This document shows positions 1 to 64,000 of a DNA stretch of 64,000 bases, piece by piece. Positions within the stretch are counted from its first letter, which is position 1, and every line of letters starts with the position of its first letter. The notes beneath the pieces were generated by a model. That model saw nothing but the letters and a program-made list of their open reading frames with translations. It had not been told where the DNA came from and ran no database searches. Both the position numbers and the translations under genes were made by a program. The DNA is from Rhodocollybia butyracea. Lineage: Eukaryota; Basidiomycota; Agaricomycetes; Agaricales; Omphalotaceae. The DNA lies in the NCBI GenBank assembly GCA_015501585.1, contig JADNRY010000085.1, positions 124,001 through 188,000 on the forward strand. The letters run 5' to 3'.

Positions 1-160
1 ATTTTAAGTACAAATACCTACAAATACCTGCAGGTTGACCTGCATGGCCCGGATCCAGCGGATCCAGATACCCGTTTCCCACGGGTCCGGGTGTGTTTTT
101 TTGGGTGCAGGCACCTGTGCAGCGGGTCCGGGTTTACTGGGATCTGGACTCGTGTCCATC
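1..160 (+). mobile_element. MITE, right end only (same family as 57828-58155)
   Basis: The window opens inside this element. Its right terminus, CTGGACTCGTGTCCATC at about 144-160, is the partner of the left terminus GATGGACACAAGTCCAG seen in the complete copy at 57828. It carries the G+C-rich core with GGATCC and GGGTCCGGGT motifs. Compared with the complete copy it lacks about 12 bp (GTCAGGTCACAG) near position 92. Confidence 0.6.
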
Positions 161-1850
161 CCTAGTAGCCTATCTGTAGCCTTGGTGTAACCTATCTGTT
201 GCCTATTTGTAGACCATGCTCCTTGTGTTTCCTGCTTGTAATCTATTTGTAGTCTTTGAACCCTTTATCAGTAGCCTCTCTGTAGCCCCTCCATACCCTA
301 TCTGCACCCCTGGTGCTGCCTACTTGTAATCTATCTGCAGTCTATCTATAGTCCATCTGTAGCCTTGTTGTAGCCTATCTGTAGCCCATCCACAGCCTAT
401 TTGTACCCCTGGTGTTGCCTATATGTAATCTATTTGTGCCTGGTTGTAATCTATCTGCATTGCCTACTGGTAATCTACTGTACCATTTCAGGCAGTTCGT
501 AAGTCATGGGTCACAAGGGACCCAGATTGTCTGAAAGGTCACACCTGTTCACAGATATTTGAGGGACCTTAAATAAATAAATAAAATTGAGTTGCCAGTG
601 CTACATGTACAAAAGAATTTTCTAGCACCTGCGGCGCACTACAAAGTTTCATAGTGGTCACACCTACAATTGGCTATCTGTAGACCATCCATAGCCTTGG
701 TGTAACTTATCTGTTGCCTATTTGTTACCTCCAAGTAGCCTATCTGTAGACCATCCATAACCTATTTATACCCCTGGTGTTGCCCATTGTAATCTATCTG
801 CAGCCTATCTATAGTCTAGTCGTTGCCTTGGTATTGCCTGGGGGTAATCAATCTGTAGTCTATCTGTAACATATTTGCAGCCTCAGAGTAGCCTATCTGT
901 ACCCTTCATGTAGCCTATTTATACCCTACTCATAGCCTTGCCTATCTATAGTCTATTTGTAGCCTTGGTGTCACCTGTCTGTTGCATATTTGAAGCCTTG
1001 GAGTAGCCTATCTGAAACCTATCCATAGATTATGTGTAGCCCTGGTGTTGCCTACTTGGAATCTATCTGCCACAGCCTGTCTATAGCCTATTTGTAGCTT
1101 TGGTGTTGCCTCCTTGTAATCTATCTGTAGTCTATCTGCAGCCTATTTGTAGCCTTAGAGTAGCCTATCTGTAGACCTTCCATAGACTATTTGTACCCTT
1201 GGTGTTGCCTCCTTGCAATCTATCTGTAGCCTATCTATAGTCTGTTTCTAGCCTTGGTGTAACCTATTTATTGCTTATTTGTGGCCTTGGAGTAGATTTC
1301 CTGTAGCCCATCTATGGCACACTTCAATGTACCCCTGGTCTTGCCTACTTGTAATCTATCTGTAGCCCATCTATAGCCTATTTGTAGCCTTGGTGATGCC
1401 TACTTGTAACCTATCTGTAGCCTATCTATAGTCTATTTATAGCCTTGGTGTCACCTATCTGTTGCATATTTGTTGCCTTTGAGTAGCCTATCTGTCACCC
1501 ATCCATAGCTTATGTGTAGCCCTGGTGTTGCCTACTTGTAATCTATCTGTAGCCTATCTGTAGCCTACCTGTGCCCTTGATGTAACCTATCTGTAGCCTC
1601 AGAGTAGCCTATCTGTATCCCTTCCATGGACTATGATCTGTATCCCTGACACTGCCTACTTGTACTCTATTTGTAGCCTATCTGTACCCTTCATGTAACC
1701 TATCCATACCCTACTCATAGCCTTAGTGTTGCCTATAGGCTGTAGCCTATTTGTAGCCTCAGCATTGCCTATCTGTGCCCTTTGTGTAGCCTATCCATAG
1801 ACTATCTGTACGCTCTTTGTAGTCTTGACTATATTTTACTTCAACATAAT
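161..1850 (+). repeat. Degenerate minisatellite, TATCTGTAGCC-like unit
   Basis: About 1.7 kb is built from variants of an 11-12-bp word (TATCTGTAGCC, TATTTGTAGCC, TATCTATAGTC), punctuated by CCTTGGTGTTGCCTACTTGTAA blocks, giving a higher-order period of roughly 40-60 bp. No coding frame is supported. A non-satellite island at about 484-670 is shared with the second copy. Other arrays with the same words are at 56420-56800, 57640-57827 and 58156-60235. Confidence 0.85.
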
Positions 1851-2155
1851 ATTCTTGTTTCACTTCAATCTTATAACCATCCTATTTCTATTCATCTTCT
1901 CAAACTTTTCACATTCATTTCCCAATTTCTATAGATGCTCTTTCTTATTATTTTGATATGCCTTTAAATATTCTCCATGATATATCCCTCTTGTTTCCAT
2001 AAGTCTTACTTCTCCAATATTAGACCCCAGGTGAACAATCTTGACATCATTAGCTATTCAAACTTCTCATAACATCCACATTTGCTCTTTGTATGTTTTC
2101 TGTCTGTTCATTCAAATGTCATAAAATAATGATCAATACACCTGAAAGTGTGTCA

Positions 2156-2407
2156 TGTAACGCCTCCCCCTATCCATAATCACCACTGACCGTATCCGGC
2201 GATACGGTCATCCTAGACGCCGCCGATAGACCAAACGGTCTATCTTATATTCTATTTATTATTAATTATATAATAAATCCGTTACTATAAGTATCGTACA
2301 ATTACTTAAGAGTCTAGTTAGTCTTTTACACCGTCGTACACACAATAGTATCCTATTTGTCGTGTTCACCGGTGTTCTTAAGGACTTTGCCCATAGGGCG
2401 CGTTATA
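2156..2407 (+). repeat. 5' LTR of gag-only element
   Basis: 252 bp, starting TGTAACGCC and ending GCGCGTTATA. It contains two adjacent perfect hairpins: GACCGTATC-CGGC-GATACGGTC at 2188-2209 and GATAGACC-AAAC-GGTCTATC at 2225-2244. Related LTR sequences occur at 36483-36708 and 61625-61809. Confidence 0.92.
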
Positions 2408-5218
2408 CTTTTTTGAACATCAAAAAATTACTATTGTGTGAATAACACAAAGCTATTAGTTAAAACAAGCTAAAAACAGTTATACTACCAAGTATAACAA
2501 TCATTATTCCAACTCGCTTCACAAGCTATACAAACCCGCTCCATTTTTCCTTCTCGCTATATCATTTGCTGTCCCCATGACCTCTCGAAATCAATCAGAG
2601 AAGTCACATCAGAGTGTGCGCGATCGCGCACCTTCCAGTCGTGGTGACGTGTCACCACACTCAATCTATTCAGTCGCATCAGCGACTCATTCTGTACATG
2701 CGTCTGAAAGACAGCACTACAGGCAGGACAAGAGTCCACCTAATGAACAGTCTATGACTATTCATAAGAAACGGCCAACCCGAGAGGGTTTAAGTGAGAT
2801 TTCTTCTGTGCTACAAGATGTAGCGGCATCACTCGACAAGAGTACGCAAGTACTCAATTGTATTCTCAATATAACTGAGAAATGGGATGCATCTAGCATC
2901 CGATCTAATGAAGAAAGATCTTCTTCATCGAGAAACAGCAATAGAATCACTATTGCTGCACCCACACCGAGACGGACTACCGTCACACCACCGGTATTGC
3001 ACAATGCAACACCATATATTCATACCGAGACAAACAACTCGGTACGCCAATGGCGTGAGACTGTGCCCAAGGCACCGTCAGTCCAACAATCACTGTTGGA
3101 CAAACAGTATTCACAAGGGATGACCAAGTCACCCCGTCATGTTCCTGTATTCCGACAGGAATACGCACCAGTGTCAGTAACTATACCGACACCCATCTGC
3201 ACATCCCGCATGAGACAGAGTCCCAATGCGGAGGCAGCGTCTCTGACACTGCGAGGTCCCAGGCCATTACCGGTGACCAAATCTTGCTCACCACAAAGCG
3301 CGGTGAACATTAAAAGTGAACCGAAGTTACCTCGTAACTTCAATCAGGTAGTAGCGATACAACCACAGGAAAGTACAATTTACTTCCCTACTGCAAGGGC
3401 GCCAATGGTACCCAATATTATTACACCTCCAGTAGTTGTACCAAACACTACTGGAAATCATTCCAGTATGGGACCGCAACACGGTATCCTTACGGTAGTT
3501 CCTACTACCATATCCATCGCCCCGGCGACACAAAGTGTTGCCCCTCCGGTAGTACACACTACCGTAAGACTGCCCAAATTGCCGCCCAGCAATGCGCCAG
3601 AGCCAAGTTCAATGCCAGTACCAACGGTATTGGCTGAGTTGCAACCACAGCCGCTTCCATTGGGAGTAGCTAAAGATTGGATGAGTCGCATAGCGATTCA
3701 ACGCCAACATAACACCAGTCTCCGAGATTTCGGATTCGCGCCATCTGGGCTTCCCGACCAAATGGTGGGATATAATGTCGACGGAATACCCGTTGATAAA
3801 TTGACTACTCCCAGAGAAATCTGGGATCGATTTTACATTCCACCCGCTGAGTCCTTTCCAGGACCAAGCAATAATGCCGGAGCGAAAGCGCCTAGCAAAA
3901 AATCCCGTGAAGGGGGAGGAAGCACAAGAGTGCTAAATCCAAAGGCCGCAAACGCAGGCCATGGTCGGATGAATCATCTGACTCTAGTGATACCGAGTCA
4001 AATACTGACTCTTTGTCTGATGCCTCTTGGCTAGACAAATTTGCTACCCGTAAGGGTAAAATTACTCCTAATGAGCGCCGTAAAATACTGCGTTCACTTG
4101 CATCTAAGATGCGAGAAACAACAGGTGACGACGAACGTCGTTCCCGATGGAAACACAAGGTACACAAAGTGTACCGTAAACAAATTTGAGATAAGGTAGG
4201 GAATCCTATCCCTCCCATTGAGAGCCCTAAAGCTCTTAAAGTTCCATCTCCGGAGGTCTATGACGGATCTCCGGATGTCGATGTCTTCGAGCGGTGGCTA
4301 ATGTCACTTCTCCAATGGATGGTAGTCAACCGCATGTGCGGTGACGATTACGATGCTACACGGACTGCCGTGCTTGGCATGTTTCTAAAGGGCAAAGCCC
4401 TTGACTGGTATAACGACGAAGTCGCTGGTATACACCGCACTGTCCTTAAGTGGACATTTGAAGTCGCCATTATTGGTGTCTTTGATCGTTGCATCCAAGC
4501 AACGACCATTCATCAAGCTGCACGGCAGTTTGACCTTATTGAGTATTCACCCGATACGGGTGTGAGGGATTATTATTCCTCACTTACACAATGGGCATCA
4601 CGGATGCTCCAAACACCGGATGATGCAACAATGCGGAAACGGTTCATTGAGGGATTACCCTTCAATATTATCAGGCAACTCACGAACGAGGGGATTGTTC
4701 CGGAGTATGCCAAATTAGAAGTGATGGTCAGAGCCGTCACACGCATTGAGGACCACACGGCCCTCACTAAATATTATGTCTCTTCTAGGAATAGAGACGA
4801 TGAACTTGAATCATCAGAACACCCCGATGAGTTGGACACCGAGAACATTAAAAATGTTCTTGAGCCAATCGAGGAGGACACCTCCTTAAGTATCGGAAAG
4901 GATAAACCTTCCGAATGATTTATTGGTTTATTCCAACGCCCAGGTAATATGCCTTACCTGGGCATCACTACTTATCCTCAGCCCGGATTCTCACTGAGAA
5001 TCCTCATTAAGCAATACTCGGAAACTTCCGAGTCTGCGCGTTGAACATTCGGACATTTCCAAATCAAATCATGCTCTAGTGGTACGCCCCACTATTGTTT
5101 GATTCGGACAAGTCCGAAAATCTGATGCGCCGCATCAATTAATCCCGTACTTGATACGGGATCATTCTATGTTAAACCAAATTAAAAATGGTTTGGATGG
5201 TGATGATGTCATTACCAT
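2188..5218 (+). repeat. Dense array of short perfect inverted repeats (hairpins)
   Basis: Read directly in the sequence. Examples with stem/loop: 2479-2498 (8/4), 2616-2631 (16-bp palindrome), 2641-2658 (8/2), 2840-2855 (6/4, loop GCAA), 2908-2928 (8/5), 3023-3044 (7/8), 3081-3101 (8/5), 3147-3164 (7/4), 3323-3341 (8/3), 3428-3455 (9/10), 3547-3564 (7/4), 3809-3826 (7/4, loop GAAA), 3995-4011 (6/5), 4159-4175 (7/3), 4388-4402 (6/3), 4486-4505 (7/6), 4548-4562 (6/3), 4842-4860 (8/3), 4938-4963 (10/6), 4985-5003 (8/3), 5016-5033 (8/2), 5103-5118 (7/2), 5142-5162 (8/5) and 5197-5218 (10/2 with one wobble). Each has a different sequence, so this is not a tandem repeat. Confidence 0.85.
2577..4918 (+). 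pseudogene. gag-like protein of the LTR element (one frameshift, one stop)
   Basis: The coding frame starts at ATG 2577 and runs to about 3911 with Ser/Thr/Pro/Gln-rich, low-complexity sequence. It then shifts frame in a G5 run at 3911-3916, where one base appears missing. The shifted frame reads through a basic stretch (KGRKRRPW) and a Ser/Asp/Glu-rich stretch, crosses one in-frame TGA at 4187-4189, and continues to the stop at 4916-4918. The last ~200 codons hold a retrotransposon gag domain with FLKGKALDWYNDEV and a downstream RQFDLIEYSP...VRDYYSSLTQW region, as in Ty3/gypsy capsid proteins. No CCHC knuckle is seen. Protein role: capsid assembly and RNA packaging (family knowledge). The lesions suggest this copy does not make full-length Gag. 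Confidence 0.8.
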
Positions 5219-5249
5219 TTTCGATTCACATCCCTGATGTTAATCTGGT

Positions 5250-5257
5250 GGGGAGGG
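5250..5257 (+). other. Polypurine tract of gag-only element
   Basis: GGGGAGGG lies directly against the TGTAACG start of the 3' LTR, the expected position for the plus-strand primer. Confidence 0.8.
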
Positions 5258-5510
5258 TGTAACGCCTCCGCCTATCCATAATCACCACTGACCGTATCCG
5301 GCGATACGGTCATCCTAGACGCCGCCGATAGACCAAACGGTCTATCTTATCATTCTATTTATTATTAATTATATAATAAATCCGTTACTATAAGTATCGT
5401 ACAATTACTTAAGAGTCTAGTTAGTCTTTTACACCGTCGTACACACAATAGTATCCTATTTGTCGTGTTCACCGGTGTTCTTAAGGACTTTGCCCATAGG
5501 GCGCGTTATA
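5258..5510 (+). repeat. 3' LTR of gag-only element
   Basis: 253 bp, the same as the 5' LTR except CTCCG for CTCCC near the start and one extra C in ATCTTATCATTC. It is followed directly by the target duplication TGTCA at 5511-5515. Confidence 0.92.
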
Positions 5511-6649
5511 TGTCATAATTTATCAAAATCATCTTGATGCCTTTGTGCTGCCCTATACCATAGCTTAACATAACTCTTTCACTATTTTAGTGTTTGAGCT
5601 GCATGTTTTTTCAATAATGGTGCATCTTCATTCCAAACAGATAAGAAACTTATAGGCACCAAATAGGTACAATAGTTCATACATTTATTCACTGTATGTC
5701 AGTAATCATGACATTCATATTATGCTAATGACATACCTCATACTTTCTATATATCTTTACTAAGACCTGCAACATCTACAATGGATAAACAGGGACATTC
5801 ACTTTTCATATACTCATTATAGTTTTATTATTCATAGCATAACTTACATAAACCAGCATTCCGTAGTATCAGCATTGCATTACTGAAGATTCATAAAATT
5901 ATGTTAAACATTATTTATCTTTAGTGTAATTCCAGCATATATTCTCCATGTTCTGCAATTAATAATGAAGATGTGTTTGCATGATTATGGCTCATTATAG
6001 GTAAAAAACTGGAGTATAACTTGAGCAAAATTATAGCATATATATAGCATTACTTTTTTGCATGTTGCTTATATATATTACAAGCAATGAATGACATATA
6101 GGAGCTAGATATCTACATTTGCTAAACATATATATCTCACAATTATGGCACATTATATGTAAAAAATCAAACATCTACTTCTCATAAGTTCAGCAAAATT
6201 TATAGCAGACATTTTGCATAACTTTTCCATACATCTTACAATTAATAGAAAACATATATGCATTATTTATATATGTTTGCTCAGCATACATATTTCATAC
6301 TTCTTGCTCCTTATAAAGAAGAAACCAAAAAGCGGCTTCTCATAAGTTCAGCAAAATTATAGCAGATGTTTTGAATAATGTTTCTGTATGTCTTTTGTAT
6401 GTAGCACCAGCAATGAGGGATGTATAAGCATTATATATTGACTGGAAGCACTGTGTTTCCACCATATGTTCAGGATGACTTTTGCCCCTTATACATATTT
6501 AATTGTAAATCTATATGTCTCAGCTTTAACATGATTTTACAATGTTTTCAATGAAAGCATTAGAAAATATGTGAATCCCACTTGGTGAGATTTTCACATT
6601 TGTTCAACATATATCATGGCAAATCACGTGAACCTGCATCCAGTGTATG

Positions 6650-7967
6650 ATAAACAGCATTCTGCGTCCTTCTCCTGCGATGTCCCTTCCCTTCTTTGTT
6701 TCTTTATTCTTTGGGAGAACCATTGACTTCTCCCATACTTGGATGGGTGCATGACTCGTGTTCTCTCCTGATGGCCCGACTAGGATTAGTGGAACCCCAG
6801 ATACTTCAATAGCCTTGTTCGTTGGGTGAGTAATAACTTATGATCATGATTATCAAAAACTCACTGCGATTGACTGTACCCAGTCTTTCACCCCGGTGCA
6901 AATCACGTCGTTAATGGAACCTGTGCGGCGGTCAAAGACATAGACGTTCCCGTGGTCGCTGCCACTAATGATGCTGCCGCAGCCATCGTGGACTGCAACG
7001 TTCCTCGTTCTGCACTGAGTACTGGGAACTTCTGACTCTCTCCGCCCCAGAAAGCTTGTACAAGGCAACACCTTGCGAAACATCATCTAACAGGATTGTG
7101 TCTTCTTTGACATTAAGTACTGCGTGACCTCTGTTACTGGTCAGTGTCTGCGTCTTGTTTGAATGAGGAATGCTCACATTACAGTCCCGGTAGTTTTGGT
7201 TGATAGAACCTTGCCATCGTCATTAAGAATATAGCTGCAAACATGGTAAGCATGTATGTTAATTAGCGCGCCCAGACCATTACTGACAAAACTCCATCCT
7301 CCCTTCCGAAGGACCAAAGCTCGGGGCCTCTCACGCCAACCTGTCCGAACGCCACTCCTTGTGGCCAATGCTTAGGAATAGATACGGACTTTATCGTCCG
7401 TGGATACATGGAGCCGTCAATGACGAAGTGATGCACCGATTCAGCTCGATGGACAACAGCTAGTTGGTTCAAGCTTGTGTCATATGCCATAGCCGCAATC
7501 TCTTGGCCGTCTTTACCTCCGGTAAGATGGTCGCAATATATTTCCGTGAACTATCCGGTGATTATTGTTATAGGTCATGACTTTTGGATGCTTGACCTAC
7601 TTTGTCTTCCTTACGGTCTTTTTTCCAAACGCACAGATAACCGTCTTCAGTACCGTATGCAAGGCTGTCCTCTACATCATCTGGCTTTGTGAGCCACACT
7701 ACTGCTGTGGTCATTCCACGCTCTCCGGCTCTAGTTGGTGGTGCAACAAGGGCGCTAGTTTCTAGGTTCCAAATATTGGTTCCCTTCTCCCCTTCTTCGA
7801 GTCAACACAGATAATGTGCACAATGCAACATATAGCTTACCTCCGGTAGTGATATGTGCTCCAAGCGGGTGGGCTGTGATGCACAAAACAGGACCTTGGT
7901 GTCCCGTCAACAGTTTTTGTAGCGTATATTGGTCGTGATCGCTCTTTAAGGCAGTTGAGGGCTTCAT
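6650..7967 (-). pseudogene. WD40-repeat protein gene, 3' end truncated
   Basis: Multi-exon gene starting at ATG 7967. Exon 1 encodes KLLTGHQGPVLCITAHPLGAHITTGG, and a GTAAGC...AG intron leads to NIWNLETSALV and GYLCVWKK, both WD40 strand signatures. Later exons give VHHFVIDGSMYPRTIKSV, SDHGNVYVFDRRTG and a C-terminal VSGVPLILVGPSGENTS, resembling the multigene WD40 families of agaricomycetes. At 7010-7060 the frame changes twice within a few dozen bases, suggesting decay. The last exon runs to about 6650, where the large repeat begins, so the normal 3' end is missing. WD40 proteins form beta-propeller scaffolds; the specific partner is unknown. Exon limits are approximate. Confidence 0.7.
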
Positions 7968-9861
7968 TTATTTTGTAAGTACTCTGCATTTCTCGAAACT
8001 TCCTTTTATATCCGTCTGAATAATTAAAGAAGCTTTGATTATAAATCACAAAAACCCACAAAAAACAATTAACAATGATACGCCCCGAGACTTTTTGAGT
8101 CTAAAACTAGACTTAAAGCTCACTACTGGATAGTCTTTGCATGATACGTAGTGTTCATACCACTTGGAGGACTTCTCCCAGTGCTGTGTTCACTGAAACC
8201 CAAATCGGACAAGCTCGTACAACGCCTGTATTGCCACCGCTTCACGCGCACGATGGCCTAACATTGATCTCAAACCATCGGCCATTTCGGCCCATACTCT
8301 GAATTTGATATAATTGATTTACTTGAAACTACCTCACCAGGAGGCCGTTTTCTATGAAGCCTTCGATGTTGCAGACCGTTTGGACGATTCTTACATCGTT
8401 TCACTAGTTAGCACTCGATTACAAGCTTTCCCTTCCATAGGAAATGCGTACTCAGAATGATAATACCTTACTAAGGGTATAAAACTTAGAACATGCAAAA
8501 GGGCAATCTGGGGCAAGAAATAAAATGTACCAGAGACCCTGAAGCACTAGAACGAACGAAAGCAGTGCATAGGCATCCGACGGCATCAAAATACCGGTAT
8601 CCAGGGTACTTCGCCGGTCCCAGAACATGGTTACATCAGTTGTTGGGATAAATGCCTCATTTTCAAATAATTGCATAGCATGATGATACAGGACAAGAGT
8701 GGGGGTCAAACCGAGTCCGAACAGGTCCCGTCGACGTCCCCTGCCCTCCCGCCTTATACTCCATGTGTCCCCCGACCATAGAGACGAGATTTGAGTAGGT
8801 ACTAGGAGGAGACATACCTATATTTCTATAGATATACTCATACTTCAATACCCATCAGTCAGAGACCTTAGAAATTTTATGAACCCTTGAAACGAGTTTA
8901 TACGGGTTGGAAATACGGTAAGACGTCCCGATACCGGGTGGTTTTCCGATGCTCCAGCATAGAACTGAGATCTGTCCCCTTGGAGCAGTATTTCAAAGAT
9001 TAGAATGAAACTTGATGTTGCAGGGCTTAGATGACGATTATCAAAGCGAGAATAGCTGAGATACATCCTTCTTCAAGTCCTCCCTCACTTATAGAACCTG
9101 TGGACTACTGGTTCACACTTACTTACAGTCATAAGTCACTGTAAGTACTGACAATCAAGAATGAATGAAAAAGAACATACCAAGAACTCGAGATTGAACA
9201 TCTATGATCCGAAATGGAACTGAATAGAGTAAAACGACCTCATGGGGCGGTCTCTGTTCACCGTTTCCGGGTCTGATGTAAAATTTCACAATAGAATTGA
9301 CCATATGATGCCATACAGCCTCGTATGCAGAGCACATGCTGCCCTTACCAATACTCTTGGCTTCCTTGGGTATATAATCAAGGGGAGACCTCCAGAAAGA
9401 GGAGGCATCCCTCCCCCCAGGTTAACAAGCTTGCTGTCAAGCTTGTAGTAATAGGGTGCTTCTGGCAGAAGAAAGAACAGAATTATTCAGAGTGCTTTTG
9501 CTTCTGACAGAACTTGAATGAACTTGGAGTTCATTTGAACAGACAAAGAAAGAGAACTTGCACTTGTTGTTGTTGTTGTTGATTGATTGAAAGTTAAAGT
9601 CCCAGTCTTGTCTTGTTTGAAAGTTTTGAAGTCCAGAGTCTTGTTTTGAAAGGAATAGTTAAAGTACAAAGAGAACCCCAGAGACTATAGAGCATTTTGT
9701 GCAATAGAGTCCATTGATCAATCTTGAATTACCCCAGAACTCAAAAGTCTGATTGTGTGTTTGTGTTGGTGTTGTTTTGCCTTCTGCCCACATACCCATA
9801 GTTAGCCCTATCAATGATGTGAAAATGGGCTCCAATTGTTCTTCATTCGTTCAAAAGCAAA
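7968..9861. other. No clear gene
   Basis: No conserved coding signal could be supported. On the minus strand, 8452-8709 can encode a hydrophobic segment (ALLSFVLVLQGLWYILFL) that might be a decayed membrane-protein exon. At 9564-9580 there is a short (TTG)n microsatellite. A TATATAAT box at about 9372 followed by purine-rich text is reminiscent of an LTR, but no partner copy exists in the window. Confidence 0.4.
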
Positions 9862-10740
9862 TTGCATGACACAAGTTCAAAGCTTTACTCGATGAACGAA
9901 ACTAAAACAACTCCAATACCTACTTTTTCACCGAGAGCTGCATTGCGGCCCCGCGTTGTACCACTTTACGCTACTACCATTCCTTGCCGGCTTCACCAAC
10001 TCCCAGGTATCCACCGCACAGTCATCTCGAAACCATACTCAAAACCATACCCGACTACGAAGCCTAACGCGATCGATTTGACGCCTGGTCTCTTGGAAGA
10101 CTCCTCTACCCCCGGGTCTCCGTTGACACCCCTAGGTCAAGATTTTGGCAGCGGCTCTGCCCCCAACATCAGGAAAAGCCGTTTTTGCCTAAGTGACCCC
10201 AGAGTGGCCTAAAGCAAACTAGGTGACCTATGAATCCTATGGCATCCTAGGAATTTGGGCTTGTCCCTTGCCAGTCAAGGCTCTTGAGAATTCCCTAGGG
10301 TATCCTAGGCAAACCCAGGGCAAGCCTAGGGAATCCTCAAGAGCCTTGACTGGCAAGGGACAAGCCCAAATTCCTAGGATGCCATAGGATTCATAGGTCA
10401 CCTGGTTTGCTTTAGGCCACTCTGGGGTCACCTAGGCAAAAACAGCTTTTCCTGATGAATGTACAAATCAACCTTATACCGCGCCCTGATCCAGAGCTCA
10501 CTGTTTCTGAGATTTGGAACGGTAAAGTGCTCTCTGCCTATCATGTAGGAACCTTGCATTTGATTCGGTTGTCGTTACTACTCACAGGTTCATTTAGAAA
10601 ATTGCTTGGGAAGTGGTTGATATTGAGCTCGATACAGGACTTAGCCTTGGTGCCCATGAAGCTGATATTCTGAACCGGGCGCGTACGCGAGTAAGTGTTC
10701 CTGTGTCCTGTTGCTTAAGTGTTGATCTCATCGCCAAGCT
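9862..10740 (+). pseudogene. Unknown multi-exon gene split by a MITE
   Basis: An open frame from 9862 (possible inner start MNETKTTPIP at about 9892) runs to 10166, where a fold-back MITE begins. Removing the MITE and one AA of its 2-bp duplication continues the same frame (GSGSAP then NVQINLIPRPDPELTVSEIW) up to a probable donor near 10545. A further exon at about 10600-10690 (IAWEVVDIELDTGLSLGAHE) follows, ending at a GTAAGT donor. The domain is not recognised; the N-terminal part is Pro/Thr-rich. The MITE adds an in-frame stop, so the gene is interrupted in this genome unless the MITE is spliced out. Confidence 0.5.
10167..10457. mobile_element. Fold-back MITE, copy A (CATCAGGAAAAG family)
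   Basis: 291 bp of almost pure inverted repeat: the left arm from CATCAGGAAAAGCCG and the right arm ending at CTTTTCCTGATG pair for more than 100 bp. It is flanked by AA on both sides, consistent with a 2-bp target duplication. A 373-bp relative with a longer central loop is at 59105-59477, flanked by CT. No coding capacity. The superfamily is uncertain; CACTA-type elements are one group with short target duplications. Confidence 0.85.
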
Positions 10741-10918
10741 CCCAGATTGAGAATTCAATCCCTGAATTCAAGGACCATGTGAATCATTGGGGGCGGATTT
10801 ACTGCTTCAGGAACAACTGAAGAGTAAAAAGGACATAGAAGGGCAAAAAGGATACTTGATGTTGTAATTAGTTGTAATTGTTTTTTCAACTTGTCAATAC
10901 CGGAGAAAGAATTGAGCG

Positions 10919-10927
10919 TATATAAAA
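10919..10927 (+). promoter_or_regulatory. TATA box of the 11016 gene
   Basis: TATATAAAA lies about 90 bp upstream of ATG 11016, followed by a pyrimidine-rich leader. Confidence 0.55.
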
Positions 10928-11015
10928 TAATGGTATCTCTGTGGTATCTTTCTATCACTAACTAGCAAGAATCGCAGCTGGCTGCTCTTTCACACTTGTT
11001 TCAGAACATATTATT

Positions 11016-11366
11016 ATGCCTCAATCTCGCAAAGCGTCACCTAAGGTAAGTCAGTTTCACTCTTTAATGCAGTGCTGACCCCGATGATAGGCCTCCGTGC
11101 TTTTCTCACTGAAGGCGCACAATCATGCTCATCTACATACTCCCTTGGTCGATCATTACTTCGAGGGGTGGCCGCGTCGACAGCCCTATATTCATGATTT
11201 TGATGTTGTACACAAGGGGACACGATTCAGAATTTTTGCTCAGCGACACCGACTCTTACACTGGAATTCAGCCCTCGCAATCCAAGGTGATCTGGTGATC
11301 ATGCGGGTGGGCATGAAGAATGTTGGAAATGTTGTGAATTTTCGAAGTGGAGATGTCAAACACTGA
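11016..11366 (+). CDS. Small conserved-looking protein of unknown function
   Basis: Two exons, about 101 residues. Exon 1 (11016-11045) encodes MPQSRKASPK, a 45-bp GTAAGT...TAG intron follows (11046-11090), and exon 2 continues in frame to the stop at 11364-11366. The protein has a His-rich segment (HNHAHLH), a WPRRQPYIHDFDVV block and a C-terminal AIQGDLVIMRVGMKNVGNVVNFRSGD. I recall similar GD-x-VxMRVG-type C-termini in unknown basidiomycete proteins but cannot name a family. There is no signal peptide or membrane segment. The start is supported by the TATA box and the in-frame splice. The C-terminus could have been shortened by a recent mutation. Confidence 0.6.
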
Positions 11367-12664
11367 CACGCCGAATTACGCTGTACACCGAAATTCAAGC
11401 GAAATGTCATCATTTAAAAGACCCCGTGAAACACGTCACGTCACTACCTAGGGTACGTTATGTATTAGACACTTTGAAGGTCCACTTCAGGTATCTAGTA
11501 TGTAGAAACCCATTTGAAGGGAGATACACTATGTTTTAAGAGGCTAAATTACTGTGCAAGGATGCATCGTTGACCCACAAACTCAAAATCAATCAAATTG
11601 ATTTACCTAGATTGATTTAGGCTTGCCAGATCTAAAGTCTATTCAATTAATACTACCTACTACAAAAAGTCCTATACAGGGATATACAAGAAAGGATTAG
11701 AATAGATGAAGAGAGACGAATGAGGGCAAGCATAATGCGAACCCATATCCGTTTAAAGTAAGAGAATCGAAGCACTGGTCTCCTGGAACGAACCACAGAG
11801 AGAAAGAGATTCAGTGTGAACTGAGTGCAGAGAAGTTAAGACAAAGACTTAGAAAGGACTTTGAATATTATTTTCAAACCACAGTTAGGCTGCAGTCAGA
11901 GCTCTGTCTGAGTTATAGGGACACCCTCTGGTCAGTTGTGACTTGTGTTAATTTGTGATTTTACCAAGGGACTTAGGAATAGTATTTGTTTGACAGCTCA
12001 GAGCTTGGGGATCAGCTTAAATAAGTCTGTACTTTGAAAGGGAAGGCACTTAGTGAAATAACACTCAGTGTAGCAAGGAAGCACTTGAATAGATTGAAGT
12101 TTTAAATAAATATTATTTGGCTGAACTAAAAACCCGAACTGAGTAATAAGTTGTGTGTGTGTTTGGTGTGGTTGTGTAAGCCATTTCTAAGTTCACCCCA
12201 GTTTAGACCTCTCAACGCGCCAAGGTCATTGCTTGACGGTAAGCATCAAGTTCTTTTTGTTTTTTTGTTACTTCTGAACCTCGTTTTAGATTCGCTGCTC
12301 ATGTGGCTTGGTTCCAGCACCGTCGAGGACGCCAGTTGAAACCTGTTATTCAATTGTAGTGTAGAATTCCACGCTTATTGTGTAATTTTGCATGATTCCA
12401 CGTTCATTAACAATTTTCATTGTTCAACACGTTCATAACAATTTTCATTTCCACGTTCATGTATTTCATTAATAATTATTAAACAACAAGCCTCTTCTCA
12501 CCGGTGTAGTGAATTTTTTTTCTCCTTTTGTTAAATCTTTACTGCTAACCAACTTTCCCCCACTTAAGAACAATTGATGCTTCACAACCACCCATCCCCA
12601 TACTTCCGTCTGTTAGGCCTGGTGCCAATACTTGCAGTCTTTACTTGAATATCAGCTTATTGTA
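11367..12664. other. Intergenic, no gene seen
   Basis: No supported coding region. 12360-12480 contains repeated TTCCACGTTCAT / CAATTTTCATT words in AT-rich DNA. Purine-rich stretches at 11700-12070 have no recognisable homology. Confidence 0.5.
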
Positions 12665-14765
12665 ATGTCGTCAGCCGCGAACTTAACCTTGGATCAACGC
12701 AAACGGTCCAATTCCCAGCTTGACGTAGCTGAGGACCCTCCAATGCCGGGAACTCTTTCTTTGGTACCATACTTCTCCCCCAGCAAAGTCAGAGCTGTGG
12801 CTGGCCCATTGCAAGAGCAGTTTGACGAGGTATTTTTTTCCCGTCCGTACTACCAGCGTCGAAGCTGATCACCTATAATAGCAACGTGAAACAAACAAAG
12901 CACTATTGGAGACGCTCAGAGGGTACCAATCGGTGTTTCAACGTTTGACCTCAGAGAAAACATTGCTCGTTGACCAAAACAACTGGGTTAGTAATAAAAT
13001 CAACCAGCTTGTGAGTTTACACGGTTGAAGGTTTCACTCACAATGTACTTATACGACATCTCAGCATCAAGAGTGGCCAGACGAGATGGAAGTAAACAAC
13101 CAGCTAGACAGCATGGTATGAACCTCCTTGTATCAGGTTGAACATAGCTCAAGGTATCTCCCTGACAGCACCAAGAAGAAGTCCGTTTACGAGAAGCGGC
13201 CAAGGAATCCCTTCACCTTGTCAGTCCTTTTGCAAATTGTAATAAAACTTACTCTTCAGGCGCAACAACACCAGAAAGACATGGTCAGTTAAAGCTCTTT
13301 CAAACATATTGCTCTTTTTCCGATGTTTTTTTTTATTTTCCCTTTAGGAACAGCACCTCAAAGAAGCGGTGCGTTTTTCTCCTTATATGTTTTTGTGTTG
13401 CTCATCGTTACCGTAGAATGAAGAAAGAGAACGCGTCACTCGCGACAAGGTAACTTTGAGTTTATATCCATATTATCGTTCCTTAAGTTTGTTTGCGTAG
13501 ATATCTCTGGATGCAGAGATTATTCACCTCAGAACCAAGGCAAATTCTCAGCAATGTACTACACCTACTCCGCCATCGCAGGGGCCATCTGCATCTGCGT
13601 CTCCACCGCCCCCGCGGTCTTCATCTTCGACTCACCAAGAACCTCAGTGGCCTGTTGATTCAGCTCAGGCTTCAGTATCCCCTCAGCAGCAGCGTCAGGT
13701 ACCTCCCCAGACATCTACATCCTTTCCACCGCCTCAGCAGTCTTCGCTGTCTTCATCTCACCAACAGCCTCATGCGTCTCCCTTTTGCTCGTTTATGATG
13801 CCTCCAACACTTCAACAGTCTTCATCTCCATCTCACCCATCTCACCCACAACCCAGGTACCTCATCTAGCTCCTCCTGTGACGCCACCTCAACCATCTAC
13901 AATGTCTTCTTCTCATCAGCAGTTGCCCATGCCTCATGACGCTCATGGATGCTCAGCCTGTGGAGACGCTCGTCCTGACATAAAAGCTATTCTTGAAGCC
14001 ACGGTTGCACAAGTCATGGCCTCTCGGCCAGCTGAAAGACAGCGTAAAACTAGACGTAGCCAGGAACCCAAGCTAGGAAGCCCAGCCCACGACAGAACAC
14101 TGAAGAAGGCAACTCTGGGAAGTCTCACCAAAAGTGGGGAGAAGGATTGGAAGGTATTCTCCTTTCAAGCGTCTAGTTTAATCCGGAACTCTTTCCTTTC
14201 CATGACGCAAGGGGTACATGTTAACCACTTCGAGGACTACAGGCCCGTGGACGAAGCATTTGCGCTGAAGTTTGAGAAATATGAGGGCCCTGGTCCCGAG
14301 AATGATTCTCGATTCAAGTTATTTTTGGACTTAAATGGCGCAAGTCGCGATGGAATCGGGTCGTGATATCAAATATGCTGCCTGTCATCCTTTACAAGAA
14401 AGCCGAAAAGCAGCTACAGGGAGAAGTCGATGACAAAGTTATATCTGCAATGCTGTGGGATCACATTAAACAGGCTCAGGAGTCTTGGCAAAGACGTAAC
14501 CCTCGAATCGCACAGGAAGGTAATTGAGTTGAGACAGCTGATGAAGCTCGGGCGTGCGCGGACACTCAAGCGCTACAGCGCTATGTAAATGTTCGAAGGA
14601 ATTCTAGAAAAGTAGAAGTGAGTGATTTGTTGAGATATACTGTTTACCTATTAACCATCTGTAGAAGTTCGACAAGCGCAGTACTGGAATCGAAAAAGTC
14701 CTCCAGCAAACCTTGCTCTCACCCATGGATAGAGCAAAGATTTATGGATATATATTATATTAGGC
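12665..14765 (+). pseudogene. Decayed multi-exon orphan gene with coiled-coil and Q/P/S-rich middle
   Basis: ATG 12665 opens an exon ending at a GTATTT donor near 12827. Many small exons (for instance about 12883-12987 and 13430-13450) encode a Glu/Lys/Gln-rich segment likely to form a coiled coil. From about 13500 to 13850 follows a Gln/Pro/Ser-rich linker, then a Cys-containing segment (HGCSACGD), a basic segment, and a C-terminal block ending DSRFKLFLDL...SRWNRVVISNML. The frame breaks near 13850 and near 14330, and an in-frame TGA occurs near 14525 before a spliced tail. It resembles a common agaricomycete orphan protein layout, but I cannot name the family. Probably a pseudogene. Confidence 0.5.
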
Positions 14766-15360
14766 TACATTAGTTCGGGACGATATATCATAATGTACTG
14801 TGTGGTTCTAGGTAGTGAGGGGGTTAGCTAGTTGCACTAGGCCACTAGGTGCACTATCTAGTACTACACAGTGCCACTTGTACAAGTTCCAGATGAGGTC
14901 TAAAAATGTGTGATAGAAAGATAGTGACAGTGGAGTCTGGATATCCATAAATCACTTACAGCTGCAGTTACTGCGATGAGCTCATATGTATGGTGTTCAG
15001 TGGCAGTGATTATATAGTAAACACAGTCCAACGAGATGTGCAAAAGGAGAGGTATAACATGCTATTAGTACACCAGTTCTCAAGTACTCTGCTGAAGTAT
15101 GGCATTAAGTACCCGTCAAGTACCTATCTTGCAAGTATTAAGTAACTTGATTATATTTATTGATAAAAGTACGATAAAAGTACAAAACCCAGTACCTTTG
15201 CTAACACTCCTGGTCTCGAGAGGTCAAGTGAATGATATAGCAGTATGAGAAGATGAGATATAAATTGGTATGCTAATTGAGCGAGTTTGTAATAATGGTT
15301 TTAGCTTTGTTAACTTCGGATTATGTTGATGAAGCCTTGAACTGCAACAAGGAAATAAAT
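14766..15360. other. Intergenic, short inverted repeats
   Basis: An imperfect inverted repeat spans about 14798-14875 (ACTGTGTGGTTCTAGGTAG against CTAGTACTACACAGT). 15100-15190 repeats AAGTAC words. No gene is seen; both may be MITE relics. Confidence 0.4.
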
Positions 15361-17810
15361 TCATAGTTGAAAGAGGGAAGCCGTTTGCTTACGGCGGTAA
15401 CAAGCAGCGCGCTGCCGAGGGTTGCTCGTGTGTAGTTGGATAGAAACCAGATGATGACGGATTTGAAAAATGAGAATATCACGCTGGTTCACATCAGCAA
15501 ATTTGAGAGCACTGTGCAAAACATAGTCTAGGAGAGATAAGGAATGAGAATTCAACAAAGTGGAATGTCAAGCATACTGGCAAATCGGTGCATTATCATC
15601 TGGCCAACGACCACACCATTGGGTTTGGAGGAAATTATTTCATTGATGAGTTGACGACGGGTTTCTGCATCAGAGAACTCCAAAGCCGTTTCACAAACAT
15701 TGGATGCATACTTGTCTTGAGCCATCTGAAGAAGCTGGCCCCGCAATGTGTTGAGTAATAGTTTACGATCATACGGCCTTCCTTTCTTTATCAAGTACTG
15801 CATAACATAGTTCTAGAAGCCAGGTGAGAAAAAGGGTTTAAAAATTCAGCGCACGACGCACACCGAACTCGTCTTGCATCAATCTGACGGCCACGCTATG
15901 TAATTCGGCGGCGAGAGGAGCAATCATCACGTTCGGGAGTCTGTCAAGGGCACATTGCAGAACTCGGCTCCCAAACATATCAGTGGCCATGGAGTACACT
16001 ATCCCTCTAAACGAATACACGAAACCAAGTTGTGCCGGGGGAACTACTTCGATAATTGTCTGGATGACCTACATCAAACCTCGTAAACGGGAGAATCTTT
16101 TGTTAAACAAAGGGGCGCGTACGTAGTTGCTGTTCGAATGATAGATGCATTCAATGATGTTGGGCTCGAGTTCGCGAACTATTGCTGCTTTCTGATCAGG
16201 CAAAATGTGCTCTATTGCCTAGGAACCAAATATCACTCGCATGGCAGTGGTTCAAATGTAAGAACAAACCTTTTGCACGACTCTAAATCCGAATTGTTGC
16301 TTTGAAAGTGTTAAGATATGTCCTGTCGGATGTCCAATAATCAATGTTAGCAAACAATTAAAATGCATTAGGAGTCAGACCATTCATTTCTGCAGCAAGT
16401 CTGGTTTTTTGAGCTTGGGTCCCTTGTTGAAATAGTCTTTTTACTACCTGGTCAAAAGATGTGGATACCGTCAAAATATACAAGACACAAGCCACTGACA
16501 TAGCTGCCAGCCTCATCTTGGATTAGTTGTAGAACATTGGGGATAATCTCATCAAACACCCTTTGCTGGTCGTCGCCTGATGCACTAATTAATATTTTCA
16601 CAACCAATTGGCACCCGTCTTGGTCACTACTGAACTCGACGATGTGACCTGCAATGTCCTAAAGAGGATTTTGAGATGTTTTACCGAGAGTATACTATAA
16701 TCTAGCGTACCCTCAACTCCCAGTTCCGTGAATTACGAGTGGCTTTAAAATCCTCCAGGATTTTTCTTCGGAACCCATCATGATTTTCATACACGCCTTG
16801 ATGGACCATTTGCTCTGTGGCCATGCTGTCGCTATACAGCGCGCGGCTTGGGATCATCAGGGGTAGTTGCGAGTAGCTCACAGTGCTAGGACAGATTTCC
16901 AGGTGTGGTAAATCGATTGTGGGAGGGTACCTTGTAGCCTGGGCAACGACCTGTTGGTGTATATTAAGCTAAACTCGATGAGGGTCAGTGAGGTAAATAC
17001 AAACAGCTGCAAACTACTCACCGGTTGCTCACGCTTCATATCCATCGAAGGGGGGCACGCAGTAGGTTGGCAAGCACTCAATGAGGATGTAGGTGTAGGC
17101 GGAGAAAAGATGATGCCTTGGGGAGTTTCAAAATATGACCGCGATCCAGGAGGACGAGAATGGCCAAAATCGGAAAATGCATTCCGCTGACAATAAAGAT
17201 CACCGGTGGGCGGACCAACTAGGCCTTGAGGGATAATACCACGGAATGAGGTGTTTTTGAGCGTAAGAGAACCGTAAACGGCCGGGTCAATGGGTATTCC
17301 ACGACCATCAAAAGAGAGGCTGCAGTTGTTGAAATGAGGATGGACCGGAAAAGTAAGTTGGGGGTGTTGCATTGCATTGTTATGGGCTGGTGTATTAACT
17401 TTGATTTGTGGAAAATAGTGATCCTTCACAGCCATTCCGGGAAAATTTATTGAAAGCTGATTTTTAGAACGCGACGTGGAATATGGAGCCAACTTGGAAT
17501 AATTTGAATGAGGACTCTGAGACTGAGAGGGTTCATGTACGTCCCCGTCCCAGGTTTCGTTACTAGCCGGCCTGGATGACGTCCATCCTTCATGTATTGG
17601 TCCACGGTAGCCGGAATCGTCTTGGAAGGTAATGCCACCATCGTTCACCATGGAGTATATTGAGGGATTGCGGGTTAAGGGGCGGGAATCTCCACTCCAC
17701 ACCTGAAACACATGAATGGTGAATGAAAAGAAAGGCTCAAATTGACGGGTCCCTCTTACTTGCCACTTCGAATTATGGTCCATAGCACTTCCTACATTCA
17801 TAGATAACAT
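15361..17810 (-). CDS. Pumilio/PUF-family RNA-binding protein
   Basis: Multi-exon gene from ATG 17810 to TGA 15363-15361. After a Ser/Pro/Asn-rich N-terminus (about 16990-17800) comes a PUF domain of eight repeats, with introns splitting several at conserved positions: NWELR-DIAGHIVEF (R1, near 16710), QDEAGSY-VVKRLF (R2), GFRVVQKAIEHILPDQK (R3), SNY-VIQTIIEVVPP (R4), FGSRVLQCALDRLP (R5), FG-NYVMQYLIKKGRP (R6), YASNVCETALEFSD (R7) and FA-DYVLHSALKF (R8). All GT..AG junctions keep frame, so the gene looks intact. PUF proteins bind UGUA-containing 3' UTRs and repress or destabilise mRNAs. R4-R7 keep canonical base-reading residues, but R1, R2 and R8 do not and R3 keeps them only in part, so specificity is probably altered. 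The first 5' exon and UTR are uncertain. Confidence 0.88.
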
Positions 17811-18099
17811 ATTTCTTGGCCCAGAAAGCGTCTGGAAAACAAAAGGTCATTTTGTTTCTAGAAGGATGAAATACTGTGTCAATATACGAACATTGCCTGG
17901 TGGATACAGGGAGCGAAAAGAGATCGATTTCGGGACGCGTGGGGGGAAAGACCGGTAAGATAGACGATTATCAGTGGCGGAGGGACACAAGACGCACTCC
18001 AAGCCAAGCTTGTTCTTGAAGATGGAACACAAAATGGGGCGAGGAATGGTGCAAATTTTCCCGTTTCAATGAGTTTCTTAACGTACTGGATTACATAAG

Positions 18100-18255
18100 A
18101 GGAAGGCGGTGACCTCAGAATAGGCCTGAATCCGCTCGAATTTCGGACATTTTTAAGTCTAGCAGACGAAGAAAATTGGATTTTCGCTTGGAAATTTGTC
18201 CCAAAAATAGATTTTTCCCAGCGGCTTTCAAGTGTATTTTCCGGGGTCCTAGCAT
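18100..18255. mobile_element. Truncated MITE, copy 1 (AAGGCCACTCG family)
   Basis: The stretch CGCTCGAATTTCGG...GTCTAGCAGACGAAG is shared with 21625-21665. The right side, CAAGTGTATTTTCCGGGGTCC, is the reverse complement of the left end of the copy at about 21567-21590. The left terminus is missing. Confidence 0.6.
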
Positions 18256-20429
18256 GACACTGTCATAGTTGGCAAATCAAAAATTTGTATCACATCCGTA
18301 GATGCCATACCCATAAGGTAACGCATATATTATGTGTTACCCTTTATTCTTCAGACAAACACTTGGCTCGGATAGAACAAATAAACTACACCATTGTTCG
18401 TCGACGACGGAAAATGAGTGGAACCATCAGAATTTTTGTGATTTCGACAGAGTACTCTATAATTGCGTCCAAAGGGGGTGTTATAAGTGCAATGATTACA
18501 TCTTCAGGCCCCGAAGTTATGCGTTACATATTGGAAAGTTCGGTTAAGGTGGCGTGGCCATGGTCAAAGATTTTTTCAGTGTGAGTTACTGTCATAAAGT
18601 CCTCTAATTACTTCTACGTCCTGAAAGTGCAAAACTCACTCACTGCACGACCAGTGCGTGCACACGTATATCGCAAATGAAACCACTTCGCCTTCGACAG
18701 ATTATGAGAATTAGGGACGAGCATAGGACTACATACTCCACGAACTCCAATTGCCCCGCGCGGGCGCTAGAAACCCATCCCACATGTGAGGACTACATAA
18801 GAAGAGTCAAACTCGATGCTACTTTAACTGATTATTTCTCAACAGAAGCAAATCGAAAATCAACTTCGGCGTCAAGCATACCCAAAGTTACTATCTGCTG
18901 GGGTACCTCCACCAACTCCGATTCTAACGGTCGATGAAGTTGACTCTTTCTCTGGAGAGTCCACAGTATGCTCGTGTGAGTACTCCTAGCTACGTAATGT
19001 TCAATATGACCTCCTCAACGCTATCTCTATCAGAATATTTGTTCGTCCCGCTCTGAAGGCTAGGGTATCTGTTGAGAGTCTGCACGCATTAATTTTCAAT
19101 ACGGCGTACTCAAAGATCTCACTTACAGGTACGCTACGCCCCGAAAATGCTCTCCTCGCCCTTTCTCCTTGGCTATGATAACTCCTTTGACAGCCGAGAA
19201 TCATTTTCCTCCTAATTCGAATGAAAAATATCAGACCTCTGCTTTCGCTCGCTCCTAGTCCAAATTCACCAGTTATTTACCCCCACTCTTCCAGTACGTG
19301 CACATACTTTCTCTCCGTTTTGATGGCTGAGACTCTCATGTAGTGCTTACAGCTGCCAGGACAGATATTTCAAACCCAGGAGGGGTGTCGACACTTGGAA
19401 CTTTTCGCCCCCATTGAACACCTAATACCAAAGTTCCCATGCCAGACTTGGAAAACGCCGCTGACTCCTGACTCTCCTGGGTACGAAACAGAGGAGTCTC
19501 CGCCGGACTGACTACTCACAGAACTATTACAATACTGATCTTATTTACTCCTATTCTTACTCCTATTCCGATTCCGACACCTACCGCTCACATAACAACA
19601 AAGTCATGTGAGATTGGTCCATTTTTATGACTTGGAGTCGAGGCAGAGTCGAGGCAGCATTTTGCGCAATTTCGAATTTCGAGGTGACATAAGTGCTCGG
19701 TACGCGATAGTCCCGAAAGCTTCATTGAATAAAGATGCAGCATCACTTGGGGAAAAGTTTCACGGAGGAATGAACATACTGATAACACAACCTGGGAGCA
19801 TAAGTTGGAAAGGCATAAGCAAAGACAGAACAGGCAACTGACCAAACTCTCCAACAATGAGTACAGACTATGTACACATCAACTCCACACAATAATTCCT
19901 TATATAAGCCCAAGCAACGCACCACTATTCCTGTAGCCCAGATATTGAAGGCGCTCATTGCTGAAAACGGAAACATCAACACAGCGGTCAAGCCGCATTA
20001 GAAACGAAAGAAGATGAAAAATGCACACGTCTCCAGATTCTCCAGTTCATGAAACTAGATAAACCCAACATGCGTAAGTGGACTGAAACAGACGGACGAC
20101 CTAGCGGAAGACGCAAAGCAGGCTAACCCTTGGACGCATACAGCAGTAAACCCCTTTGCAACATGACATTTTCGTTAGTAAAATAAGGCTGGCCCGTCTA
20201 AGGAGCGCTACCAACGTTGAGAAATATTTTCACCTTGAAAGTGAAATATAATCCGTTAGCGTGGCAATTGCGTTGCGGAAGGTATAACGGTATAAAAAAG
20301 AAGGGCTTGCGTACCAGAAGACTCCTGGGTGTTCTTGAGTACTTATCAGAAACGAGGAAGATCAGATAGGCTTACCATACAACCAGAGCGAGGCTGGCAG
20401 GGTTATTGTAGTTTTTTATAACAGATCAG
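18256..20429. other. About 2.2 kb with no supported gene
   Basis: Short open frames on both strands (for example plus 18677-18937 and minus 19588-19857) lack recognisable motifs and consistent splice structure. They may be decayed exons. No repeats with copies elsewhere in the window were found. Confidence 0.4.
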
Positions 20430-22346
20430 GAGACTTTTCGTGAACGAAGAGTATGGATAACAGAAGTTCATGACAGTGCGACGGGTCATCATACGCAACC
20501 GGCGTGGAGAATACGGGCTTGATGCGCAACGTCAAAGAAAACAATCGTTCCAACCTATACAAAGGAAAACTTTTCAGTTAAAAACATGAAATAAACACAG
20601 AAGGCAACTAGAGCTCACCAGCGTACGAACAGCACACTTATCATGGTTTTTCTGGAAGTAGTCCAATGTACGTGCCTGAGAAGGAACTCGTCTCCGGACC
20701 GCAGAGCTTCAGTTACCTGATCGGGGTTGGCGTATGGTAACCCGGTCTCGGCGGCAATAATGCGCACTACCCCCAGATATTTTGCCTAAAACATGGATTG
20801 AGAGCAGTATACATCACAAGAGCTGGTACATACAACAACGTAACCAAATCCATGCAACCACTCGCGAATCCTACTTTGATCTGACAATAGAACCTGGTCA
20901 GCGGTAGCTACATGGTCGATAAGTGCGTGTGCTGTCTGGTTAATTGCTGTAAGGAGGGTCTCAGATAGTTGAACCATAATGACCTGGAGGTGATAGACAT
21001 ACTAGTTTTTTACTCCCAGAACAGAGTGTTAAAGGGCCGAGGCAAGAGGGGAACGTTCATCAGTAGCTGTATCGTATACGAGATTCTGCATGCCCATGTT
21101 TGTATATTGATCTCAATAGAATCTTGACAATCAAACATGCTAAATACATATCTAGGAATGAAAGTTCTGTCCAGATCTAACCATCATGGCAGACCCATCG
21201 AAAACTCCGCCCCCAGTGGCAGGTGGCATACCGTGACCCACTTAAATATTATTAAAGAATCCGCTCCAAACGTGAGCAACACCCACCACCCTGGCAGAAA
21301 TTCTGATCAAGTCAAACATTTCCGTGAATATTCCCTCTCTGCTTCTGGATAAGAACTTCGAACTTGACTTATAGAATGAACGAAATCCCCGATTCAACTC
21401 CGTTCACCATGTGGATCTCAATCTACATTTAACGGTACATATGTATGTAAGAATCAAAGGCATTTGACAGGCGAATTATGACAGTGCATTTCGGACAAAA
21501 CTGTTCACGTCAATTGATGAAACACTGGACGTACTACGTTGTCGTTGAATATGTATGTAGCAGAGGACCCCGGAAAATACACCTCAAGGCCACTCGAAAT
21601 ATCGCTTGCGCTAATATAGCCGCTCGAATTTCGGGCATTTTTAGGTCTAGCAGACGAAGAAATTTGGAGTTTCGCTTGAACATTTTGGCCCCAAAAAATA
21701 TTTTTTCCGAGTGGCCTTGAGGGTCTTAGCAGAGGTTGCCTGGATCTCACCTCTAAGGTTTTAGGTACATATCGAAGTAGATATCTGATTGGACACTTTC
21801 CAGCACTATATACAAACACTGGATTCAAGTAAAAGGTTACCTACGTGAGCCTCTTGCCTTCAAATCACCATTAGCAGCCAAATATACTGCCGAGCGAAGC
21901 TCGTCGCAAGGTGGTAGGTTCGCCCATTTTTTCTGTTTGGGGTCAGATTGTGCTGGGGGTGTCATCATATTACGCATACCGTGGACTCGAATCAGGATGT
22001 CTTTGATCTGAGCGTCCTCAAGAGGGTTTGAGGCTCTTAGTATCGCACATATTTCTGTGGGAGACTCATCACCAGACCTGGAAAAAGAGATTTTTAAAAA
22101 AACGTACGATCGGTAAGCTCTTCACATTCAACTTCTATTTCATGCATTTCTTCTGGTGCTGAGCCTGTTTTGTATTGGTCGAGTAAGCTGGAAAACGGTA
22201 GCTGATAGTTTGCCTGAATATGGTAAACTAGTGGTCCTGTTATAAGCGCAGCTATCTAACGAAGAGGTTCAAACAACCTTACCTTTTTTTAAGGATATAG
22301 TTGAATGGGTCGCTTGACGCAGAGTCGCAATGCCTGAAGAGATCAT
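20430..22346 (-). CDS. Unknown multi-exon gene
   Basis: Plausible start ATG 22346 (MISSGIATLRQATHS), then introns with consensus borders leading to QLPFSSLLDQYK, to DESPTEICAILRASNPLEDAQIKDILIRVHG (about 21900-22080), and, after a large intron, to MVQLSETLLTAINQTAHALIDHV (about 20900-20977), LGVVRIIAAETGLPYANPDQVTEALRSGDEFLL, and a last exon ending near 20430 (LTLRIKPVFSTPVAYDD). The large intron would contain the MITE at 21577-21722. No family is recognised. Exon joins between 21850 and 20990 are uncertain and an in-frame stop near 21030 argues that some exons are mis-joined or that the gene is decaying. Confidence 0.45.
21577..21722. mobile_element. MITE, copy 2 (AAGGCCACTCG family)
   Basis: Perfect 15-bp terminal inverted repeats CCTCAAGGCCACTCG (about 21590-21604) and CGAGTGGCCTTGAGG (about 21708-21722). 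Left of them the element continues with CCCCGGAAAATACA, which in the other copy lies beyond the right side, so the full terminal repeat was longer. It is non-coding. Confidence 0.65.
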
Positions 22347-22574
22347 GTATGATGGTGTGGGATCAGAAAGCCTCTACTTGAGGGGTTCATCAACTGCCTG
22401 CAATGCCGAGGTCACAACCACGTTGTCACGTGCTGATCACTCCCTTAAATAGCTATAACTTATTTTTTCTCTTTTACTATGATCAGCCATCGCTTTACCT
22501 TCGCAAAAACGCCTAGCTTATGTTGACCTTTCAGCCCTTGACAACCTATCTTCTGTCTTTTCCCCGCTGCACTG

Positions 22575-23637
22575 CTATGTGGCGGGCACATAGATTTGTG
22601 CGTGTAGTCGGTGCGTGTTCTATGACACGCAAAAGTAGGTGCATGTGCGTGTTTGTTGGAGCGTGTTGCCAAAGTGCGTGCGTGCGTGTCAGAATATCTG
22701 GTGCGTGAGAGTGACATGCGTGTCCGTGACACTTTGTGTATATGATTGTATATATATGAATTTCTCACTTTCTGCTTATAAGTTTTCTCCTTTATAATTA
22801 TCTAGCCTTAACAACATGCATTGTAATCAACAATAACTACTAAGTATCCCGATTCCCCTGAATAACTTGCTGGCAAAAACAGTCCTGACCTTGGTTCCGA
22901 CTGCAATGACTCGGATGTCATACGGGTCCCGACCTACCCAAATTGTTAGAAAATTCAGATGCCGCAGGAGGAGCAGGCAAGCATCAGTAAACTTGCACAT
23001 CGCTTTTGGGCTTTGGAAGTGCCAAGCTTCTCACAAGCACAGGTTCTTTGGATCCACCCCTCCTTTCCTTTGAAAGCGCTCAAAGCAACATCCATTGAAG
23101 CTCACCCAAGCTCACTTTAATCACCAAGCAAATCTCAAAAAGAAATGCAGCATATATTGCATACGGGTACATACAATGTCTACATATTACCTGAATGCTA
23201 CACGTAGTTTCTCACCTATTCCCAGTCCATGTTTACCATGAAACAGACAACCATAAATACGCTGGTAGCAAGTACTTACACCAAATTTCGGATATTTGTT
23301 ATGGAGAGTAAGTAGTCTCTAGTAGTACTAGTCATTTCGAATACAAAGTGTGACAGTGATCACTCGTGCGTGTTGGTGCGTGGGTGCGTGCAATGTCAAA
23401 ACAGTATTTCCTCATGAAAAGCTAATTTAGAGCAACATTAACAAGAGTATGAACTTATTTTCTTTTTTTCTCAAGAAACACTATGATGAAGTTAACATTA
23501 CAACCAAGTTGTCGACACTAAAACCATAATATAGATACAAACATATATCAGCACGCACATACGGTGCGTGCACCAACACGCACCCACGCACCGTCACGCA
23601 CTGCCTACACGCACAAATCTCCTCCCCCCTATGTGGC
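22575..23637. mobile_element. Possible ~1-kb TIR element with GTGCGTG-rich ends
   Basis: AGATTTGTGCGTGTAG near 22590 is matched in reverse complement by CTACACGCACAAATCT near 23606-23621. Beyond each lies CACATAG / CTATGTGG. The inner flanks are rich in GTGCGTG on the left and CACGCAC on the right, and a second inverted pair (GTGCGTGTTGGTGCGTGGG near 23366; reverse complement near 23575-23590) is nested inside. No transposase is seen. The target duplication is not resolved. Confidence 0.4.
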
Positions 23638-24800
23638 CTCGTTAGGCGACTCCGGGAGACGCCGAGGATGCGTTTTTTTCTTTCTAATATCCCATTAAGC
23701 CTTAATTGGCGTATTCTCCTTGTTAGGCTTTGTGAAATCCATCCCGTAGCTTTAAGCCAACCCTCATCGCTTCCCGAAGGCAAGATCCCATTGTGCATGG
23801 GTAGCGTGTTGCTTCAAAAAGGCTGCCAACTAACATCCACACATGATAAGATGGAGGATGACTTTCAAATAATGTCAGGGTAACGCTAGAGTAGTTTTTG
23901 CAAATAACCGCATATTTTCCTTGCTCGTCAAGGCCCACTCATTAGAAGAGACAAAAAAAAAGTAGGCAATATTGATCCATTATACGTCCAGTTGATTTCC
24001 TCACTCACCGTACTATAGCGCCAAAATTAAGTACAAAGGCTCCCCACCAGCCGTGGTCATCCGTAAGTCCCTCCATAATTCAGCTGCAATTCAATTTCAA
24101 GGTCTGTTCTTTTCAGAACCGACAAAGTCCCACCGACGTTTCTGCACCTTTCGGATGCAACCGCCCACATATGGACCTGGTACGAAAAGCTTGTCGAATC
24201 ATCGTAACCTTAGACTCACCCAACTTGTTACACCGATGTTGACTGGATGGACCTCAAGCCCGACAGTGTCGTCGTGGATGTTCTAGCCAAGGCGTTCCCA
24301 TATCTAAAATAGATCTACCTAAAGTGATTGGACAGGCAGATGAGGTTTGTTTTTATCTATTGTTCAATAATCCCCATTCCCTAACAATAATTGATAACAA
24401 CGCGTTCGCAACCAGTACTGGAATGTGGCCGTGCCGCTATACAATGTACGCACCTATAATATAACAAAAAGTGGGGAACAGCTGGACTGTTCGTATCGCT
24501 CTTGCTATTTCTGGATAACATTCGGGCATTACAGACATATGTGTACACAATGATAACATAATATGATATTACAACAGTAGAACTCAACGGAGGACAAAAC
24601 TTGACCAGCCTCCGATGAATAGACAGAGTCTCCAATCATCGCCTTACTGTCACAGTCTTGTTGTTACATCAGCAAAAACCAAGATCCCTTCCCAGGACTG
24701 CAAATGGACGCCAGGCCTGGGCATAGACCCCGACATGACCAGGCCTGCATGAGTGTACCCAAACCCGGTATGGATCAAGGCATACAAGGGAAGTCTGGCT
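23638..24800. other. No clear gene
   Basis: The minus frame at 23723-23938 and the plus frame at 24053-24286 are open but without recognisable motifs. A few DDLKPDSVVVDV-like residues around 24240-24290 could be a decayed exon. Confidence 0.35.
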
Positions 24801-24805
24801 TCCCT

Positions 24806-25018
24806 GGCGCAGGTCGCGCAGGATTACTAACCTCCGCAAGGTTATGCCGAATTACTAACCCTGCGCATGTTACACAGGATTCATTGCCTGCGCAGGTAGG
24901 ACAGGACTCCTCACCTGGCGCTGGTTATGCAGTATTCCTTGTCTGCGCAGGTAGCACAGGAGTACTAGGCTGGCGCAGGTAAGACAGGATTCCTACCCTG
25001 CTGCAGATGATGCAGAAT
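24806..25018 (+). repeat. Minisatellite, ~27-29-bp unit, about 7-8 copies
   Basis: Successive copies of a GCGCAGGTNNNRCAGGATTNCTNNCCT-like unit start at about 24807, 24835, 24862, 24890, 24917, 24945 and 24973. Units differ by several bases each, so the array is old. Confidence 0.75.
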
Positions 25019-25604
25019 TTGCAGTCTGATACAGACAACACTACATTCACAGTCAATCTAATACATAGACATACTAATGCAACATTCAATGTAATACACA
25101 CATAACTCTACAACAACAATAAGGAACATACAATACACAATAAGTCCAATAGCAAGCAAACAAGCGAGAATCTAAAGACTAAACTTGTTAGGAACGTCAC
25201 ACTTGAAAGAGAAAAGAACGTACACTTTGTAATGTAAGGACAGTGAACGATAACAGGCAGCGAATGATAGCAAGCAAAAACTAGCAGAACGAGTCAGAAA
25301 ATTAATTAAAACATAAAGAGAATCGCACCTTGGAAAAGAGCGGATACAAAACCTAGCGACGATGGAAAAATTTCGAGCTGGGCTATACAGGTTGTTAGTT
25401 AAAAGAGATTTGGGAAGGAGGCAAAACGAACTTGGGATAAAGCGGTGGCAGTAGTGGTCGATGTCCAAAGACAGCTTTAGTATCACATAAAAGCATAAGA
25501 AACTGGAATGACTTACGGGCTTGCGAGATGTTGAGGGAGAAGTCTAGATAGAGTTCTGTCAGTATACAACGGTGGCGATAGTCACACAGAGGGCTTATTC
25601 TGAG

Positions 25605-26120
25605 TGTAGAAACAGCGGTCAGTCAACACAAGGTCGACAGCATACTCACCTGAGAGTGTAAGGATGTTACAGGAGTTGTAAGAGTGCTTGTTGAGAGCAG
25701 AACAAGTGTCCAGACGAATAGTAGGATTCTTGGTTATTGTTACAGGAAAATATCTACAGTATTTATACTACAGAATATAATAAACCCTATAACAATGTAT
25801 GAGTCTACTTGAGTTGTACTGCTAAACATAGTGCATATACATGTGCATAATGTACCCTAGAAGATGGAGTCCGTATGGTAATTCTATAGGTATTGTTCAT
25901 AGGTACTGCAAGGCAGCGTACAAGCTATGTATCATAAGACTAATAGCGAATGGCATAATTGACTACATCTATACGAACCTGCGTAGAGGCTGCATCTAGT
26001 GTTTGAGGGTGAGTTTCAACACAGCATATATCGACAGTTCATCAATCGTATAGCAAGTGCGTCTAGTCGACTCACATTACTGATTAGATACGACTCATAA
26101 GCGGTAATCTAGTTTCAACA
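25605..26120 (-). repeat. 3' LTR of copia element
   Basis: 516 bp, TGTAGAAA...TTTCAACA on the plus strand. On the minus strand it is preceded by the polypurine tract GCGAGGGGGAG (26121-26131). Confidence 0.95.
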
Positions 26121-26215
26121 CTCCCCCTCGCTAAGAATTGTAGCTAAGGAGTATAATTTTTATCGACTTTAAACGGCATTATAGTTTATAGACATATTGC
26201 ACAGTCTATAGCGAA

Positions 26216-28516
26216 TCAATTAAAGAGAATTCCAAGACTGTTGCGGAATTTCTGAAATTTGACAAGTGCAAGGTTCTTCGTGAGAAGATCTGCAACATTA
26301 TCATCAGTAGGAACATAGAAGAGTTCTATTTCTTTTGATTCAATGCGTTCTCTGATATAATGATATCGTATATCAATATGCTTGGTTCTTCTTTCTTGTA
26401 CAGGATTAGATCCCAGAAAGATTGATCCTTGATTATCACCACATAAGGACAATACAGCGATAGTAATTCCGATCTCAGAAAAGAGAGACTTGAGCCACAT
26501 AAGTTGTCTACATGAATCAGATAAAGCCATGTATTCAGCTTCAGTTGATGAAAGAGCAACTGTTTTCTGTTTATGAGAAGTCCAGCAGATTGGACCTGTG
26601 GCAAGTTTGATAATCATCCCAGTATGGGATTTTCGATCATCTGGATCTGACGCCCAGTCAGAATCACAATAGGCTAAGAAGCCATGGTCAGATCTACCAT
26701 CAAAGACAAGTACGTAAGTAGAAGTCCCAATTAAGTAGCGCACAATGTAAAGTGCTTTGGCCAGGTGGTCTGGGTTTGGATTCGCCGAATACTGTGAGAG
26801 TTTTATAACGGCATAAGCAATGTCGGGTCGGGTGCCTAGCATCAGATACAATAAAGATCCAATTACGCTTTGGAAGCGTTGTCTAAGTTTGGCATCTACA
26901 CGACCAGTGTTTGCACGAGGAACCCAGGATGAAGGTAATGGGGTTGGGGTGGCTTTGGCGTTAGTTAATCCAAAACATTCTATGACCTTTCGAAGATAAG
27001 GTTGTTGGTCAAGTGTTAAGACACATTTGGAATGATCCCGTGTAATCCGCATTCCAAGGAACTCAGTTGGTTCTCCTAGATCACGACATTCCCATAATTT
27101 CATAAACTCGTTTTTCTTTTTAAGAACAAGATCTTTGTCCTTGCCAAGAAAGAGTGCGTCATCAACATAGATGATGGCAGTTACGGTTTTGCCATTTGAT
27201 TTAAAGACATATACACCAGCATCTGAAGAGCAGCGCTTAAATCCCAATTTTCCCATGGAGGCGTTACATTCCTTCCACCAGGATAAGCTAGCTTGTTTCA
27301 GTCCGTATAATGCACGATGTAACCGCCATACTTTTGGTGTGCCTTCTTTAATGAAGTCTTTAGGTTGTTCCATGTAGATCTCTTCATCTAGCTTGCCATA
27401 AAGAAAAGCCTGTTTGATGTCAAGAGCCTGGATTTCCCAGTCCTCTAATGCGGCTAAAGCTAGGAGAGTTCGTACAGTTTCAAACCGGGCAACCGGTGAG
27501 AACAACTCATTATAATCCACACCTTCTACTTGTGAAAAACCTTTTGCTATGAGTCGGGTTTTATAGCGACCGTCAGATTTTTTAGTAAAAACCCATCGAC
27601 AACGGATAGGTTTGCGACCTTTTGGTAGATCAACTACTTCAAAGACATTTCGTTTCTTCAAACCATCGATCTCATCTTTGCATGCTTGATCCCATTTCTT
27701 TCTTTCAGCAGATGGTAAATGACGATATGATGTTGGAGAAATCCAATTATCAGGATTATTCCTAGCGGCTTCGTGTTTAGCCGGTACCATTTCACTGTCA
27801 AGATCTGTGATAAAAGATGATTCTTCTAGAGAATCGGAGATTGCTTGTGAAAGAAGGTATTTTTGTAATTCAACTCCCCCTTCCTGAGCTAGTTTAGTCA
27901 GAAGTGCTTCCTCTTCTATGTCAGAATCCGGAGTAGCGCCTGGAGGTGGCGGTGTGACCATGCGGTCATCAGGATTCAATGGACGTGGTGGTGGAACTTG
28001 ATCAGGAACTATATTGCAAGCAGGCACAAGTCCACATCTAGCGTGTCCAAAGCGCTCAGCACGTTCTTCACGATCAGCTTGTCGGCTCCAAGTGCCAGGC
28101 GTGGGTATCATGCCAGGGCGCAAGGGTGCACGGCGTTCTCTAGTGGGGTTCACACGTTTCCATGCTTCAACGTCTTCGGGACGGTAGCTGAATGGGTTAG
28201 GATCGGGAGCAGGTGGTGAAGGGTCTCTTGCTTGAGGTGGAGGGGTGGGTGATCGAGATGGTACCGGAGGATTGGGATTTGGAGCATCATCATCACCAGG
28301 CAGATCTGGATCTGGGCCAGCTGGTGGACTGTGCGGTCCATTATCCGGTTCAGTAAATGGTTGTGGTTGATCTTCCGGGAATTCCGGATCAAATGGAATG
28401 TCTGCACCATTACCATTTGAAGGTTGCGAAGGTTTCACAGGCGTGGGGGCAACAGGTATAGCGGGACATGTACTCCTGTGGAATATGAGAATTGCCACCA
28501 GGACTCCGGGCAGCAT
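26216..28516 (-). pseudogene. copia reverse transcriptase-RNase H region
   Basis: A long frame that after a Pro-rich linker (PVPSRSPTPPPQ) contains the copia RT start (DEIDGLKKRNVFEVVDLP, RWVFTKKSDGRYKTRLIAKG), the catalytic YVDDALFLG, and the RNase H motifs DSDWASDPDDRKSHTG, ALSSTEAEYMAL and RRTKHIDIRYHYIRE. It copies element RNA into DNA and degrades the RNA strand. The RT and RNase H core reads intact. The frame is offset from the integrase frame because the integrase C-terminus and about 150 linking residues appear deleted, so it is no longer part of a continuous polyprotein. Confidence 0.9.
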
Positions 28517-28980
28517 GCATGGTGTCGCATGGCTTCGGATTTTTCCATGAGTGTACGGTTGATACGTTCCGCTCTACCATTCTGTTGATGAACATAAGGT
28601 TTGGACATTTGAATATCAATACCCTCAGACTTGAGAAAGGAAGTAAATTCCTTTGAGATAAGTTCTCCCACTTGATCAATGCGGAAACGCACAAGTTTGC
28701 GTCCAGTTTGTTTTTCAGCCCAAGATTTGAAATCCTTGAAGGCTTGAAACGCTTCTGATTTTTGTCGCAGCATGATCGAAGTAGCATGAGAAGAGCAGTC
28801 ATCCAGCAGAGTGATCACAAATTTAAATTTATGATAAGAGACATTCGGAATTTCAACCAAATCTGCGTGGATTAAATCCATAGGGTTGGATGCTTGTTTC
28901 TCAGACTTAGGATATGCTTTGGAGGCAGCCTTTCCAAGCGCGCAACCTTTGCATGGAGATTCTTTATTTGGTATCGACAA
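28435..28980 (-). pseudogene. copia integrase core, truncated at both sides
   Basis: The frame opens in the zinc-binding tail (CKGCALGKAASKAYP) and carries the rve catalytic core: IHADLVEI, then RIDQVGELISKEF (canonically a DNGGEF-type segment), then YVHQQNGRAERINRTL with the Glu. It stops in WWQFSYSTGVHVPLY, where the frame is lost. The H..H half of the zinc-binding domain is absent between the upstream frame end at 28982 and this frame. Confidence 0.85.
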
Positions 28981-28981
28981 C

Positions 28982-30763
28982 TTAGGTAGCTATCTCAGAT
29001 TTCACTACATCGGCCTTTAGCCAGTGAATATTATCACTGTCGTTATTGGGATATAAGGTCATGATTGTTGAGTCATCATCTGTCTTACGAATAACTGATT
29101 TCTCAACGTTAATAGTTGTGTAGCAACCCTGTCGATTTAATAAACCAACAGATAGAAGTTGGTGTGTGCAATGCGGTTGGTAAAACACTGGGTGTAACTT
29201 AGTCGTGAGGATTTTTCCTTCGCCATTGTCATGCCTTATGTAGACTGTTCCGGCACCTTCAATAAAGGTTGATGTACGTTCATCAGCAGTCTGGACAGGT
29301 ATCGGATGTGTGAATTTTTTATAAGACACAAAGTCTTGCCGATAAGAGGTAAAATATCCAGATGCACCGGAATCAAGCAGCCATGTGTTAAATATTTGAC
29401 TAAGGTTCTTATTCGCACCATGCACATCATTAGAAATCATTTTATTTAATTTACCCTCGCTAGGAGGTACAGAGTTCAAGAAGCGTGGAGAATGTGATAC
29501 ATAAGGTCCATTTGGACCGTTCGATATTCCAGCCATATTATTGAACATCTGTTGTAATGAGTGCAATTGGTCAGTGAATTTTTCCTTAAAACTATTAAGG
29601 GAAGCTTGCCAGAAAATAAGGCGCTCGTCTCCAGAGCCATACATTTCCTCGTCAATGTCCATTTCGAGTTTAGTCTGAGGCCAAAGGTGATCAGAGAGAT
29701 CGACCTCTACTTCCTCGATCTTCATCCTGTCAAGGACGGAGTCGTGGGAGGCTTCACGGAGGAAGCTGTTGTTAATGCGCGAGGCAAGGCAGGTGGCGAA
29801 ATTAGAGACATTGGAAGTCTCCACTTCAGCCGATTCATGAGCCTTTTCTTTGCCTTTTCCTCCTTTCTTTCCGCGGCGTGTCTTTTTGTCTTTGTCAGAA
29901 GTAGAGGACGAGTCATTGGAAGGTTTGCTTGCCGGGTAAGGCGCTCCCTTCTTAGTGTCCTTCTTCTTCTTCTGATCATTCCAAGAGGACTTGGAGTCAG
30001 ATTGACATTTGACGCCGGAGATGCGGGCCGCGAGCGAGGTAGCATTGGATTGGCGGCCGCGGTACTCATCCTGAATAATCGGCATGATGTTGGACAGAGT
30101 AAGAAGAGTAGCATCTCGAGAAAGGATTGTCATCGCAAGACTGTCCCATTGAGTAGGTAAGGCGGCCAAGAGAATCATAGCTTTTACCGGTTCGGGGAGA
30201 ATGAGACCAGAGCCATCAAGGCGGGAGAAGGTGGAGTTTAAAGATGCTAGGGCAAGAGTAGGGTCGTTTCTTCCGTCGATTTGGAAGTTAATGGCCTCTT
30301 TGAAGATGCCAAAAGTGCCGGCAGAGCCGGGTTTGCCGTAGATCTTTTTGATTTCTTCCCAAGTTTCGCTAGATTCAGTTTTTAGGACAGTAGCCCTGAT
30401 GTCATCAGGAAGTCGGAGGGCAATTAAGCCCATGGCTTGGTCGTCAAGACTGTCCCAGTCGTCAATCTCTTTCTGCCGTTCAGCAGTGGTGGTCTCAACG
30501 TCTTCATTAGCCTTGTAAGTCCTTGCGGCAATTTCATCGGCAGTAGGTTTTCGATATGTTGGTTTGGGGCGAGGGATTCGTCCACATACAACAGACCAAC
30601 AACGAGAGGCTCTAAGGAGCGCTGTCATTGAACTGGACCAGGAGGGGTAGTTAGCCCCATTGAGGAGAGGAACACTAGAGAGGTTTGAGAGAGACATGTT
30701 TTGATAAGGTTCTAGAAAAAGTAGAGCAACAGTCAGTGACGTGCTTCCACAAGTTATGAACAC
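28982..30763 (-). CDS. copia gag and protease
   Basis: 593 codons. The N-terminal half is a UBN2-type copia gag (LLNGANYPSWSSSMTALL near residue 35; ETWEEIKKIYG near residue 130; LPTQWDSLAMTIL). A Lys/Ser-rich basic region replaces a recognisable CCHC knuckle. Near residue 460 is the aspartic protease motif WLLDSGASGYFTS, followed by LLSVGLLNRQG and the start of the GAG-pre-integrase region. It ends early at ADVVKSEIAT. Gag would form the particle and the protease would cleave the polyprotein. Confidence 0.88.
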   Translation of the reverse strand: MFITCGSTSLTVALLFLEPYQNMSLSNLSSVPLLNGANYPSWSSSMTALLRASRCWSVVCGRIPRPKPTYRKPTADEIAARTYKANEDVETTTAERQKEIDDWDSLDDQAMGLIALRLPDDIRATVLKTESSETWEEIKKIYGKPGSAGTFGIFKEAINFQIDGRNDPTLALASLNSTFSRLDGSGLILPEPVKAMILLAALPTQWDSLAMTILSRDATLLTLSNIMPIIQDEYRGRQSNATSLAARISGVKCQSDSKSSWNDQKKKKDTKKGAPYPASKPSNDSSSTSDKDKKTRRGKKGGKGKEKAHESAEVETSNVSNFATCLASRINNSFLREASHDSVLDRMKIEEVEVDLSDHLWPQTKLEMDIDEEMYGSGDERLIFWQASLNSFKEKFTDQLHSLQQMFNNMAGISNGPNGPYVSHSPRFLNSVPPSEGKLNKMISNDVHGANKNLSQIFNTWLLDSGASGYFTSYRQDFVSYKKFTHPIPVQTADERTSTFIEGAGTVYIRHDNGEGKILTTKLHPVFYQPHCTHQLLSVGLLNRQGCYTTINVEKSVIRKTDDDSTIMTLYPNNDSDNIHWLKADVVKSEIAT

Positions 30764-31428
30764 AGATCACAACAACAAAGTCGGAAACCCATGACAAGTG
30801 TTTTCAGTGTTGATCGCATATAATTATCCATCCATTTTCCATCCACTGATCCGATCATTCCAATTCGGACTCAGTCACTTAAGTTGATCGGAACACAAAT
30901 AGGGTAACTGAATGCCAAGAATATGCGTTCAGTCAACGTTCAGATGTGCTTTGCAGCACAATCGAACAGTATCCCTTCAGCATGTGAAGAACTTAAGGCA
31001 AGCAGCAGGTAGGTAATGTGTATGTATAATTATTCTACGAAGGCCAAGAACCCAATGATCATTCGCAGTTTGCCAGCGGATGCACATGAACGCTTTTATG
31101 GCTATTATAGCGGTGACCCCAAGTCTACCTGGCAGGGAATAAAACCCTAAAGGGAATGCCATCACAGCAAAGCCCTTAAACAGTTCGTTTGATCATCGGG
31201 TGCCTATGTAAATACATGTGTGTGTCAGTGTGCAAAGTCATGTATATTTTTGAACAATGCAGGAATGGAGAGAAATGCAATCCATGAATGTTACCATGTA
31301 CCATGACCAGCTATGCACAACACGCGAACTTCGTACACTCCAGGAATGAGCGTTGGATGTTCATTGAACACTGTCTAACCAAGTGTAGTAAGCACATTGG
31401 AGGGCACAACATGTGTTGAAGCGATCCG

Positions 31429-31440
31429 GGGCCCATAACC
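31429..31440 (-). other. Primer-binding site of copia element (half-tRNA iMet type)
   Basis: Directly inside the 5' LTR, the plus strand reads GGGCCCATAACC. This matches the anticodon stem-loop of initiator methionine tRNA (GGGCUCAUAACC) at all but one position, rather than a tRNA 3' end. Drosophila copia and other copia elements prime from such an internal half-tRNA. Confidence 0.6.
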
Positions 31441-31956
31441 TGTAGAAACAGCGGTCAGTCAACACAAGGTCGACAGCATACTCACCTGAGAGTGTAAGGA
31501 TGTTACAGGAGTTGTAAGAGTGCTTGTTGAGAGCAGAACAAGTGTCCAGACGAATAGTAGGATTCTTGGTTATTGTTACAGGAAAATATCTACAGTATTT
31601 ATACTACAGAATATAATAAACCCTATAACAATGTATGAGTCTACTTGAGTTGTACTGCTAAACATAGTGCATATACATGTGCATAATGTACCCTAGAAGA
31701 TGGAGTCCGTATGGTAATTCTATAGGTATTGTTCATAGGTACTGCAAGGCAGCGTACAAGCTATGTATCATAAGACTAATAGCGAATGGCATAATTGACT
31801 ACATCTATACGAACCTGCGTAGAGGCTGCATCTAGTGTTTGAGGGTGAGTTTCAACATAGCATATATCGACAGTTCATCAATCGTATAGCAAGTGCGTCT
31901 AGTCGACTCACATTACTGATTAGATACGACTCATAAGCGGTAATCTAGTTTCAACA
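31441..31956 (-). repeat. 5' LTR of copia element
   Basis: 516 bp, identical to 25605-26120 except one C/T difference. Between this LTR and the gag start lies a leader of about 680 bp (30764-31440) with no gene. Confidence 0.95.
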
Positions 31957-33921
31957 CTGAGTCCAAAATTATATTAGTATTGCCGAAGAACAGGCCAAGA
32001 GAAAAACATACCATTGGGCGAGGAGGACTGTCTTGAGCACTGGGCTGTTGATATGAAGACTGGCAACGTGTTAGCATCAACAAAGAGAACAAAAAGTCCA
32101 AATATACGTACACGGTGTTGAATTTTGTTGGATGTCTAGAGGACGTGATCAAATAAGAGTGAAGTGAAGAGAGATCAAGTACACACTGTGTTCGTCACCT
32201 GTCTCAACGGAGAAGGCGACGCAGGAGCCGATGAGGTAGGAGGGTCAGATGCGGCATCGGAAGAGCGTGAAGGGCTGGGCATAGATCGTGTAGCGTGGTT
32301 CTGAACATCTGCATCGGCAACGGCAGCCATCTTAGCAGCCTCTGCAGCTGCAACCTTTTCCTGCTGTGTCTTGAATGCAAGGATATGCGCAAAGCTGGAA
32401 TATTTGTCATCCTCATCAAGCTGTAGTTGATCATTGTCAGTTGGCAGTAGATACTAGAAACCCAACAAGGCTAATACACATTAGCGAGAGGTTCAATAAA
32501 CAAAAATATATCACGTACAATGTCCATTCATCTAGCAAGGAGTCGATGAAATCATCAATGTGAAGTAAGGAGTTCTCATCTAAAGCAACAATAGATTCAA
32601 AAGTATCACGCTTTGTGACGTTGCCTTCGTTAACACGACGATTGTTGGTGGCAGACAGTGAGTGTAGAAGCTGAAAGCATGTTAGAGACAAACAAAGAAA
32701 TGTCGTTCACGTACAATGTGGCAGGCGTATGAGATCGTCCGAACCGTTGGCTCTATTAAGCCATGAGCCCATGCTTTCCCTACTTGATTTGGCTTGAAGG
32801 AGACAATAGAAATCTGACCCTCGGAATTGCGATGGTCCTTCATGAGAGCATAATATTGTTTGGCAGTATCGCCTCCCAGGTAGATCCAGACCCAAGTCTG
32901 AATTGTCAGTATCAAATCCAATAGTAAATTCAGAAAGACTCACCAGGACGAGAACCCAGTTCCCCAGAAGACACGAAAAGACGTTTTCATGAGCCTGTGA
33001 TGCCTCTTTATCCAGATCTTGATATAAGACCGAAGGAAACAGGCGACCTGTAATGTGTCCTCCATCCAGAGTACCATTGCGAACATTCCAAGCAAAGCTA
33101 TTCAACAATGGTGTCAGAGGTCAGAACTTCAGAATGTAAAACAAGATACATGCGCTGTGGGATTGTCCAGGAATTCAGAGAGCCACGGAAGCAGAACAAG
33201 AAGACTTGACATGTCAGGATGGTTCAATCCACGGGATTCCCTCTTCTTCTATGTCATTCAGATAGGAGTGTCCAATTCATACCCAAGTACATTGGGAAGC
33301 CACTCGAGAAGCACGTCCTTGATCTTTGTGGCATCTTGAGTCACGAGGTCACTACTCGATGTACTCATCTAAGTAAAATGGTGGGATGCGTGAAAATTTT
33401 GATTGTATGCGTACTTACCTGGGAGACCAGTCGACCAAGATGTTTCTCTTGTACAACTTTGCGGAGGTAGTCTTCGGCGTCAGGGATTTTGGCAACTAAC
33501 ACATCATAAAGCATGTAAAGCTCATCTCTGAGAAAGAATCAGAAAAGAGATGGCCAAATAACATACAAATCCATACTTTTTTGCTTTGTTCTTTGGTACT
33601 TTTCCGAACATTCTTTTTTCAATCACTTTCTTGCATTCGAGTCCAGCAGCAAGTACATTGGTCCAAGTAATCCATGGTGAGTAGCTAGTTGCCATCCAAC
33701 GCACGAGATCTTTGAAACCGTCCAGTCCAGATTTACGTTCACTGAGAAGCAGGATTACAGGATTAATTAGATTCAAAGAACCAAAGTTAGAGACCAAAGG
33801 CATACCCAGGCACTTTCTTTCATCTCTTTGACCTGTTAAGGTCATCCGTCACTGACGATTTCCTGGGTTTCCCGTTCTGTGCATCGAGAGTTCGTGTAGC
33901 TGAGTAAACCATGGAAGACAT
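31957..33921 (-). CDS. Unknown multi-exon gene, 3' part displaced by copia insertion
   Basis: Start ATG 33921 (MSSMVYSATRTLDAQNGK), then exons encoding ERKSGLDGFKDLVRWMA, RDELYMLYDVLVAKIPDAEDY, KIKDVLLEWLPNVLGYELDTP, an exon pair with HITGRLFPSVLYQDL and TWVWIYLGGDTAKQYY, and later KAWAHGLIEPTVRTISYACHI, LDENSLLHIDDFIDSLLDEW and a Ser/Pro-rich tail (PSRSSDAASDPPTS). Introns are short with good borders. It loosely resembles basidiomycete DUF6698-like proteins (RTISYACHI, then a short C-terminal helical block), but I am not sure. The last intron's acceptor AG coincides with the copia target site, so the final exon now lies beyond the element near 25599. Confidence 0.55.
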
Positions 33922-35353
33922 GGCCCATCTTGTGGCAGAAGGTTACAATGTCGTCAGATACGCCTGGAAGAGATTGAACACAAGTGTAAGAATTATAACC
34001 TCAAGGTTAAAAAACATACACACCTGACAATGATGACTTGTATTTGAGCTACTTTGCCGTTCGTCTACAGAATGTGAAGACATAGGTGCTGGTTAATTCT
34101 TGAAAATTGCCCTCCAGCGCAACGAGCTACTCAAGACATGAAGGAAGATGAAGAGGTATAATTAGTTGCAGAAAATGGCTAAGAGGTCAAGGCAAGAGAT
34201 GATGATTGTATGAGCGGCCAATGAAAGACGAGTGGTGGTAGACAATCTCTACACTAGCATAATGCGAGAGAAAAGTTGATGAAACTCACGTTGTGTAGTA
34301 TCAGAGCGAGGCAAAAAGTCCTCTACTTCCCAGAACAAGAGCAACAGGAAACCAGGCCTACTTCAATACTCGAGTTGGAGACGGTGTACACCTACACCAG
34401 TAGAGATAAATAAAAAACAAATAGAGCAACAGAGAAGATCGACATACCGTAGGACACATAAATAAACTTGACATTGGGCTGGTCATGGCGAAAAATGGGG
34501 TAAAAGGCGCTCAAAACACAATTAAGTTCAAGAAGCGCCCGCCAAGCGCCCACATGACATATATAACCGAGCATTTTTGTGTTTCTTCTTGCATTTTAAC
34601 CATGACAAAGTGAATCCCTAGAAATAGGGCCACGGCTAAGCCATTTTGGGGCTGATTCTGTACTATCTGCGTCTGGTTAATTGGTCAATTTCTTGATGTA
34701 TACTTACAAAGTTTGGCCATGCTCAAACTCAAAATCTGTTCAGCAAGTGGATCTGGAAGCCCGAAAGATTGAATAGAACAACCTGTGGTCCAGAAACTGT
34801 TTCTTACTTGCTGGAAGGTAAGATCAACTACTGTCTACAGTTTAACTGAAAAGACTCAACCTCTCCAATGCTCAAAGACGGCCATTTTTGCTAAGCACAT
34901 CTTTTCAGAAGCCTTCAATTCCGCCAAACCCATGCAACGAGCTGAACTTATTCAACAAAAACTTGTGGGATGCTGGAGCAACGGATAGGCTTCAGGAGCC
35001 ATCACCCCACCGTTCTTCCGCGTGAGCAGGGATTCACGAGCACAGCCCACCCTTCTACCACTGCGTGGCTTGTAATCTCCCGCAGGTCAATCCTTATCTC
35101 TTGTCTGTCTGCGCCGATATAATACACACAGATGAAATTGATTCGGAGTCCTTATTATGTATACATACTGATTGTTGTGTAATAAACTTGTTTGCTTCCT
35201 TTGGACTTAATCAGCCTACTGGCCTTTCCTCTTGGCCTTTATTCTCTCTTGCCTTCCTGCTCTCTTCCAACTCCTTGCTGCATTTATTTGAGTGCTTTAT
35301 ATTTTGCAAGTTGCAAGTATAATCTCATAGTTTTGTGGCTCATCTGCAACATT
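33922..35353. other. No clear gene
   Basis: Short frames only. Several GT..AG pairs on the minus strand at 34000-34400 may be 5' exons of the neighbouring gene. A C+G-rich GCGCCCGCCAAGCGCCC patch lies near 34530. Confidence 0.35.
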
Positions 35354-36482
35354 ATGGATGACTTTTTGTGCGCCAATTGCAATAAGGCTTTTAGCAATCA
35401 CTTGAACCACCCCCGCCATCTAGCTTTAAAACCTGAAAGTCAACAGGAACCGATGTTATTAAAAAAGACCAAGAAGCATGGCACAAAAGTTTCTAGGATG
35501 ACTGGAAACAACGTAACCGAGGAAACAGGACAAGAGACTATAGATTGTGTATGCTCCAAATTGAATTTTATGACAGATGTGCTAAACATGTTTTCTAGCA
35601 TGATCACCCAGTAATCGCTCAAGATCGCATCCCTTCACCAGAGCTAGATCCAGTCCCTGATTCAAATCCGAGAATCATAATTGAAGCCTACTAGGACAGG
35701 CTGTATGCGATTTCTCCCACGGCAACTGCAAGATGTTCTTCCCTCCCTTTCAAGCGCTCTACCTAGCACCTTTCAGCGGGAAAGGCAACCAACACCGCTG
35801 TCCTCTCCGTCTCACAGCGCATCTCACAGTGCATCTCCAGAGCCTCCAGCCCTTCCTCCGCCCATTGATTACATTCACACTAAACCAAACAGGTTTGGCA
35901 TATATCTTGTTTATCCTCAGCCTCTGGTGTCTATCCCTGATATGGAGGTACCGATTGAGGACATATGTGATGGCCTGGGGTTTCCTGTTGTGTCACTTGC
36001 AAGTCCTCTCTCCATTCTTGGCGCAGCAGCTCGTCGTGCAGCAGAGCAAATATCTAGTAATCTTCTTGCACCTTTCCTTAATGTCATGGTCTTCTGTCTC
36101 ATGGTTTGGTTCTACAATGGCTGACATTGAACTAAGTCTATTGCTGACCTTGATGAACTGGTGGACTCTGTCATTCAGCCAGATGACTTCTCTAAGGAGC
36201 ACCTCAACGGCCTTAGTACTGGGAAAGTGCTGAGGGAAATGGACAAGTTTTTTGATGACTCTGTCCCTGGTTCCGCATCTGATGGCTGGATAGAGGGTTC
36301 TCTGAAGATTAGGGTTCCATCTACTGGAGTGAAGCAAAGGGAAGAAGACGCTCCAGTTTATGAAGTGAAAGGTGTCTTTTATCAAAAGCCATTGGAGGTA
36401 ATTAAGTCGGTTTTCCAATCCCCCTCCTCCAAAAAATTCCACTACACTCCCTTTGAGCTGTATCAACAGTGCTCTGGCCCAT

Positions 36483-36708
36483 TGAAACCCCTCCACCTCT
36501 CCATCACCACCACTGACCGTATCAGGCGATATGGTCATCCTAGACGCCGCTGATAGACCAAATGGTCAATCTTATCTTTCTATTTATTATTAATTATATA
36601 ATAAATCTGTTACTATAAGTATTGTACAATCACTTATGTACACACAATAGTATCCTATGTCGTGTTCACCGGTGTATTTTAAGGACTTTGCTCATAGGGC
36701 GTGTTATA
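36483..36708 (+). mobile_element. Solo LTR of the gag-only element family
   Basis: Diverged copy of the 2156-2407 LTR with an internal deletion of about 30 bp. It begins TGAAACCCC, ends GCGTGTTATA and is flanked by the 5-bp duplication CCCAT (36478-36482 and 36709-36713). The first LTR hairpin is preserved (GACCGTATC-AGGC-GATATGGTC, one change leaving a G-U pair). The host transposase frame is continuous across the site when the LTR and one CCCAT are ignored. Confidence 0.88.
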
Positions 36709-36993
36709 CCCATCAGAATCTGAGTCCGCCTCTGACCGCCTCCATAGTGAGCTGTACAACTCACTGGCCTTCATCAACAAGCATAACCAGGTTCAGGAGG
36801 ACCAGTGGAGGAAATGTCAGTTGTACCCAGATGATGTGGCACTGAAAGTTCCATGTGCGCTTGCTGGGATGATGCTCTGGTCTGATGCGACGCGGGTAGG
36901 TAATTGGGGTGATCAGTCGACACTTCCAGTACCTCAGTATATTACCTCTGAAAAAGGGATAGAAGTATAATATATTTTTCCCCTGAATTTTAG

Positions 36994-37714
36994 CTAGGGT
37001 TTGAAGGTCCAATCCAATTCAGTTTATTTACCAAAAATTCAATGAATCATGAATTGGACCGGTCCATAAAAAACCTAAATCTGTATGAACCATGGACCTG
37101 CACTGGTCCACTGGTCCAATTCATCCTGGTTCATGCAGTTTAAATCAGTGCAAATTTAAACTGCACATGCATGAAAGATATATATTCAGATATGTAACAA
37201 GTGAGACCATGTAAAAAACTACTATAAAACAAAATAAAACATTCAGTATATGCTCTAGGCTGCCTTGAACTGCTCTTTTACCATGCAGAAATGCTTTCCA
37301 GGTTTGGCAGTCATTGGTCATCTGTTAAAACAGATCATGGATAGTGTATTCAATATTGTATCATGTCAGGCTCTCAGACTTGTTGCATGGTACTGTTCAA
37401 TAGGTTATGAGTAGTCTTTCCAGTCTTGTATTAGCTTATTGCTTGAGACCATTAGAAAATATAAATTTTATTGATCACAATTGGAGAAAATATACTCATT
37501 TATCTAAAATATTTTTGCTATGTGGCTGTACTGGTTTAGACCAGTTTAAACTGATTCTTTGTGGTTCACTTTTTTTCTGAGATTTTGATGAACCATGAAC
37601 TGGACCAGGTTTAAATCATGGCCCGGTCCATCTATCATCAGTTCATTTTGCGGTTCAGTTCAGTGCAAATCATCAGTTTTTTGCAGTCCATTGAATTGGA
37701 CCTTCAAACCCTAG
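36994..37714. mobile_element. MITE, ~720 bp, CTAGGGTTTGAAGGTCC terminal repeats
   Basis: The left end CTAGGGTTTGAAGGTCCAAT and the right end, ATTGGACCTTCAAACCCTAG, are perfect inverted repeats for 20 bp. Subterminal regions repeat GGACC, GGTCC and AACCATGGACC-type words in both orientations. It lies inside the transposase gene at 35354-41065 and has no coding capacity. The target duplication is not obvious. Confidence 0.8.
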
Positions 37715-38275
37715 GAAAAAGTTCGGAAATGGATTTTTGAATGTGTCTATAGTGTTGCAAGCAAGGCTGTTGAAGCTATTCTGGGTAAATCTTCCTGGAC
37801 ATCTACGAGAGTATGTTTTATTTTTAATTTTTGTGAACCAACTGATATTATTTTAGAACACATTTTCCACCAGTTTCATTGTTTTGGAGTCATCTTTTAT
37901 AATATTCTTGTCCCAGATGTATTGCATGAGTTTGAGATTGGTGTTTGGAAGATGGTTTTGATGCATTTGGCTCGGATGCTTGTGACAGTTGGAACTAGTG
38001 CTGTCCAGACAATGAACCAGTGGTATTATCCATCATGATTATCTTGATGATGACATTTTCTTGTAGATTTTGTCAGGTTCCTCCATTTGGCCGAAGTACT
38101 ATTCGAAAGATCAGCAAGAATGTCTCACAGATGAAGAACCTTGCAGCAAGAGGTTATGAAGGCTTTCTACATGTGTGTCATTTTCTGAGTAGTAATATCC
38201 AGTACTACCATATTGTGATTGCTAGGTATCCATGCCCATGTTTGAGGGTCTTTTCCCACATCTGTTGAAGGGAAC

Positions 38276-40188
38276 TGCACTTGTTGAAGTTAAACACACT
38301 GGAGCCTTCAGCTAACTCAAACAGTGTGATACAACATATTGCCAACACTTCTTTGCCCACCGCATTTGAAGCCACAAACTCAGCTTCAGTAGAGGATAGA
38401 GTAACCACAGGTTGTAGTTTACTACTCCAGCTAACAGCACCTGATCCAACCTTTATGATGTATCCAGTTGTTGACTTCCCATTGTCTTTGTTGCCACCCA
38501 AGTCTGCATCACCGATAGCTGTGATCAGATTGGGGGCATCAGGATCTGGCCCTAGTTCCAACTCATAGTCAAGAGAGCCTTTCCAGTAACGCCACAATGC
38601 TTAACAGCAATCCAATGAGTGTATCCAGGATTAGAGTTGAAACGAGTCAAGACACCACAGGCATAAGCTGTGTCAACACGAGGCTTGAGCACACAAGCAT
38701 GCTTTGAAGCATTCAATAGAGCCATCAGCCTTGTGCTTAATATGGTATACCCAAGTTGACCCAATTGCTTTCTCTCCTGGTGGCAAGTCAACAATATCCC
38801 AAGTCTGGTTTGCTAGATGAGCAGCAATCTTATCATCCATTGCTTCTTCCCACTTAAAGGCTTCTGGACTGCGCATAGCGTCTCGATAATTTCGAGGTTC
38901 TACACCGCTAGCAGCATGTCCATGTTCCTCTACATCTCCATTGTATTCATCAGACTCATTATGGGCATTGCCCTTAGACGTCAGTCACAGGTATTTTGAG
39001 TTCTGGGGTGGGAGCAAGAGCAGGAGGTGCATTAACAGGAGGCACATCATCTTCATCAGCAGAGGCGGGTTCAGAGTCCAATTCATCAGAAAAAGCAGGA
39101 GGTGTGAATAGATCATTAGAGGTACTAGATGGATTCAGAGTAGCAGATGGTTCCGGAGGAGTCACAGGAATGTAGTCTCGACAAAGGGTAGGCTGATTAG
39201 GTGACTTGGATCCATACATGAATCTTTCATCAAATCTGCATGTTCGCTGATAATGACCTTTTTAGTGACCAGATTCCGGAACTTCCAGCCTTTAACTCCC
39301 TCAGGATACCCAATAAATACACACTTTTCCATATGTGAACCAAAATGTGGCCGCTTGTCCTTTTGAACATGAACATACGCAATGCATCCCCAGACACACA
39401 AGTTGTCAACCTTTGGCTTGACTTTATACCAGACTTCAAAAGGAGTGACACCTGGGACAGCAGATGTTGAGCATCGATTAAGCACATAAACAAGCACAGC
39501 CAGGCACTCAGCCCAAAATGACTTTGGTAAACCCGATTCCAGTAGCATAGCAGTCAGTAATTCAGCCAATGTCCAGTTAAGCTGTTCAGCAACTCCATTC
39601 TGCTGGGGTCAATTCTGGGCTGTTCTCTGCACCTCAATCCCCTTGTCTTTCAAGAACTGTTCCATTGCTTTGGATATAAACTCACCACCTTTGTCATGAC
39701 GGGATCACCTTGATCTTTTTACCAGTAGAGTTTTCCGCCCAGGCCTTAAACTGCTTGAATGCACCAAATGCTTCACTCTTCTTTTTGAGTAGTGCAACTG
39801 CTCTGAAGCGTGATTTGTCGCATATAAAGGGAATCCAATAGCGGTAGCCAGAAGGCGAAACAACACCAGTATCATGTACATCCATATGAACAAGTTCTAG
39901 AACTTCACCAGCACGAGTATCACTGCTAGGAAACGGATTGGCATGCATATTTCCACCAAGACATGGTTCACATACTGGGTCTGGCTTTGCACTAGAATTG
40001 AGTATAAAGCCCTCAACCATACCATTTCTAGACAGCTTGCTAACATCACTCAGATTGTAGTGAAAGAAGCGTTGATGCCACAGCTCAAGGTCAAGAGGCA
40101 GGTCCGAATCATTCAGCATATCAAAGCCTGTTTGCATGAAAAACTCTACCTGCTTCTTCTGAATCCAACCCTTGCATTCCATTTGAGC
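38276..40188 (-). mobile_element. Ty1/copia remnant without LTRs
   Basis: Minus-strand pieces in correct order: GAG-pre-integrase (LWHQRFFHYNLSDVSKL, CEPCLGGNMH) and integrase start (VHMDVHDTGVV, 39700-40180); a frameshift at about 39705, then DKGGEF and PQQNGVAEQLN separated by a stop; the integrase C-terminal part (39162-39569); a Pro-rich linker; RT start (EEAMDDKIAAHLANQTWDIV, 38760-38870); and RNase H (VSWSSK, VTLSSTEAEFVA, 38260-38500). The RT core with the YxDD motif is missing: the frame jumps from RT start to RPDIA-like sequence. It sits inside the Plavaka-like gene and no target duplication or LTR is visible, so it may have arrived by a truncated event or lost its ends. Confidence 0.8.
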
Positions 40189-41055
40189 ATTCAGATTTCA
40201 TGCCCCCTACTGAGCGAGACATTCACTACCGGATTTCCAATGACTGCTCTCAGTGGGAGGATATTCATACATTTATGGAAAATCATGAGGGCAATCCTGC
40301 AGTCAAAGTGAGTGTCTTAATCAGTGATATGGTACTTTATTAACATGAAATTCAGAAGGAATTCTATCTCAATCTGGCATCTGTACTCTCATATAGCTCA
40401 GACTCCAGAGTCAGATATCTCTGTGGAGCAGCTTGATGATCTGTTTGTCTCCAGTGACCAGATGTACAAGCACAAGGTTTTGCGGCTCAATTACACCACA
40501 TATCATTTCCGTCCCTGCCAAGATTCCATTAATCCTTGTACTCACCCTGATATCATGGTCTTGTCTGATGAAGGTGATGAGAATCCTTACTGGTATGCCC
40601 GGGTTATTGGCATTTATCATGTGGATATATGTTCATCTTTGTAACAAACCCTCCCAACATGTTGACTTTCTTTGGGTCCGCTGGTTTGGACCAGATGTCA
40701 AGTATAAATCTGGATGCAAGGCTAAGTGTCACCCTAGGGTTGGATTTATGGATGGGAATGATCCTTGTGCATTCAGTTTCATTGATCCTACTTCTGTCTT
40801 ACAAGCTGCTCATCTTATCCCTGCTTTTCATCTTGAAAAGACCCAATCCATTATGGGACCCTCAGTATCCCGGCCACTTTCAGATGATGATCAAAATTGG
40901 TGGTGGTACTATGTGATCATGTATGTGTCCCTTTTTTGTCAAACTAATCCCATATATTTTTGCCTTCATAGCTTTGCTGATCATGACATGGTTATTTGTC
41001 TTTGTCCTGATTTCAATCTTGGATATCATCAAGGTCACAGTCCTGACCATTCCAC

Positions 41056-41330
41056 TGTTGGATAATAAAATAGAACACGATATTACCACTCAGGATAATA
41101 TATAGCACAACGGCAGAATAGAGTAAAAAGCACAATATATTCCGTTTGCCCCCTACAGCACTGAGAGAGGGGCAATCGGATGAGGTAGCGTATATCTTGC
41201 TACTGCTTATATACTGGTAATGGGGGTGATAGGAAATAAGTACGTGTAAGTACGTGTCAATAATGAGTGTGAGATAACTATGAGCTTGATCAATCATAAC
41301 AATGATACTGATATCTGCTGATATCCAACA
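41056..41330 (-). repeat. LTR (3' LTR on minus strand) of another LTR element
   Basis: 275 bp beginning TGTTGGAT and ending ATCCAACA (8-bp inverted ends). Directly right of it the minus strand has a purine-rich tract GCGGGGAAG, expected before a 3' LTR. The minus strand carries a TATATAAGCAG promoter-like box. It joins the end of the Plavaka-like gene. Confidence 0.7.
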
Positions 41331-41690
41331 CTTCCCCGCAAGCTTATAGTTAGTCGAACAAATAATAAAACAAATGTAAACAATATACCAATCAATCAAC
41401 TTCTGCATTAATTCCACCCAATAATCTGTGTGCGTGCAACATAGTAGCTAACTTTCGAGCAAAACACTTTGATGTGGAAAAATGATCTGATGCAATGAAT
41501 GGCCTCGAAATGATCTGTTCAACTCACAATATGAACAACAACGTATGTCCGTCTGGTAGCATGCCTCTGATGCCTGTCCAATGTCCAATGCCTTGTCAAA
41601 TACACAATTTGACACTAAATTTGCGCTACAACGCGATGGGTCTGCTCTGATCAAACACACAGTTTGATCCCAATAAGTGTTCTCTTCACT
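41331..41690 (-). mobile_element. 3' internal fragment of the LTR element at 41056
   Basis: About 360 bp continuing from the LTR; a short minus-strand frame (KLATMLHAHRLLGGINAEV) could be the polyprotein C-terminus. The rest of the element and its other LTR are absent. Confidence 0.45.
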
Positions 41691-41826
41691 TCAGGCAGCC
41701 CCTCTACCACCCATATTAGGGTAAATACCCTGTGTCAAGAATTGCCCTAATATGGCCACTTCAGGCAGCCCCCCATTGCCCCATATTAGGGTAAATACCC
41801 TATGTCAAGAATTACCCTAACAAGGC
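41690..41826 (+). repeat. Tandem duplication of a ~68-bp unit
   Basis: Two adjacent copies of CTTCAGGCAGCCCC...CCATATTAGGGTAAATACCC...TCAAGAATTRCCCTAA. Each unit is itself partly palindromic (TTAGGGTAAATACCCT, CCCTAAT). Confidence 0.75.
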
Positions 41827-42261
41827 CTAAATCTTGGAGTTGTACCACACCTTGGATGCATCCACCCTATTGAAAATAGCTCTGGTACCATCCTCTGATG
41901 GGAGTACCCATGGTGGATGGTACTACCATGGATGCATCCACTGTGGGTGCTCCCCCATCTTTAAACCCTAAAAATGACTTGTGCGTAAGTCAGTGACCAT
42001 CATGGTCACATACTTAAGTGCTCTGAGCCCTTGAACCCTCTGAGCCCGGCCTTCCTGAGCCCTAGCCCAGCCCGACCCACTTAAGGCTTGGACACGGCTC
42101 AGGGCCGGGCTGAGATTTTTCCAAGCCCTGGGCCCGGGGCCTGAGCCGCGGCTGGTGAGCGTCAAAATGCTGCACTCGGCGCATTCGGCATCTGATAACT
42201 GCATAGTTCCTGAGTCAGCCTGATATGTGCCGAGTCATTTTTCTTAAAGTCTTTCACAAAC
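41827..42261. other. Probable 5' flank of the hAT element
   Basis: Contains a palindromic tract around CCATGGTGGATGGTACTACCATGG (41908-41931) and a GGGCCGGGC / GCCCGGCC-rich stretch at 42040-42150, a composition often seen near hAT termini. A terminus CAGTGACC near 41990 is possible but unproven. Confidence 0.35.
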
Positions 42262-43697
42262 ATGTCTGAACGGCTACGCCGTGCTCCCGCGCCGTCGACC
42301 AAGCTTACGGATCTATTCAATAATGCCGCGCTTCTTCCATCGCAAAAACATGCGATGGAAGCAAAATCTCATGCTCAAAAGGAGAAAGAACTCACGCAAG
42401 GGAGAACTTTGACAGATGATGATATCGAACATCTCTCCAATGGTACGTAAATACCAAATGACTGTATGTATCACGACTTCTCTGCTCAACAGATTGCAAT
42501 GGAAGTTCCTCAACTACTGGACCAACTTTGAAGCGCAAGCCTTCTGTATCAATTGAGATAGACCACGAAGACACCTCTAACATTACTCCTGAGCCCAAAG
42601 CCAAGGAAACAAACCCGAAATGTGAATACTTCTCACAGCTTTGATATTGCTTGTCACTCATACTATTAAATGTAGCTAAACGCGCAAGAGTTACGGCTGA
42701 GCCTGTAAGTTCCGATGAAGACGAACAACCTGTCGAGAAACCAAAGACTGCCAAAAACGCCGATGTACATCACTTTTTCAATGATCCCATCCACATAGCT
42801 GGCCAAAACAAGACACGAAGGCAGTGTAAACTCTGCAGGTATGTTATTGTACAAGAATGGCTCTTTGTTCAATTCATTCCACAGTACGGCCCCATTTGTG
42901 TCCGATATCAGTACTCTCCGCCGTCACTTAGGCTTGAAGCATGAGGTGTGTCCTTTGAAAATTTTTATGCTTGTGCACTAACCCTTGAGAAAGTACCCAT
43001 ATCGACAGTGGGCAAAAGCCAACAATTTTCGGTCAATGATTCCAAAAGATGTAGCGGAACGTAAGAAAGCTACTGCGGCCGCAGCTGCTAGCCAGAGTAC
43101 AATAAACGATCATGCGGTACCTCTTGAGCCTAAGGCTAAAGTAATCCCTTACTCGCATGAGCTGTTTCAGCAGGCTGCTCTTGAGTGGCTTATTGAGACT
43201 GATCAAGTACTACTTTATGTGCTTTTTATTGTTAGTATCCTACTAATTGAGTATTTTTGTAGCCTATTTCGGCCTTAGAACATCCGAAATTCCAGAATAT
43301 GATCAGTGTTGCAGCTCGTGCAACCCATGGAGTTAAAATTCCTGGGCGCAAGGCAACTCGAGCTGCCATCATTAAGCTTTTCAAAACGAACCTTTATGAG
43401 TTACGGATGCGATTTGCGGTATGTAGCTCTATCCGACACTCCCCGAAAATAGGAATTTGATGTATTTATAGAGCGATGCAGTGACCGGGAAAATTTCTCT
43501 TACCTGTGATGCATGGCAGGCCTCCAACGGCGATGCATACTTTGCAGTCACTGGTCACTGGATCGAGGAAGTTTCTCCTGGAAAGTGGAAGCTTCAAAGC
43601 GCACTGCTTGGTTTCACGCATATGAATACTGCACACAGCGGACCTTTGTTGGGTCGTGCACTATTCAAGATTTTGCGCCGTTTTGATATTGTTCATC
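42262..43697 (+). pseudogene. hAT-family transposase, N-terminal part
   Basis: Start ATG 42262 (MSERLRRAPAPSTKLTDLF). Several short introns follow, then a BED-type zinc finger (QCKLC with ISTLRRHLGLKHE, 42825-42945), a linker KYPYRQWAKANNF, and the start of the RNase H-like catalytic core with LTCDAWQASNGDAYFAVTGHWI (43500-43560; the D is the expected first catalytic Asp) and LLGFTHMNTAHSGPLLGRALFKIL. hAT transposases cut and paste their element with 8-bp target duplications. The gene stops at RRFDIVH, exactly where the Ngaro-like element begins. The remaining catalytic core and dimerisation domain were not found downstream. Confidence 0.8.
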
Positions 43698-43788
43698 GAC
43701 CTATGCCTATTGTCACTCAGAAGTGAATCAGGTAGTAGCCAAAACCTTGAGCACAAGGCTCATAAATTATGCGGATCATGAAGTGCTA
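43698..43788 (-). repeat. Split direct repeat B2
   Basis: 91 bp starting GACCTATGCCTATTG and ending ATGAAGTGCTA, identical to B1 at 44961-45051. This is the terminal repeat in contact with hAT sequence. Confidence 0.9.
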
Positions 43789-43907
43789 TGGAAAGGTACA
43801 GGATAGGTAGGGAGTACATAGATAAACAGATGGAAAGAAATTCAAAAGGAAGTACCAGCATATACATTAGTTTGTACAATTACAATGAAAAGGGTGAGGA
43901 GGGAGGG

Positions 43908-44622
43908 TGATAGAAAAGTGGCTTGATCAAGCTAGATCTAAGCCAGATACCAGTTAGTATACTTCTACAGACATCAGCCCTGATCTGTACACACTGAGAG
44001 CCTTGATATCCAAAGATCTAACAGCTAGATTGATTTAAGAGGCAGTATAGGTGTATAGATCTGTATGGATGTGTTATAGGCTCTGTTCAGTGTAAGATCA
44101 GTGAAAGACTCGAAATGCATACCTAATCCTTGTATCTAAAGCACTGTATGCAGAGCTAGTACTTGTATAGATTTAAGGATTGTCTATAAAGGTGATGTTT
44201 GAGCTATCAGAGCTGTGGAAAGGGGACAGATGTCCTTACCAGCCACCAGAGACAAGCAAGATGATGGAGGAAGGGAAGGGAAGGAAGGAGCAATGATTCG
44301 ACTCAGAGGCTTTTCTGGCGACCACAGGCCTCTGCACAGGTCCCTGGCACCTGTGGGAACCAGCCACTGAATATACACACTGCTCCAACATCTGTCAAAA
44401 CTTGAACTTGTGATATCTTTGGAACGAGTTGGCAGAATCCTTAGGTTGTTAGGCCGTTGGATTCGTATTAAAAATGCGCTCATAATGATACCAGATATGA
44501 CCTATAACTGTTGTTGAGCAAAAAGTGCAGCACTGCTGCAAGGTTGTACAACTTTAAGCTCATCAAACAGGTCATATCTTGGGAGGTTCTTCTCAGAGTA
44601 TTTTGGGAGTGGTACTGTTGGA
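43908..44622 (-). repeat. Split direct repeat A2
   Basis: 715 bp, matching A1 (49637-50351) with only a few differences (for example GTGAAAG/GCGAAAG and CAGAATCC/AAGAATTC). Confidence 0.92.
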
Positions 44623-44960
44623 TTCCCCTTGAAAATACGATGAGAATGACACCCCAAATGTCCTAGGATAAGTGGAACAATGATGTCCCACTTGCACATT
44701 TCTGTTAGCTAACTTGAAGTGTGAATAGCTCAGCAGTGAATGAAGTTATTGACAAGGGAAAAAGTGGGTCTTGAAGCTGGAATTCAGCTTGTACAAGCAA
44801 TGCAGGAGTGAGGCATTATAGTTATGCCAGAGCTGTGACAAGCAGAGAGAGATCATGTACACCATAGGTGATGAGCTGTACTCTCTACTTGTCAGAATGG
44901 ATCTGTTGTTTGCAGAGGCCTTCAGAAAGTCTCCCTACCCTTGGAATCCGCCTTCATGTT

Positions 44961-45051
44961 GACCTATGCCTATTGTCACTCAGAAGTGAATCAGGTAGTA
45001 GCCAAAACCTTGAGCACAAGGCTCATAAATTATGCGGATCATGAAGTGCTA
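44961..45051 (-). repeat. Split direct repeat B1
   Basis: 91-bp copy of B2, lying just downstream of the tyrosine recombinase in element direction. Confidence 0.9.
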
Positions 45052-45124
45052 ATAGGATGCTAGTGATTGTTGTTGAGGGGTGGATGGTGGTGAGAAAAAA
45101 TGTGAATGAGACGCAAGGAGAGTG

Positions 45125-46128
45125 TTAAAAACCTTGTTGACGTAGTCTGATAGCTGCAAGCTGTAGTTCAGCTCTCACAGCAGGATTGTCTCTGATGTAA
45201 ATTTTCCATGCTGTAGAGGACCATCTCCCCAAGGCCATGATAATGGATTCATCAAGACCAAGTCCAGAGTAGAAAGTAGCGCCCCCAGCTCTAGCTGAGT
45301 GCCCACCAAACTCTCTGCTTACAACAGCATAAAACATAGACTCAAACCAAGCACGGTTTGGTAATGAACCATCCTCACAAATGAACAAGGCAGGCCTAGC
45401 TCCATGAAGCTTGTCTCTAGCACTGGTGTACTCCTTTAAGAGTGAGACAGGGTTAGCAAATTTCTGAGAACAGAAGAGAATATCTGTTCCCTGATAGAAA
45501 GGATCACTCTTGTGATAAGGCAGATGATAGCCAGCTTGTGCCAACTCAAGCTTTAAAGAAGCTCTTTTAATTATTTTCTTCCAATCAAACAGTGATTGGG
45601 AATGGTGAGCTCTCCAATCCGGTGACAGCCATAAAAAGCACAGCTAATGATTGTTGCAAAGAGGAGATGGTTGTAGGAGAGGTGTCTGATTTCATAAAAC
45701 TGCAGAATGTGTGAAGTACGCAAAGGAGGCTTGCGCTTTACAGGATCAGCTCGAACCTTTTTTGATCCTCTGATGGTTGCTTGAACCAGAGGATTGGATC
45801 TAGATTCATCAAAGTTTGGATAGAGCTGTTTAAGATAGTGTCTTGCCCCAGTGAGATACTTGGGGCCAGAGGCAATGTGTTTGGATGTGTAGGCAATGTA
45901 GCGGGATAGAGTAGATGGAGTTGGGTCCAAAGAGAGGTTATGAGAGGTGCAAAAGCGAATATAGTCCCTAGCACCAGTAGAGTAGTTGTTTTTAGTTGAC
46001 TTTTCAATGGCTTGAGATTGGAGAAACATAACTAGATCATCCAGTTTTCTCAAATCCATTGGGGGGCGAACAGAGCGGTTTTTATGACCACTCTGTTCAC
46101 CCAGTGCCTCTAAAAGGACTCTCTCCAT
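45125..46128 (-). pseudogene. Tyrosine recombinase of the Ngaro-like element (one frameshift)
   Basis: The N-terminal SAM-like core-binding region (IEKSTKNNYSTGARDYIRFC) and the first catalytic Arg in FYGCHRIGELTIP (about 45610) are in one frame. The rest is one frame over: LFDWKKIIKRASLKLE, DILFCSQKF, then GGHSARAGGATFYSGLG (His and second Arg) and STAWKIYIRDNP with the nucleophile Tyr. All members of the R-H-R-Y tetrad are present but are separated by a 1-bp frameshift at about 45590-45600. The gene overlaps the end of the RT frame by 19 bp. The enzyme would integrate the circular DNA copy by strand exchange through a Tyr-DNA link. Confidence 0.88.
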
Positions 46129-48020
46129 CGCGCCGGCAGTAGCTCTCTTGGGGGCTCAAAAAGGCGGACGCAATCTGCAGGGAATTGAAGCTTGTAATCA
46201 TCCAACAAAAGGCGGGACAATAAGTCTGCTCTAATGTTAGACTTTCCAGCAATATGTCTCACTCGAATATCTATTCCAGTGTTGAGAACAATACCAGCAA
46301 TAGCCAAGAGAATAGCATTGTGGGATGATTCTCTAGCTGAGAGTGAGTTGAGAACCTCAACAGAGTCAAGGCTATCAGTATGAATGAGGATGAGGCGAGG
46401 TGGAGTGGCCTTATGTGCTACATGATGAAGAAGGCATAGAATGGCAAGAAGTTCTCTGAAAAAGATATCCACTTTGTCTTTGCCTTCCCCAGGATGGACT
46501 TTATAACAAAAGCCATTTCCAGCATAGACATAAGAAAGACCAACATTGCTAGCATCAGTCCAGCCTATAAATTCAGCCTCAGAGTCCTTCCAAGCCTGTG
46601 AATCCACAAAGCGGATCCCAATGGCAGTCTGAAGCAATTCAGAGAACCAAGTCAGATCTCTCATGACTTCACCATTAATAGGAATGGAGCGAAATTGAAG
46701 AGTTTTGCCACTCATTTTCCTGTACATCTCAGTCAGGGCTGGCCTGGCCCATGGTAGGACATTGAGAGACCAATTGAGAGAACCAGACAGTCTCTGCCAA
46801 TCTCTCAAAGCAGCTTTTCTCTGTGGTGAAGCTAGGAATTTGGTGATGTCTGCAATCAGAATCTGAATGGACTCTGCTGTGAGTGAAATAGATCCCTTCA
46901 TAATATCAAGCCAGAAGCCAATGATTTTTAGAGTGACTCCAGCTTCCTGCTTTCTATCTTCATAGGGACAGCAAATCATATCCCAGAAGACCAAAAGTTG
47001 GACTTGTCTCTGAGGTCGAAGTTGATTGTGGAACATAACCAGATTTCTCTTAAAGTCCCACCCAAAGAAATCATCCATGTAAACATGCAGGCCAACAATT
47101 CCCAGCTTAACAGAACCAAACCAGCAGAGTAGAGCAGATAAACTGCACCAACAGCGAGGCGAGGTTCGAGTTCCAAACACCAGATGGCGCACAATGTGAT
47201 ATCTTCCATCTACAGAAACCACTTGACAGAGTTGCCAAAGTGGATGGCCAGGGAGATTCAGAAAAGCCTTGGAAACATCACTTTTAAAGAGAATGAGCTC
47301 TTCATTGGGATGTTCTTTCAGCACATCATTAATGATTTGACCAAAGGTGTGCATGTCATCATATTTGACCTTCCCCTCAGATCTGGGAATGTTGTCATTC
47401 AAACCAGAGCTAGTTTGGTCCATTACAACTCGTGGTTTTCCCTTCTGCCAAACTACAAACATTGGTGAAACTCTCATTCCAGGTAGAAGAACAAAGTCTT
47501 CTGGTAAAGCTTTTGACCACCTCCCAGCTGCAACTTCCTCATCTCTGTGGGCTCTCAAAGCAGCCACATCTTCAGGTTCAGAGACATAGTTCTCAATTCT
47601 CTGTTTGGATTCATCTTCCCATTCAGCATCATAAAATGGCCAAAAGCCCTCTCTCAGAGATTGCATAACTGATCTAACAAATGGCTGATTAGGATGAGAG
47701 GATAGTAGAAGCTCTAAGCGGTCCACATTAAATGGAGTCTCCACTTTAATATATGATGCCATGGCTTTAAGAGTGGATTGAATCTGAGGATTGTTTAAGA
47801 GATGTTTGGGAGGTGTAGGCAGAGGAAGTGCAGTGTAAGAAGAAGAAATGCTTGGTGGAATGATATCTGAAGATAATGATGAAGAAGACCATAAATAGCC
47901 CCTTCTAAACCTTGGACCAGAGTCTAAGTAGCTATCTGATGGCCTTTTGAGTGATTTAGGCCCTTGAAGTGCGCTTTTTACTCTGGTTTCGACGTCTTGT
48001 AGTGAGTTTACTGTAGCAGG
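46110..48020 (-). CDS. Reverse transcriptase-RNase H of the Ngaro-like element
   Basis: DIRS-type RT with MFVVWQKGKPRVVMDQTSSGLN, LILFKSDVSKAFLNLPGHP, HLVFGTRTSPRCWC and the catalytic VYMDDFFGWD (YxDD). The RNase H follows: EFIGWTDASNVGLSYVY, FFRELLAILCLLHH, LILIHTDSLDSVEVLNSL and HIAGKSNIRADLLSRL. No stop from about 48020 to 46110. The same frame stays open upstream to 49550 across the gag gene, but that portion is Leu/Ser-rich and looks like an overprinted shadow, so the true start, or a frameshift from gag, lies near 47950-48020. Confidence 0.88.
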   Translation of the reverse strand, partial: PATVNSLQDVETRVKSALQGPKSLKRPSDSYLDSGPRFRRGYLWSSSSLSSDIIPPSISSSYTALPLPTPPKHLLNNPQIQSTLKAMASYIKVETPFNVDRLELLLSSHPNQPFVRSVMQSLREGFWPFYDAEWEDESKQRIENYVSEPEDVAALRAHRDEEVAAGRWSKALPEDFVLLPGMRVSPMFVVWQKGKPRVVMDQTSSGLNDNIPRSEGKVKYDDMHTFGQIINDVLKEHPNEELILFKSDVSKAFLNLPGHPLWQLCQVVSVDGRYHIVRHLVFGTRTSPRCWCSLSALLCWFGSVKLGIVGLHVYMDDFFGWDFKRNLVMFHNQLRPQRQVQLLVFWDMICCPYEDRKQEAGVTLKIIGFWLDIMKGSISLTAESIQILIADITKFLASPQRKAALRDWQRLSGSLNWSLNVLPWARPALTEMYRKMSGKTLQFRSIPINGEVMRDLTWFSELLQTAIGIRFVDSQAWKDSEAEFIGWTDASNVGLSYVYAGNGFCYKVHPGEGKDKVDIFFRELLAILCLLHHVAHKATPPRLILIHTDSLDSVEVLNSLSARESSHNAILLAIAGIVLNTGIDIRVRHIAGKSNIRADLLSRLLLDDYKLQFPADCVRLFEPPRELLPARWRESF

Positions 48021-49593
48021 AGGAGTGGTCAATGGCTCTGTGAGCCTCACCACATTCACTGCAAAAACCATGCTTCCTGTTATTGAGACAAGGCTCTGCA
48101 CACCTGTCATCATTCCAGAGGATACATGGTGTATCAGATCTCTTAGAACTTGGCCTAGATGAAGAAGAAGATGATCCAGGAACAGGTCTTTTCTTAGAAG
48201 AACTAGAGAACATTTCTTTGAGAGTGAGAAGCCTAAGGTTCTCAGAGGCCCCCAGGTCAAAAGGAGTATTAGAGGCCTTTTGTCTAGCCTCTCTATCCAC
48301 TCTGATACCCATGGAAGGATCATTAGGAGTGACTCTGAAAAGTTCCTGAATCTGAGTCTTGTAGATATTGAGCTCAGTCTGCCTATGAGGATAGATCTTG
48401 AGCAGAGGCACCAGCCAAGATTCAAAGACTCTAATCCACTGTGACTCAGTAGTAACTGGCAGACTTCTGATAGCATGGTCCTTGTGAACCAGCTTGAATT
48501 CCTTCCCAAAATCTCTACTATCTTCATAGAGATAGCTGAACCCATTAATGGCAGCATGGATCTTTTCAAAGTCAACATACTTGTCCTTAATGATGAGGCG
48601 AAGTATGGACTGAGGCAGAGGATCAGTAAAGATCTGAGCTGAGAGGAGAGCCAGTGTAGCATCCACATTATTGTCCTGAGTGAACTGAAGTCGCAAGTCC
48701 CAGGTCTTTTGAACATGAGGAGGCATGGGAGCTGAGGTGGTAAGTGCAGCAATGTGTGGAGCGGCCTCAAGAAGTGAAGCAGGAAGTCCACCAGTGGCCA
48801 TACCAATGCTATTGAGGGAGGGCTGGAAGAGAGGTAGGTCTCCAGGCTGTTGTTCAATCTCATTCTCATCAGAGTCTCCATTGAGAGCTGTAAGCAGTGC
48901 TTGATTCTCTGCAAGTTCTCTCTCCATGAGAGCCCATGCAGCAGCTTGGGCAGCTGCCTGGGCTGTAACAGCTTCATTAGGAGGAATATACTCTCTCTGT
49001 TTCTCCTTTGCAGCAGCTTTCCTCCTTTTAGAGGAAGCAATCTCATCTCTCTGGGCCTGGAGCATCTGCTTAACATAGTCTGCAACAACATCAGAGTTTC
49101 CATTACTGTGTACTCTGAGCTCTCTGACAGCTTCCTTGATCTCAATCTCACCATTCCTGAACTGCTCCACAAGTGAGTCCATGGTAGCAGCAGCAACCCT
49201 GATAGCCTCAGCTTCTCTGGCACTCTCAGAGGGTCCTGGAGAGTCCTGAAGACGAGACAAGAGAGATGGGGAGGTTGGTGAGTGATGTTCAGTATTGGGA
49301 TTGGATGAAGAGATGACAGGAGGGTCTGTGAAGCGAGCTTGCAGTGATCTGGAGCCCAAGGGAGCAGCTGAAGTGCTGTTCTGAGTCCCAAGTGTGCTGG
49401 AAGAGTCACCAGATGTAACCTGAGAGGGCTGTAATTGTGCTGGATGACTCTGGGTAGCAATAGGGTTGGAACGATGTGACCTGGAGCTAGTAGGGAGGAG
49501 CCTAGAAGATGTAGGCCTCTGAAATGAGGAGGAATCATAAGCATGATCACCCTGGGGCTCTTGATAGACAGAACCAGCTCGAGTTTTGGACAT
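47956..49593 (-). CDS. gag-like protein of the Ngaro-like element
   Basis: Start chosen at MSKTRAGSVYQEP (ATG 49593), about 545 codons. The N-terminus is Ser/Pro-rich; the middle is helical and charged (EAVRELRVHS, QMLQAQRDEIASSKRRKAAAKEKQ). A conserved-looking block (KTWDLRLQFTQDNNVDATL, SQWIRVFESWLVPLLKIYPHR) precedes a Ser-rich basic stretch and a Cys/His cluster near the C-terminus (CILWNDDRCAEPC, GFCSECGEAHRAIDHSSC), likely nucleic-acid binding. Fungal Ngaro elements have such an upstream gene. Confidence 0.8.
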   Translation of the reverse strand: MSKTRAGSVYQEPQGDHAYDSSSFQRPTSSRLLPTSSRSHRSNPIATQSHPAQLQPSQVTSGDSSSTLGTQNSTSAAPLGSRSLQARFTDPPVISSSNPNTEHHSPTSPSLLSRLQDSPGPSESAREAEAIRVAAATMDSLVEQFRNGEIEIKEAVRELRVHSNGNSDVVADYVKQMLQAQRDEIASSKRRKAAAKEKQREYIPPNEAVTAQAAAQAAAWALMERELAENQALLTALNGDSDENEIEQQPGDLPLFQPSLNSIGMATGGLPASLLEAAPHIAALTTSAPMPPHVQKTWDLRLQFTQDNNVDATLALLSAQIFTDPLPQSILRLIIKDKYVDFEKIHAAINGFSYLYEDSRDFGKEFKLVHKDHAIRSLPVTTESQWIRVFESWLVPLLKIYPHRQTELNIYKTQIQELFRVTPNDPSMGIRVDREARQKASNTPFDLGASENLRLLTLKEMFSSSSKKRPVPGSSSSSSRPSSKRSDTPCILWNDDRCAEPCLNNRKHGFCSECGEAHRAIDHSSCYSKLTTRRRNQSKKRTSRA

Positions 49594-49636
49594 CAAATAG
49601 TTGAGATAAAGATGTGTGAAGTATGAGCAAGGAGAA

Positions 49637-50351
49637 TGATAGAAAAGTGGCTTGATCAAGCTAGATCTAAGCCAGATACCAGTTAGTATACTTCTACAGA
49701 CATCAGCCCTGATCTGTACACACTGAGAGCCTTGATATCCAAAGATCTAACAGCTAGATTGATTTAAGAGGCAGTATAGGTGTATAGATCTGTATGGATG
49801 TGTTATAGGCTCTGTTCAGTGTAAGATCAGCGAAAGACTCGAAATGCATACCTAATCCTTGTATCTAAAGCACTGTATGCAGAGCTAGTACTTGTATAGA
49901 TTTAAGGATTGTCTATAAAGGTGATGTTTGAGCTATCAGAGCTGTGGAAAGGGGACAGATGTCCTTACCAGCCACCAGAGACAAGCAAGATGATGGAGGA
50001 AGGGAAGGGAAGGAAGGAGCAATGATTCGACTCAGAGGCTTTTCTGGCGACCACAGGCCTCTGCACAGGTCCCTGGCACCTGTGGGAACCAGCCACTGAA
50101 TATACACACTGCTCCAACATCTGTCAAAACTTGAACTTGTGATATCTTTGGAACGAGTTGGAAGAATTCTTAGGTTGTTAGGCCGTTGGATTCGTATTAA
50201 AAATGCGCTCATAATGATACCAGATATGACCTATAACTGTTGTTGAGCAAAAAGTGCAGCACTGCTGCAAGGTTGTACAACTTTAAGCTCATCAAACAGG
50301 TCATATCTTGGGAGGTTCTTCTCAGAGTATTTTGGGAGTGGTACTGTTGGA
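49637..50351 (-). repeat. Split direct repeat A1
   Basis: 715 bp, the element's 5' terminal repeat. It should contain the promoter for the retroelement genes. Its outer end, TACTGTTGGA, borders unrelated sequence at 50352. Confidence 0.92.
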
Positions 50352-50638
50352 AGAAGAAGCTCCGCAACGCGGTGGCCTTGTTAAACAAGAACAACACTGA
50401 ATACCTCTTTTCTCACAAACCCAATGACCAAAAGCGTAAACGAGATAGCGTTGACGAAGGAAGAGCTGACGGTGTAAAAAAAGCCAAGTACACAAGTCAA
50501 TACACGCCGGAGAAAGTTGAAGACCTTATGGCGATGTGCAAAGAAATTGAAGCAGCAGTAATGGATCCATTGATGTTGAATAACGAGCTCGCGGCGGCAA
50601 TGAATGAGCTCAAGGAAACGTTGAATACATTCACGTAG
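50352..50638 (+). pseudogene. Fragment of an interrupted gene (C-terminus)
   Basis: An open frame continues from the element border (KKKLRNAVALLNKNNTEYLF, a basic KRKRDSVDEGR stretch, then a helical YTPEKVEDLMAMCKEIEAAV) to the stop at 50636-50638. It does not resemble the hAT C-terminus, so either the hAT gene lost its 3' half or the retroelement lies at a junction between unrelated genes. No start codon or family is assigned. Confidence 0.45.
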
Positions 50639-50810
50639 CGTACAGAGTCAATCTCATTTTGTATTCAGCTAGCATCTCTGAACTCGGGGGTCTCGAAATA
50701 TCCTAAGATCGTGTTTTTAGTGAACAAGAGCCACAATAGAGTGGCAGTGGCCGAGTAACACAATAAGAAAGTGCCTGTGACAACATGAGCTTTGGCCCTC
50801 CCTAAAACGA

Positions 50811-50816
50811 TATAAG
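50811..50816 (+). promoter_or_regulatory. TATA-like box of the 50861 gene
   Basis: TATAAG lies 45 bp upstream of ATG 50861. Confidence 0.4.
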
Positions 50817-50860
50817 TTACTCACTCGTGAATTCCCGCAACAATAACCCTTCCCTGAATT

Positions 50861-51604
50861 ATGGCTTCTGCTCGAACATGCAAACAACCTTCGAAACCAC
50901 ACTCCATTGAACCATCGAGTAGCAAGAGCTTGAAGCGCAAAAGATCGCAAAAGGACAGGACCGAGTCTCCTCCTCCTAAATGTATGAAGCAAGAGGAGGA
51001 TGACATCTCCACGATCCGGTCTGAGGAGGGAGCTTCCGAGCACAGAACAGATCCGCCAGCCATCGCTAAACCGACTCCAAAAACTCCATCGCCTTCCATT
51101 GAGGCCCCTCCCGGAGCACCCCCCTGTCGCTGCACAGAACAAGATCGCCGTCAAGTCCTCATAGAGGCTTGCAAGAGCCTCACAAGCCTCGCGGGTTGCG
51201 ACGATTTGGAATACGATCTGATCTTCTTGATGCAGAGGCTCTACAGACCTCTAGAGCGTAGAGTGAAGCTTTGGGAGGCAAAAGACAAACAGTCGTCCAA
51301 AACTCTACTAGCCTCTACCCAGGCCAGAGCTTCTTCCAAAGAATTTCTGAGTCCCGGTCCCTGTCGCTGTACCACACAAGTTGTTATAGAGGCTTGCAGA
51401 CAACTTACTGTTCTCGCGGAGTGCAACGACTTGGAATGGGATCTCTTGTTCGCAATGCAAGGACTCTATAGACCCCTCCAGCATAGGGTGAGGATCTGGG
51501 ATGCAGAATACATCGAAGATTCCAAGTTCTTGGAGGCACTTGCGAAAGCTGAAGGAATCGACGATACTGGAGTTGAAGGAGTTTTTGTCGCAAAGAAGTC
51601 ATAA
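50861..51604 (+). CDS. Lineage-specific protein with a duplicated Cys-Arg-Cys domain
   Basis: Intact single-exon frame of 247 codons. The N-terminal ~85 residues are basic and Ser/Pro-rich, with KSLKRKRSQKDR as a possible nuclear signal. Two tandem copies of a ~60-residue module follow: PCRCTEQDRRQVLIEACKSL...DDLEYDLIFLMQRLYRPLERRVKLWEA and PCRCTTQVVIEACRQL...NDLEWDLLFAMQGLYRPLQHRVRIWDA. Each starts with PCRCT, has a Cys in the first helix, and ends in LYRPLxxRVxxW. No known domain is recognised. It is flanked by transposons but looks undamaged. Function unknown; a structural or regulatory role in the nucleus is only a guess. Confidence 0.75.
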   Translation: MASARTCKQPSKPHSIEPSSSKSLKRKRSQKDRTESPPPKCMKQEEDDISTIRSEEGASEHRTDPPAIAKPTPKTPSPSIEAPPGAPPCRCTEQDRRQVLIEACKSLTSLAGCDDLEYDLIFLMQRLYRPLERRVKLWEAKDKQSSKTLLASTQARASSKEFLSPGPCRCTTQVVIEACRQLTVLAECNDLEWDLLFAMQGLYRPLQHRVRIWDAEYIEDSKFLEALAKAEGIDDTGVEGVFVAKKS

Positions 51605-51836
51605 GAACCCTTCAGAGATTCTGGGACTCAGGCCAAGCTGCAGAGATAAATCCCCCTTAGTGTATGTCAGAAAATATGACGCTTTAGACTTACATTACAT
51701 TTCTCGCCTGGGCAATCTGACCGCCCGAAATTCTTGTTTTGACCGTAATCAGATGACCGCCAAGTCCACAGAGTGGCCAAGTGACAATAAGAGCTTGAAA
51801 TGATCATAAATTCAGCTTGGTCCTGATGGTATAAGA

Positions 51837-51843
51837 TATAAAA
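51837..51843 (+). promoter_or_regulatory. TATA box of the 51898 gene
   Basis: TATAAAA lies 55 bp upstream of ATG 51898, a good fungal core-promoter arrangement. Confidence 0.6.
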
Positions 51844-51897
51844 GGCCCACTGATCGCGCTCCCATCCAATATCATTTTCCCCAAAACACCCACTGCT

Positions 51898-52681
51898 ATG
51901 GCGGTCCAATCCAAGATCGATAAATATATACAGCATCCAACTTGCGATGTGCGACTGCCATCGTTCTTCCCAGGCAACAGCCCCTACGCAAGGGCTCTCT
52001 TCAGCATTCTTTACCAGTCCGATAGGAAGTTTGTCATCGATGCCCTCGGCAATAGAGCAGCTAGGCACAACCACACCATGACCGTTGTTATGGGTTTGGC
52101 CGACAGTGAGAGTTTCGGAAGCCTCAACGTACGTGTAAGTAGTTGGATCTGATAAAAGTTCTGCGCTAATAAACCCATTCCACTAGCTTTGTTCCGACTT
52201 TCGAGAGGCACACGGGAAAAACTCCCCGAACATTATCATCAATTTACCCGAGGGCCTCCGGCGCAGCGCCTTCGTTAAGTTTGTCGACTGGCTCATTACC
52301 GTGGAAGACACCACAAGGATGCTGGCCATGCTAAAGAAGCTCCTGGACATTATCAACGATGAAGATGAGTACAACTTTGTCAAAACGAAGATTGACAGCT
52401 TCCTGGAGGGCAAGACATCAAGTCGTTCCGCACAGCAGAAGTCAAACAAGGATGGAAAGAGGAAACTTCCTGCTCCTCCGACGGCAAAATTTCTAGTGCC
52501 TTTTCCAGTCAAGCCCAGTCCAGAATTTGAAGACAGATCCATTCCATTGTTGTCGCCTAAACGGAAAAGGAAGCAGAGTACAGAGACGACGGAAGAACCA
52601 CTGCCGAAACGAAGCAAGCTGGAATTCACGGGAAAACGAAAAGGGAAGGCACGTATCCTGATATGGTCGAGCAGCTCATGA
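51898..52681 (+). CDS. Unknown two-exon protein with basic C-terminus
   Basis: Exon 1 from ATG 51898 (MAVQSKIDKYIQHPTCDVRL) ends at a GTAAGT donor at about 52136. A ~53-bp intron ends CACTAG, and exon 2 continues in phase with LCSDFREAHGKNSPNIIINL, then KFVDWLITVEDTTRMLAML, a helical ITNDEDEYNF-type region, and a Pro/Lys-rich tail with SPKRKRKQ and PKRSKLEF, likely nuclear localisation signals. It ends at TGA 52679-52681. No known family. The KDZ fragment begins in its last codons in another frame, so the tail may have been altered by the KDZ insertion. Confidence 0.6.
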
Positions 52682-54770
52682 AAGCTCGTCTCTTTCCTGC
52701 TTCGGCCAAGGATCCTCGAACGCTCATAACGTTCCAGGCTTTGGATGACTATACAGAACATCATCTAGCATCGAAGAAGTCCTCCTACGATTACATTGGC
52801 GCTCTTCGTCGCCTTTCTGACGGGTTTTCCACCGAGGCCATTCCAGTAGGTCCATTGCTTTCTCTTTTTGCATTGTCCATTCAGACGCCTCTCAAACAGG
52901 ATCCTCGTGAACAGTTTCTATTCGCATGCCGTATATGGCGAAAGCTTCGAATGGATAAACACAGTGGACAAGTGTTCGACCTGGGCGCTGAGTTTCCTCA
53001 CAGAACACCAGGATCCATAATCAAGTATTGCGTGGCTTGTCCCGAAGATGGGTTCAACATGGAACCAGGATGGGAAAGGACACCAGACAAGTTGAGGTAC
53101 GGTTATGTATTTTGTTTCTACTCTTCTATGAGGCTGACTTCGTAATCTAGACATCTGAATCAAGAGCAGTGGACCCTCGACGGGAATTTCCACCTCGGAC
53201 AATACACCAAGAACACAGATCCCAACGATATTTGCTTAGTTACGGACAATGGAATTGGTTACTTTCCTGACCAGGTAAAAGTTGACGAATATCTGAAGAA
53301 TACTTCTGAAGACCAAGAGGTAGGCAAACTAAATATTATGCTGTACACGGGTCAATCTGATATGATATCCCAGAAATCCACCTGTAATTACCTCAAGGTC
53401 GTCAACAACCAGAACAAGAAAAAGTTCAAAAATATGCGATACTCTGGTGTGGTGAACCTTGCTTGTTTGCACTGCTTCATACGTTCATCCATGAATCTAC
53501 AGAAGGGCAAAGGGTAAGTCTCTGGTTATGAACATTGAAAGTGATCTGATAAAACTCAAGTTTCCGATTCACTGACTTTGCAGTCCAGCATGGGCTTTCA
53601 CATACATGTTTCGATCGTGCTTCAGACTTCATTGGTGCTAGTGATTCCCTACTCTCGTACGAGTGCAATTGCCAATATTGTGTGAATCTTTGCAAGAGAT
53701 TCGCGAAGAATTTGACAGATGAATTCTGGTCACCGTATGGAAGTACTCACTGATCACTACACCTACTGGAACTGGCTCAAAACTACCAAAATGCATCAAG
53801 CACTCACGAAAAGCTTCAAGGAGGCAGAGGACCTTTTTCAGGTTAAGCGGGAACAGTTTGCGTCTTGCTGTGTTCTTTTTCATGATAGGATACCCGAGTG
53901 GGAGAAGGAGGCTGAGAAAGCTAAATGTTTGCCGAACGGCATCATCCAAGGGATATATCAACATACCACACCAGGTAAATAATCGCTATTCGTACAGTTA
54001 CAACTGACTAAGAAATACATACAGTTCCATCTAAAACAAACATTTACGAACAGCTCCTGGCTAGCAATACGCCCACGAAAGTGTTGAAAGCCTCCGAAGA
54101 CGAAGGGGATAGGTTACTTTATGTGATTCAGCAAGGCTTAATGATTCAAAATAAGCAGTGCGTTATCGCTTCAGAGATACTATGTTGATTTTAACTGTTG
54201 GATAGGGAGCGGATCCGTGGCAAGCTCACTGTGAACCAGACCGAGACCGTGATGAAAGACATTAAAGCACAGCAAACGAAGTTGACCAAGGAACTCAAAG
54301 CCTTTCGAGAAACCCAGGCTTTGATCAGTCCGGATGTTGTAGATCTCATCGCCGAACTCCCGGACTGTGAAATTGAAGACGAAAAACTCTTTCTTCCTTC
54401 CGACATGACTGAGGCGGAACGTATACTCTACCTGCCTGACGCGCTTATACAGATCGAGTGCAAGGTGCGGGACAGTGACCTTCATGACAGTATACATGAA
54501 GTGCGCAATGCCGCCAAAGCTTATTCTGCTACCCACTCCCAACGGAAGGAGGGGAGGGGGACCAAGGATGGCTTACGCTCAACACTATTACTAGACAAGA
54601 TTCGGGTCGAGCGGGACTGCTGCATTCGGGACTATCTCCGAGCACGCCAGGCACTTATCAACCTCAAATGTGTCCAATGCGATGAGTTACCAGTGATGAC
54701 TGAGGCAGATACATATCAATTCACCACTGTACAGCCACGTCAACTTAAGGGTCGTGAAGTTTGTGTGAGG
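52651..54770 (+). pseudogene. KDZ transposase, C-terminal half, catalytic core partly deleted
   Basis: Multi-exon sequence with KDZ hallmarks: MVEQLMKARLFPAS and KSSYDYIGALRRLS (52663-52815), CVACPEDGFNM (53033), WTLDGNFHLGQYTK (53170), NLACLHCF (53455), YECNCQYCVNLCKRFAKNL (53660-53715), then TDHYTYWNWLKT (53748), RIPEWEKEAEK, and the long C-terminal helical region with LPDCEIEDEKLFLPSD and IECKVRDSDLHDSIHEVRN (54190-54680). Between FAKNL and QMNSGHR-like sequence at about 53715 some 80 residues usual for the family, including catalytic-core residues, are missing, joined out of frame. Such transposases are typical of agaricomycetes. The copy is dead. Confidence 0.85.
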
Positions 54771-54774
54771 TCAT

Positions 54775-56383
54775 CTTGTGTTTGTTGCCCACTCGAGCTG
54801 GGCTCTGCTGCTCTCCTTCTCTCTATTCTCTGACTTGTAGCTAGCTTTTGCAATTGCAGACGGTGTTCTATTGTGGGAGGAGCGGAAAACTTGCAGTGGC
54901 TGTGATTTGGGTACCTTTAAGTCATTGGAGATCATGGGCTCAGGGATATTAGAGTTTCTTCCGGCATCAGTTGTGTTGTCGAGATGTTGACTTTCCGCTT
55001 CAATGTCTCCGTCACTCTCATCTCCCCTCTCCCCCACAACTGAGGGCAAAGAAACTTGTACTCTCTCGTCGAAGGAAACATCCCTGCTAGCGACAATTCG
55101 GCCTGTCGGCAAATAAAGCAAGTACACACCTCGCTCTCCATACCCAACCATTTGGCCAGAGAATCCTCGTGGATTGAGCTTACCGGGACTGCCATTGACA
55201 ATAGTGCCCCAGGCGATAGCACCCAAGGCCGCAGGTGAGCAACATCCATTTTCTTCCTATACCAGAGTTCAGCTGGAATCTTGTAGCCAGTCCTCGCAGC
55301 CGGGAGTAGATTTTTGGTATAGACAACGTAGGCACAGGCGTAAGTCCAGAGGAAAGGGGGAAGTCCGGTTTTGTAAAGAATAGTATGTACATGGTCGAAA
55401 GTGATGCCATGCTTTCTTTCTACAATGCCGTTTGCTGCTGACAAATATGCCAGGGTTACTTCAAGCTTTATTCCATTCTCCTCAGCCCACTTCATCCACA
55501 CTTCACTTCCAAACTCTTTCCCTCCATCGACACAAACATACAGCATCTTCTGCCCAGTCTCGTTCTCTGCCAATGCCTTATATTTCTCCAAGGCAGCCAA
55601 GTGTTTCTCGAACATGACAGTCATACCCTTATCACACAGTTTGGAGATTGATATGAGGTCTGAGGTTATGGAAGGTGAATGAAGTGCTTCCTCGAAAGTT
55701 ATAGTGATAACCTTTCCTTCGTGTGTGAAGAATTTTCTGGCCTTCCCATATCCGATAATCTTCAGAGTAGTTGACTCCTCAGAAGATCTGCTCAAGCATG
55801 AGCATGGTGTATAGGTAAGGAAGTCCGATCTTTTCCTGAAGAAATGGTCTGAAGCTCCTGAGTCAGTGAATGTCTCATTCTCCGGTTCCGATATCGACAT
55901 GGACGCGCTGTAACCGGTGTAATGCTGGGTTAATTTGCCTACTGAAATGGAAGAGTTAGTGGAGACTGCGGTATTTGCAGCTTGGGTCAAAGATGGCACA
56001 TCCTTCTTTACCTCCACCCTGCCTAAAGCAATCTTCTGCCAGATGCCCCTCCCTCAGGCAATTAGGATTTGTACACTTCTTTCCATTCCCATTTCCCCTC
56101 ATTCCCAATCCACCCACAGCGACAGCAGCAAGTTGGCGCTCGAGATGCTCTATCCTGGTCTGGAGAGCAGCATTTGCCTGCGGGAGGCGATTTCCTGATA
56201 CTGCAGCATTGGGACAGGTTTCTGTATGTGAAAACTGGTAGGTAATCTGCTGGATCACCGATGCAGAGGTAGGATAAGTCATGGGATTTGCCGTGATGTT
56301 CTGGATGATAGTATCCATTGACGGTGTCGGGAACGCAGCAAGAACAACACTCTTGAAGATTTTGTCAGAAACATCATTCCTGT
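54775..56383 (-). mobile_element. Ty1/copia remnant: gag knuckle, protease and partial integrase
   Basis: On the minus strand: the gag C-terminal part (FPTPSMDTIIQNITANP), a zinc knuckle CTNPNCLREGHLAEDC with C-x4-C-x4-H-x4-C spacing followed by GGGKEG (56040-56090), a protease FTDSGASDHFF (about 55860), ISKLCDKGM, then a jump into the integrase second half: VDGGKEFGSEVW, AYLSAANGIVERKHG, ELWYRKK (55260-55560) and a frameshifted C-terminal part (GFSGQMVGYGERGVYLLYLP). The GAG-pre-integrase domain, the first integrase Asp and all of RT are missing, and no LTRs are visible. It abuts the KDZ fragment. Confidence 0.82.
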
Positions 56384-57827
56384 CTGACCCGGATCCACAG
56401 GATCCAGGTACCCATTCCCATGTAGCCTATTTGTAGCCCTGATGTTGCCTACTTGTAACCTATCTGTAGCTTTTGTGTTGCCTGCTTGTAATCTATCTGT
56501 AGTCTATCTGTAGCCTATCTGTAGCCTATCTGTAGCCCATCCATAGCCTATCTGTGCCCCTGGTGTTGCCTACTTGTAATCTATCTGTAGCCTATCTGTA
56601 GTATATTTTTAGCCTTGGTGCAACCTATTTGTTGCCTATTTGTCACCTTGGAGTAGCATATCTGTACCTTTGGTGTTGCCTACTTGTAATTCATCTGTAG
56701 CCTATCTATAGCATATTTATAGCCTTGGTGTTGCCTGCTTGTAATCTATCTATTTGTAGCCTTGGAGTTGCCTACTTGTAACCTATCTGTAGCCTTTGTC
56801 ATGCCCTAGGCATATACAGACTGCCGACGTTTCCTGCTTACCATTACATAATCCGCTTCCGCCGCATTTCCGGTTCCAATACACTTCCACTTTGCTTCCG
56901 TTTTACTTTTTCCTTCACTGTACACTTTCTATGATCCCGTCGATCCATTCTCCATCATTCTTACAATCATACATATGCTTTATGCTCATCCCGCCGCTTC
57001 TGCTTATGTTCATTGTTGTCTTTCATCCCTTGTACTTCTTTTGGCTATTCTTGTCTTTTCTACTCTCAGATTATTACCTATTGCTACTCCGGTCCTCGAG
57101 TACCCTTTATATAGTTCTGTACCATGTCAAGTACAGTAGATTGGAAATATTGCTTAACCCCTTGACTCGTGTGCTCTTGTGTGTTCTGGTTTCTCGCTTT
57201 ATCTGTTTCTTTAACTCTGTTTCTTCACTCCATCGTTTTCACAACCTCTGCAATTTACTATCATCTATTTGGTTCCACTCTGTTTGCGCCGCATCAGGTC
57301 AGCTACCGCTTGACCTTCCACTTCCGCTCATATCGCTATCAAAGCTGCTTGCACTTAGTGGGTCCTACCCTTCGAGTTGGAAACTCATCTACTCTTAGGC
57401 TTACTTGCCGAGTTCATTCCATCACCAGTACAGACCTTCTGTCCCTACATTAGTCCCTTGGACAATCCCAACATGAGTCTTACATCCCATAGGCACTTTG
57501 GAACCGTTCTACACTCACATCCTTTCACATCTCAAACCAACTTTCCCAGTTCGGCTGAACGACAGAAGTATGGAGCGTATCTGCACTTTGGTTTCCAGGT
57601 TTGTAACCTGCGCTCGAAGGATTCTGCCTAGATCCTTACAGCCTTTGTGTTGCCTGCTTGTTGCAGCAGCTTGTAATCTATCTGTAGTCTATCTGTAGCC
57701 TAGCTGTACCCTTGACGGAATCTATCTGTAGCCTATTTGTAGCCTCCGAGTAGCATATCTGTAGCCCATCAATAGCCTATCTGTGCCCCGGGTGTTGCCT
57801 ACTTTTAATCTATCTGTAGCCTATAAA
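56384..57827 (+). repeat. Satellite arrays flanking an 850-bp unassigned segment
   Basis: 56384-56419 carries the GACCCGGATCC core of the MITE at 57828. 56420-56800 and 57640-57827 are TATCTGTAGCC-type minisatellite. The segment 56800-57640 between them is different sequence with long open frames on the plus strand; the frame at 56796-57398 is Leu/Phe/Ser-rich and reflects pyrimidine-rich DNA rather than a convincing protein. It may be an inserted remnant of another element. Confidence 0.55.
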
Positions 57828-58155
57828 GATGGACACAAGTCCAGCTCTTTACAGGTGACCCACTTGGTTTAACCTGTGGAAATACCCGCCTGACCTGGAT
57901 CCGGCTGATCCAGGTACCTGTTCCCACAGGTGCGGGTCAGGTCACAGGTCAGCCCTTGGGGATTTTCAGACCTATAAAGTATATTTTAAGTACAAATACC
58001 TACAAATACCTGCAGGTTGACCTGCATGGCCCGGATCCGGCGGATCCAGATACCCGTTTCCCACGGGTCCGGGTCAGGTCACAGGTTGTGTTTTTTTGGG
58101 TGCAGGTACCTGTGCAGCAGGTCCGGGTTTACCGGGATCTGGACTTGTGTCCATC
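57828..58155. mobile_element. MITE, complete copy (GATGGACACAAGTCCAG family)
   Basis: 328 bp with perfect 17-bp terminal inverted repeats GATGGACACAAGTCCAG and CTGGACTTGTGTCCATC. The interior is rich in GGTCAGGTCACAGG, CCGGATCC and ACCTGTGG words in both orientations. It lies within the minisatellite; the right part is present at window positions 1-160. Confidence 0.75.
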
Positions 58156-61100
58156 CCTAGTAGCCTATCTGTGGCCTTGGTGTAACCTATCTGTTGCCTA
58201 TTTGTAGACCATCCTCCTTGTGTTTCCTGCTTGTAATCTATTTGTAGTCTTTGAACCCTTTATCAGTAGCCTCTCTGTAGCCCCTCCATACCCTATCTGC
58301 ACCCCTGGTGCTGCCTACTTGTAATCTATCTGCGGTCTATCTATAGTCCATCTGTAGCCTTGTTGTAGCCTATCTGTAGCCCCTCCACAGCCTATTTGTA
58401 TCCCTGGTGTTGCCTATATGTAATCTATTTGTGCCTGGTTGTAATCTATCTGCATTGCCTACTGGTAATCTACTGTACCATTTCAGGCAGTTTGTAAGTC
58501 ATGGGTCACAAGGGACCCAGATTGTCTGAAAGGTCACACCTGTTCACAGATATTTGAGGGACCTTACAAAAAAAAAAATTGAGTTGCCAGTGCTACATGT
58601 ACAAAAGAATTTTCTAGCACCTGCGGCGCACTACAAAGTTTCATAGTGGTCACACCTACAATCGGCTATCTGTAGACCATCCATAGCCTTGGTGTAACTT
58701 ATCTGTTGCCTATTTGTTACCTCCAAGTAGCCTATCTGTAGACCATCCATAGCCTATTTTTACCCCTGGTGTTGCCCACTTGTAATCTATCTGCAGCCTA
58801 TCTATAGTCTAATCATTGCCTTGGTATTGCCTGGGGGTAATCAATCTGGAGTCTATCTGTAACATATTTGTAGCCTCAGAGTAGCCTATCTGTAGAGCAT
58901 CCATAGCATATTTGCAGCCTATCTGTACCCTTCATGTAGCCTATTTATACCCTACTCATAGCCTTGCCTATCTATAGTCTATTTGTAGCCTTGGTGTCAC
59001 CTGTCTGTTGCATATTTGAAGCCTTGGAGTAGCCTATCTAAAACCTATCCATAGATTATGTGTAGCCCTGGTGTTGCCTACTTGGAATCTATCTGCCAGA
59101 GCCTCATCAGGAAAAGCCGTTTTTGCCTAGGTGACCCCAGAGTGGCCTAAAGCAAACTAGGTGACCTATGAATCCTATGGCATCCTGGGGATTTGGGCTC
59201 GTCCCTTGCCAGTCAAGGCTCTTGAGGATTCCCTAGGGTATCCTAGGCAAGCCCAGGGCAAGCCTAGGTCTGCCCAGGCTTGCCCAGGTGTTCCAAAAGT
59301 TGTCCTGGAGTTTCCCTGGGGCTTCCTAGGATACCCTAGGATACCCTGGGGAGTCCTCAAGAGCCTTGACTGGCAAGGGATGAGCCCAAATTCCTAGGAT
59401 GCCATATGATTCATAGGTCACCTAGTTTGCTTTAGGCCACTCTGGGGTCACCTAGGCAAAAACGGCTTTTCCTGATGCTGTCTATAGCCTATTTGTAGCT
59501 TTGGTGTTGCCTCCTTGTAATCTATCTGTAGTCTATCTGCAGCCTATTTGTAGCCTTAGAGTAGCCTATCTGTAGACCTTCCATAGACTATTTGTACCCT
59601 TGGTGTTGCCTTCTTGTAATCTATCTGTAGCCTATCTATAGTCTATTTGTAGCCTTGGTGTAACCTATTTATTGCTTATTTGTGGCCTTGGAGTAGCTTT
59701 CCTGTAGCCCATCCATGGCACACTTCAATGTACCCCTGGTCTTGCCTACTTGTAATCTATCTGTAGCCCATCTATAGCCTATTTGTAGCCTTGGTGATGC
59801 CTACTTGTAACCTATCTGTAGCCTATCTATAGTCTATTTATAGCCTTGGTGTCACCTATCTGTTGCATATTTGTTGCCTTTGAGTAGCCTATCTGTCACC
59901 CATCCATAGCTTATGTGTAGCCCTGGTGTTGCCTACTTGTAATCTATCTGTAGCCTATCTGTAGCCTACCTGTGCCCTTGATGTAACCTATCTGTAGCCT
60001 CAGAGTAGCCTATCTGTATCCCTTCCATGGCCTATGATCTGTACCCCTGATGTTGCCTACTTGTACTCTATTTGTAGCCTATCTGTACCCTTCATGTAGC
60101 CTATCCATACCCTACTCATAGCCTTAGTGTTGCCTATAGGCTGTAGCCTATTTGTAGCCTCAACATTGCCTCTCTGTGCCCTTTGTGTAGCCTATCAATA
60201 GACTATCTGTACCCTCTTTGTAGTCTTGAATATATTTTACTTCAACATAATATTCTTGTTTCACTTCAATCTTATAACCATCCTATTTCTATTTATCTTC
60301 TCAAACTTTTCACATTCATTTCCCATTTTCTATACATGCTCTTTCTTATTATTTTGATATGCCTTTAAATATTCTCCATGATATATCCCTCTTGTTTCCA
60401 TAAGTCTTACTTCTCCAATATTAGACCCCAGGTGAACAATCTTGACATCATTAGCTATTCAAACTTCTCATAACATCCACATTTGCTCTTTGTATGTTTT
60501 CTGTCTGTTCATTCAAATGTCATGAAATAATGATCAATACACCTGAAAGTGCAGTTGTCATAATCCATCAAAATCATCTTGATGCCCTTGTGCTGCCCTA
60601 TATCATAGCTTAGCATAACTCTTTCAACTTCTAGGCACCAAATAGGTACAATAGTTCATACATTTATTCACTGTATGTCAGTAATCATGACATTCATATT
60701 ATGCTAATGACATACCTCATACTTTCTATATATCTTTACTAAAACCTGCAACATCTACAATGGATAAACAGGGACATTCACTTTTCATATACTCATTATA
60801 GTTTTATTGTTCATAGCATAACTTACATAAACCAGCATTCCGTAGTATCAGCATTGCATTACTGAAGATTCATAAAATTATGTGAAACATTATTTATCTT
60901 TAGTGTAGTTCCAGCATATATTCTCCATGTTCTGCAATTAATAATGAATATGTGTTTGCATGATTATGGCTCATTATAGGTAAAAAACTGGAGTATAACT
61001 TGAGCAAAATTATAGCATATATATACCATTACTTTTTTGCATGTTGCTTATATATATTACAAGCAATGAATGACATATAGGAGCTAGATATCTACATTTG

Positions 61101-61624
61101 CTAAACATATATATCTCACAATTATGGCACATTATATGTAAAAAATCAAAAATCTACTTCTCATAAGTTCAGCAAAATTTATAGCAGACATTTTACATAA
61201 CTTTTCCATACATCTTACAATTAATAGAAAAGATATATGCATTATTTATATATGTTTGCTCAGCATACATATTTCATAATTCTTGCTCCTTATAAAGAAG
61301 AAACCAAAAAGCGGCTTCTCATAAGTTCAGCAAAATTATAGCAGATGTTTTGAATAATGTTTCTGTATGTCTTTTGTATGTAGCACCAGGAATGAGGGAT
61401 ATATAAGCATTATATATTGACTGGAAGCACTATGTTTCCACCATATGTTCAGGATGACTTTTGCCCCTTATACATATTTAATTGTAAATCTATATGTCTC
61501 AGCTTTAACATGATTTTACAATGTTTTCAATGAAAGCATCAGAAAATATGTGAACCCCACTTGGTGAGATTTTCACATTTGTTCAACATATATCATGGCA
61601 AATCACGTGAACCTGCATCCAGTG
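57983..61624 (+). repeat. Large satellite-bearing repeat, copy 2
   Basis: Direct-orientation copy of 1-2155 plus 5516-6645, about 58 kb downstream and only slightly diverged. It lacks the gag-only LTR element of copy 1 and has the MITE at 59105-59477 that copy 1 lacks (empty site near 1079). The match ends at 61624, where an LTR fragment begins. Minisatellite occupies 58156-60235 and the AT-rich tract 60236-61624. Confidence 0.88.
59105..59477. mobile_element. Fold-back MITE, copy B (CATCAGGAAAAG family)
   Basis: 373 bp with the same long arms as 10167-10457 and a longer central loop containing repeated CCTAGG/CCCAGG words. Flanked by CT on both sides, and the unoccupied sequence is seen in repeat copy 1 (CAGCCTGTCTATAG near 1074-1087), confirming a 2-bp target duplication. 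Confidence 0.88.
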
Positions 61625-61809
61625 CGATAGACCAAACGGTCTATCTTATCTTTCTATTTATTATTAATTGTATAATAAATCCGTTACTATAAGTATCGTA
61701 TGATTACTTAAGAGTCTAGTTAGTCTTTTACACCGTCGTACACACAATAGTATCCTATTTGTCGTGTTCACCGGTGTTCTTAAGGACTTTGCCCATAGGG
61801 CGCGTTATA
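61625..61809 (+). mobile_element. LTR fragment of the gag-only element family
   Basis: Matches the LTR at 2156-2407 from about its base 70 (CGATAGACCAAACGGTCTATC) to its end GCGCGTTATA. The first 69 bp and any partner LTR are missing. It starts exactly where repeat copy 2 ends. Confidence 0.85.
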
Positions 61810-62069
61810 TCTGCGCGCACTTGCTACAGCTCTCATGCAGGATTCTACAGCCTCTTCGTTACTGTTGATATGTCTTTTTATTGATGGATTGTATGAGACT
61901 GTGTGACCGTAGATGCGTCAGACAGGCTGTGATTTGGTAGACAATAAATAAGACTATGTGACCGTTGTTGTGTCAATTTAGTCTTTCTTACAAACCATTG
62001 TCATTTTCAAATCCCATTGGTTACCTCCCTAACAATAAAGTTGTTTCTCCTCCATCCCCTTCCTCCACT

Positions 62070-63483
62070 ATGGCACGTCTCCGTCTAACCAAAGCTCAGC
62101 TCTCCAAGGACATTTCATCACCTTCCTTATCAGCACCTTCAGCGTCCAACGCTTTTCCACATTCTCCGAGGTCAAAATCACCATCGAAAAGAAATGCTCG
62201 GCCCATTCTGTACGGTGCCCATGGCGCAATCCTCTCCCAGCGAAACTTTCTGACTCCGGTCGGTCAGTTTGGTTTCTTGGAACGGCCCCACGGTGACCTG
62301 GAACGAGTTTCTACTCTTCCTTCGGGAACCGAGGAGGATGAAACTTCTATTCCTGCAGATCCGTTCACACAACTGCCCCAGACACCACACGCACGTAAAC
62401 GGTTGGCGCAGCAATTGAGGTGGGAGACTGAGGTCTTACCAATGCTCGTCAGACCGTAGATGGACTATCTTCGGAGATCACTGAATTTATCGCAGGACAT
62501 AGAGGTCCAGGACAATAACCAATGTACTTGCATGAATGCAAGGGGGCAGCTGCTAGAAATTGTCATTGTGCGATTTACCAGTGAGCTTCCTTTGATCTTA
62601 TTCCAAGATGGTACTGACAATGTATAGAACTACAAAAACTCAATTTGCATGTATGCCAATGCCGTCCAGCCGCGGTGCAGCTCATCAATTGTGGAATGTT
62701 CGGTAACACTCCCAAAGAGCCCACTCTCGCAGTAGAGTTGCGGTTTCTTGACTTTGTGACACGCCTGTACCAGCGTCTTGCCCCAAACAACACTGCCATA
62801 TGCCACACTCTCGAGGACTTTCTCAGATCTCAAGGTTATCAATTGCGTGGACAGGTACGTCACAGTAGAATTTGATATCTTGCTTAATAAAAATTGCCTT
62901 TAGGATCCACTTCGTCGTCATTTTCAGTCAACCTTACGCTGGTACAATGCCTTACAGCAACTTACTACAAGCCATGTTGACTCCATCTTATCGTCCGCAC
63001 GACAGACCATCATCGACAATGGCAACACGCAGGAATCTGCAACCGATCTCGAATGTGATAGTTCCTCCCCGCCTTCATCCCCAACCGGTTGAGCAATGCC
63101 AACTATGGAGGAGGTGGAAGATGAAGAAGACCCTAGGCCGTCCAAACGAGCGCGAGAGAAGGATTCACCACTTACCCGGCCTTCAGATTATCTCCATAGT
63201 CGCTGTTTGGAGGCAAGACAAAGTTCAATGCAGGGTGAGTATCAGATATTTTCTTTTTTTACTATCGCTCAGGTGGCTTCCTAGAAATGATGTTATTGTC
63301 TGTCTCGACGCTTGTTTCACACAGAAACACAATAAACAAGTTCGAGCCCCCAAGTTTTCTCATCCAAATTTGGTTTTTATCTCACCTGAAGAAGTCGAAG
63401 CCTGGAAGGAACGTGTGAGTGCGGCGCGTCCTGAGCGGCGTCCTCCAAGAAAGCGTAGTAAGGACGATGAAGACGACTTTTAG
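62070..63483 (+). pseudogene. KDZ transposase, N-terminal half with in-frame stops
   Basis: Start ATG 62070 (MARLRLTKAQLSKDI). The KDZ N-terminus reads KRLAQQLRWETEVLPMLVRP, an in-frame TAG at 62457-62459 where the family has Tyr, then MDYLRRSLNL and CTCMNARGQLLEIVIVRF. After an intron: LHVCQCRPAAVQLINCGMF (Cys pair of the CxC1-type zinc region), LAVELRFLDFVTRLYQRLAPNN and LEDFLRSQGYQL. After another intron: LRRHFQSTLRWYNAL; an in-frame TGA near 63088; RPSDYLHSRC with a small deletion; a last exon with VIVCLDACFTQKHNKQ (expected first catalytic Asp) and VFISPEEVEAW. It ends KRSKDDEDDF. The rest of the transposase is absent. Non-functional. Confidence 0.82.
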
Positions 63484-63495
63484 AATGGCCTGAAG

Positions 63496-63502
63496 TATAA
63501 AA
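63496..63502 (+). promoter_or_regulatory. TATA box of the 63603 gene
   Basis: TATAAAA, 107 bp upstream of ATG 63603, followed by a pyrimidine-rich leader. Confidence 0.5.
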
Positions 63503-63602
63503 GGTGTGTCCCTGACCCTGGGCTTTTTGGTCTTGCTCTTTTCTTTTCTGCTTCCACTCGCTCTTTTTTACACTTGCTCCTTGTCCCTCAAACCAAACCA
63601 AA

Positions 63603-63965
63603 ATGCTTGGTAAGTTTTTTCTAGTGTATGTATATTTCACCTGCTTACGTTCCTTTCCTAGCTTCTACTGTCACTATTACTCCAAGTAAGTGTCTTAGTA
63701 TAGTTGCTCTTTCCTGTTGTCTAATTTTTTTTTCATGTTCTTTTCCTCAATCTAATTAGTTGTCAAGAAGACACGAGCTTCTGCTGCTGCCGCCGCAGCC
63801 AATTCTGGACCGAAAACTCACCCTATGTGGTTCCCATATTGCAATGTAAGATGGATGTGGCCACATCCTGCATTGCAATTTAAGATGGTTCTATCCGCCA
63901 CGGCAAATGTGCCTGCATTGCAATGTGGTATATGTCACAGTCTGGCCTTTGAAAAATTATTGAAT
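63603..63965 (+). CDS. Short multi-exon gene at the window edge, unknown
   Basis: ATG 63603 opens a tiny exon (ML), a GTAAGT...CTAG intron follows, then a short exon STVTITP, another intron ending ATTAG at 63760, and an exon encoding VKKTRASAAAAAANSGPKTHPMWF. The frame continues to about 63965, but that part repeats CATTGCAATGTAAGATGG-like words and may not be coding. The product is unknown. The gene may continue beyond the window. Confidence 0.4.
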
Positions 63966-64000
63966 TAGGGAATTTTTTGCTGTGTGTAACATGAAGCTTG

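Follow-up and report, generated by a model that had tools for sequence, protein, structure and literature searches.

What maintains a dense series of short hairpins along an LTR retrotransposon, through its coding as well as its non-coding sequence? The question is raised by an element in the 64,000-nucleotide stretch of the Rhodocollybia butyracea genome analysed here (the window), for which an earlier note had listed 14 perfect stems of at least 8 bp. All 14 are present, with starts correct within 1 base (the one at 2616 being a 16-base palindrome without a loop). There is no repeated unit among the listed stems, whose sequences all differ, and the note was right to dismiss tandem repetition as their cause.

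A gag-only element and its relatives

The element proves wider than the 2188-5218 originally given for it, occupying 2156-5510 with its LTRs and TSD (Table 1). The LTR pair, the TSD and a polypurine tract identify it as an LTR retrotransposon, and since the two LTRs show only 2 differences, the insertion is young. A Foldback/MITE identity was rejected because the termini are direct LTRs and not long terminal inverted repeats. No Pfam match was found for ORF1, and the match of ORF2 to Retrotrans_gag is weak (E 0.025, 15.2 bits, against a curated cut-off of 24.1); several other genomic copies have a single frame of ~810-820 aa. Between gag and the 3' LTR the window copy contains no frame of at least 120 aa, and tblastn with the RT and RNase H-integrase of an autonomous relative found no match in it. 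The window copy is therefore non-autonomous, a gag-only member of a Ty3/gypsy lineage. The block that adjoins its 5' LTR lies at a putative primer-binding-site position and overlaps a hairpin at 2409-2427. Self-priming there was considered and rejected, the longest exact complement being 8 nt in family A and 9 nt in family B, with none of at least 8 nt in family C. Searches of the window found nothing at the gathering threshold in Rfam, and no tRNA.

Table 1. Features of the element, in window coordinates
Feature	Position	Strand	Remarks
Left TSD	2151..2155	.	TGTCA, identical to 5511-5515
5' LTR	2156..2407	+	252 bp, TGTAACG...CGTTATA
5' LTR hairpins	2187-2210, 2225-2244, 2254-2278, 2288-2308	+	
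Block adjoining 5' LTR	2408..2423	+	CTTTTTTGARCATCAA, common to families A, B and C
ORF1	2577..4034	+	gag N-terminal part
Hairpin	4159..4175	+	GGTACACAAAGTGTACC, retained in families A and B and, with one G-U, in C
ORF2	4190..4918	+	gag domain, weak Retrotrans_gag match
Hairpin	4486..4505	+	among the four families, pairs 4487-4504 (CG or AT) and 4489-4502 (TA, GT or AT) covary
3' non-coding region	4919..5257	+	8 hairpins with stems of at least 6 (counted 4919-5258)
3' region hairpins, including	4938-4963, 4985-5003, 5016-5033, 5103-5118, 5142-5162	+	10 bp at 4938-4963
Polypurine tract	immediately 5' of 5258	+	GGTGGGGAGGG
3' LTR	5258..5510	+	253 bp
Right TSD	5511..5515	.	TGTCA

The autonomous relative, L074, is a Ty3/gypsy element with the order gag, protease, RT, RNase H, integrase. 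Its domain matches follow that order (RVT_1, E 9e-28; RT_RNaseH, 9e-28; Integrase_H2C2, 3e-16; rve, 6e-9); the zinc knuckle falls under the cut-off, the DSG protease motif was identified by eye, and the stretch examined stops before the 3' LTR. Matches to gag number more than 100 in the genome, and several diverged families are present, among them three beyond the window's own that are 30-38% apart in one gag segment. Elsewhere, no gag homologue was found at E 1e-5 among 7993 candidates scored, and no relative was confirmed in viral contigs or prokaryote genome contigs.

Hairpin density, folding and loop types

Non-overlapping hairpins with loops of 2-10 nt were counted over 2156-5510 and compared with 200 dinucleotide shuffles. 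At stems of at least 6 bp there are 47 hairpins (those of the LTR, four per copy, being counted twice) against 5.86 in the shuffles (sd 2.35, max 13); the counts are 27 against 1.69 at 7 bp or longer, 19 against 0.38 (max 2) at 8 or longer, and 7 against 0.07 at 9 or longer. Synonymous-codon shuffles (200 each) likewise fall short of the observed density of stems of at least 6 bp, with 18 in ORF1 against 3.5 (max 8) and 8 in ORF2 against 1.3 (max 5), so the excess claimed in the earlier note is real and does not depend on the protein sequence. The LTR, the leader, ORF1 and the 3' region all show it, and ORF2 does so clearly at stems of at least 6 only. Over the rest of the 64 kb, 3355-bp windows (n=110) average 8.9 hairpins, with a maximum of 17. 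At stems of at least 7, no excess is seen in two unrelated elements of the window or in the flanks, though the copia-like control is mildly enriched at stems of at least 6 (16 against 8.4).

All four families, A to D, carry the same density, 11.9-13.9 stems of at least 6 per kb against 1.5-2.0 after shuffling. Short hairpins come about once per 50 nt, coding sequence included. In the autonomous relative, the frames for protease, RT, RNase H and for integrase are equally saturated, and because that relative is equally saturated, the special tie to trans-mobilisation once suggested for the hairpins is unsupported. A foreign insert inside L075 has few hairpins, and a distant Ty3 fragment has 3 against 1.9 when shuffled. 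As far as sampled, hairpin saturation is a property of the lineage, the sampling of Ty3 outside it consisting of that single 946-bp fragment; closer sister clades are ~43% identical in RT. Proteins related in RT occur in Trametes, Pleurotus, Armillaria and other fungi. A separate observation concerns 5' splice-site motifs, which lie below shuffles in families A (0 against 4.0) and D (2 against 5.4) and not in B or C.

Measured against synonymous shuffles, the folding energy of five element segments is shifted by -10.3 to -12.0 kcal/mol per 120 nt. The corresponding shift is -1.7 to -2.5 for four control frames, and eight frames of ssRNA phages show -6.4 to -10.3. Sense 120-nt windows have mean z values of -3.7, -3.1, -3.2 and -2.4 in families A-D, and of -0.6, -0.6 and -0.1 in the window controls.

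The hairpin excess across the four families is restricted to short loops, being gone above a loop of ~18 nt: loops of 3-6 nt number 212 against 19 expected from shuffles, and loops of 7-10 nt 72 against 15. Among 130 triloops, 37 are of the A..A type (28%; 12% in shuffles), and a C-G closing pair (55) is preferred to G-C (11). G..A tetraloops make up 17 of 103 (16.5%; shuffle 7.6%). Several GNRA loops are present, as had been noticed, but the enrichment is modest, 7 of 57 tetraloops against 1 of 57 for the reverse-complement class in the four families. By codon register, family C stems divide 33/30/25.

Probable selection for a folded sense RNA, and its alternatives

We think it probable, though well short of certain, that the lineage is under selection for overall local structure in its sense RNA, with hairpins along the whole genomic RNA. 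In the families sampled, the autonomous one included, short hairpins that each fold independently would follow one another along that RNA, with stems of ~5-10 bp and loops mostly of 3-6 nt, through LTR, leader, coding and 3' sequence. Selection would target total hairpin density or stability more than single hairpins, so that hairpins would turn over while density stayed constant, and in coding sequence it would operate largely via synonymous codons. The benefit that we prefer would be a compact RNA that nucleases, RNAi guides and antisense strands could not readily reach and that may also package well into virus-like particles; stems of ~5-10 bp are too short for Dicer. Selection as the cause, the sense RNA as the selected molecule and the benefit are what we infer. 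Synonymous tuning, stable loop types and slower change in pol stems make selection the most likely cause, while the absence of a G-U preference in substitutions, the lack of clear constraint in young copies or gag stems and the weak compensation count against it. The folding excess and the hairpins over conserved RT residues leave the hairpin-chain RNA as the best-supported part of what the earlier note proposed, its G-U and trans-mobilisation parts being unsupported. The density, kept up even within the protein-coding genes, suggests a role for the folded RNA as such in the element.

The slower change is seen at non-CpG sites of pol stems, where divergence between families C and D is 0.175 against ~0.24 (p 0.0004) and in the reverse comparison 0.151 against ~0.25 (p 4e-7). 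Gag-pro stems are not less diverged between C and D (0.473 against 0.43, p 0.09; reverse 0.413 against 0.46, p 0.20), and gag-domain stems tend toward higher divergence in two of six comparisons (p 0.06 each). Compensated non-CpG pairs between C and D number 14 against 4.2 expected and 9 against 2.6 in pol, and 22 against 18.1 and 20 against 13.2 in gag-pro, these CpG-removed counts superseding those with CpG sites retained; compensation in the gag domain is significant in none of six comparisons. Given that both sides have changed, the pol surplus is slight (14 of 24 against 10.3, p ~0.05; reverse 9 of 13 against 7.2, p 0.19), and between-family compensation appears weak after control for CpG sites and clustering of changes. 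Polymorphism at the stem sites of young copies is not clearly reduced (shared OR 0.80, p 0.19; singletons OR 0.99), and an earlier sign of lower polymorphism did not survive site-level analysis. Apparent compensation in young copies was discarded, the double changes being mostly paired CpG transitions, and a CAATCA/TGATTG difference in family B was dropped, being read as paired CpG decay. Of the two tests on which the earlier note staked its proposal, that of shuffled density did not refute it; that of compensated change gave it no clear backing.

One form of this explanation, and not a competitor to it, is that the hairpins may be many putative Gag-binding packaging sites, comparable to the coat-binding stem-loops of phages. 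We raise it tentatively. Hairpins occur throughout the RNA in autonomous and gag-only members alike, and both tri- and tetraloops are A-rich; that said, there is no dominant loop motif (the top closing-plus-triloop class, CAAAG, accounts for 9 of 130) and no regular spacing, the CV of 0.64-0.69 matching a random null of 0.62-0.68.

A mechanism that needs no selection is one in which RT or DNA repair switches template at near-palindromes and copies one arm onto the other, continually producing short perfect inverted repeats. It would account for arms that are perfect, independent of sequence and nearly free of wobble asymmetry, for a property tied, as far as sampled, to a single replicating lineage, and for young stems under little visible constraint. 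At the hairpin at 4159..4175, moreover, the loop is inverted from AAA to its reverse complement TTT, with arms intact, at 2 of 12 family-B loci (11 distinct copies). The scan for such inversions covered families A, B and part of C; remaining matches of an unmasked scan, mostly misaligned flank, were left uncounted, and an 11-nt 'loop inversion' in L042 was dropped, that locus holding a larger inverted segment. Even so, this origin seems unlikely. Among 23 multi-substitution clusters from young internal A and B copies, some recurring in several copies, no clear arm-onto-arm copying is seen, and relative to the compared copy the best local stem gains length in 5, loses it in 5 and is unchanged in 13 (a further 17 clusters from LTR-centred loci, mostly non-homologous flank, were left out). 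The prevalence of paired CpG transitions among young-copy double changes also speaks against it. Hairpins are equally frequent over conserved RT residues (0.612 against a null of 0.531+-0.058, hence no depletion), which tells against arm-copying because that would usually alter the protein, and the loop and closing-pair preferences demand an extra assumption. That template switching by the lineage's own RT perfects near-palindromes, the resulting hairpin-chain RNA being tolerated or used, is more doubtful still.

Selection might also act on the DNA or minus-strand cDNA, where hairpins in single-stranded cDNA, or cruciforms, would help the element to be reverse-transcribed or to integrate, or impede its modification by the host; we consider this improbable. 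The antisense strand, like the sense strand, folds far better than its shuffles, yet the sense gain exceeds the antisense gain in families A, B and C, and the A-rich triloops sit on the sense strand (A..A 37, T..T 8 of 130). The sense-minus-antisense average (inverse-variance, computed by hand from per-segment rows) is -1.81+-0.44 for the five element segments, -1.74+-0.52 for eight phage frames and -0.58+-0.48 for four controls, an advantage of elements over control frames of only ~1.9 standard errors. With G-U allowed the difference is -2.55, -1.48, -1.09 and -0.25 in families A-D; without it, -0.15, -0.52, -0.16 and -0.10. Mismatch counts show no preference for G-U, which the earlier note had taken as a sign of RNA function, and A opposite C, which reads as G-T on the minus strand, occurs no less often than G-T, a point for DNA or cDNA as the selected molecule. 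Single-sided stem changes, pooled over C and D, comprise 101 AC and 64 GU, a nominal A-C surplus relative to sites outside stems (OR 1.74, p 0.001, counting both directions) that base composition would largely explain, ~90:75 being expected by a hand estimate. One-mismatch helices number 42 AC and 29 GT in the families (shuffles 6.8 and 4.5) and 17 AC and 25 GT in RNA phages (shuffles 6.7 and 7.3), where this test is weak too. As sources of the hairpins, chance, low sequence complexity, tandem repeats and the composition of the protein have next to no standing, refuted as they are by dinucleotide and synonymous-codon shuffles and by listed stems that differ in sequence.

Known systems and implications

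GORS (genome-scale ordered RNA structure) is a pervasive excess of folding that does not depend on the encoded protein and extends over coding and non-coding regions alike. It is reported for persistent positive-strand RNA viruses (PMC3695492, PMC3950689, PMC7642675). The element resembles such genomes in folding below shuffles along its whole length, independently of its protein; it differs in being a fungal LTR retrotransposon lineage with short perfect hairpins and no known link to persistence or innate sensing. The ssRNA phages MS2, fr, GA, SP, PP7 and AP205 share local hairpins through coding sequence, a comparable sense-strand advantage and a folding excess of similar size, but hold 3.2-7.2 stems of at least 6 per kb, the density here being roughly two to four times as high. 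These phages replicate by RdRp, not RT. Among LTR retrotransposons, yeast Ty1 and Ty3, the latter the namesake of the same superfamily, also have RNA with stable folded regions: up to 30% lies in stable structured regions, with a well-folded core of ~20%, and no whole-RNA hairpin chain is described in the pertinent part of that account (PMC11381356). Maize Sirevirus LTRs carry clusters of palindromic motifs that fold (PMC10760457, citing Bousios et al. 2016), a likeness that, on that summary, ends with one shared motif defining an LTR cis region; here there is no such motif and hairpins span gag and pol. Palindromes of the Sirevirus type were accordingly rejected, the stems being different from one another and running through coding sequence.

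If the reading of a selected sense RNA is true, genome-wide ordered RNA structure, known in some RNA viruses, can evolve in retroelements as well, and the pol coding sequence would be shaped at synonymous sites by RNA structure. Where the dating or phylogeny of such elements relies on codons, it would then be affected by a constraint unrelated to protein. With its gag matches and diverged families in one genome, this fungus offers a natural experiment.

Short hairpins in the window element

Saturation with short hairpins is a real, strong and protein-independent property of the gag-only LTR element in the window, which together with its genomic copies makes up family A. All 14 of the stems listed in the earlier note are present in the sequence, and its claim of a large excess over chance is borne out by dinucleotide shuffles, which fall far below the observed density. 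Counted as non-overlapping perfect stems with loops of 2-10 nt, the LTR hairpins entering twice, there are 47 stems of at least 6 bp against a mean of 5.9 in 200 shuffles, and 19 of at least 8 bp against 0.38. The LTR, the leader, ORF1 and the 3' region all carry the excess, and ORF2 shares in it at the 6-bp threshold only; the excess is lost after synonymous-codon shuffling. In the flanks and in the window's two unrelated elements, one copia-like and one DIRS/Ngaro-like, there is no excess at stems of at least 7 bp, with a slight surplus at 6 bp or more in the copia-like one (16 vs 8.4) and 2 stems of at least 8 bp in the right flank against 0.5.

When families A through D of the same genome are pooled, the excess climbs with stem length (1.8-fold for 5-bp stems, 4.9 for 6, 27 for 8 and 95 for 9) and is confined to loops shorter than about 18 nt; no regularity was found in the spacing of these pooled hairpins.

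The coding capacity of the window copy is limited to gag, split over two frames, and several other copies in the genome carry gag as a single frame of about 810-820 aa. The assembly (95.6 Mb in 1381 contigs) yielded 151 gag matches from 150 scored among 413 candidates, with identities among the matches listed of 57-63% in 12 rows and 72-100% in the remainder. For the LTR, all 40 of the candidates scored, out of 399, are matches.

Features of the window and of genomic loci (L numbers)
Location	Feature	Strand	Details
2156-5510	LTR retrotransposon (family A)		LTRs 252 + 253 bp, 2 differences; TSD TGTCA; polypurine tract
2408-2423	Block CTTTTTTGARCATCAA after the 5' LTR		kept in families A, B and C; unlike the usual TGG-type tRNA primer-binding site, judged by eye
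26216-30766	Copia-like element	minus	named by eye from frames
45125-49746	Tyrosine-recombinase (DIRS/Ngaro-like) retroelement	minus	named by eye from frames
41300-42020	Second, smaller hairpin cluster		8 stems of at least 6 bp within 600 bp; some fall in two near-duplicate stretches with TAGGGTAAATACCCTA
1-1830	Degenerate repeats of a CTATCTGTAGCC-like unit		by eye
~57600-58300	Short stretches		apparently similar to the repeats of 1-1830
L007:175-1464 (reoriented)	Many variants of repeated palindrome TGTACAAGCTTTGTACA		beside a family-A LTR; unlike families A-D
L042, ~66-945 (reoriented)	Inverted internal segment, ~0.9 kb		in a family-A copy
L075:5054-8424	Foreign insert, 3.4 kb, in a family-C element		a single large inverted repeat whose reverse complement matches it at 96% identity; 140-190-bp repeats inside

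A property of a lineage

Hairpin saturation is common to the four families sampled. Family B (L061) has a gag 57-65% identical to that of family A, family C (L074) is autonomous, a Ty3/gypsy element in which RVT_1, RNase H and integrase domains are present, and family D (L076) is a relative interrupted by stops, its RT 84% identical. Stems of at least 6 bp number 13.9, 12.6, 12.2 and 11.9 per kb in A, B, C and D, and the individual hairpins mostly differ despite this equal saturation. The family-C frames are filled throughout relative to synonymous shuffles, with 45 hairpins against 6.6 in gag-pro, 17 against 3.2 in RT and 28 against 5.6 in RNase H-integrase. The foreign insert in L075 has few short hairpins, while the element is full of them on either side. 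Across 79 partly overlapping loci, element-covered DNA holds 13.1 hairpins per kb against 2.8 outside, where element parts too diverged for alignment may remain.

A distant Ty3 fragment (946 bp, 34.5% identical) has 3 hairpins vs 1.9. Because RT identities among the genome matches listed fall from 72-100% straight to 43%, the hairpin clade seems to stand apart. The organisms named among the 120 RT relatives listed, of 544, are Trametes, Pleurotus, Lyophyllum, Armillaria and Meripilus, which points to a basidiomycete as the source of the window.

Six ssRNA phages provide a yardstick, with 3.2-7.2 stems of at least 6 bp per kb. The folding gain over synonymous shuffles, in kcal/mol per 120 nt, is 10.3-12.0 in element segments, 6.4-10.3 in eight phage frames and 1.7-2.5 in four control frames. 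The peculiarity of the elements is local, perfect pairing; their total paired fraction (0.55-0.59) is unremarkable beside phages (0.58-0.62) and controls (0.51-0.54).

Selection, mutation and the molecule involved

Several results were counted for selection. Hairpins are not fewer over conserved RT residues (0.612 vs 0.531±0.058), one of them lying over YRSKID, with a mean conservation of 0.96, and non-CpG stem sites in pol diverge less between families C and D. Consensus folding of the gag domain in the four families is better than that of column-shuffled alignments in all 9 overlapping windows, with z from -1.1 to -10.9, a gain partly due to conserved sequence rather than covariation, and hairpin 4486-4505 has two covarying pairs. 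Other results are neutral or speak against selection. Reduced stem divergence is absent in the gag-pro of C and D and in the gag domain of A, B and C, and young copies give no significant signal of stem constraint.

Compensatory change, which the earlier note expected under selection, is weak once pairs changed on both sides are taken as given, and is significant in none of six gag-domain comparisons. Copies of families A and B differ by many C-to-T and G-to-A changes at CpG, on both palindrome arms, a pattern that suggests CpG methylation of these elements. What look like double changes in young copies are for the most part transitions at facing CpGs, which mimic compensation because they strike both arms. 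Hairpin density is maintained between C and D while single hairpins turn over: 37 C stems align in D (7 fully paired, 18 with one mismatch, 12 with two or more; 2 unaligned), and 38 D stems align in C (14, 13 and 11; 4 unaligned).

That replication itself writes the palindromes, a mutational process, is improbable. A single clean inversion of a loop (AAA/TTT), carried by 2 of the 12 loci of family B, which are 11 distinct copies, speaks for it. Against it, among the 23 multi-substitution clusters listed from young internal copies the local stem was lengthened in 5, shortened in 5 and unchanged in 13, and in none was copying of an arm clearly seen.

If the stems are selected, the evidence leans towards sense RNA as the molecule involved. 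The folding gain is larger for sense than antisense in families A, B and C (D is unclear), and the difference almost vanishes once G-U pairs are disallowed. Mean strand differences with synonymous shuffles, averaged by us from per-frame values in kcal/mol per 120 nt, are -1.81±0.44 in 5 element segments, -1.74±0.52 in 8 phage frames and -0.58±0.48 in 4 controls. Among triloops there is a preference for A..A ends and for closure by C-G. The G-U pairing taken earlier as a sign of RNA did not hold up, G-T oppositions in stems being no commoner than A-C. Single-sided stem changes between C and D comprise 101 A-C and 64 G-U, A-C being nominally higher than at non-stem sites, and shared stem variants comprise 11 G-U and 6 A-C in family A, 4 and 12 in family B.

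No report of a hairpin-saturated retrotransposon was recognised in searches of mostly open-access literature. The closest parallels found are genome-scale ordered RNA structure (GORS) in RNA viruses (PMC3695492), SHAPE maps of Ty3 RNA (PMC11381356) and palindromes in Sirevirus LTRs (PMC10760457). The most likely reading, which we hold with moderate confidence, is that a Ty3/gypsy lineage carries GORS.
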